A DNA stretch of 33,518 nucleotides from Comamonadaceae bacterium (GTDB lineage Bacteria > Pseudomonadota > Gammaproteobacteria > Burkholderiales > Burkholderiaceae_C): NCBI GenBank assembly GCA_947448885.1, contig CANFPJ010000017.1, positions 1 to 33,518 on the forward strand, given 5' to 3'. Position 1 is the stretch's first letter. Each line of letters opens with the position of its first letter. A program made the translations under genes and the position numbers. The notes under the pieces are model-generated. The model did not search any database, was not told the DNA's origin, and saw only the letters and a list, made by a program, of their open reading frames with translations. Below are positions 1 to 33,518 of the stretch, one piece after another.

Positions 1-1826
1 AGTTCAGCCACTGAACGGTTGGTAGGTTGGTCCCAAACGATGTAGGACGACTTAAATGTCTGCCCGCCATACTGGATCAGTTTTTCAGCAATGTGGTACT
101 GGTAACCGAGTCGGTCGTCGCCGATGTTGTTTTTGACTGGCAACATAAAGCGCTGCTTTGTGAGCGGGTCTTCAGCAACCATAAATCCAACGCGCGGCGC
201 AGCCGTCCAAGCAGTAGAGCCAGAGAAACGTTGCTGTGCACCGCCATCTGTACGTTTGTTTAAGTGAACAATCAGCAAGATCATTGCGCCTGTTTCTTGG
301 GCTAAGGTTCCAAGTGGCATCAACACCCGTCGGACATCGCTTTCTTTGTAACTGTCGACCTTAGTGCCGAGGTAAGCACTGGGTGGGTCGATGATGATGA
401 GCTTAACGTCACCAATTTGCAAAGCGCGCTCTCGTAAGTCGGTAATATCCAGATCAAGCTGAAACATGTCAACCTCTGTACCTTCACGCGCGACACCTTC
501 AACGATGTGGACTTTTGAGATGTCAGCACCGGCAGCGTCAAGTCGAGGCCGAATCGTGCGAGCCGCGTCGTCTTCGTTTGCAAGGATGATGACTGAACCC
601 AAGTTATTAAAGCCACCAGTTCCCGGCAAGCCACTTCCTGTAGTTACCCCCGCTGCCAAGTTGATTGAGATTTGACTTTTGCCAAGCCCGGGCTCACCAC
701 CAATGACCGCCAACATGCCAAAGGGAAAGCTCTGATCAACCAGCCATTCAACGTGTTCAGGCTTGATATCAGCTGCGCAGACAGTTACAAGTCGACCAGA
801 AGGTTTGAACAGTTGAGTTTGTGGTTTTAATGGCATCTGGCCTACATATCCAGCTTGTTTGGCGTGATATGCCAAAGTGCCGAACCCAATTCCCCGGGAC
901 TCGTCAAAGCCATCCCATACGCGATTGAAGGCGTCTTCATCCCAAGTTGCACCATCAGAACTCCATGAATGTGCAAGGTCATACGAGCAATCCCAGCCTG
1001 TAGCGGCAACAGCCCAGACGACATCGCGCCACTCGCAATACCCAATGTCTGGATCAATTGCCAATAGCATTGCCTTCACTACTGCAATATTTGGGGCCGT
1101 TGAAGGGCTGTTGAACATTTTGCAAGGTGTATGTTTTCCTCGTGTCATCACCAAAGGGGGAAATTTAAGCAAGGTTCGGTCGATGGCTGACGCCATTTCA
1201 TCAAACCCAAGTGGGCCTTCACCCGTTTCCCCAAGCATCGCCAGCTTTGGGTTTTCAGAATCACGAAAGTTCAACGTCCCGGGCACGCGCAGAATCCGCG
1301 CTGCATCTGCGGTGATGGGGTCAGCGTCCAAGAACATACGACGAGACAAGTCTTGGAGCTTGTCAGCAACAGGCTGCCACTCATTCCGCTTGATGACCTC
1401 TGTGAATACCCAAATGGCATGAACGCCATAACCAGTGAGGTTGATCAATGTTGGCTTGGGAAGGCCGGTGTGGATGAGGAAGTGTTGAAGGGCAGCTTGG
1501 ACCGCTTCAACCGTTTCGTATTTGCTGCCTTGATGTGCATCTATATCAAGCCAAAGTGCACAGAGTTCTTCGGCATTGTCTTGTGACCGGGATGCCTTTG
1601 GGTCCGAGTAAGTCGCCATCGAAACCCATGTGTCAGCTTGACCGCTATTGGCAGCAATCAGTGCTAACGCCTGAGCAACATTGATGAAGTGCTTTTCGTA
1701 GTAAGCCCCTTTGGCTGGTTTGAAGCCCAAAACGCCTGGGCCTGTGCGAACTAAACGGAGGTAGGCAGACTGCGAAACCTCAGTAAGTCTTTGATTTTCA
1801 TGGGAAATTTTTGTATAATCGATCAT
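1..1826 (-). CDS. Primase-polymerase/PriCT/RepA-like helicase fusion (C-terminus beyond window)
   Basis: Read by hand on the minus strand: 608 uninterrupted codons from ATG at 1826 to the left edge, so the 3' end is missing. Residues 1-190 resemble an archaeo-eukaryotic-type primase: LWLDIDAH at 91-98 gives the paired acidic metal ligands, TGYGVHAIW (131-139) the conserved-histidine strand, and RILRVPGTLNFR (177-188) is typical of plasmid and phage members. Residues 245-325 look like a PriCT-type helical domain. Residues 370-560 are a RepA/RecA-like ATPase with Walker A GEPGLGKS (377-384) and Walker B LIIIDPP (476-482). The start has GGAAG six bases upstream and an in-frame stop just before it. 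The protein would prime and unwind DNA for autonomous replication of the mobile element that also carries the downstream integrase. Low G+C and different codon use separate it from the host genes. Family assignment is by motif only. Confidence 0.85.
   Translation of the reverse strand, partial: MIDYTKISHENQRLTEVSQSAYLRLVRTGPGVLGFKPAKGAYYEKHFINVAQALALIAANSGQADTWVSMATYSDPKASRSQDNAEELCALWLDIDAHQGSKYETVEAVQAALQHFLIHTGLPKPTLINLTGYGVHAIWVFTEVIKRNEWQPVADKLQDLSRRMFLDADPITADAARILRVPGTLNFRDSENPKLAMLGETGEGPLGFDEMASAIDRTLLKFPPLVMTRGKHTPCKMFNSPSTAPNIAVVKAMLLAIDPDIGYCEWRDVVWAVAATGWDCSYDLAHSWSSDGATWDEDAFNRVWDGFDESRGIGFGTLAYHAKQAGYVGQMPLKPQTQLFKPSGRLVTVCAADIKPEHVEWLVDQSFPFGMLAVIGGEPGLGKSQISINLAAGVTTGSGLPGTGGFNNLGSVIILANEDDAARTIRPRLDAAGADISKVHIVEGVAREGTEVDMFQLDLDITDLRERALQIGDVKLIIIDPPSAYLGTKVDSYKESDVRRVLMPLGTLAQETGAMILLIVHLNKRTDGGAQQRFSGSTAWTAAPRVGFMVAEDPLTKQRFMLPVKNNIGDDRLGYQYHIAEKLIQYGGQTFKSSYIVWDQPTNRSVAE
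1791..1819 (+). promoter_or_regulatory. Strong sigma70-type promoter, antisense to the primase 5' end
   Basis: TTGATT (1791-1796), a 17-base spacer and a perfect TATAAT (1814-1819). It lies inside the first codons of the primase gene and fires away from it, so transcription would start near 1826 and run through the intergenic region toward the integrase. Confidence 0.6.
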
Positions 1827-1849
1827 GATTCTTCCGGTTATGAATCATG
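1824..1849. repeat. Perfect 8-bp inverted repeat over the primase start codon
   Basis: CATGATTC (1824-1831) and GAATCATG (1842-1849) flank a 10-base spacer. In the primase mRNA the start codon lies in the 3' arm and the GGAAG ribosome-binding site lies at the loop/stem junction, so folding would hide the start. As DNA it is also a plausible repressor operator, overlapping the start of the opposing transcript. Confidence 0.55.
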
Positions 1850-1889
1850 CCGAACGCAGGAATATGTGTTGGTCTGCGACTCGGCAAGG

Positions 1890-1921
1890 TAAACAAAGCC
1901 CCACCAGTTGGCGCTGGTGGG
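1890..1921 (-). terminator. Rho-independent terminator in the primase leader
   Basis: On the minus strand CCCACCAG, a 6-base loop (CGCCAA) and CTGGTGGG form a perfect 8-bp stem followed by GCTTTGTTT. The T-rich tail is present only in this direction. It lies about 65 bases before the primase start, so it would attenuate transcription entering that gene. Confidence 0.6.
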
Positions 1922-2083
1922 AGTCCTTGACACTTGAATCGCAAACAAATTTAACGTGGCTGTTGTTCCACGACAGTCACTACAGGCGGTCATTACCGTA
2001 GTGGCTGCTACCTTTATGCCGAAGGCACCGAAGTTGTTTCAAGGCAATATGCAAACTTCGTAACCCACCATGGTGGTGGAGTG
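1890..2083 (-). ncRNA. Candidate structured leader RNA upstream of the primase
   Basis: About 190 bases between a minus-strand promoter (2089-2117) and a terminator (1890-1921), with no convincing open frame. Reading 5' to 3' there are successive foldable elements: palindrome CCACCATGGTGG (2065-2076); CGAAGTT/AACTTCG arms (2029-2035 and 2054-2060); a TGCC/GGCA mini-hairpin near 2020; a compound hairpin with CACTAC/GTAGTG outer arms (1978-1983, 1998-2003) and a GGT/ACC inner stem; CGTGG/CCACG (1955-1959, 1968-1972); then the terminator. The layout recalls premature-termination control such as the P4 satellite CI RNA leader, but no sequence homology to it is claimed. Confidence 0.45.
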
Positions 2084-2088
2084 ATGAG

Positions 2089-2117
2089 ATATTAACCCAA
2101 CTCTTTCGGCTAATCAA
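2089..2117 (-). promoter_or_regulatory. Sigma70-like promoter for the leader RNA/primase
   Basis: On the minus strand TTGATT (2117-2112), a 17-base spacer and TAATAT (2094-2089). It sits just after the integrase stop codon and points at the primase gene. Four of six positions match the consensus in each box, with ideal spacing. Confidence 0.45.
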
Positions 2118-2136
2118 ATGTTCAGCCGAGTTTTTT
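2105..2136 (+). terminator. Rho-independent terminator on the plus strand
   Basis: TTCGGCT (2105-2111) pairs with AGCCGAG (2124-2130, one G-T pair) across a 12-base loop, followed directly by six T residues (2131-2136). It overlaps the 3' end of the integrase gene and would stop transcription arriving from the 1791-1819 promoter. There is no T run on the opposite strand. Confidence 0.6.
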
Positions 2137-3105
2137 CGCCAAGTCTATTGCCGATGGCCGGTAATATCGTTTGAGCACCATCAGGCTCTTGTGCCCGCTG
2201 ACCGCAGCCAACTCGATCACGTTGGGTAACCTTTCTGCCATACGTGTGATCGCCGTGCGTCTCAAGTCATGGAATCGAACTCCGTCCAAACCCGATCGAC
2301 GAACTCCTCTTTTGAACGCTGCATCCAGCGTGAAATATTTCACTGGAATCACCACACCGCTGATATGCCGGGGCAACTCAGCCAACACATTAACCGCAAC
2401 CGAGGAGAGTGGTACGGTCCGAGAATCACCATTTTTAGTATCGGGTAAGAAAGCCGTCCGCCCCTGCAAGTCAATGTGCTCCCATTTCAATGAGAGTAAC
2501 TCACCCCGACGCATCGCAGTTGCAAGCGCAAGCTGTACCGCTGGTTTGGTCCAATGGCTCCTGCGCCCAGTCGGCTCCAGAGCTTGCAACAATTTAGAAA
2601 TCTCCTCATCGTTTAACACCCGTGAGCGAGCTTGCGGACTTTGTGGCTTACGGACCATCTGAACAGGGTTTGGAACATTTATGCCCCATTCCCTACGAGC
2701 GTGATTGATGATGGCCGAGAGGTATGCCAGTTCGCGGATTACCGTGCCACCACTGACCTCTGTGAGTCGCTCATCCCTGAAACCAGCAATACGGCTTGCA
2801 CTCAGGTTTGCCATACTCCACTGTGCGATTGGATTGCGCATGATGGCTTTTAGTCTGATGGTGTCCGATGTTGCGCCTTTCATGGTCGGTGTCACCTCTT
2901 TCAGATACCGCGCAATCGCATCGCCTAAGGTAGTCCGGTGGGCCTCGTTGACGCTGACGAACTGCCCTTTGTCTAATTCGGACTCGACCGACCGAGCCCA
3001 TTTCTCAGCTTCACCCTTGGTTTCAAATGTCTTGGTGACCTCTGGGTAACCTTGACGGCGTACACGCGCTTGCCAGCCGTTGCCGTGTTGTCTAAACGAT
3101 GCCAT
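2122..3105 (-). CDS. Site-specific tyrosine recombinase (phage/island integrase)
   Basis: The 327-residue protein has the usual layout: an N-terminal arm-binding region (about 1-55), a SAM-like core-binding domain (about 58-140) and a catalytic domain (about 160-327). Catalytic residues can be placed: Arg199 in TAMRRGEL, Lys224 in TKNGD, His279 and Arg282 in HDLRR, His305 in SGHKS, and nucleophile Tyr314 in LKRYY. I chose ATG 3105 because GAGGAA lies five bases before it; an in-frame ATG at 3138 would add 11 residues but has no better ribosome-binding site. It catalyses integration and excision of the element, whose right end must lie close by, between this gene and moaC. No excisionase gene is visible. 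Confidence 0.92.
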   Translation of the reverse strand: MASFRQHGNGWQARVRRQGYPEVTKTFETKGEAEKWARSVESELDKGQFVSVNEAHRTTLGDAIARYLKEVTPTMKGATSDTIRLKAIMRNPIAQWSMANLSASRIAGFRDERLTEVSGGTVIRELAYLSAIINHARREWGINVPNPVQMVRKPQSPQARSRVLNDEEISKLLQALEPTGRRSHWTKPAVQLALATAMRRGELLSLKWEHIDLQGRTAFLPDTKNGDSRTVPLSSVAVNVLAELPRHISGVVIPVKYFTLDAAFKRGVRRSGLDGVRFHDLRRTAITRMAERLPNVIELAAVSGHKSLMVLKRYYRPSAIDLAKKLG

Positions 3106-3119
3106 GACTGTTCCTCGAT

Positions 3120-3137
3120 TGGGACAGAAATGGGACA
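3120..3137. repeat. Direct repeat TGGGACA upstream of the integrase
   Basis: Two identical TGGGACA heptamers (3120-3126 and 3131-3137) are separated by GAAA, immediately before the integrase ribosome-binding site. Short direct repeats here are what arm-type integrase or excisionase binding sites look like; a role in attachment or autoregulation is inferred. Confidence 0.4.
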
Positions 3138-3181
3138 AAGCCTTATTCCAAAGGTGGCTCCATAATTGATTTGTTAGCGCC
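3138..3181. other. Probable right boundary (attachment region) of the mobile element
   Basis: Composition changes from moderate G+C (integrase side) to the high G+C host style within this stretch, which is squeezed between the integrase leader and the last codon of moaC. The attachment core should lie here or in the 3' end of moaC. The partner copy is outside the window, so the core cannot be defined. Confidence 0.4.
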
Positions 3182-3660
3182 TACTCCCCCGCCACAAAAC
3201 TCCCACTCTTGCCCCCGTGCTTTTCTAAAAGCTTCACATCGGTCATCACCATGCCACGGTCAGCGGCTTTGCACATGTCGTAAATCGTCAATAGCGCCAC
3301 TTGCACCGCGGTGAGGGCTTCCATTTCGACGCCAGTGGGGCCCAGGGTTTCGGCGCTGGCTTTGCACACCACGCTGGGGTTGGCGTGGTCCAGCTCAAAG
3401 CTGACGGTCACCCGGGTGAGCGCCAAGGGGTGACACAAGGGGATGAGGTCGCTGGTTTTCTTCGCCGCCATGATGCCGGCCAAGCGGGCCACGCCCAGCA
3501 CATCGCCTTTTTTGGCGTTGCCATGCGCAATCAATTCCAGGGTGCGCGCTTGCATGTGGATGCGGCCTTGGGCCACGGCCACGCGGTGGGTGTGGGCTTT
3601 TTGCGCCACGTCAACCATGTGGGCTTGGCCATGCGCATCAAAGTGGGTGAGTTCGGACAT
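3181..3660 (-). CDS. moaC: Cyclic pyranopterin monophosphate synthase MoaC
   Basis: MoaC converts the MoaA product (3',8-cyclo-7,8-dihydro-GTP) to cyclic pyranopterin monophosphate, the first stable intermediate of molybdenum-cofactor synthesis, in the cytosol. The 159-residue protein is full length for the family. It has [18 protein letters not shown] (52-69), LIPLCHPL (72-79), the [10 protein letters not shown] block (110-119), and Asp128 and Lys131 at the positions I recall as catalytic in E. coli MoaC. ATG 3660 (MSELTHF) was chosen because the further upstream frame has no family similarity. It is transcribed divergently from the M48 protease gene. The mobile element lies directly downstream, and the reading frame is intact. 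Confidence 0.96.
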
Positions 3661-3732
3661 GCGGTGTGTGGGGGTCGGGTTGCAAATGCGCGTCCGTTGG
3701 TGGGCGCGGGGTAACATGCCCATCATACGGTC

Positions 3733-5307
3733 ATGAACAGTCCTTTTGCCCTTGCCCCATGGTTGCGCCGCTGCTGGTGCGTGCCGCGTGCGGCCGTGTT
3801 GTGCGCGACGATGTTGGCGCTGCCCCTGCCCTTGTCACAGGCCCAAGGCGTGGCGCCATCGCGCTTGCCCAGCTTGGGGGACGCGGGCGATATTTCTTTG
3901 GTCTCGGAGCGGCGCATTGGCGACAGCATCATGCGCGAGATTTACAAAGACCCCGATTACCTGGACGACCCGGTGTTGGGCGAGCAAATGCAGCAAATTT
4001 GGTTGCGTTTGATGCAAGCCGCGCGCGACCGCGGCGAGTTGTCGGCCGAGTTGCAACAGCGCTTTGCCTGGGAAGTGAGCCTGATCCGCGACCCCAGCGT
4101 GAACGCCTTTGCCATGCCGGGGGGCTATTTGGGCGTGCATTTGGGTTTGATCGCCACGGTGGGCAACCGCCATGAGCTGGCCTCGGTGTTGGCGCATGAA
4201 TTGACCCATGTGACGCAACGCCACATTGCGCGCTTGATGTCGCGCCAAAGCCAACAGTCGCCGCTGCTGATGGGGGCCATGTTGTTGGCCATTTTGGCGG
4301 CCAGCAAAAGCCCCACCGCTGGCACCGCGATGATCTCAGGCGGTCAAGCGCTGGCGATCCAAACCCAATTGAATTTTTCCCGCGACATGGAGCGCGAGGC
4401 CGATCGGGTGGGCTTTGGGGTGATGGCCGATGCGGGCTTTGACACCCAGGGTTTTGTCGGCATGTTTGAAAAGCTGCAAATCGCTGCGCGCTTGAATGAC
4501 CGGGGCAACTACCCTTATTTGCGCAGCCACCCGTTGACCACTGAGCGCATTGCCGACATGCAATTGCGCCAACCCGGTTTGGCCCAAAGCAAACCCGCCC
4601 AAGCCGATTGGGACGATGTGCTCACCGGGGCGCGCGCCCGGGCCTTGGTGCAAACCAGCGTGGAGGGCATGCGCCGTTTGTCCGAGGCCGCCCAAGACAG
4701 CGACTTGGACACTTATGCGCCACAGCGCCAAGCCGCGGTGCTGTATGCCGCGGTGCTGTCTGACCTGCGCTTGAAGCAAGCCTTGCCCGCGCAGCAAAAG
4801 TTGGCGCGTTTGGGCCCCTTGCTGTCGCAGGCTGCACCCGTGTGGTGGCGCGGTGCGCGCGCTGAAGTGGCTTTGCAAACGGGCCAAGCGCAAGCGGCGG
4901 TGGATGTGCTGCAGCCGCAGATGTCGCGCCAAAACCGCGCCGAGGTGTTGTGGCTCGCCCAAGCGCGGCTGGCCTTGCGCCAAACCGCCACCTGCGATGC
5001 CGCTGCCCAAGATTTGGAGGCCTGGATGCTCTCGCGCCCACGTGACGCGCTGGCCTGGACCTTGTTGTCACAGGCCTTGCAGTGCCAGGGCAAAACCTTG
5101 CGCGCCATTCGCGCCCAGGCCCAGGTGCATTGGTTGCAGCACGATCTGACCGGGGCCCAAGACCGCTTGCGCGCCGCCCAAGCCTTGGTGCAGCAAAAAA
5201 CCCGCGACGGGCAAATGGAGCGCGGCGATCACATCGAGGCGTCGATCATTGACGCCAATTTGCGCGAGTTGGACTCACTGCGGCGGGAACAATTGCTTCA
5301 GCGCTGA
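3733..5307 (+). CDS. BepA-like M48 metalloprotease with C-terminal TPR region
   Basis: A 524-residue periplasmic zinc protease related to BepA/YfgC, which degrades or assists misassembled outer-membrane proteins such as LptD and BamA. Residues 1-38 form a signal peptide with a basic n-region, a hydrophobic core and an AQA-G cleavage area. HELTH at 155-159 supplies two zinc-binding histidines and the catalytic glutamate, and Glu222 in MEREADR is the third zinc ligand. Residues about 295-515 are alanine-, glutamine- and leucine-rich helical repeats consistent with TPRs. The gene is head-to-head with moaC, and its last 33 bases overlap the convergent membrane-protein gene. E. coli BepA is somewhat shorter (about 490 residues). 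Confidence 0.93.
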
Positions 5308-5628
5308 GTCGATGAGCATGCCCAGGGCCGAATAAATCAGCGAGCCGACCAAGGCGTCGCCAAAGCTGTCGACACGAAAGTCGTTGAGCAGTTCGGCGGC
5401 CATCCAAAACAAAAACGCATTGATCACAAACACAAACAGGCCCAGGCTGAGCACGGTCACCGGCAGGGTCAGCAGCACCAGCAAGGGACGCAGCAACAGG
5501 TTGAGCAAGCCAATCACCAGCGCGGCCGATAAGGCCACGGCAAAGTTGGCCACTTCAATGCCCGGGTGAAGCTCCGACAAGGCGATCAAAGCCGTGGCGC
5601 TGAGCAGCCACTTGAGCAAGAGCTTCAT
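5275..5628 (-). CDS. YvlD/phage-holin-family-4 small membrane protein
   Basis: A 117-residue inner-membrane protein with four hydrophobic segments (about 1-20, 27-45, 48-72 and 92-108). The LIGLLNLLLRPLL and LTLPVTVLSLGLFVFVINA type motifs mark the widespread YvlD (DUF360, phage holin family) proteins. Despite the name it is a chromosomal housekeeping-type gene, and its biochemical role is not known to me. ATG 5628 has GAGG six bases upstream; a TTG two codons earlier is less likely. Its 3' end overlaps the convergent M48 protease gene by 33 bases. Confidence 0.88.
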   Translation of the reverse strand: MKLLLKWLLSATALIALSELHPGIEVANFAVALSAALVIGLLNLLLRPLLVLLTLPVTVLSLGLFVFVINAFLFWMAAELLNDFRVDSFGDALVGSLIYSALGMLIDSALKQLFPPQ

Positions 5629-5705
5629 GCCCAACCTCGGCGCACGCCACAGGGCAGGCTGGCGTGCAGGCGAGGGCTCATGGTGTGCCGGGGTGATGCT
5701 CTATC

Positions 5706-6176
5706 ATGCACCCCCCCATGGATGCCATTCACATCACCGACATCGAAGCCGCCATTAATTTTTGGCGCGAGCGCAAGCCTTCGCCCGATGGCATCACCTT
5801 GGCCCCTGAGATCCGTGCTTTGGCCGAGGTGTATGCCTTGATGGTCTACCACCACGAGGACGAGGTGGCCGAAAAAGGTTTTCCGAGCAAGGCCATGGCC
5901 GCTTGGCGCGCTTGGTACGAAACGACCCCCGACACCCCGTGCATTGCCATTTGCTCGACCAGCCAAGGCGACGCCTGGTGCAAAGGTTGCGGGCGCAGTT
6001 TTGACGAGGTGCAGCGCTGGACCGAGATGGGCCCGGGCGCCAAACGCGCCACGTGGCGGCGCATCACCTTGAGTGCGGATTCTTGGCGCTTCAACCGCTA
6101 TGCCGAACGCGCCACCGAAAAAGGCCAGACGGCAGATGTGACCGCAACGCCGACGGCGAACGCCCCTGGCGGCTGA
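5706..6176 (+). CDS. DUF3717-DUF1289 two-domain protein
   Basis: A 156-residue cytosolic protein. Residues about 5-50 (IHITDIEAAINFWRER) match the DUF3717 pattern seen in Burkholderiales. Residues about 78-122 carry the DUF1289 cysteine pattern C-x3-C-x8-C-x2-C (CIAIC...WCKGCGR), a likely zinc or iron-sulfur site, followed by the W-E/R-M-x-P-x-x-(R/K) region. The tail after 140 is low-complexity Thr/Ala. The start at 5706 is chosen over the ATG at 5718 because GGGGTG lies about 11 bases upstream. The gene converges with yaeQ. Function is unknown; a metal-binding role is inferred from the cysteines only. Confidence 0.85.
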   Translation: MHPPMDAIHITDIEAAINFWRERKPSPDGITLAPEIRALAEVYALMVYHHEDEVAEKGFPSKAMAAWRAWYETTPDTPCIAICSTSQGDAWCKGCGRSFDEVQRWTEMGPGAKRATWRRITLSADSWRFNRYAERATEKGQTADVTATPTANAPGG

Positions 6177-6180
6177 ACCC

Positions 6181-6205
6181 CGTTGGCGGTGACTCACCGC
6201 CAACG
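6181..6205. terminator. Hairpin between convergent genes
   Basis: CGTTGGCGGT (6181-6190) and ACCGCCAACG (6196-6205) form a perfect 10-bp stem with loop GACTC, spanning the yaeQ stop codon. Its place between convergent genes suggests bidirectional termination or mRNA 3'-end protection, but neither strand has a T run after it. Confidence 0.5.
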
Positions 6206-6754
6206 CTCGCATTCCACATTCACCGTGCCACGGGCACTGCCCAGCATCAGCACGCCCTCTTGCACCGTGGCTTGCAAAGACATGCTGCGCTCGGCCAGGC
6301 CGACCAGCGCTTGAGCGGTGTCGGCGGGGATGCGCCAAACTTGCAAGTTGCGCGGCTTGGTCAAGCCATTTTGGATGCCGCGCCACCACACATCCGCCGC
6401 ATGGTGAAAGGCGTAGACGCACACCTGGTCGGCCAGGCCGCAGGCTTTGAGCAAGGGTTTGTCTTGGGGCTGGCCCACTTCGATCCACCAGCGAGGACGA
6501 CCGGTGAAATCGCGCAGCAAGACATCGGGCTCGTTGGGGTCGGACAGGCCCGCGCCAAACAACAAATGGCCATCGCCATGGCAGGTGTCTTGCAACTCAT
6601 GCGCATGCAGCGCCATGGCCACCAAGCGCACCATCATGCGTTCGTCGGTTTCACTGGGGTGGCGCGCCAGGGTGAAGGCGTGATCGGCGTAATAGCTGTG
6701 ATCGATGTCAGCGATCTGCAATTGCGCCTTGAAGATGGTGGATTTGGTGGCCAT
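6194..6754 (-). CDS. yaeQ: YaeQ family protein
   Basis: A 186-residue protein starting MATKSTIFKAQL, matching the YaeQ family (about 180 residues). The core contains EPDVLL (75-80) and WIEVGQP (90-96), the acidic positions of the PD-(D/E)xK nuclease-like fold reported for this family; whether it cuts DNA is not established. The start codon at 6754 lies one base after the purB stop (TGA G ATG), so it is translationally coupled to purB and forms an operon with it. The longer upstream frame was rejected because it lies wholly within purB. Confidence 0.93.
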   Translation of the reverse strand: MATKSTIFKAQLQIADIDHSYYADHAFTLARHPSETDERMMVRLVAMALHAHELQDTCHGDGHLLFGAGLSDPNEPDVLLRDFTGRPRWWIEVGQPQDKPLLKACGLADQVCVYAFHHAADVWWRGIQNGLTKPRNLQVWRIPADTAQALVGLAERSMSLQATVQEGVLMLGSARGTVNVECERWR

Positions 6755-6755
6755 C

Positions 6756-8212
<1,457 letters not shown>

Positions 8213-8281
8213 GGGAATCGCACATCCGCATCGGCCACATCGCCCGATAGAATGAAGGCCACTTCGCTTTGACCGCTCAGC

Positions 8282-8899
8282 ATGAAACTCATTGGTGCCC
8301 TCACCAGCCCTTACGTTCGCAAAGTGCGCATCGTGATGGCCGAAAAAAAACTCGACTATCAATTTGTTTTAGAAGACGTGTGGTCGGCCCAAACCGCCAT
8401 TGCTTTGTCCAACCCCTTGGGCAAGGTGCCTTGTTTGATCATGGAAGGTGGCGAGGCCTTGTTTGACTCGCGGGTGATCGTCGAGTACCTGGACACCTTG
8501 TCGCCGGTGGGCAAGCTCATCGCTTCGTCGGGGCGCGAGCGCGCCGAAATCAAAACCTGGGAGGCCTTGGCCGATGGTTTGTTGGATGCGGCCATCCTGG
8601 CCCGTTTGGAAAACACCTGGCCCGGTCGCGAAGAAGGCCAACGCAGCCCCGCTTGGGTGGCGCGGCAAATGGACAAAATCGATTTGGCCTTGAGTGCCAT
8701 GGCCCGCGGCTTGGGCGAGCGCAGTTTTTGCTCGGGCACGCATTTCAGTTTGGCCGATATTGCCGTGGGTTGTGCCCTGGGCTACTTGGACTTTCGCTTT
8801 CCCCAGATCGATTGGCGCAGCCAACACCCGGTGCTGGACAAACTGCACGAGCGCTTGAGCCAGCGCAGCAGCTTCAGCGAGACCGCGCCGCCGGCTTGA
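8282..8899 (+). CDS. Glutathione S-transferase (YibF-like)
   Basis: A 205-residue cytosolic protein. The thioredoxin-like N-terminal domain (1-80) has TSPYVRKVRI at 8-17, with the serine commonly used by this class, the cis-proline region NPLGKVPCLI (44-53) and the glutathione gamma-Glu-binding DSRVIVEYL (62-70). The helical C-terminal domain has the folding motif FSLADIAVGCALGYLDFR (around 153-170). It resembles E. coli YibF most closely from memory; the substrate is unknown. It starts head-to-head with purB, with a TAGAAT -10-like box at 8248-8253. The 3' end overlaps the convergent NTF2-like gene by 26 bases. Confidence 0.93.
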   Translation: MKLIGALTSPYVRKVRIVMAEKKLDYQFVLEDVWSAQTAIALSNPLGKVPCLIMEGGEALFDSRVIVEYLDTLSPVGKLIASSGRERAEIKTWEALADGLLDAAILARLENTWPGREEGQRSPAWVARQMDKIDLALSAMARGLGERSFCSGTHFSLADIAVGCALGYLDFRFPQIDWRSQHPVLDKLHERLSQRSSFSETAPPA

Positions 8900-9371
8900 C
8901 GGGTGCGTTGACCCGTCGCTTGAGCCAGCGCATCAAGCCGCCCAGCAGCGGCAGTTTTTCATACAACTCTTCGGCCACGTCCCAGTAGTCGCGGTGGCGC
9001 TGGATGCGCCAGCGCCCATCGGTGCCGGGTGCGAGCCACAAATGCGAGGCACCGCGCACGGTGATCTCGCTGCTTTGGCCGCGGATGCCAAACACAAAGT
9101 CCCAGGTCAAAAAGCATTGGTGGCCTTGCACCACCCGGGCGGTCACGATGAAGCGCGGTTGGTTCAAGCTGTCGTACATGTGCTGAAAAATGCCGCGCAC
9201 CGCGTCCACGCCTTGAACCTCGTTGAACGGGTCTTTGAACCAAGCGTCGGTGGTGTAAACCTCGCCCAAGCGGACCAGGTGAGCGGGTGTCATCTCAGAA
9301 AAAAAACGCTCGATGGCCGCCAGGTCCGTGGCCGGCACGTCATCTGCCATGGGGGTGGTGGGCGTGCTCAT
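8874..9371 (-). CDS. NTF2/SnoaL-like protein, last gene of the lipid operon
   Basis: A 165-residue protein with the cone-shaped NTF2/SnoaL fold pattern: an N-terminal helix (AIERFFSEM), the YTTDAWFKDPFNEVQG strand, and a C-terminal sheet ending WRIQRHRDYWDVAEELYEKLPLLGG. Such proteins bind small hydrophobic molecules or act as isomerases; the substrate here is unknown. ATG 9371 overlaps the upstream dehydrogenase stop by four bases (ATGA), which argues for this start over alternatives upstream. NTF2-like proteins are, from memory, regular members of proteobacterial clusters with SDR, DUF1365, Cfa-like and DUF3833 genes, often beside a stress sigma factor. It ends inside the convergent glutathione S-transferase gene. 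Confidence 0.87.
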   Translation of the reverse strand: MSTPTTPMADDVPATDLAAIERFFSEMTPAHLVRLGEVYTTDAWFKDPFNEVQGVDAVRGIFQHMYDSLNQPRFIVTARVVQGHQCFLTWDFVFGIRGQSSEITVRGASHLWLAPGTDGRWRIQRHRDYWDVAEELYEKLPLLGGLMRWLKRRVNAPVKPAARSR

Positions 9372-10144
9372 GGGCGAGGGCGGGTCATGCGGGCCACCAG
9401 CGGGAAGTACCACGCATAAGGCAAGATGCGCATCAGCTTCATCCAGCGGGTGAAGCGCTTGGGAAAGTGGATTTCAAAGTCGCCGCTCTGCCAGCCTTGC
9501 AACATGCATTGGGCGGCGTCGGCGGGCTGCATCAGGGCCGGCATGTGGAAGTCGTTTTGCGCCGTCAGCGGGGTTTGCACAAAGCCGGGGTTGACCACGC
9601 TCACCCCCAAGCCTGCCGGGTGCAGGTCGAAGTACAAGGCCTCGGCCAAATGGGTGAGGGCGGCTTTGGTCGGCCCATAGGCCAGGCTTTTGGGCAGGCC
9701 TCGGTAGCCGGCCACGCTCGACACCAGGCTCACATGGCCGTGCCCTTGCGCCAACAAGCGCGGCAGCAGCACGTCCAGCACGCGCAGGGCGCCGGTGTAG
9801 TTCACATCTTGGTGGCGCAGCATGTCGGGCAGGTCAAACTGGGTGGCGTCGTGGGCTTGGTAGTGGCCGGCGCAGTACACCACCCAATCCAGGCCATGTT
9901 CGCCCCAGGCGGCGCTGGCGGCTTGGGCCACGCTGGTGGCATCGGTCACGTCCATCGCCAGGGCGCGCGCGCCGGGGTGTTGGGCCACAAACCCGTCCAG
10001 GGCAGCGGCTTTGCGCGCCGACACACACACGCTGGCCCCAGCCTGGTGCAAGGCCTGGGCACAGGCCAGGCCAATGCCGCTGGAGGCACCAATCAACCAC
10101 ACCCGTTGACCGCGCCAAGATGCCAACGTGGGGTTCAAAGCCAT
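9368..10144 (-). CDS. Short-chain dehydrogenase/reductase
   Basis: A 258-residue NAD(P)-dependent oxidoreductase. The cofactor motif GASSGIG is at 19-25. The catalytic set is Asn115, Ser143, Tyr156 and Lys160 (YGPTK). The C-terminal region is basic and hydrophobic (KRFTRWMKLMRILPYAWYFPLVARM), suggesting membrane association, as in SDRs acting on lipids. ATG 10144 has GGAG five bases upstream, located inside the preceding 40-codon gene, with which it overlaps by 10 bases. It probably acts on a fatty-acid or lipid-derived carbonyl in the operon's pathway; that is inference from context. Confidence 0.92.
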   Translation of the reverse strand: MALNPTLASWRGQRVWLIGASSGIGLACAQALHQAGASVCVSARKAAALDGFVAQHPGARALAMDVTDATSVAQAASAAWGEHGLDWVVYCAGHYQAHDATQFDLPDMLRHQDVNYTGALRVLDVLLPRLLAQGHGHVSLVSSVAGYRGLPKSLAYGPTKAALTHLAEALYFDLHPAGLGVSVVNPGFVQTPLTAQNDFHMPALMQPADAAQCMLQGWQSGDFEIHFPKRFTRWMKLMRILPYAWYFPLVARMTRPRP

Positions 10145-10257
10145 GTGCGCTCCATGGCGATGTCCATGCAGCTGCCGCACACAGGGGTGCTGATGCGGCC
10201 CATGCCGAAGGGGCAGGTGCCAGCCACTGCATCCCTGCGATGGCGGGCTGGCGTCAT
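10135..10257 (-). CDS. 40-residue cysteine-containing small protein
   Basis: A short frame that exactly fills the gap between the DUF3833 and SDR genes. Its ATG (10257) overlaps the DUF3833 stop as ATGA, and its TGA lies 10 bases inside the SDR gene, so the whole operon is coupled without a break. The protein has Cys15 in GTCPFG and a Cys27-x2-Cys30 pair (VCGSC), ending in a Met/Glu/Arg/Thr/Trp-rich tail (MDIAMERTW). There is no signal peptide or membrane segment. Three cysteines could bind metal or act in redox. No family is recognised; coding status rests on the overlaps and the SDR ribosome-binding site being embedded within it. Confidence 0.6.
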   Translation of the reverse strand: MTPARHRRDAVAGTCPFGMGRISTPVCGSCMDIAMERTWL

Positions 10258-10799
10258 GCCCCGCCCCGCTTGGTGAACGACAGGGTGACATCGCCCAAGT
10301 GGATGCCCCACTTGCTCATGCGCGCTTTGTTGAGCATCACGCGTTCGTCCATTTGGTACATCCAATCATCGAACTGCACCTCCCACACCCGGCCATCGAC
10401 CGGCAAGGCCAGGGTGTAACCCCATTGAAACGCATTGCCTTGGGTTTGGCCCTGGGCTTCGCCGATCACGTCGTCGGCGCGGCCGCTGTAGCGGCCTTGG
10501 CCCAAATGGCGCAAACGCCAAATGCGCTGCTGTTTTGTGCCGTCGCTGTAGCTGAACTGTTCGTCGAGCACACCTTCCTCACCGCTCCAGCGGCAATCCA
10601 TCACCACCGTGAAGCGCTTGACCACTTTGCCGTTGCGATCGGTGAAGATGCCCCAGGCATCGACCATGCCGTTGAAGTATTGGCGCAGGTCCAGGCGCGG
10701 CAGCTCTTGGGCCAAGTCTTCAATGCGCGGCCCCGCACAACCGGCCAAAGTGGCCAAGGCACCGACCGGTGCAGCCAGCAACAAGGAACGACGCTTCAT
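10254..10799 (-). CDS. DUF3833 family lipoprotein
   Basis: A 181-residue predicted lipoprotein: basic n-region (MKRR), hydrophobic core, and lipobox LAGC with Cys21. The mature part is beta-rich, with DRNGKVVKRFTV, YSGRADDVIGEAQGQ and the conserved ending WGIHLGDVTLSFTK, typical of DUF3833, a lipocalin-like family of unknown biochemical function. ATG 10799 overlaps the transporter stop (ATGA) and has GGAG seven bases upstream. Its place with Cfa-like, DUF1365 and flavin amine-oxidase genes suggests a role at the membrane in handling modified lipids; that is inference. Confidence 0.9.
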   Translation of the reverse strand: MKRRSLLLAAPVGALATLAGCAGPRIEDLAQELPRLDLRQYFNGMVDAWGIFTDRNGKVVKRFTVVMDCRWSGEEGVLDEQFSYSDGTKQQRIWRLRHLGQGRYSGRADDVIGEAQGQTQGNAFQWGYTLALPVDGRVWEVQFDDWMYQMDERVMLNKARMSKWGIHLGDVTLSFTKRGGA

Positions 10800-12139
10800 G
10801 GGGGGGTCTCCGTGGGGGGTGGTGGGGTCAGCGGGTGCCGGTGCAGCCACAGGCACAGGGCGGCCGCCGCTTTGAGCAGGCAAGGCATTAGGCCATAAGC
10901 GCAGCTGAGCGTCCACAGGCCGGCCGCATCCTGTTGACCGGGTGTGTAGCCCCACCATTGCAGGGCGGGCAAGGTGAGTCCAGCGGCCAAGGCCAGGTTG
11001 AGTTTGGTCGCCACCTGCCACCAGCCCCAGTACAGGCCTTGGTTCGTTTGCGCCTGGCCCAAGCGCTGCACCACGCCCGTGAGCAAAGCGCCCGGCGCGA
11101 TCACGTCTGCGCCCAAGGCCAAGCCCGACAACACGCACATCCAGCCAAAGGCCAGGGTGTCACCGGTCCCCAAGCCCAGGGTCCAGATGAACACCCCCAT
11201 GGCCAACCCCATGCCGGCCAACCAACAGCGCACCAAGCCCCAGCGTTGCACGGCACGCAACCACAACGGCATGGACAAGGCAGCGGCGCAAAAGTACAAG
11301 GCCAAAAAAACGCCATCTTGACCGGGCGCTGCTTGCAAACGGTCTTGTACAAAAAACAGCACCAAGGTGGCCGGGATCGCGCTGGCAATGCCATTGAGCA
11401 CAAACACCGCCAATAAGCTGCGAAACAGCGGCTGCGCCAGTGGTGCGCCCATGCGCAAGGGCGCCTGGGTCGGTGCGATGGGCTGCGCACGCTGGGCGTT
11501 CTCATGGCATGCAACCGTGGTTGCTGGTGCAGGCGCAGGCGCCCGGTGCCATGCCCACAGCGCCACCACCAAGGCCACAGCCAACACCGCCACCATGGCG
11601 CCCACACCGGCCGTGGCACTCAACACGCTGGCGCAGATCACCCCCAACAAGCCCAGGCCTTCGCGCCAGCCCACCAAGCGACTGCGCTGGGCTTCATCGC
11701 CCCCCAGGCGCGCGCCCCAGGATTGGTGGGCCAAGCCCAAGGTGCTCAGGCCCACACAGCACGCCACCAAGGCCGCACCGGCCACCGCCATCAAGCCCCA
11801 GGCGGGGGCCGGTGTCGGCAAGACCCAGTGCGGAAAAAACAAAAACACCAAGCCCACGAGCAACAAGACGCTGCACGCGCGCGCCCAGGCCAACACCCGT
11901 GAACTGGCTTGGGCAAACCAGCCATCGGTGCAGCGCCCCAACCAAGGGTCGATGAAGGCGTCGCCCAAACGCGCGACCAGCAGCAAGGCGCCGATCCACG
12001 ACAGGGGCAGGGCGTAGGTGTTGGCATAGTGGTGGGGCAGCACCACGTACAAGGGCAAGGCCACAAAGGCCAGCGGCAAGCCCATCGCACCCAGGCGTGC
12101 CAGGTCTGCGCGCCCCAGCGGCCATGGGCCGGTGCTCAT
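10796..12139 (-). CDS. GPH-type (MelB-like) MFS transporter
   Basis: A 447-residue integral membrane protein with about 12 hydrophobic segments. Near residues 55-75 it has the DAFIDPWLGRCTDGW pattern, the D-x3-DP-x2-G-x3-D signature of the glycoside-pentoside-hexuronide cation symporters. A central loop (about 195-230) is Ala/Pro/Gln-rich. The substrate is not known; in this context a sugar is unlikely, and a lipid precursor or signal is possible. ATG 12139 overlaps the upstream gene stop as ATGA; the longer frame upstream was rejected because it lies inside that gene. The downstream stop overlaps the DUF3833 start. Confidence 0.88.
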   Translation of the reverse strand: MSTGPWPLGRADLARLGAMGLPLAFVALPLYVVLPHHYANTYALPLSWIGALLLVARLGDAFIDPWLGRCTDGWFAQASSRVLAWARACSVLLLVGLVFLFFPHWVLPTPAPAWGLMAVAGAALVACCVGLSTLGLAHQSWGARLGGDEAQRSRLVGWREGLGLLGVICASVLSATAGVGAMVAVLAVALVVALWAWHRAPAPAPATTVACHENAQRAQPIAPTQAPLRMGAPLAQPLFRSLLAVFVLNGIASAIPATLVLFFVQDRLQAAPGQDGVFLALYFCAAALSMPLWLRAVQRWGLVRCWLAGMGLAMGVFIWTLGLGTGDTLAFGWMCVLSGLALGADVIAPGALLTGVVQRLGQAQTNQGLYWGWWQVATKLNLALAAGLTLPALQWWGYTPGQQDAAGLWTLSCAYGLMPCLLKAAAALCLWLHRHPLTPPPPTETPP

Positions 12140-12765
12140 GGCTTGGCCAAGCCCAGCAATTGCTGGCGCAGTTCGGGCGCAGACGTGGACGGGTCGAGCC
12201 AAATGCCCATGAAAACCCGCGCGAGCAAGGTGTCTGGGGTGGCGCCCAGGGCGCGCAACTCGACACCCTCATGCCACATTTGCAAGCCTTGGGAGGGGTG
12301 ATACACCGCGATCAAGCGCTCGCCTTCGCGCACATCGCTGAGCAGGGTTTGCAATGGCGCCAGCCAGGCTGCCGCGGCGCCCTCGGGCATCAAGGGGTGG
12401 CGGCGCATCTCCTCGATGCTGCGCTGGGCAATCGACGGCCCTTGCAGGGCGCGTTGGTAGCGCAGCGACAACACCACCGGTTGTTGCGGCCACGACTGCG
12501 CGGGATCGCCCAGGCCTGGCCCCGCCCACAGTTGGGCTTGGTACACCGCAAACCCAAAATAGCGAAAGTTCGCTTGGCCCAGCAACTTGGGCGCACCCAA
12601 CCAGCGCGCCAACCCGGCGGACAAAGCCGCACTGGGCGCGAGCCCGCTGTCTGCACTGGCGCCCGAGGGGCGTGGCGCTGAGAGGCTGGGTGGCCCCGCC
12701 TGAACCGTTGCGAGCGCGCAAGCCAACGCCGCCGCCACGGCCCAGACCCGGCACCGTGGGCTCAT
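12136..12765 (-). CDS. Secreted chalcone-isomerase-like protein
   Basis: A 209-residue protein with a signal peptide (residues 1 to about 25, basic start MSPRCR then an Ala/Leu/Val core ending VQAG), so probably periplasmic. The mature domain has GQANFRYFGFAVYQAQLW (around 66-83), VLSLRYQRALQG and IAVYHPSQGLQMWHEG, the pattern of bacterial chalcone-isomerase-like domains. These bacterial members generally lack flavonoid isomerase activity and may bind fatty acids. ATG 12765 overlaps the Cfa-like stop as ATGA, which fixes the start. Confidence 0.85.
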   Translation of the reverse strand: MSPRCRVWAVAAALACALATVQAGPPSLSAPRPSGASADSGLAPSAALSAGLARWLGAPKLLGQANFRYFGFAVYQAQLWAGPGLGDPAQSWPQQPVVLSLRYQRALQGPSIAQRSIEEMRRHPLMPEGAAAAWLAPLQTLLSDVREGERLIAVYHPSQGLQMWHEGVELRALGATPDTLLARVFMGIWLDPSTSAPELRQQLLGLAKP

Positions 12766-13985
12766 GGTTTGTGCAAGGTGTATTGCACCACGTCGGTGTT
12801 GGCTTCCATGAAGGCGGCTTCGCAATACGCCAAGTAAAACTGCCAAATGCGCACAAAGCGCTCGTCAAAGCCCAAGGCCAGCACCTGCGGCTTGACCTGC
12901 ATGAAGCGCTCGCGCCACACGCGCAAGGTGTGGGCATAGTCCACACCAAACGCAAACTCGTCGACCACGCGCAGGCCCGCAGCTTGGGCCTGTTGGCGAA
13001 ACGCGCTGGGCGACGGCAAGCAGCCACCGGGAAAGATGTATTGCTGGATGAAATCGGTGCCGCGCACATAGCGATCAAAGTAGCTGTCGGCGATCACAAT
13101 GCTTTGGATGCAGGCGCGGCCGCCGGGCTTGAGCAAACGCGCCACGGTCTCGAAATAGGTGGGCCAGTAGGCTTGGCCCACCGCCTCGATCATTTCGATG
13201 GAGCAAATGGCATCGAAGGGGGCGTCGCTGATGTCGCGGTAGTCTTGCAAGCGAAATTGCGCCTGCGCCCCCAAGCCCTGATCAGCCAGGCGCTTTTGGG
13301 CATGCGCGAGTTGCTGCTCGCTGAGGGTGACGCCGGTGAAATCCACGCCCCATTCGCGGGTGGACATTTCGGCCAGTGCGCCCCAGCCGCAGCCGATTTC
13401 GAGCAGGCGTTGGTTGTGCCCCGGTGTGAGGTTGACCATGCGCAGCGCCCGGCGCACTTTGGCGTCTTGCGCTTGGGCCATGGGCAGCATGGGGTTGCCA
13501 TCGAACCAGGCCGACGAGTAGTTCATGGTCTCGTCCAGCCACAGGCTGTAGAAGGCATTGCCCAGGTCGTAATGGGCATGGATGTTTTTGCGGCTGTTGC
13601 TGCGTGTGTTGCGGTTGAGCCAGTGGCGCAAGCGGTGCGCCAACTGGCCCCACCAGCGGCCGTAAATCACGGCTTCCAGTGCATTGCGGTTGGCAATGAA
13701 CACGCGCAGCAAGGCGCACAAATCGGGGGTTTCCCATTCGCCGGCGATGAACGACTCGGCAAAGCCAATGTCGCCACTGCGCATGGCCGCGGCAAACACC
13801 CCCCAGTCGTGCACCACCAGGCTGGCGCTGGGGTGTTCGCTGTGGCCGTACACCGTTTCGCTGCCATCGGGCAGGCGCAGGTGCAAGCGGCCGTGTTGGA
13901 GTTTTTGCAGCAGGGGCAACACCCGGCGTGCGGCCAAGGGCATGTCGGTGGGCAGGCGGTGCTGCGGCGCGGTGGAGGTGTTCAT
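12762..13985 (-). CDS. Cfa-like fatty-acyl-phospholipid methyltransferase
   Basis: A 407-residue SAM-dependent enzyme of the cyclopropane-fatty-acyl-phospholipid synthase family: NIHAHYDLGN at 134-143, SAM loop LEIGCGWG (195-202), IEMIEAVG (265-272) and YIFPGGCLPS near 320. It transfers a methyl or methylene group to unsaturated acyl chains of membrane lipids. Compared with my recollection of E. coli Cfa, the bicarbonate-binding Cys139 aligns with Ser158 (YSSAWF versus YSCAYW) and His266 with Gln296 (CIQSIV versus LLHTIG), while Glu239 is kept (Glu269). This suggests a divergent member that may methylate rather than cyclopropanate. ATG 13985 is chosen over an upstream TTG. It follows the DUF1365 gene by 14 bases. 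Confidence 0.92.
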   Translation of the reverse strand: MNTSTAPQHRLPTDMPLAARRVLPLLQKLQHGRLHLRLPDGSETVYGHSEHPSASLVVHDWGVFAAAMRSGDIGFAESFIAGEWETPDLCALLRVFIANRNALEAVIYGRWWGQLAHRLRHWLNRNTRSNSRKNIHAHYDLGNAFYSLWLDETMNYSSAWFDGNPMLPMAQAQDAKVRRALRMVNLTPGHNQRLLEIGCGWGALAEMSTREWGVDFTGVTLSEQQLAHAQKRLADQGLGAQAQFRLQDYRDISDAPFDAICSIEMIEAVGQAYWPTYFETVARLLKPGGRACIQSIVIADSYFDRYVRGTDFIQQYIFPGGCLPSPSAFRQQAQAAGLRVVDEFAFGVDYAHTLRVWRERFMQVKPQVLALGFDERFVRIWQFYLAYCEAAFMEANTDVVQYTLHKP

Positions 13986-13999
13986 CGTTTCAGCTCGGC

Positions 14000-14794
14000 T
14001 CAACGGGTGACAAATTCAGAGGGGCGATGCGGCTTGGGCACATACGGGATGCGCTGCCACCACAGTTTCATGGCCTGCCAGTGGATGCGGGTGATCACGC
14101 CCCAGGTCATCAAGGGGTAGCGCCACACGGCGCGCCGAAGGCTGTGCGCGCTCACCGGCACCAGGTCCCCGCTGACGCTGGTTTGCAGCAGCGGGCCTAG
14201 AGCGTCGTCGTGGTCGATGCGCACCACGGTGCGCTCGCCCTCATCGCGCTGGGTGCGCATGAAGCGAAAACGGTAAACGCCTTCGATGTGACAAAACGGC
14301 GAAACATGGAACACCTTGGACGCGGTTTGCTCCACCCCCCAAAGGGGCGTGGGCAGCAAATAACAATGGCGCTCGCCAAAGGTGTTGTTGACCTCCACCA
14401 CGATGGCGCGCAGGCTGTGGTCTTGGCGGTGGCAATACCAAAAACTCACGGGTTTGAAGGCATAGCCCAGCACCCGGGGGTAGCAGTGCAGCCACACCTC
14501 GCCATCGGCGTCGTCGATGCCTTCACGCGCCAATAGCTCGAGCATCCAGGCCAAGGACCCGCCTTCAGCGGCGCTGCGGCCGTCGCCGTGGTCGGTGTCG
14601 TGAAAGCTCAGCGCGGCGCGCCGGTTCAGCGCCAAAGCACCGCCGCCATGGGCTTGCAGGTGCCGCATGGGCAGCATCAAAAAGTAAGTGGGGTAGGCAA
14701 AGGCATGGGCTTGGGGTTTCAAGCGCGCATGGCGCACCTGGCCAAACCCCAGCAAGGGCCCGATCGGCGCGCGGGGCATCCAGGCGTGGCTCAT
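14000..14794 (-). CDS. DUF1365 family protein
   Basis: A 264-residue protein with features typical of DUF1365: VRHARLKPQAHAFAYPTYFLMLPM near the start, LHCYPRVLGYAFKPVSFWYCH in the middle, VVEVNNTFGERHCYLLP, and KVFHVSPFCHIEGVYRF. The many His, Tyr and Cys residues suggest metal or heme binding, but no activity is established to my knowledge. DUF1365 genes lie almost constantly beside flavin amine-oxidase-like and Cfa-like genes, so it is taken as part of the same lipid pathway. ATG 14794 overlaps the flavoprotein stop (ATGA). Confidence 0.92.
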   Translation of the reverse strand: MSHAWMPRAPIGPLLGFGQVRHARLKPQAHAFAYPTYFLMLPMRHLQAHGGGALALNRRAALSFHDTDHGDGRSAAEGGSLAWMLELLAREGIDDADGEVWLHCYPRVLGYAFKPVSFWYCHRQDHSLRAIVVEVNNTFGERHCYLLPTPLWGVEQTASKVFHVSPFCHIEGVYRFRFMRTQRDEGERTVVRIDHDDALGPLLQTSVSGDLVPVSAHSLRRAVWRYPLMTWGVITRIHWQAMKLWWQRIPYVPKPHRPSEFVTR

Positions 14795-16089
14795 GAACGG
14801 GGCCCGGCCATGCTCGCGGTCAAGATGCCGCGCGCGGCGGCCTGACCGGCGCGCAAGCCGTCTTCGTGAAAGCCGTAACCCAGCCACGCACCGGCATACC
14901 AGGTGCGTTGTTGGCCTTGCAAGGCCGCCATGTGGCGCTGCGCCGCGATGGCGGCCAGGTCAAACACCGGGTGGTCGTAGGCGTAACGGCCCAGCACCTG
15001 GGCGGGGTCGATCTCGCGCAAGGGGTTGAGCGAAACGATCACCGCTTGGTCAAAAGGTAGCGGTTGCAATTGGTTGATCCAGTAGTGCAAGCACACCTGT
15101 TGCTGTTCGCGCGCGGTCTCGGTGCTGCGCTCATAGTTCCAGGCCGCCCAGGCCAGTTTGCGCTGGGGCATCACCGTGGCGTCGGTGTGCAACACCGCTT
15201 CATTGGGCTGGCTGCGAATGGCCGCCAAGGTGCTGGCTTCTTCCAAGCTGGGTTGGGCCAGCAAGGCCAGGGCTTGGTCGGCATGGCAGGCCAGCACCAC
15301 GTGGTCAAAGGCTTCGGGGCCGTTGTCGGTGAACACCCGCACCCCCGCCGCGGTGCGCTCGATGCGCCGCACCGGTGTGCGCAAGCGCTTGTCGTCGATG
15401 CGTTCGGTGATGCGCGCCACATATTGGCGCGCCCCGCCGCGCACGGTGTGCCAGCGCGGGCGGTGGTTGACCTGGATCAGGCCATGGTTGTGGCAAAAGC
15501 GGATCAAGGTGGCCACCGGAAAGCGCAGCATTTGATCGGTGGGGCAGCTCCAAATGCAGCCCAACATCGGCAGCAAATACCAGTCGCGAAACACCGGGCC
15601 AAACTGGTGCGCGGCCAAAAAATCTTCCAGGGGTTGTTGCAACTCGGCATCTTTGCCTTGTTCGGCCAGGCCGCTGGCCAGGGTGTTGAAGCGCAGCACG
15701 TCGCGCAACATGGCCCAAAAGCGTGGGCGCAGCAAGTTGCTGCGCTGGGCAAACACGGTGTTGAGGGTGGCCCCGTTCCACTCCAAGCCGGGCGACCCAT
15801 CGGGGCGTGGCACTTGCACCGAAAACGACATGTCCGACGCCGCGCTGGGCACGCCCAATTCGGCCAGCAAGGCGATCAGCCCCGGGTAGGTGCGCTCGTT
15901 GAACACCAAAAACCCGGTGTCCACGCCGTGGGTGGTCGGCTGGCCGCCGCTGGGCAAGGTGACGTCCACGGTGTGGGTGTGACCGCCAAAGTAGTCACCC
16001 GCCTCCAACAGGCTGATCTGGGCATGGCCATGCAAGGCGTGGGCCGCAGCCAAACCGGCAATGCCTGAACCAACAATGGCAATTTTCAT
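14791..16089 (-). CDS. FAD/NAD(P)-dependent flavin amine-oxidase-like protein
   Basis: A 432-residue flavoprotein. The N-terminal dinucleotide-binding motif GSGIAGLAAAHAL begins at residue 7, followed by the acidic strand end (LLEAGDYFGGHTHT) and the second FAD motif VDTGFLVFNERTYP. The C-terminal GAWLGYGFHEDGLRAGQAAA region completes the FAD site. This class, always near Cfa-like and DUF1365 genes, is often misnamed amine oxidase; a desaturase-type role on acyl chains has been proposed for relatives in furan-fatty-acid synthesis, as I recall. It is the second gene of the run, 67 bases after the peroxidase gene. Confidence 0.93.
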   Translation of the reverse strand: MKIAIVGSGIAGLAAAHALHGHAQISLLEAGDYFGGHTHTVDVTLPSGGQPTTHGVDTGFLVFNERTYPGLIALLAELGVPSAASDMSFSVQVPRPDGSPGLEWNGATLNTVFAQRSNLLRPRFWAMLRDVLRFNTLASGLAEQGKDAELQQPLEDFLAAHQFGPVFRDWYLLPMLGCIWSCPTDQMLRFPVATLIRFCHNHGLIQVNHRPRWHTVRGGARQYVARITERIDDKRLRTPVRRIERTAAGVRVFTDNGPEAFDHVVLACHADQALALLAQPSLEEASTLAAIRSQPNEAVLHTDATVMPQRKLAWAAWNYERSTETAREQQQVCLHYWINQLQPLPFDQAVIVSLNPLREIDPAQVLGRYAYDHPVFDLAAIAAQRHMAALQGQQRTWYAGAWLGYGFHEDGLRAGQAAARGILTASMAGPRS

Positions 16090-16156
16090 TCGGTATTCAA
16101 AAAGAAAGTTCGATCGGGCACATGGGCCCGCAGTGTAAGGATTTTGACAAAAAGTG
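16090..16156 (-). promoter_or_regulatory. Peroxidase-flavoprotein intergenic region with inverted repeats
   Basis: 67 bases with lower G+C. TGACA (16145-16149) and TGTCA (16155-16159) form a 5-bp inverted repeat across the peroxidase stop, and GGGC/GCCC arms lie near 16122-16135. I see no clear -35/-10 pair, so the flavoprotein gene may be read through from the peroxidase gene or use an alternative sigma factor. Confidence 0.3.
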
Positions 16157-16819
16157 TCAGGGCAGCTTGACGTTCAGTTGCTTTTCCACTTCGGCGACAA
16201 AGCTTTTGTCCTGGGGGCTGGTCATGCTGCTGAAGGCGACCGCATGGGTGCCATCGCGGGCGATCACATATTTATAGAAGTTCCAGCGCGGCCGGGTGCC
16301 CGTGAGCTCGCTCAATTGTTTGAACAAAGGCACGGCTTGGTTGCCGGTGACGCTGGTTTTGGTGAACATGGGGAACTTCACCCCAAAGGTGTTTTCGCAA
16401 AAGTCGGCGATCTTTTGGTTCGAATCCGGTTCTTGGGAAAAGTCGTTGGAGGGAAAGCCCAGCACCACCAAACCGCGCCCTTTGTAGCGGGCGTACAAAT
16501 CTTCCAAGCCCTTGTACTGTGGCGTGAAGCCGCAAAAACTGGCGGTGTTGACCACCACCACCACCTGACCGGTGTATTGGCACAGGGATTGGGGTTTCTC
16601 GTCTTGCAGCCGGTCGTGGGTGTGGCGCAGCAGGCGCGGGCAGGCCGCAGCAGCGTTGGCCGGTGTGCTGGCGGATGCCGGGGCGCTGGCGCCGACCGGG
16701 CCCGTGGTTTGCGCCACCGCAGCGCCCAGCCCGGCCCTACACCCGGCGGCGCACAGCCACAGGGCCAAGCCCACCTGGGCCAGGAAAGGGGTCGGGGGGG
16801 TGGATGGGTGCAGTTTCAT
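16157..16819 (-). CDS. Exported glutathione-peroxidase-family protein
   Basis: A 220-residue peroxidase with an N-terminal signal or anchor (about 8-36) and an Ala/Ser/Pro linker (37-60), so it is probably periplasmic or membrane-attached. The thioredoxin-fold domain has peroxidatic Cys96 in NTASFCGFT, Gln129 in SQEP, and Trp179-Asn180 (RPRWNFYKY), which make the catalytic tetrad. Cys141 (ADFCENTFG) is a candidate resolving cysteine, pointing to thioredoxin-dependent rather than glutathione-dependent reduction, as in most bacterial members. It reduces lipid or organic hydroperoxides. It is the first gene after the divergent MerR promoter region and probably heads the lipid operon. Confidence 0.92.
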   Translation of the reverse strand: MKLHPSTPPTPFLAQVGLALWLCAAGCRAGLGAAVAQTTGPVGASAPASASTPANAAAACPRLLRHTHDRLQDEKPQSLCQYTGQVVVVVNTASFCGFTPQYKGLEDLYARYKGRGLVVLGFPSNDFSQEPDSNQKIADFCENTFGVKFPMFTKTSVTGNQAVPLFKQLSELTGTRPRWNFYKYVIARDGTHAVAFSSMTSPQDKSFVAEVEKQLNVKLP

Positions 16820-16870
16820 GGGGCGGTCCAATGCGGAGGGTGGCACTTGCGGGGGTGGCGGGTAAGTCTG

Positions 16871-16900
16871 GCCGATTCAGGGACCTGGCCCTGAATCGGC
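16871..16900. repeat. Perfect 12-bp inverted repeat
   Basis: GCCGATTCAGGG (16871-16882) and CCCTGAATCGGC (16889-16900) flank ACCTGG. No T run follows on either strand, so it is not an intrinsic terminator. It lies 52 bases upstream of the peroxidase start and in its likely 5' leader, so it is either an operator or an mRNA hairpin. Confidence 0.6.
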
Positions 16901-16926
16901 ATCAGGCATTTGGCGTATCCCTGGGC

Positions 16927-16955
16927 TTGATTTTTGGCCTCAGATGGGCGATGAT
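16927..16955 (+). promoter_or_regulatory. Candidate promoter of the MerR/B12 regulator
   Basis: TTGATT (16927-16932), a 17-base spacer and GATGAT (16950-16955). The -10 box lies within a GGGCGA/TCGCCC inverted repeat (16946-16951, 16955-16960). Transcription would start near 16962, immediately before the 25-bp dyad, consistent with autorepression. Confidence 0.4.
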
Positions 16956-16966
16956 CGCCCAAACAG

Positions 16967-16991
16967 GTCGAATTGTCTAGGACAGTTCGAC
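16967..16991. promoter_or_regulatory. 25-bp dyad, candidate operator for the divergent regulator
   Basis: GTCGAATTGTC (16967-16977), TAG, GACAGTTCGAC (16981-16991): 11-base arms with one mismatch. In the minus direction, TTGGAA (17000-16995), a 16-base spacer and GACAAT (16978-16973) form a plausible promoter for the peroxidase/lipid operon, so the dyad would cover its spacer and -10. MerR-family regulators bind such dyads. That this regulator binds here is inference. Confidence 0.55.
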
Positions 16992-17022
16992 TATTCCAAG
17001 GCACCCACAAGGACATTGCTGC

Positions 17023-17988
17023 ATGAATTTTCGCGCCCAACCGCAGCCCTTGACCATGTCCATCGCCGGCGTCGAGCGCGACACCGGCTTGGCCAAAGAC
17101 ACCTTGCGCGTGTGGGAGCGCCGTTACGGCTTTCCGCAGCCGGGGCGCGATGCCTTTGGTGAGCGGGCCTATACCCTGCAAGACGTTGAAAAACTGCGCG
17201 TCATCAAGCGACTTCTCGACCAAGGCCACCGCCCGGGTCGGATCGTGGCTTTGCCCATTGAAGAGCTGCAGCGCTTGAGCCAAGGCATGTCGGGCGAGCG
17301 CGTGCACTGGGTGGCCCAAACCGATGAAGGCGAGGCCGAGGTCGATTTGCGCGATTTCATGCAAATGATCAAAGAGCACCGGTCGGAAGATTTGCGCCGG
17401 GCCTTCAGCCAAGCCGCCATCACCCTGGGGTTGACGCGGTTTGTCACCGAGGTGGTGGCGCCCCTGAATGTGATGGTGGGCGAGGCCTGGTTGCGGGGCG
17501 CCTTGGAGGTGTTTGAGGAACACCTCTACACCGAGTCGGTCACCACCGTCATCCGCCATGCCATTGGCAGCGTGCCCGAACAAGGCTTGCACAGCACCCC
17601 CAAGGTGTTGCTCACCACCTTTCCCCAAGAGTCGCATGCGGTGGGTTTGTTGATGGCCCAAAGCATCATGGCCATTGAGGGTTGCCGCTGCGTGTCCTTG
17701 GGGATTCAAACCCCCTTGCGCGACATTGTGTTGGCGGCGCAAGCGCACCAAGTGGATGTGGTGGCGTTGAGTTGCAGCATCAACATGAACCCCAACCAAG
17801 TGATCGATGGCTTGCAAGAGTTGCGCAGCATGTTGCCAGCCCATGTGACGATTTGGGCGGGCGGCAGCTCGCCGGCATTGCGCCGGCGCGAGATCCCCGG
17901 CATGGTGCCCCTGACCCAGCTCAGTGAAATCGCCCACGAGGTGCGCAAATGGCGCGCCACCCATGCGCCAAAAGCCCCTCAGCGCTAA
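17023..17988 (+). CDS. MerR-family B12-binding photoreceptor regulator (CarH/LitR type)
   Basis: A 321-residue regulator. Residues 12-80 are a MerR winged helix-turn-helix (SIAGVERDTGLAKDTLRVWERRYGFPQP). Residues 105-185 form the helical cap and contain Trp156-x9-Glu166-His167, the W-x9-EH signature of adenosylcobalamin-binding CarH. Residues 194-310 are a Rossmann-like B12-binding domain with E-S-H205-A-V-G (the lower-ligand histidine motif), SCSIN near 250 and WAGGSS near 280. CarH/LitR proteins repress in the dark as B12-bound oligomers and release DNA on light. The residue after Trp156 is Leu, not the His of Thermus CarH. ATG 17023 has AAGGA about nine bases upstream. Divergent from the peroxidase/lipid operon, its probable target. 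Confidence 0.9.
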   Translation: MNFRAQPQPLTMSIAGVERDTGLAKDTLRVWERRYGFPQPGRDAFGERAYTLQDVEKLRVIKRLLDQGHRPGRIVALPIEELQRLSQGMSGERVHWVAQTDEGEAEVDLRDFMQMIKEHRSEDLRRAFSQAAITLGLTRFVTEVVAPLNVMVGEAWLRGALEVFEEHLYTESVTTVIRHAIGSVPEQGLHSTPKVLLTTFPQESHAVGLLMAQSIMAIEGCRCVSLGIQTPLRDIVLAAQAHQVDVVALSCSINMNPNQVIDGLQELRSMLPAHVTIWAGGSSPALRRREIPGMVPLTQLSEIAHEVRKWRATHAPKAPQR

Positions 17989-18167
17989 ACCCAATTGCGC
18001 CCTTCTTACCCGGGCCAGCGTTGGCCGCTCGCCAGCACAAGGCGCACTGCCCTGTGGCATCTTCGCGTTGGCACCACGGGGCGTTTAGGCGGCCAAGCGC
18101 CCGCAGCCTGAGCATGCTTTCGCCGTGATGGGTGCCACATTCGCAACGCATCCCTAGAATCGCCGCC
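17989..18167. other. Intergenic region between the regulator and rfaE2
   Basis: 179 bases with no recognisable gene. A weak GGCCA/TGGCC hairpin follows the regulator gene near 18005-18020, without a T run. No clear sigma70 promoter for rfaE2 was found. Confidence 0.4.
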
Positions 18168-18659
18168 ATGGATGAACCCGACTTTTTGGCCAAATGTGTG
18201 GCCCCAGCCCAGGCCGTGGCGGCGGTGCAGGCCTTGCGTGTGCGCGGGCCGGTGGTGTTCACCAATGGGGTGTTTGATGTGTTGCACCGTGGCCATGTGA
18301 CCTATTTGGCCCAGGCGCGCCGCTTGGGCGGCAGTTTGGTGGTGGCCCTCAACACCGACGCCTCGGCCCGGCGCTTGGGCAAGGGCGACGACCGCCCTTT
18401 GAACCGCGAGGCCGACCGCGCCACCTTGATCGCCGCTTTGGCCTCGGTGGATGTGGTGACCTGGTTTGACGAAGACACGCCGCTGCAACTCATTGAAGCC
18501 TTGCGCCCGGATGTGCTGGTCAAAGGGGGCGATTACGACATGGCCGTTTTGCCCGAAACCCATGCCATGGCCCGCTGGGGTGGCACCGCCTTGGCCATCC
18601 CTTTTGTGACGGGTTATTCCACCACCGCTTTGGTGCAGCAAATCCGCCAAAACCGCTGA
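18168..18659 (+). CDS. rfaE2: D-glycero-beta-D-manno-heptose 1-phosphate adenylyltransferase
   Basis: The enzyme activates heptose-1-phosphate with ATP to ADP-heptose for the lipopolysaccharide inner core. The 163-residue protein equals the C-terminal nucleotidyltransferase half of E. coli HldE; in many beta-proteobacteria the two halves are separate genes (RfaE1 and RfaE2). It has TNGVFD (32-37), the HxGH signature as HRGH (40-43), KGGDY (119-123) and GYSTT (149-153). ATG 18168 is the start that gives the family-like N-terminus; an ATG-less upstream extension was ignored. It converges with glnE, seven bases apart. Confidence 0.95.
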   Translation: MDEPDFLAKCVAPAQAVAAVQALRVRGPVVFTNGVFDVLHRGHVTYLAQARRLGGSLVVALNTDASARRLGKGDDRPLNREADRATLIAALASVDVVTWFDEDTPLQLIEALRPDVLVKGGDYDMAVLPETHAMARWGGTALAIPFVTGYSTTALVQQIRQNR

Positions 18660-18666
18660 TGCCGAT

Positions 18667-21429
18667 TCAGGCGGAAGCTGCGGGCTGAGTCCCCAAGGTG
18701 CATTCCCACAAGCGTTCGATGGCCAGGCTTTCGGTGGCCACGGTTTCGGGCGCCACCTGGGTCGGGGCTTCGTCCAAGCGCGCGCGGTGTTGCAAGCGGC
18801 GCAAGCTGCGATAAGCGCGGGCCGCGGTTTGGCCCACACCGGTGGGCAGCAAGCCCACCGCTTCGGCGTGTTGCAGCAAGGCGATGTTGCCCACATTGGC
18901 GCGCAGCCCGGGGTGGGCTTGGCCGTGGCCGAGCACCAAAAACTGCACCGCAAACTCTGCATCGACCATGCCGCCCGGCCCATGTTTGACGTCAAACAAG
19001 CCCGCGCGCGGCGGTCGGGCTTGGCGCAGTTTGTCGCGCATGGCGCCGATCTCTTGGGCCAAGGCGGCGAGGTCGCGCGGTGCGCAAATGACCTGCTCGC
19101 GCACCGCCTCAAAGCGCGCTTGAAAGTCGGCCTGGCCCACGCAAAACCGCGCCCGGGTCATGGCCTGGTGCTCCCAGGTCCAAGCGGTGTTGCTGCCGCG
19201 CTGGGCTTGGTAGTTGGCAAACGATTCGAAATCGCTGACCAACAAGCCTGAGTTGCCATTGGGTCGCAGCGCGGTGTCAATTTCGTACAAATCGCCTTCG
19301 GCGGTTTTGACGGTCAGCCAGTGGATGATTTTGCGCACGTACTGGGCATAGATTTCACCGGCCTGCTCATGCGCGTCGTCGTACACAAACACAATGTCCA
19401 AGTCGCTGCCGTAACCCAGCTCTTTGCCGCCCAACTTGCCGTAGGCCAAGATGGCAAACGCGGGTGCTTCGCGGTGGCGTTGCTTCAGGCGCTGCCACAC
19501 CCATTGGGCGGTCACCCGCAAGATCACATCGGCCAACGCGCTCAAGTCGTCGGCGACTTGCTCCACCCCCAAGCGGCCCTCCACGTCGCGGGCCAGGATG
19601 CGAAAGGTCTCGGCATGGTGGGCGCGGCGCAGCAAGTTGAGCAGGCTTTCCTCGTCGTCTTGGCCCACGCCGGCCAAAGCCTGCTGGCGCGCGTTGAGGT
19701 TGCGCTGCATCTCGGCGGGGTCAAAGCGCTCCATCAGCAAGGCCGGGCTGGCCAACTCGTCAATCACCCCGGGGTGTTGCAGCAAATAGCGCGCGGTCCA
19801 GCGCGCGGCACCGAGCAAGCGCAGCAATTGTTGGTGCACTTGGGGGCGTTCGAGCAACAGGGCCAAATAGCTCTCGCGGCGCAGCAGGGGCTCGATCCAA
19901 TCGCACCAACGCAGCGCAGCGGCTTCGCTGATGCTGCCCTCTTGGGTCCACTGGTGGGTGCGCTTGATCAGCTTCACCAAACGCTGGCGCCCGTCCTCGC
20001 GCAAGGCCCGCACGCGTGGGTGCTCGGGCCACTCGCGCACCCGCGCCGCCAAGGCTGGGGGCAGCAGGGGCGCCAAGGCCTCCAGGTCCAGCGCTTGGTC
20101 GATGTCGCTGGCCGCATGGGTGGCGGCATCGCTGCCCCTGGCGACCGGCGCGGTGGAGGCGCCGTCTTGCCCGAGCAGGCGCTCAAATTCGCCCGCCACC
20201 ACCGCGCGGTGGCGCGACAACGCGGCTTGCAGTGCGGCCGCATCGGCCAGCCCCAAGCTGTGCGCCAACCACTGCAGGTCGGCCGCATCGGTGGGCAGCA
20301 CATGGGTTTGTTGGTCGTCCAGGTATTGGATGCGGTGCTCCACCCGGCGCAAAAACACATAGGCCTGGGCCAGCGCTTGGGCGGTGGGCTCGGGCATCAG
20401 CTGGGCGCGGGCCAGGCGCTGCAAGGCATTCAGCGTGGGCCGGGTGCGCAGCTCGGGGAATTGCCCGCCACGCACGACTTGCAACAGCTGCACGGTGAAT
20501 TCAATTTCGCGGATGCCACCGCGCCCGAGCTTGACGTCGTTGGCCCGCTCGGGCCGGCCCGCGCTGTGGCGCGCCGCTTGGTCGCGGATTTGCCGGTGCA
20601 AGCCACGCAGGGCTTCAAACACGCTGTAGTCCAAGTAGCGCCGATACACAAACGGCTGCACCGTGTCGCGCAAAGCGTGGGCCTGTTGCATGTGGCAGCG
20701 CGGCGCCACCACCCGGCTTTTGAGCCAGGCAAAGCGCTCCCACTCGCGGCCTTGGACCAAAAAATACTCTTCCAGCGCCAACAGCGAGATCACCGCCGGC
20801 CCCGACAGGCCATTCGGGCGCAGGGCCAAGTCCATGCGAAACACAAAGCCATGGGCTTGGGTGTCGCCGATCAAGGTGTAGATCAGCTTGACCGCCTTGC
20901 TGAAGTAGCCCTGGTGGTCGATCTGGCCGCGTCCGTCGTCGCGCCCGGTGGTTTCGCCGTCCTCTTCGTAGACATAAATCAAGTCGATGTCGCTGGAGAC
21001 ATTGAGCTCGCGCGCGCCCAACTTGCCCATGCCCACGATCCAAAACGGGCAGCGCGTGCCGTCGGCTTTGAGTGGGGCGCCATGCAGGGCGTCGAGTTGT
21101 TCAAACGCCACTTGGCAGGCCACGTCCAAGGTGAATTCGGCCAATTCGGTCATGGCGCGGGTGACCACCGCCAAATCGGCGCCTTGTTCGGTGTCGAGCA
21201 CCACCAGGCGCTCGAGCACACATTGGCGCAGGCAGCGCAGGGCATCGGGCACGTCCAGGCCAGCCTGCTCGCGCAGCCGTGCATAAGCCACTGCCATGCT
21301 GTCCGCCACGGGTGCGCCAGGGGGCAGGTGTGCCAGCCAATCGCCATAGCGGCGGCGCAAGCGTTGCACCAATCGGCTGTGCGCAGCCTGCGCTGTGGGG
21401 GGGGGTGCGCCGTGCAGGGGTTCGCTCAT
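18667..21429 (-). CDS. glnE: Glutamine synthetase adenylyltransferase/adenylyl-removing enzyme
   Basis: The bifunctional enzyme adenylylates and deadenylylates glutamine synthetase in response to PII and glutamine, controlling nitrogen assimilation. The 920-residue length matches the family. The N-terminal (deadenylylating) nucleotidyltransferase motif GMGKLGARELNVSSDIDL starts at 133, and the C-terminal (adenylylating) motif AYGKLGGKELGYGSDLDI starts near 660. LGRGGIREIEF and KHGPGGMVDAEFAVQ are the conserved linker motifs following each catalytic domain. It is divergent from yhdP with only 33 bases between start codons. The antisense strand of this gene happens to be open for about 714 codons, which is a composition artefact. 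Confidence 0.97.
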   Translation of the reverse strand: MSEPLHGAPPPTAQAAHSRLVQRLRRRYGDWLAHLPPGAPVADSMAVAYARLREQAGLDVPDALRCLRQCVLERLVVLDTEQGADLAVVTRAMTELAEFTLDVACQVAFEQLDALHGAPLKADGTRCPFWIVGMGKLGARELNVSSDIDLIYVYEEDGETTGRDDGRGQIDHQGYFSKAVKLIYTLIGDTQAHGFVFRMDLALRPNGLSGPAVISLLALEEYFLVQGREWERFAWLKSRVVAPRCHMQQAHALRDTVQPFVYRRYLDYSVFEALRGLHRQIRDQAARHSAGRPERANDVKLGRGGIREIEFTVQLLQVVRGGQFPELRTRPTLNALQRLARAQLMPEPTAQALAQAYVFLRRVEHRIQYLDDQQTHVLPTDAADLQWLAHSLGLADAAALQAALSRHRAVVAGEFERLLGQDGASTAPVARGSDAATHAASDIDQALDLEALAPLLPPALAARVREWPEHPRVRALREDGRQRLVKLIKRTHQWTQEGSISEAAALRWCDWIEPLLRRESYLALLLERPQVHQQLLRLLGAARWTARYLLQHPGVIDELASPALLMERFDPAEMQRNLNARQQALAGVGQDDEESLLNLLRRAHHAETFRILARDVEGRLGVEQVADDLSALADVILRVTAQWVWQRLKQRHREAPAFAILAYGKLGGKELGYGSDLDIVFVYDDAHEQAGEIYAQYVRKIIHWLTVKTAEGDLYEIDTALRPNGNSGLLVSDFESFANYQAQRGSNTAWTWEHQAMTRARFCVGQADFQARFEAVREQVICAPRDLAALAQEIGAMRDKLRQARPPRAGLFDVKHGPGGMVDAEFAVQFLVLGHGQAHPGLRANVGNIALLQHAEAVGLLPTGVGQTAARAYRSLRRLQHRARLDEAPTQVAPETVATESLAIERLWECTLGTQPAASA

Positions 21430-21462
21430 GGGCAGGCTGGGGTGGTGGCAGGGGATAATTCG

Positions 21463-24400
21463 ATGGACCTACACGCGCCCATGACCCAGACCTCGCCAGC
21501 CACCCCACTTGCCCACCCTGGGCTGCGCATGCTGGCGCGCTTGGCGCGGGGCCTGGCTTGGACGCTGGTGTGGGCTGGTGTGGCCTTGTTGCTGGTGTGG
21601 GGCTGCATCCATGCGCTGATTGTGCCCCGCATTGGCGAGTTGCGGCCCTGGATCGAGCGCCAAGTGGTGCAGAAAATGGGCGTCAACCTGCGCATGGGCG
21701 AGCTCAGTGCCCACTCAGAGGGATGGATCCCCACCTTTGAAATCCAAAACCTGCAAGTGCTGGCCAGCGATCAACCGCAAGACTTGCCCAGCTTGAGCGT
21801 GGCCCGGTTGGTCATGCGCTTGTCGATGCGCTCGCTCACCAGCTTGTCGTTTGACCAGGTGCATTTGGAGGGGCTGGAGATCGAGGTGGGGCGCGATGCC
21901 CAAGGCCAGTGGCAGGTGGGCGGGCAAAAGCTCGATGGTGCGGACAACAGCGATGCGCTGGACTGGTTTTTTTCGCAGGCCGAATTTGTCGTCAGCCAAG
22001 GCCGGGTGCGCTGGCGCGACGACACCCGCCCCGGCCCCGAACCGGTCTGGCTGGAAAACGTCACGGCGGTGGTGCGCAACCACCTGAACCAACACGATCT
22101 GCGGCTCGACGCCACGCCGCCCGCCGGCTGGGGCGATCGGCTCAGCTTGCGCGGGAATTTGCGCCAGCCCTTGCTGAGTTTGCACAACGGGCGCTGGCAA
22201 GAGTGGTCGGGGCAGTTGTATGTGAAGGCCCCACGCCTGGACGCGGCCTGGTTGCGCACCCCCTCCCAGCTGGGCAACGACGCGGACCCCTGGCTCAAGG
22301 GCGCTGGCGCGGTCGAGGCTTGGGTGGACGTGGTGGCGCCGATGCAAATCAGCGGCATCACCGCCGACCTGCTGTTTGACCGCGCTGAATTCCAGTGGGC
22401 CAGCGGCCTGACCCCCTTGGACCTGCGCGACCTCAAAGGCCGCGTGGGCTATGCGCGCACGGCCAATGGCCATGCGGTGTTCAGCGACGACTTGCAGTTT
22501 GCCACCGCCGAGGGCGAGCACTGGCCCGGTGGCGCGGTGCGCTTGGGTTGGCGTGGCGAGCGCCCCGGCGACGGGCCACTGGAGCTGAGCGCCGACCGTT
22601 TGGACCTGAGCGCCCTCACCCGCATTGGCCAGCGCCTGCCCCTGCCTGCGGCCGTGCGCGAGGCCTTGAGCGCCCACCAACCGCAGGGCCAGCTCGAGCG
22701 CCTGCAAGCGCAATGGCAGAACGCGCCTGACGGCCCCCGCTACAGCGCCAAAGGCCAATGGCGCCAAGCCCGCCTCAAACCCGCGTTGCTCGCCGGCCAG
22801 TGGCCGCTGCCCGGCCTGCAAGGCGCCGATGTGGCGTTTGACCTGGACCAAACCAAAGGCAAGGTGCAGCTGCGCATGCAGTCGGGCCTGATCGAAGGCG
22901 CTTTGGGCTTGAGCGAGCCCCGCTTGGTGGTCGACAAAGGCCAAGCCGATGTCGAGTGGCAGCTCAATGCGGGTGCGCTGGCCATCAAGTTCAAGGACGT
23001 GCAGCTGAGCAACGCCGATGGCGTGGCCGAAGCCAGTGGCAGCTGGAGCAGCGCCAAGGGCGAGCACCCGTGGCCTGGGGTTTTGGACCTCAAAGGCAAA
23101 ATTGTGCGCGTCGAAGCGCGCCAGCTGCACCGCTACCTGCCCACCGCCATCGATGCCAATGTGCGCGACTACCTGCGCAACGCCTTGCTGCGCGGCCAAG
23201 GCCTGCAAGCGGCGGTGCGCATCAAAGGCGACTTGAGCCAGTTCCCGTTTCGCCAACCGCAGCAAGGCGAGTTTTCCATCCAAGGCCAGCTCAAAGACGT
23301 GGGTTTTGCCTATGTACCGCCCCCTGCACCAACCCCTGCGTCCAGCGCCACGGCCGCGCGCGCACTGGCCGGGCCGCTGGAGTGGCCGGCCTTGAGCGTG
23401 ACCTCGGGCGAACTGCTGCTCGACCGCGCCAGCTTGCACATTAAAAATGCCAAAGCCCGCATGCCTTTGGCGGCCAACTTGGCGTGGCAAAACATCCAAG
23501 CCCAAATTGCCGACATGGGATCGGCGCCGCAAGTCGAGGTCAGCGCCGATGGCCGCGCCCCCTTGGGCGAGTGGTTGACATTGATCACCCGTTCACCCCT
23601 GGGCGGATTGACCGGGGGGGTGATGGACAGCGCCCAAGGCAGCGGTCAGGCCGACCTGCGCTTGTCGCTCACCTTGCCCCTGGCCGCCTTGGAGCGGACG
23701 CGCGTGCAAGGGCGCCTGGTGCTGCCCGGCAACGACTTGCAGTGGTCGAGTTGGACCCCGGCCATGTCGCGCTTGCGGGCGACGGTGCAATTCACCGAAA
23801 CCAGCTTGAGCGTGACCGATGCACAAGCCCGTGTCTGGGGCGGTGACACGCGCTTGGACCTTCGCTACAACACCCGCGCAGCGGTGGATGAGTCACCCTT
23901 GAGCTTGCAAGTGCAAGGCGCCATCACCGCCGAGGGCATGCGCGCGGCACGCGACTTGCCGGGCTTGGCGCGCTTGGCGCCGTTCTTGCGCGGGCGCAGC
24001 AACTACAGCTTCAACCTCGGCTTGCGCCAAGGCCAACCCGAGTGGCAACTCACCAGCAGCTTGCAAGGGCTGGAGATCGCCTTGCCCGCGCCCTTGGCCA
24101 AAAGTACCGACGCCACTTGGCCCTTGCGCGTGGAGCAGCGGGTGGCGCGGGATGGCCGGCGCGACAGCCTGCAAGCCAGTTTGGGCACCGCTTTGAATTT
24201 GCGCTACGAGCGCGACACCAGTGCCGCCACGCCCCGCGTGCTGCGCGGGGCCATCGCCTTGGGGCAGGGGGCCAGCGAGGCCTTGCCTTGGCCGGACCAA
24301 GGCGTGTTGATCAAGCTCAATTGGCCACAAATCGATTTAGACCGCTGGCAAGCGGTGATGGACAGCGATGCCGTGGGCGGTCTGGGTGCGGCGGGCAGCA

Positions 24401-25557
24401 GCGCCCCCGGCGCTGCCGATGGGTGGGACGCGTATGTGCCCAATGCCGCCGTGGTACAGGCCCAAAAAGTCACCTGGGACCGGCGCGAGCTGCACCAACT
24501 GCACTTGGGTGGCACGCGCCAAGGCCCGCTGTGGCGGCTCAACCTGCACGCCCAAGAGTTGGAGGGCTACCTGGAGTACCGCCCGGTGCAGGCCAACAAC
24601 CCGGCGCGTTTGTACGTGCGCTTGGCACGTTTGGATGTGCCGCCCAGCGCCGTCAGCGACCTTGAAAACCTGCTGTTTGAGCAACCCAAGAGCATGCCCG
24701 CCATCGACATGGTGATCAACGAGTTGCAATTGCGCGGCAAAAAACTCGGCCGCGCTGAAGTCGAGGCGGTGAACCTGCCCAGTGGCCCGCGCGCGATTGG
24801 CGAATGGCGCCTCAACCGCTTCAACCTGAGCGTGCCCGAGGCGCAGCTGAGTGCCACCGGCAGTTGGTCGGCGGTGCCGGGCCAGGTGCGGCGACGCACC
24901 CAGCTCAAGTTCACCTTGGACATCGCCGATGCCGGCGAATTTTTGGCCCGCATGGGCACGCCTGGCGCGGTGCGCGCGGGCAAGGGGCGCATGGAAGGCC
25001 AGGTGGGTTGGCAGGGCTCGCCCATGACCATCGATTACCCCAGCATGAGCGGGCAGTTCAATGTCAACGTGGAACGCGGTCAATTCCTCAAGTCCGACCC
25101 CGGTGCGGCGCGCTTGCTGGGCGTGCTGAGCTTGCAGTCGCTGCCGCGGCGCTTGACGCTGGATTTCCGCGACCTGTTCAGCGAAGGCTTTGCCTTTGAC
25201 TTCTTTCGCGGCGATGTGCAAATCGAGCAGGGTGTGGCCATCACCAACAATTTGCAAATGAAGGGCGTGGCCGCTGCGGTGCTGATGGAAGGCCGCGCCG
25301 ACATCCAACACGAAACCCAGGACATCAAGGTGGTGGTGGTGCCCGAAATCAACGCCGGCACCGCCTCCTTGGTCTATGGGGTGATCAACCCCTTGGCCGG
25401 CTTGACCAGTTTTCTGGCCCAACTGGTGTTACGCCAGCCGCTGATTGACGTCAACACCCGCACCTTCCGTGTCGATGGCAGCTGGGCCGACCCGCGCGTG
25501 ACCCCCATCAGCAGCGCTGAGGGCGATGCCAAAAACCCCAGGACGGGCAAACCATGA
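21463..25557 (+). CDS. yhdP: YhdP family AsmA-like envelope lipid-transport protein
   Basis: A 1,364-residue protein (E. coli YhdP is about 1,266). One N-terminal membrane helix lies at about 31-54, after which the whole protein is periplasmic and beta-rich, with the AsmA-like C-terminal region (MGTPGAVRAGKGRMEGQVGW, FNVNVERGQFLKSDPGAARLLGVLSLQSLPRR, and the end VRVDG-type SWADPRVTPI). YhdP bridges the envelope and moves phospholipids to the outer membrane. ATG 21463 has AGGGG eight bases upstream; ATG 21481 is an alternative. The open frame extends far upstream but only as antisense of glnE. Its stop overlaps the next start (ATGA). Confidence 0.95.
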   Translation: MDLHAPMTQTSPATPLAHPGLRMLARLARGLAWTLVWAGVALLLVWGCIHALIVPRIGELRPWIERQVVQKMGVNLRMGELSAHSEGWIPTFEIQNLQVLASDQPQDLPSLSVARLVMRLSMRSLTSLSFDQVHLEGLEIEVGRDAQGQWQVGGQKLDGADNSDALDWFFSQAEFVVSQGRVRWRDDTRPGPEPVWLENVTAVVRNHLNQHDLRLDATPPAGWGDRLSLRGNLRQPLLSLHNGRWQEWSGQLYVKAPRLDAAWLRTPSQLGNDADPWLKGAGAVEAWVDVVAPMQISGITADLLFDRAEFQWASGLTPLDLRDLKGRVGYARTANGHAVFSDDLQFATAEGEHWPGGAVRLGWRGERPGDGPLELSADRLDLSALTRIGQRLPLPAAVREALSAHQPQGQLERLQAQWQNAPDGPRYSAKGQWRQARLKPALLAGQWPLPGLQGADVAFDLDQTKGKVQLRMQSGLIEGALGLSEPRLVVDKGQADVEWQLNAGALAIKFKDVQLSNADGVAEASGSWSSAKGEHPWPGVLDLKGKIVRVEARQLHRYLPTAIDANVRDYLRNALLRGQGLQAAVRIKGDLSQFPFRQPQQGEFSIQGQLKDVGFAYVPPPAPTPASSATAARALAGPLEWPALSVTSGELLLDRASLHIKNAKARMPLAANLAWQNIQAQIADMGSAPQVEVSADGRAPLGEWLTLITRSPLGGLTGGVMDSAQGSGQADLRLSLTLPLAALERTRVQGRLVLPGNDLQWSSWTPAMSRLRATVQFTETSLSVTDAQARVWGGDTRLDLRYNTRAAVDESPLSLQVQGAITAEGMRAARDLPGLARLAPFLRGRSNYSFNLGLRQGQPEWQLTSSLQGLEIALPAPLAKSTDATWPLRVEQRVARDGRRDSLQASLGTALNLRYERDTSAATPRVLRGAIALGQGASEALPWPDQGVLIKLNWPQIDLDRWQAVMDSDAVGGLGAAGSSAPGAADGWDAYVPNAAVVQAQKVTWDRRELHQLHLGGTRQGPLWRLNLHAQELEGYLEYRPVQANNPARLYVRLARLDVPPSAVSDLENLLFEQPKSMPAIDMVINELQLRGKKLGRAEVEAVNLPSGPRAIGEWRLNRFNLSVPEAQLSATGSWSAVPGQVRRRTQLKFTLDIADAGEFLARMGTPGAVRAGKGRMEGQVGWQGSPMTIDYPSMSGQFNVNVERGQFLKSDPGAARLLGVLSLQSLPRRLTLDFRDLFSEGFAFDFFRGDVQIEQGVAITNNLQMKGVAAAVLMEGRADIQHETQDIKVVVVPEINAGTASLVYGVINPLAGLTSFLAQLVLRQPLIDVNTRTFRVDGSWADPRVTPISSAEGDAKNPRTGKP

Positions 25558-26372
25558 AGGTGGCAGCGATCCAAATGGTTTCGGGCACCGAGCGCGATGC
25601 CAACTTGGCCCAGGCCCGCCAAGCGTTGACCCAAGCCGCCGAACAAGGCGCCGAGCTGGCGGTGTTGCCCGAGTATTTTTGCCTGCTGGGCCAGCGCGAC
25701 ACCGACAAGTTGGCCATCCAAGAGCCCTATGGCCACGGCCCGATTCAAAGCATGCTGGCGCAAGCCGCGCGCGAGCTGGGCCTGTGGGTGGTGGGTGGCA
25801 CTCTGCCCCTGTCGGTCAGCGGCCAACCCGAGCGGGTGCGCAACAGTTGCCTGGTGTTCAACCCGGCTGGCGACTGCGTGGCGCGCTACGACAAGATGCA
25901 TTTGTTTGGTTTTGACAATGGGCAAGAGCGCTATGACGAATCGCGAGTGCTTCAAGCCGGTGACACCCCCACCTGGTTTGACCTCACCGCGCGCGATGGC
26001 CAGGCTTGGCGCGTGGGTTTGAGCGTGTGCTACGACCTGCGCTTTCCGGAGCTGTACCGCCACCTGAGCCAAGCCGGGGCGCAGCTGCTGCTGGTGCCCA
26101 GCGCCTTCACCCACACCACCGGACAGGCCCATTGGGAGGTGTTGCTGCGCGCGCGGGCGGTGGAAAACCTGTGCTGGGTGGTGGCCAGTGCCCAAGGGGG
26201 TGTGCATGCCAATGGCCGCCGCACCTGGGGCCACAGCCTGTGCGTCAACCCCTGGGGCGAGGTGGTGGCGCAACAAGCCACCGATGCGGGGGTGGTGATG
26301 GCCGAGCTCGACATGGCCGCCCTTGAGCGCTGGCGCAGCCAATTGCCGGCCTTGGGCCACCGTTTGTGGTGA
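25554..26372 (+). CDS. Nit-type carbon-nitrogen hydrolase (omega-amidase/deaminated glutathione amidase-like)
   Basis: A 272-residue nitrilase-superfamily amidase with the Glu-Lys-Cys triad: Glu40 in LPEYF, Lys114 in YDKMHLF and Cys159 in VCYDLRFPELYR. The last motif and HLFGFDNG are typical of the Nit1/Nit2 branch, whose members hydrolyse deaminated glutathione or 2-oxo-amides as metabolite repair. The start overlaps the yhdP stop (ATGA), so it is co-translated. In related genomes I recall a tldD gene following; here a two-component system follows instead. Confidence 0.93.
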   Translation: MKVAAIQMVSGTERDANLAQARQALTQAAEQGAELAVLPEYFCLLGQRDTDKLAIQEPYGHGPIQSMLAQAARELGLWVVGGTLPLSVSGQPERVRNSCLVFNPAGDCVARYDKMHLFGFDNGQERYDESRVLQAGDTPTWFDLTARDGQAWRVGLSVCYDLRFPELYRHLSQAGAQLLLVPSAFTHTTGQAHWEVLLRARAVENLCWVVASAQGGVHANGRRTWGHSLCVNPWGEVVAQQATDAGVVMAELDMAALERWRSQLPALGHRLW

Positions 26373-28420
26373 TCCGCTGGCGCTGGCCCGCTGCCGTGGA
26401 GGCGCGCCGCTGGGTGCTGTGGGGCACCTTGCTGCTGTTGGTGGTGCTGCTGCTGTCGGCCCTGGCCTGGTTGGCGTTGCGTTATGAAAAAGCGCAAATG
26501 CAAGACCAACTCGAACGCGACACCGTGGACGCGGTGGGCGATGTGCGCGCCGCATTGCAGCGCAATGTGCAAACCTTGCAGGCGCTGCAGCCCGAGGATC
26601 AAAGCCCGCCGGTCTGGGAGGCACAAGCCGAAGAGGTGCTGCGCTACCACCGCGAATGGGTGCGCTTGGAGTGGCGCGACCCAAACCTTCAACTGCGCGT
26701 GGGCGTGGACAGCGCCTACCGCACCCCGGTGTTTGCCCGATTGGGGCGCGACAACGCCCTGGCCGACATCGAGCAAGCCTGCGCCTTGGCGCGGCGCACC
26801 AGCGCGGCCGCGTATGCGCCCAGCACCTTTGTGTCGGTGCAAGACGGCCTGGGCCTGGAAGTGATGGAGCTGTGTTTGCCGGTCTACCAAGGGGGTCGCT
26901 TGAGCGGCTTTTTGGTGGCCAGCTACGCCATGGTGGAAATGCTCGAGGCCATGGTGCGGCGCGAACACACCCGCGCCCAAGAAGTGTCGTTCACCGAGCC
27001 CGATGGCACCCGTTTGGCCCTGCGCGGTGGCATCCACCGAGGGCCGCGCGTGTTCAGCGCCCAACAAATGATCGACTTGCCCGGCTACGCCTTGGTGCTG
27101 CGCTTGGACAGTTGGCGGGCTTCGCCCAATTGGCTGCCCAACTTGCTCACCGCCTTGGTGCTGGGGCTGTCGCTGGCCTTGGTCACCGTGTTGGCCTTGC
27201 TGGCGCGCGACATGCGCCGGCGCCTGCGCGCCGAGCGCGACCTGGCCGACGCCTTGGCCTTTCGCAAAGCCATGGAGGACTCGTTGGTCACGGGTTTGCG
27301 CGCGCGCGACCTGCAAGGGCGCATCACCTACGTCAACCCGGCGTTTTGCGAGATGGTGGGCTTTGCCCCCGAGGAGTTGCTCGGTCAAGGCATCCCCGCG
27401 CCCTATTGGCCACCCGAAAAAGTCGACGAATACGGCAAACGCCAAGCCTGGCGCTTGGCCGGCAACACCCCGCCGCGCGAGGGCACGGAGTCGGACTTTC
27501 AGCGCAAAAACGGTGAGCGGTTTCCAGTGCTGATTTTTGAGGCCCCGCTGATCAATGCCAGCGGCAGCCAAACCGGTTGGATGAGTGCGGTGCTCGACAT
27601 CAGCGCCCAACGCGCCAGCGAGGAGTTGAGCCGCGCCACCCTGGACCGCTTGCAAGCCACCGCGCGTTTGGCCACGGTGGGCGAGATGGCCTCCCTGCTC
27701 AGCCACGAACTCAACCAACCCTTGGCGGCCATCGCCAGCTATGCCACTGGCAGTCAAAACCTGTTGCAAGCCGATGCCGCCATGCCGCGCGCCGTGGGCC
27801 AACAAATCAGCCAGGCCTTGGACCACATTGCCGAACAAGCGCGCCGAGCGGGTTTGGTCATCAAAAGCGTGCACAACTTTGTGCGCCGGCGCGACCAAGC
27901 CCGCGAAGCGGTGTCCGCGCACACCTTGATCGACAGCATCTTGCCCCTGGTCACCTTGCAGGCGCGCAAAACCGGGGTGCGTTTGCACCTGGACTGCGAT
28001 CCCGCCTTGCCGCCGGTGTGGTGCGACCGGACCATGGTCGAACAGGTCTTGCTCAACCTGGCGCGCAACGGCATGCAAGCCATGCAGGCCCTGCCACTGG
28101 GCCGGGTGCGCGAGTTGCGCTTGTCCGTGCGCCCCAGCGACAACGCCGAAGGCGATGGGGTCTTGGAATTTGCGGTGGCCGATGGCGGTTTGGGCATCAC
28201 GCCCGAGGTGTCGGCCCAGTTGTTCACCCCGTTTTTCACCACCAAGGCCGAGGGCATGGGCTTGGGCCTGAGCCTGTGTCGCACCGTGGTCGAGCAACAT
28301 GGGGGGCGTTTGCAGCACCGCGCCTTGGCCAGCGGTGGCACCGAATTCTTTTTCACCCTGGCCTTGTCGCCGGCGCCGGGCAGCATGGCTTTGGCGGACG
28401 TGGCCCTGCCACAATCTTGA
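26366..28420 (+). CDS. Membrane PAS sensor histidine kinase (DctS/FixL-like)
   Basis: A 684-residue inner-membrane kinase: transmembrane helices at about 17-39 and 258-280 enclose a periplasmic sensor domain of about 215 residues, followed by a PAS domain (about 300-415, with RITYVNPAFCEMVGF), a dimerisation/phosphoacceptor helix with His447 in SHELNQPLAAIA, and a HATPase domain (N-box NLARNGMQAM; ADGGLGI; GMGLGLSLCR). The architecture matches DctS-type C4-dicarboxylate sensors, but the ligand is unproven and no transporter lies alongside. The start is GTG at 26366 or 26369; the latter gives a GTGA overlap with the amidase stop. It is cotranscribed with the response regulator. Confidence 0.93.
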   Translation: MVIRWRWPAAVEARRWVLWGTLLLLVVLLLSALAWLALRYEKAQMQDQLERDTVDAVGDVRAALQRNVQTLQALQPEDQSPPVWEAQAEEVLRYHREWVRLEWRDPNLQLRVGVDSAYRTPVFARLGRDNALADIEQACALARRTSAAAYAPSTFVSVQDGLGLEVMELCLPVYQGGRLSGFLVASYAMVEMLEAMVRREHTRAQEVSFTEPDGTRLALRGGIHRGPRVFSAQQMIDLPGYALVLRLDSWRASPNWLPNLLTALVLGLSLALVTVLALLARDMRRRLRAERDLADALAFRKAMEDSLVTGLRARDLQGRITYVNPAFCEMVGFAPEELLGQGIPAPYWPPEKVDEYGKRQAWRLAGNTPPREGTESDFQRKNGERFPVLIFEAPLINASGSQTGWMSAVLDISAQRASEELSRATLDRLQATARLATVGEMASLLSHELNQPLAAIASYATGSQNLLQADAAMPRAVGQQISQALDHIAEQARRAGLVIKSVHNFVRRRDQAREAVSAHTLIDSILPLVTLQARKTGVRLHLDCDPALPPVWCDRTMVEQVLLNLARNGMQAMQALPLGRVRELRLSVRPSDNAEGDGVLEFAVADGGLGITPEVSAQLFTPFFTTKAEGMGLGLSLCRTVVEQHGGRLQHRALASGGTEFFFTLALSPAPGSMALADVALPQS

Positions 28421-28421
28421 T

Positions 28422-29060
28422 ATGCAACCGGTTCAAGATGCTTTGGTGTATGTGGTCGACGATGATGAAAGCGTGCGCCAAGCCTTGGCTTGGTTGTTGC
28501 GCTCGCGGGGCTTGCAGACGGCATGCTTTGACAGCGCCGAGGGCCTGATCGAGCACCTGGGGCTGAACCAAACGCCCAAGCCCCTGGGGCAAGCCAGTTG
28601 CTTGCTGTTGGATGTGCGCATGCCTGGCATCAGTGGCTTGGCTTTGTTTGAGCGGTTGATTGACAAGGGCTTGCTGCCCCAGTTGCCGGTGATTTTTTTG
28701 ACCGGCCACGCCGATGTGCCCACGGCGGTGGATGCGGTCAAACGCGGCGCTTTTGACTTTTGCGAAAAGCCGTTCTCGGACAACTCGCTGGTGGACCGGG
28801 TCGAGCAAGCCGTGCAGCGCTCGGCGCAACAATTGCACAGCCAGCAGCGCCAGCAAAGCTTGGACGAGTTGATCGAGGGCTTGACCGAGCGCGAGCGCGA
28901 GGTCATGCAGTGTGTGGTCGAGGGCCTGCCCAACAAACTCATCGCCGACCAGTTGCACATCAGTGTGCGCACGGTCGAGGTGCACCGCGCCCGCGTGTTC
29001 GAGAAAATGGCCGTGCGCTCGGCTGTCGAACTCTCCAACCGTTTGCGCGCCGCCCCGTGA
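28422..29060 (+). CDS. FixJ/NarL-type response regulator
   Basis: A 212-residue regulator. The receiver domain (1-125) has the acidic pocket DDD (13-15), phospho-acceptor Asp64 in LLLDVRMPG, Thr94 in FLTGHAD and Lys116 in EKPFSDN. The C-terminal LuxR-type helix-turn-helix (about 153-200) has LTEREREVMQCVVEGLPNK and SVRTVEVHRARVFEKM. This pattern is the FixJ/DctR/TodT branch. It starts one base after the kinase stop and is its cognate partner. It converges with the small membrane-protein gene, seven bases away. Target genes are not identifiable in this window. Confidence 0.95.
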   Translation: MQPVQDALVYVVDDDESVRQALAWLLRSRGLQTACFDSAEGLIEHLGLNQTPKPLGQASCLLLDVRMPGISGLALFERLIDKGLLPQLPVIFLTGHADVPTAVDAVKRGAFDFCEKPFSDNSLVDRVEQAVQRSAQQLHSQQRQQSLDELIEGLTEREREVMQCVVEGLPNKLIADQLHISVRTVEVHRARVFEKMAVRSAVELSNRLRAAP

Positions 29061-29067
29061 AGCCAGA

Positions 29068-29271
29068 TCAGTCGGTTGCTTTGGCGCGTGTCGCTGCTGA
29101 TGGGTCGGGGTGGGTGTCGGCACCGCCGCTCGGGGCCGGTGGTGCGTTGGGCGCGACAGGCTCAGTCGGCTCGATCGGTGGGGCCGGCGGGCGGCCAGAG
29201 AACATCGTCCACCAAACAATGAACACCAGCAGCAAACCCGCCACCAAGGCCTCTAAAAAGATCAGCCACAT
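29068..29271 (-). CDS. Small single-span membrane protein
   Basis: A 67-residue protein: one strongly hydrophobic N-terminal helix (about 2-24, ending FIVWWTMFSGR) and a Pro/Ala-rich acidic tail. I believe similar small proteins are conserved in Comamonadaceae, but no function is known. The first 53 bases overlap, head to head, the likely 5' end of mltA on the other strand; the hydrophobic helix requires this start, so the overlap appears real unless mltA begins at 29297. Confidence 0.65.
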   Translation of the reverse strand: MWLIFLEALVAGLLLVFIVWWTMFSGRPPAPPIEPTEPVAPNAPPAPSGGADTHPDPSAATRAKATD

Positions 29272-30478
29272 TCAGCGGGTCAAAGCAGGTTGGATCATGG
29301 CCGCGATTGTAGGAAGCCTGGTGGCTTGCAGCGCACCGCCGCGCGTCATGGCCCCGCAGCCCGAACGGCCACCGCTGGGCACCGCCCCCACCCTGCCCAG
29401 CCCCGAGGTCGTCGCACCCAGGCCCGCGCCGAGCGCGCGCGCGGGTTTGGCGGGTTTGCCGGGCACCCCCTCGCCCGAGCGCATGCTGAAAAGCCGCTGG
29501 ACACCCGTGCCCTGGGACGAACTCCCCGGTTGGCAAGACGACAGCTTGCACGAGGCCTGGAACGCTTGGCTGAAAAACTGCGAGCGCCCCGGCCCGGTGT
29601 TTGGCCCGCTGTGCGCTGATGTGCGCCGCTTGAGCATTGCCGACGCCAGCGAGCAGCGCTTGTGGATGGTCACCCGCTTGCAGCCCTACCGCGTCGAGCC
29701 TTTGCAAGGCGCCAGTGAGGGTTTGCTCACCAGCTATTACGAGCCCACCATGAACGCCTCGCGCCAAGCCGCGCCGGGTTTTGGGGTGCCCTTGTACGCT
29801 TACCCGGCAGCCGCCCAGCAGGCCCAGCGCCAAGGCCGGCCGTGGTTCACCCGCCAGCAAATCGACACCTTGCCCGAGGCCCGCGCCGCTTTGGCCGGGC
29901 AAGAGATCGCGTGGTTGGCCGACCCGATTGACGCGCTGGTGCTGCACATCCAAGGCTCGGGCCAGTTGCGGGTGCAAGAGCCCGATGGCCGCACCCGTTG
30001 GGTGCGCCTGGCCTTTGCCGGCACCAACGAGCAGCCCTACCAAAGCGTGGGCCGCTCGCTGCTCGACCAAGGCCTGGTGCGCGACGCCAGCTGGGACGGC
30101 ATCAAAGCCTGGGTGGCGCGCAACCCGCAGCGGGCGCAAGAAATGCTGTGGGCCAATCCGCGTTATGTGTTTTTCCGCGAAGAGGCATTGGGCGAAGGCG
30201 CCGACGATGCCGGCCCGCGCGGCGCCCAAGGCGTGCCGCTGACGGCTGGGCGCTCGATCGCCGTGGACCGCGAGTCCATCCCCTATGCCACGCCGGTGTG
30301 GCTGGCCAGCAATGGGCCGGCGCTGCGGGTGCAGCGCCTGGTGTTTGCGCAAGACACCGGCAGCGCCATCGTGGGTGCGGTGCGTGCCGACTACTACGCG
30401 GGTGCAGGCGCTGCCGCTGGTGAGTTGGCCGGTCGCGTCAAACAAAACCTGCGCCTGTGGGTGTTGTGGCCGCGCTGA
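29219..30478 (+). CDS. mltA: Membrane-bound lytic murein transglycosylase A
   Basis: The enzyme cleaves the MurNAc-GlcNAc bond of peptidoglycan, leaving 1,6-anhydroMurNAc, and acts as an outer-membrane lipoprotein. The 419-residue reading has a basic n-region (SKKISHIQRVK), a hydrophobic core and the lipobox LVAC with Cys37, followed by a Pro-rich linker. The MltA domain starts near 160 (LLTSYYEPTM), and the 3D barrel (about 338-395) contains catalytic Asp379 in VFAQDTGSA and Asp391 in RADYYAG. ATG 29219 is chosen because starting at 29297 leaves only ten residues before the lipobox cysteine; however, 29297 has the better ribosome-binding site (AGG) and avoids overlap with the opposite gene. 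Confidence 0.93.
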   Translation: MNTSSKPATKASKKISHIQRVKAGWIMAAIVGSLVACSAPPRVMAPQPERPPLGTAPTLPSPEVVAPRPAPSARAGLAGLPGTPSPERMLKSRWTPVPWDELPGWQDDSLHEAWNAWLKNCERPGPVFGPLCADVRRLSIADASEQRLWMVTRLQPYRVEPLQGASEGLLTSYYEPTMNASRQAAPGFGVPLYAYPAAAQQAQRQGRPWFTRQQIDTLPEARAALAGQEIAWLADPIDALVLHIQGSGQLRVQEPDGRTRWVRLAFAGTNEQPYQSVGRSLLDQGLVRDASWDGIKAWVARNPQRAQEMLWANPRYVFFREEALGEGADDAGPRGAQGVPLTAGRSIAVDRESIPYATPVWLASNGPALRVQRLVFAQDTGSAIVGAVRADYYAGAGAAAGELAGRVKQNLRLWVLWPR

Positions 30479-30503
30479 CAAACCCCCGCCCTGCGCCTAC
30501 ACT
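30475..30503 (+). promoter_or_regulatory. Candidate promoter of the ferredoxin oxidoreductase gene
   Basis: CTGACA (30475-30480, overlapping the mltA stop codon), a 17-base spacer and TACACT (30498-30503). It predicts a start near 30510 and a 24-base leader with AGGAG seven bases before the ATG. Confidence 0.5.
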
Positions 30504-30533
30504 GTCAGCCAGCCCCGTGCCAGGAGACAAGCC

Positions 30534-33518
30534 ATGAACGCCCCGCTGCCCGAACACATCCGCCAAGCCCTGGAAACAGTCAGCTTGGACGACAAATACG
30601 CCCTCGACCAGGGTCGCGCCTTCATGAGCGGGGTGCAGGCCTTGGTCAAGCTGCCCATGTTGCAGCGTCAGCGCGATGCCTTGCTCGGCAAAAACACCGC
30701 TGGTTTCATCAGTGGTTACCGCGGCTCGCCCTTGGGCGGCTACGACCAAGCGCTGTGGAAGGCCAAGTCGTACCTGCAAGCGCAAAACATCGTGTTCCAA
30801 CCCGGCGTCAACGAAGAGCTGGCCGCCACCGCCTTGTGGGGCACCCAGCAACTGGGCTTTGCGCCCTTGGCCAGCCGCCGCTTTGATGGGGTGTTTGGCA
30901 TTTGGTACGGCAAGGGCCCCGGGGTGGACCGCTGTTCGGATGTTTTCAAGCACGCCACCATGGCCGGCACCACGCCGTGGGGCGGGGTGATGGCGGTGGC
31001 CGGTGACGACCACGTGGCCAAAAGCAGCACCGCCGCGCACCAAAGCGACCACATCTTCAAGGCCTGTGGCATGCCGGTGTTCTTTCCGGCATCGGTGCAA
31101 GACATTTTGGACATGGGCGTGCATGCGCTGGCGCTGAGCCGCTTTGCCGGCGTGTGGTCGGGCATGAAGACCATCCAAGAGGTGGTCGAGTCCAGCGCCA
31201 CCGCCACCATTGGCGCCGAGCGGGTGAACATCGTGCTGCCCGCCTTTGACATGCCCGTCGGCGGCGTGCACATCCGCTGGCCCGATGACGCTTTGTCCCA
31301 AGAGCAGCGCTTGTTCACTTATAAGTGGTACGCCGCCTTGGCCTACATCCGCGCCAATCGGCTCAACCACAACACCACCCAAGGCCCCAACGACCGCTTG
31401 GGCTTGATGGCCAGCGGCAAGGCCTACAACGACACCTGTCAGGCTTTATTGGACTTGGGTTTGGACGAGGCCGCCTGCCACCGCTTGGGCATTCGGGTGC
31501 ACAAGGTGGGTGTGGTGTGGCCGCTCGAGCCGCACAGCACGCGCGAGTTTGCGCGCGGCTTGCAAGAGATTTTGGTGGTCGAAGAAAAGCGCCAAATGAT
31601 CGAATACCAGGTCAAAGAGTGCTTGTACAACTGGCCCGATGGCCAGCGCCCCCGCGTGGTGGGCAAGTTCAATGAGGACCCAGGCAATACCGAAGGCGGC
31701 GAGTGGTCGCAAGACAACCCCAGCGCCAACACCTTGTTGCGCGCCCATGCCGACCTGACCCCATCGATGGTGGCGCGCGCCATTGCCCAGCGCTTGCTGG
31801 CCTTGGGGGTGGACGCCGATACCCGCGCCCACATTGACGCGCATGTGGCCCTGCTCGACGCCAAAGAGCGTGCCATGCAAGTGCTGGAGATCAAGGCCGA
31901 TCGCCAGCCCTGGTTTTGCTCGGGCTGTCCACACAACACCAGCACCCGTGTGCCAGAGGGCTCGCGCGCCATGGCCGGCATTGGCTGCCACTTCATGGCG
32001 CTGTGGATGGACCGCAGCACCGCCGGCTTTACCCAAATGGGCGGCGAGGGCGTGCCCTGGGTGGGCCAGCAGCCTTTCAGCCACGACACCCACATGTTTG
32101 CCAACATTGGCGACGGCACTTACTTTCACAGCGGCATGTTGGCGGTGCGCCAAAGCATTGCCGCTGGGGTCAACATCACCTACAAAATTTTGTACAACGA
32201 TGCGGTGGCCATGACCGGCGGCCAGCGCGTGGGTGAAACCCCAGAAGGCCACTCGGTGATCCAAATCGCCCACAGCATGCGCGCCGAAGGGGCGCGGCGC
32301 ATCGTCATCGTCACCGACGAGCCCGACAAATACGACGGCGTGGGCACCAATGGCGCACCCGGCACCACCCTGGGGCTGCCCGAAGGCATTGCGATCGAGC
32401 ACCGTGATGCGCTCGACCAGGTGCAGCGCGAGCTGCGCGAGGTCAAGGGCTGCACCGTCATCATTTACGACCAAACCTGCGCCACCGAAAAGCGCCGTCG
32501 CCGCAAGCGCGGCACCTTGGTCGACCCGGCCAAGCGGGTGTTCATCAACGAACTGGTGTGCGAGGGCTGTGGCGACTGCAGCACGCAAAGCAACTGCGTC
32601 AGCGTCGAGCCCTTGGAGACCGAGTTCGGCCGCAAGCGCACCATCAACCAAAGCACCTGCAACAAAGACATCAGCTGTGTCAAAGGCTTTTGCCCCAGCT
32701 TTGTCACCGTCGAAGGCGGCCAGATGCGCAGCACCAAACGCCAAAACGCGGCCAGCCCCGCGCTGCCCGAGGTGCCCGAGGTGCCCGAGCCCACCCTGCC
32801 CAGCTTGGCCTCGGGCCAGCACCTGGGCGGCTACGGCATCGTGGTCGCGGGGGTGGGCGGCACCGGCGTCATCACCATTGGCCAGTTGCTGGGCATGGCC
32901 GGTCACCTGGAAGGTCTGGGCGTGGTCACCCAAGACTCGGCCGGTTTGGCGCAAAAGGGCGGCGCCACCTGGAGCCATGTGCTCTTGGCCGAATCTGCCG
33001 ATGACATCCGCACCACCCGCGTGGGCGTGGCCGATTTGGTCATCGGCTGCGACCCCATCGTCAGCGCCGGCAAAGAAACGGTGCAGCGCATGCGCGCCGG
33101 GCGCACCCGCGTGGCCATCAACGACCACGGCACACCCACCGCCGCGTTTGTCAAAAACGGCGCTTGGGGCAACCCCAGCGAGGGCTGCGTGGCCGACGTG
33201 CTGCAAGCCATTGGCGGCGCCGATGCCGCAGCCCAGCTGGGCGCATTCGATGCCAACACCATCGCCACCCGTTTGATGGGCGACAGCATCTACATCAACC
33301 CCATGATCTTGGGCTACGCCTGGCAAAAAGGCTGGGTGCCCTTGCGCCGCGCCTCATTGCACCGCGCCATCGAGCTCAACGACGTGGCCGTGGCCAATAA
33401 CTTGGCCGCTTTCGAATGGGGTCGCCGCTGCGCCCACGACCTCTCCGCAGTGTTGGCCTTGCTGCAACCGGCGCAAGTGGTGCAGTTCAAAAAACGCACG
33501 CCCTTGGAAGACGTGATC
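30534..33518 (+). CDS. Indolepyruvate ferredoxin oxidoreductase-type enzyme (C-terminus beyond window)
   Basis: 995 uninterrupted codons reach the right edge; family members run to about 1,150-1,200 residues. It is a fused 2-oxoacid:ferredoxin oxidoreductase that decarboxylates aryl- or branched-chain 2-oxoacids to acyl-CoA with thiamine diphosphate. The order is an N-terminal pyrimidine-binding domain (SGYRGSPLGGYD near 60), CSGCPHN at 462-468, TPP-binding GIGCHF and NIGDGTYFHSG (about 485-535), a 4Fe-4S region (CEGCGDC from 676, then CNKDISCVKGFCPS), and a gamma-type domain (GVGGTGVITIGQ near 780). The substrate cannot be told from sequence. AGGAG lies seven bases before the ATG. Nothing else is cotranscribed in the window. 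Confidence 0.95.
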   Translation, partial: MNAPLPEHIRQALETVSLDDKYALDQGRAFMSGVQALVKLPMLQRQRDALLGKNTAGFISGYRGSPLGGYDQALWKAKSYLQAQNIVFQPGVNEELAATALWGTQQLGFAPLASRRFDGVFGIWYGKGPGVDRCSDVFKHATMAGTTPWGGVMAVAGDDHVAKSSTAAHQSDHIFKACGMPVFFPASVQDILDMGVHALALSRFAGVWSGMKTIQEVVESSATATIGAERVNIVLPAFDMPVGGVHIRWPDDALSQEQRLFTYKWYAALAYIRANRLNHNTTQGPNDRLGLMASGKAYNDTCQALLDLGLDEAACHRLGIRVHKVGVVWPLEPHSTREFARGLQEILVVEEKRQMIEYQVKECLYNWPDGQRPRVVGKFNEDPGNTEGGEWSQDNPSANTLLRAHADLTPSMVARAIAQRLLALGVDADTRAHIDAHVALLDAKERAMQVLEIKADRQPWFCSGCPHNTSTRVPEGSRAMAGIGCHFMALWMDRSTAGFTQMGGEGVPWVGQQPFSHDTHMFANIGDGTYFHSGMLAVRQSIAAGVNITYKILYNDAVAMTGGQRVGETPEGHSVIQIAHSMRAEGARRIVIVTDEPDKYDGVGTNGAPGTTLGLPEGIAIEHRDALDQVQRELREVKGCTVIIYDQTCATEKRRRRKRGTLVDPAKRVFINELVCEGCGDCSTQSNCVSVEPLETEFGRKRTINQSTCNKDISCVKGFCPSFVTVEGGQMRSTKRQNAASPALPEVPEVPEPTLPSLASGQHLGGYGIVVAGVGGTGVITIGQLLGMAGHLEGLGVVTQDSAGLAQKGGATWSHVLLAESADDIRTTRVGVADLVIGCDPIVSAGKETVQRMRAGRTRVAINDHGTPTAAFVKNGAWGNPSEGCVADVLQAIGGADAAAQLGAFDANTIATRLMGDSIYINPMILGYAWQKGWVPLRRASLHRAIELNDVAVANNLAAFEWGRRCAHDLSAVLALLQPAQVVQFKKRTPLEDVI

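Follow-up and report, generated by a model that had tools for sequence, protein, structure and literature searches.

A putative cobalamin-type LitR/CarH regulator divergent from a probable furan fatty acid operon in a Comamonadaceae bacterium

By examining the window (the whole stretch of 33,518 nucleotides analysed here, contig CANFPJ010000017.1 of a Comamonadaceae bacterium), the question can be addressed of whether a B12-type regulator may govern membrane-lipid modification in response to light. The preliminary description read the locus as a lipid-modification and peroxide-defence operon under a B12 photoreceptor. This interpretation is partly supported, and the gene content, strands and order that it gave are confirmed.

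Organization of the divergent locus

The MerR regulator gene (17023-17988, plus strand) faces nine minus-strand genes (16819-8874), as established from Pfam matches and reading of the open frames. The run is nearly gap-free, as first described: neighbouring genes overlap by 4 nt at six of the eight junctions, one of these only if the Cfa-family gene starts at TTG 14003, and the two gaps measure 67 nt, between the peroxidase and FAD genes, and 109 nt, between the DUF3833 and SDR genes. The three genes of the presumed lipid-synthesis core are discussed below. The remaining genes are a glutathione-peroxidase-family gene of the Cys type (16157..16819; Pfam GSHPx) upstream of the core and, downstream of it, genes for a chalcone-isomerase-like protein (12136..12765), a GPH/MFS-type transporter (10796..12139; MFS_2), a DUF3833 protein (10254..10799; Pfam DUF3833), a short-chain dehydrogenase/reductase (SDR; 9368..10144; adh_short, start chosen by reading) and an NTF2/SnoaL-like protein (8874..9371; SnoaL_2), all on the minus strand.

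The conservation of these genes was followed in 58 regulator loci whose operon-side flank extends for 8 kb or more, in which genes were called by score thresholds; earlier gene match lists for the loci had contained antisense shadow frames. The peroxidase, whose signal-like N-terminus suggests export, is an accessory gene, because it occurs in only 22 of the 58 loci, and the label of a peroxide-defence operon is correspondingly less supported. With 23.6 bits against the Chalcone_3 gathering cut-off of 27, the chalcone-isomerase-like assignment is weak if taken alone; in Azoarcus sp. KH32C the equivalent position is filled by a gene that carries this annotation and whose product shares 39% identity over 155 aa. 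The DUF3833 protein carries a lipobox-like Cys21 that is invariant in 20 alignment rows (one of them doubtful: L052, 24%), and its model is a predicted calycin-like beta barrel, with weak Foldseek matches. A 40-codon frame at 10135-10257, formerly listed as a small Cys protein, was rejected: residues 2-40 have no Pfam match, and at that place 4 of 50 loci hold a frame of loose Cys pattern, none alike by eye.

The regulator and the presumed lipid-synthesis core

The MerR helix-turn-helix and both cobalamin-binding domains of the regulator, the B12-binding_2 helix bundle and the B12-binding Rossmann domain, pass the Pfam cut-offs (MerR_1 for the first). The two cobalamin motifs noted previously were located at W156...E166-H167 (W-x9-E-H) and E203-S-H205-A-V-G208 (E-x-H-x-x-G). 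Residues W156, E166, H167, H205, G227 and P231, which correspond to W131, E141, H142, H177 and GxxxP of Thermus thermophilus CarH (TtCarH), are present in 93 of 93 aligned regulators; the alignment comprises 80 loci from a contig survey, 12 from a second genome search, whose minus-strand loci were left out, and the window, and it includes one exact duplicate protein and some species twice. When the structure model was searched against the PDB with Foldseek, 105 matches had E <= 0.001, the 50 listed were all Thermus CarH/LitR or Chloracidobacterium CtMerR, and among the matches listed 5c8a_B gave a TM score of 0.85 by target length and an rmsd of 2.6. The window regulator is 28% identical to Thermus CarH and does not reach the cut-off of the NCBIfam CarH equivalog NF052513 (120 versus 400 bits). 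A cobalamin adenosyltransferase gene of family PF01923 is present in the genome, which has no match to PF02572. Taken together, the domains, residues, solved-structure search and predicted fold support the assignment of the window regulator as a cobalamin-type LitR/CarH protein.

The light-sensing residues themselves are incompletely shared. The position of the upper-axial His132 of TtCarH is occupied by Leu in the window regulator and by His in 0 of the 93 proteins; CtMerR has Arg there, so His132 is not universal (PMC11796333). The published light signature consists of GxxW, EH, GxxH and GxxxP (PMC11796333), of which the window regulator has three elements complete and Q for G in GxxH; this glycine is present in 12 and absent from 81 of the 93. 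The H132A variant of TtCarH mostly stays tetrameric after illumination, though an earlier report disagreed (PMC10442372). Since a His132 equivalent is lacking, and given this behaviour of the variant, light-driven release of DNA would have to work by other means. The missing bis-His residue, the missing glycine and the persistence of the H132A assembly would also suit a sensor of cobalamin status or redox state, for which B12 or oxygen supply is the signal and light is incidental. However, the cobalamin domain of CtMerR, with its Arg, still separates from tetramers into monomers when illuminated (PMC11796333), and the regulators of related gene sets answer light or singlet oxygen (PMC9758184, PMC6852236), which makes such a sensor unlikely.

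The core encodes an FAD-dependent oxidoreductase (14791..16089; Pfam Amino_oxidase) with 42-45% identity to three sigma-linked homologues, a DUF1365 protein (14000..14794; Pfam DUF1365) and a Cfa-family methyltransferase (12762..14003; Pfam CMAS). All three minus-strand genes are present and follow one another as the ufaD-ufaO-ufaM locus tags of R. palustris do; UfaM, UfaD and UfaO carry out furan fatty acid synthesis, with UfaO bearing DUF1365 (PMC7380195). Judged by family and order, the core matches UfaD-UfaO-UfaM, and the chemistry of the operon is likely of this furan fatty acid type, a more exact reading than the lipid editing proposed before; the product would be a furan fatty acid.

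Membership of the methyltransferase in the Cfa family raises the alternative that the products of the operon are acyl chains with a cyclopropane ring or a simple methyl branch. The window enzyme has Ser at the position of C139 and Gln at that of H266 in the E. coli protein; operon-type methyltransferases have S or A and Q at these positions in 61 of 61 cases, but the three second copies that were examined have C and H. This pattern is weakened as proof that the enzyme is not a cyclopropane synthase, because cotton cyclopropane synthases show similar replacements: H266 is replaced (Q in the text of the source), and C139S occurs in two of three (PMC3132707). The residue pattern and the FAD and DUF1365 neighbours in ufa order nevertheless speak against cyclopropane or methyl-branched products, and we regard that alternative as rather improbable.

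Candidate operator and conserved linkage

A TGTC-N3-GACA dyad occurs in 77 of 89 divergent regions, including that of the window (shuffled sequences: mean 0.47, maximum 3), and the same half-sites at other spacings from 0 to 9 occur in 0 to 2 regions; the set of 89 remained after two repeats and two short regions were dropped from 93. In the window, the dyad core TGTC-TAG-GACA (16974-16984) lies within a 25-nt imperfect palindrome, GTCGAA-TTGTCTAGGACAG-TTCGAC (16967..16991, unstranded), which we infer to be the operator of the divergent regulator. The dyad overlies the -35 element (16974-16979) of a promoter-like site for the operon on the minus strand, TAGACA-17-GATCAT (16951..16979), the sole sigma-70-like site in 16780-17060 (shuffles mean 0.2). 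Because the dyad recurs in so many divergent regions, the regulator is likely the direct switch of the operon, a role already suggested in the preliminary description, where the dyad itself does not appear. The dyad is also found beside five of nine regulators without any core gene, and it is missing at 3 of the 61 that have two or more core genes.

Another feature of these regions is a TGTnnA repeat with a period of 11, found in 15 of 89 (20 shuffles, mean 0.55) and as a triple in 8 of 89 (shuffles 0), the remaining periods from 7 to 16 giving 0-2 regions; the period-11 repeats fit the CarH operator format nnnnTnnACAn (PMC9304148). The window region holds a single CarH-type repeat inside the palindrome and no tandem array. 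No sigmaE-type promoter (TGATC-N16-20-CGTA) was found in 16841-17030. TGTACA, TATACA and TGTATA are absent from 16840-17026, so that stretch has no class II LitR site of the form TGTACA-N12-TGTACA. In Pseudomonas, light induces a related gene set that is controlled by a class II LitR for which, as PMC9758184 describes it, B12 is not needed. By analogy, the window regulator could act independently of cobalamin through a partner photoreceptor such as a short LOV protein; however, class II regulators are described as keeping one of the two B12-binding domains, both of which pass Pfam here, and the cobalamin ligand residues are invariant in the aligned regulators. A partner photoreceptor is thus quite improbable.

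In the window's own genome the pattern TTGTCYWNGACA has five strand matches at four places, versus two for the reversed control; no further regulon targets are claimed, because the open frames in or next to which the remaining three places fall appear unrelated by reading. Among five relative genomes the operator pattern matches in four (none in G125), at 14 places, of which four are regulator divergons; five of the other ten were examined. In one of these genomes (G148), a pattern place adjoins another MerR gene. The window operon has no photolyase gene, and no dyad lies in the 5 kb around the two photolyase genes on other contigs. The best ChrR score is 26.9 against a family cut-off of 124.5 bits in this 88% complete genome, in agreement with the absence of ChrR reported at the outset.

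The FAD, DUF1365 and Cfa core lies on the strand opposite the regulator in 47 of the 58 loci, in identical order in 47 of 47, and for this reason the arrangement is far beyond chance. A survey of co-occurrence with B12-type MerR genes, proposed in the preliminary description, bears out the link: among 199 other sampled genomes of the order, 64 have the regulator, DUF1365 is present in 60 of these 64, and the two lie within 12 kb in 49 and are divergent in 41. Of 200 genomes of the order, a single one has a ChrR match at E <= 1e-20; the two 200-genome samples used were judged identical from shared handles. In the plasmid-borne close relatives examined, the operon adjoins the regulator in Azoarcus sp. 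KH32C and is not found beside it in Caballeronia NK8 and Comamonas endophytica. One Cupriavidus core adjoins a TetR gene, and in all four alphaproteobacterial plasmid records examined, the FAD and DUF1365 genes face a sigma/anti-sigma pair. In 28 of 58 relatives a FolE2 gene is the neighbour of the FAD gene; no FolE2 gene was found in the window's genome. Downstream of the regulator, no common gene was found by reading among the frames listed for 16 loci; an rfaE-like gene follows at a distance of up to about 4 kb in 20 of 69 loci. That the run is a general oxidative-stress cluster with the regulator as a mere neighbour, as its absence from 30 of the 90 genomes in the order that have DUF1365 and the two of three plasmid-borne relatives without the operon might suggest, is highly improbable in view of the conserved divergent linkage and the dyad over the operon's -35.

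Proposed mechanism and related systems

Based on the results presented above, the reading that we favour, with reasonable though far from full confidence, is that an adenosylcobalamin-dependent repressor relieved by light controls a furan lipid operon protective against singlet oxygen; cobalamin binding, the light response and repression rather than activation are deduced from sequence. In the dark, the adenosylcobalamin-bound repressor would sit on the palindromic operator over the -35 and keep the operon off. In light, the Co-C bond would be cleaved, the regulator would leave the DNA, and the operon would be transcribed. The methyltransferase, the FAD enzyme as a desaturase and the DUF1365 protein as an oxygenase may then convert phospholipid-bound cis-vaccenate into a methylated furan fatty acid, a singlet-oxygen scavenger, while the exported glutathione peroxidase would remove peroxides and the transporter, lipocalin-like lipoprotein, SDR and NTF2-like protein would serve as accessories. 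Since a B12-type regulator and a conserved site stand beside furan-lipid-like genes, these bacteria probably switch on membrane protection in light.

A broader proposal, which we put forward tentatively and hold slightly less probable than its opposite, is that in Betaproteobacteria control of the furan fatty acid operon passed from sigmaE-ChrR, a sensor of damage (singlet oxygen), to a B12 photoreceptor that acts in anticipation and dispenses with CarH's bis-His switch; adenosylcobalamin photolysis would then free DNA by a second route, serving membrane lipids and not pigments. If true, B12 photoreception would not be confined to carotenoids but would also govern the protection of membrane lipids in many Burkholderiales and Rhodocyclales, and about 90 natural candidate photoreceptors without His132 would bear on how cobalamin photolysis leads to DNA release. 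The defined operator and promoter give a simple gel-shift substrate for this hypothesis.

A literature search of open-licence listings and abstract starts found no description of the operator, nor of a B12-type regulator governing this operon. The system had been called little-described; this is less supported, since a related gene set is light-controlled by a class II LitR (PMC9758184) and furan genes are under sigmaE-ChrR (PMC7380195, PMC6852236). These sources agree with the link of similar gene sets to Rhodobacter and Pseudomonas made in the preliminary description.

Compared with Thermus CarH (LitR class I), the window regulator is alike in its MerR helix-turn-helix with two cobalamin domains, the W, E-H and H residues and the predicted fold; 11-bp tandem repeats occur in 15 of 89 relatives, and the window region has one repeat. 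On the other hand, carotenoid genes lie beside CarH and a lipid operon beside the window regulator, whose clade has no His132 equivalent and usually has the palindrome TTTGTC-N3-GACAAA as its site. The Pseudomonas class II LitR proteins PplR/PmlR, acting with a short LOV protein, resemble it in repressor logic and in a cluster under light control that includes genes for an FAD oxidoreductase and an SDR as well as ufaM, whereas there the LOV protein is the light sensor and phrB belongs to the cluster, according to PMC9758184. Rhodobacter sigmaE-ChrR (ECF11) likewise controls a UfaD-UfaO (FAD, DUF1365) operon, but ChrR answers singlet oxygen (PMC7380195, PMC6852236) and has no counterpart here above the cut-off. 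In the Shewanella RpoE2 regulon, a periplasmic glutathione peroxidase, PgpD, occurs alongside photolyase and cfa genes, but control is by a sigma factor and PgpD is described as lying outside the cfa operon (PMC4336711). In Burkholderia anthina, FAD, DUF1365, Cfa and chalcone-isomerase genes share a cluster with a MerR gene; this MerR, which would be a class III LitR in the nomenclature of PMC9758184, differs in having no Pfam B12 domain, and its cluster has its own sigma/anti-sigma pair. In general, similar lipid gene sets occur under three kinds of regulator.

Gene content and conservation of the operon

The genome assembly, 88% complete, totals 3.35 Mb in 215 contigs, and the window is one of these (G000:C17). 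Open reading frames and Pfam matches bear out the gene list of the preliminary description for the operon and its regulator, except for a "small Cys protein", which is without support. The operon runs on the reverse strand from 16819 to 8874; its first gene encodes a glutathione peroxidase whose N-terminus is signal-like, followed by an amine-oxidase-type FAD oxidoreductase, a DUF1365 protein, a Cfa-family methyltransferase, a protein with a weak, below-cut-off Pfam match to Chalcone_3 (CHI), an MFS_2/GPH transporter, a DUF3833 protein, an SDR and a SnoaL/NTF2-like protein. Neighbouring genes overlap by 4 nt at six of the eight junctions, at one of these only with a TTG start for the Cfa gene. 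A second promoter-like site, CTGACA-17-TACACT (16132-16160, reverse strand), lies just upstream of the FAD gene, and the peroxidase gene may form a unit separate from the rest; shuffles for this region gave a mean of 1.1, so the site is possibly due to chance. At the other end, the last 26 nt of the NTF2-like gene (8874-8899) are shared, in a tail-to-tail overlap, with a convergent glutathione S-transferase (GST) gene, and the order purB-GST-operon-regulator-rfaE-like-glnE is also kept in the related loci L033 and L051. G+C falls to 0.51-0.56 within positions 1-4000, versus 0.61-0.68 over the remaining profile.

A contig scan with the regulator as the sole query returned 91 loci, and gene content was counted in the 58 of the best 80 whose operon-side flank is 8 kb or longer: FAD 48, DUF1365 48, Cfa 47, CHI 43, transporter 46, DUF3833 47, SDR 46, NTF2 46, FolE2 28 and peroxidase 22. 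The complete core of FAD, DUF1365 and Cfa genes occurs in 47 of the 58, in the same order in 47/47. A survey of co-occurrence with B12-type MerR genes, as proposed earlier, was carried out for DUF1365: among 199 other genomes sampled across the order, 64 carry the regulator (E <= 1e-30), 90 carry DUF1365 and 60 carry both (Fisher p 3e-23, kinship uncorrected), with the two genes within 12 kb in 49 of these 60 and divergent in 41. Azoarcus sp. KH32C is an annotated example with the order of the window from the FAD through the NTF2 gene; as evidence against the linkage, two other plasmid-borne relatives, from Caballeronia NK8 and Comamonas endophytica, lack an operon of this type next to the regulator gene.

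The FolE2 (GCHY-1) gene adjoins the FAD gene in its 28 loci (e.g. L047 and L073; Pfam-checked in L073 only), and GTP cyclohydrolase genes also occur in the light clusters of Pseudomonas and Burkholderia, a hint that a pterin is required. Locus L043 lies on a metagenome contig labelled Bordetella parapertussis, a doubtful label for a locus whose near twins come from freshwater-type Burkholderiales.

The regulator and its putative operator

The MerR protein (17023-17988, forward strand) has both cobalamin-binding domains above the Pfam cut-offs. W156, E166, H167, H205, G227 and P231 are invariant in all 93 aligned regulators; the first four correspond to W131, E141, H142 and H177 of Thermus CarH and the last two to the G and P of GxxxP, residues that hold adenosylcobalamin there. 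In Thermus CarH, H132 serves as the upper ligand once light has acted; the equivalent position is Leu in the window and His in 0/93. Thermus CarH H132A is reported to stay mostly tetrameric after light, though an earlier report differed (PMC10442372), and Chloracidobacterium CtMerR has Arg at this position, where light still converts its tetrameric cobalamin domain into monomers (PMC11796333). The published light signature includes a GxxH glycine, which is Q in the window and G in 12/93. The PDB matches of an AlphaFold2 model (mean pLDDT 85.9) number 105, and the 50 listed are all Thermus CarH/LitR or CtMerR. The score falls below the NCBIfam CarH equivalog cut-off; therefore, by sequence, the regulator is classed as a relative of CarH rather than an equivalog. 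The genome contains a PF01923 cobalamin adenosyltransferase; PF02572 was not found in its 88% complete assembly. A second MerR gene on another contig (G000:C85; L140:1643-2638, reverse strand) aligns with a Burkholderia anthina MerR; neither has a Pfam B12 domain, the two share the C-terminus CECPRH...E.YS..C, and the former is perhaps class III LitR-like.

The dyad TGTC-N3-GACA, frequently in the longer form TTTGTC-N3-GACAAA, is present in 77 of 89 divergent regions (shuffles: mean 0.47, maximum 3), and its half-sites at other spacings from 0 to 9 occur in 0 to 2. TGTnnA repeats with an 11-bp period, the format of CarH operators (nnnnTnnACAn; PMC9304148), are found in 15/89 regions, as a triple in 8/89, and at other periods from 7 to 16 in 0 to 2 of 89. 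The window copy (16974-16984) sits within a 25-nt palindrome and overlies the -35 hexamer of the sole promoter-like site found in 16780-17060, which is directed into the operon; this geometry suits a repressor. Of 61 regulators with two or more core genes, 58 have the dyad alongside, as do 5 of 9 without any core gene, which implies that the dyad tracks the regulator no less than the operon. A pattern search found no further convincing site elsewhere in the genome. In a relative's genome (G148, L143:2564), the same dyad stands between another MerR gene, without a Pfam B12 domain, and a gene for a small exported-looking protein.

Probable lipid chemistry and comparison with known systems

The R. 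sphaeroides enzyme UfaM adds a methyl group to cis-vaccenate, UfaD (NAD/FAD-binding, a phytoene dehydrogenase relative) performs a desaturation step, and UfaO (DUF1365) an O2-using step to the furan fatty acid, which is lost on singlet oxygen exposure and protects cells against it; single deletions of RSP1087, 1088 and 1089 left the fatty acid profile without detectable change (PMC7380195). The three R. palustris homologues restore the pathway in an R. sphaeroides mutant, and their consecutive locus tags suggest the gene order of the window core (PMC7380195). In 61/61 rows of the Cfa-type enzyme, C139 of E. coli Cfa is replaced by S or A and H266 by Q, while three second copies checked (Mesorhizobium, Burkholderia, Cupriavidus) retain C and H. 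Because cotton cyclopropane synthases show similar changes (PMC3132707), these mark a subfamily, not a proven reaction. DUF3833 is modelled as a beta barrel (pLDDT 87.4) that weakly matches BFA1 and lipocalins.

DUF1365 matched 92 plasmid records, of which five were opened on that match. All four from alphaproteobacteria have the FAD-DUF1365 pair and a sigma/anti-sigma pair on opposite strands, the two pairs being side by side in Mesorhizobium terrae (annotated ChrR) and Azospirillum B510 (cupin protein) and separated by one gene in Azospirillum thermophilum (annotated ChrR) and Paracoccus zhejiangensis (anti-sigma factor); a full-length Cfa-family gene is next in three of the four. The fifth, from Cupriavidus, has a TetR gene instead. 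Window proteins are 42-45% (FAD) and 44-49% (Cfa) identical to three alphaproteobacterial sets, and ChrR occurs in 1/200 genomes of the order (E <= 1e-20). The RpoE2 regulon of Shewanella includes a periplasmic glutathione peroxidase (PMC4336711).

The effector genes and their connection to light are already known, which weakens the description of the system as little-described; we found no report, in the open-licence literature searched, of their control by a B12-type regulator in Betaproteobacteria with the dyad, and a class III LitR survey may list the clade. Overall, the parts are ordinary, their pairing is unusual, comparative support is strong, and we infer the mechanism. The related set of Pseudomonas mendocina (FAD oxidoreductase, SDR, ufaM and phrB) is light-induced, ufaM by 25- to 33-fold, under a class II LitR with a LOV partner (PMC9758184), whereas the window carries a B12-type regulator.
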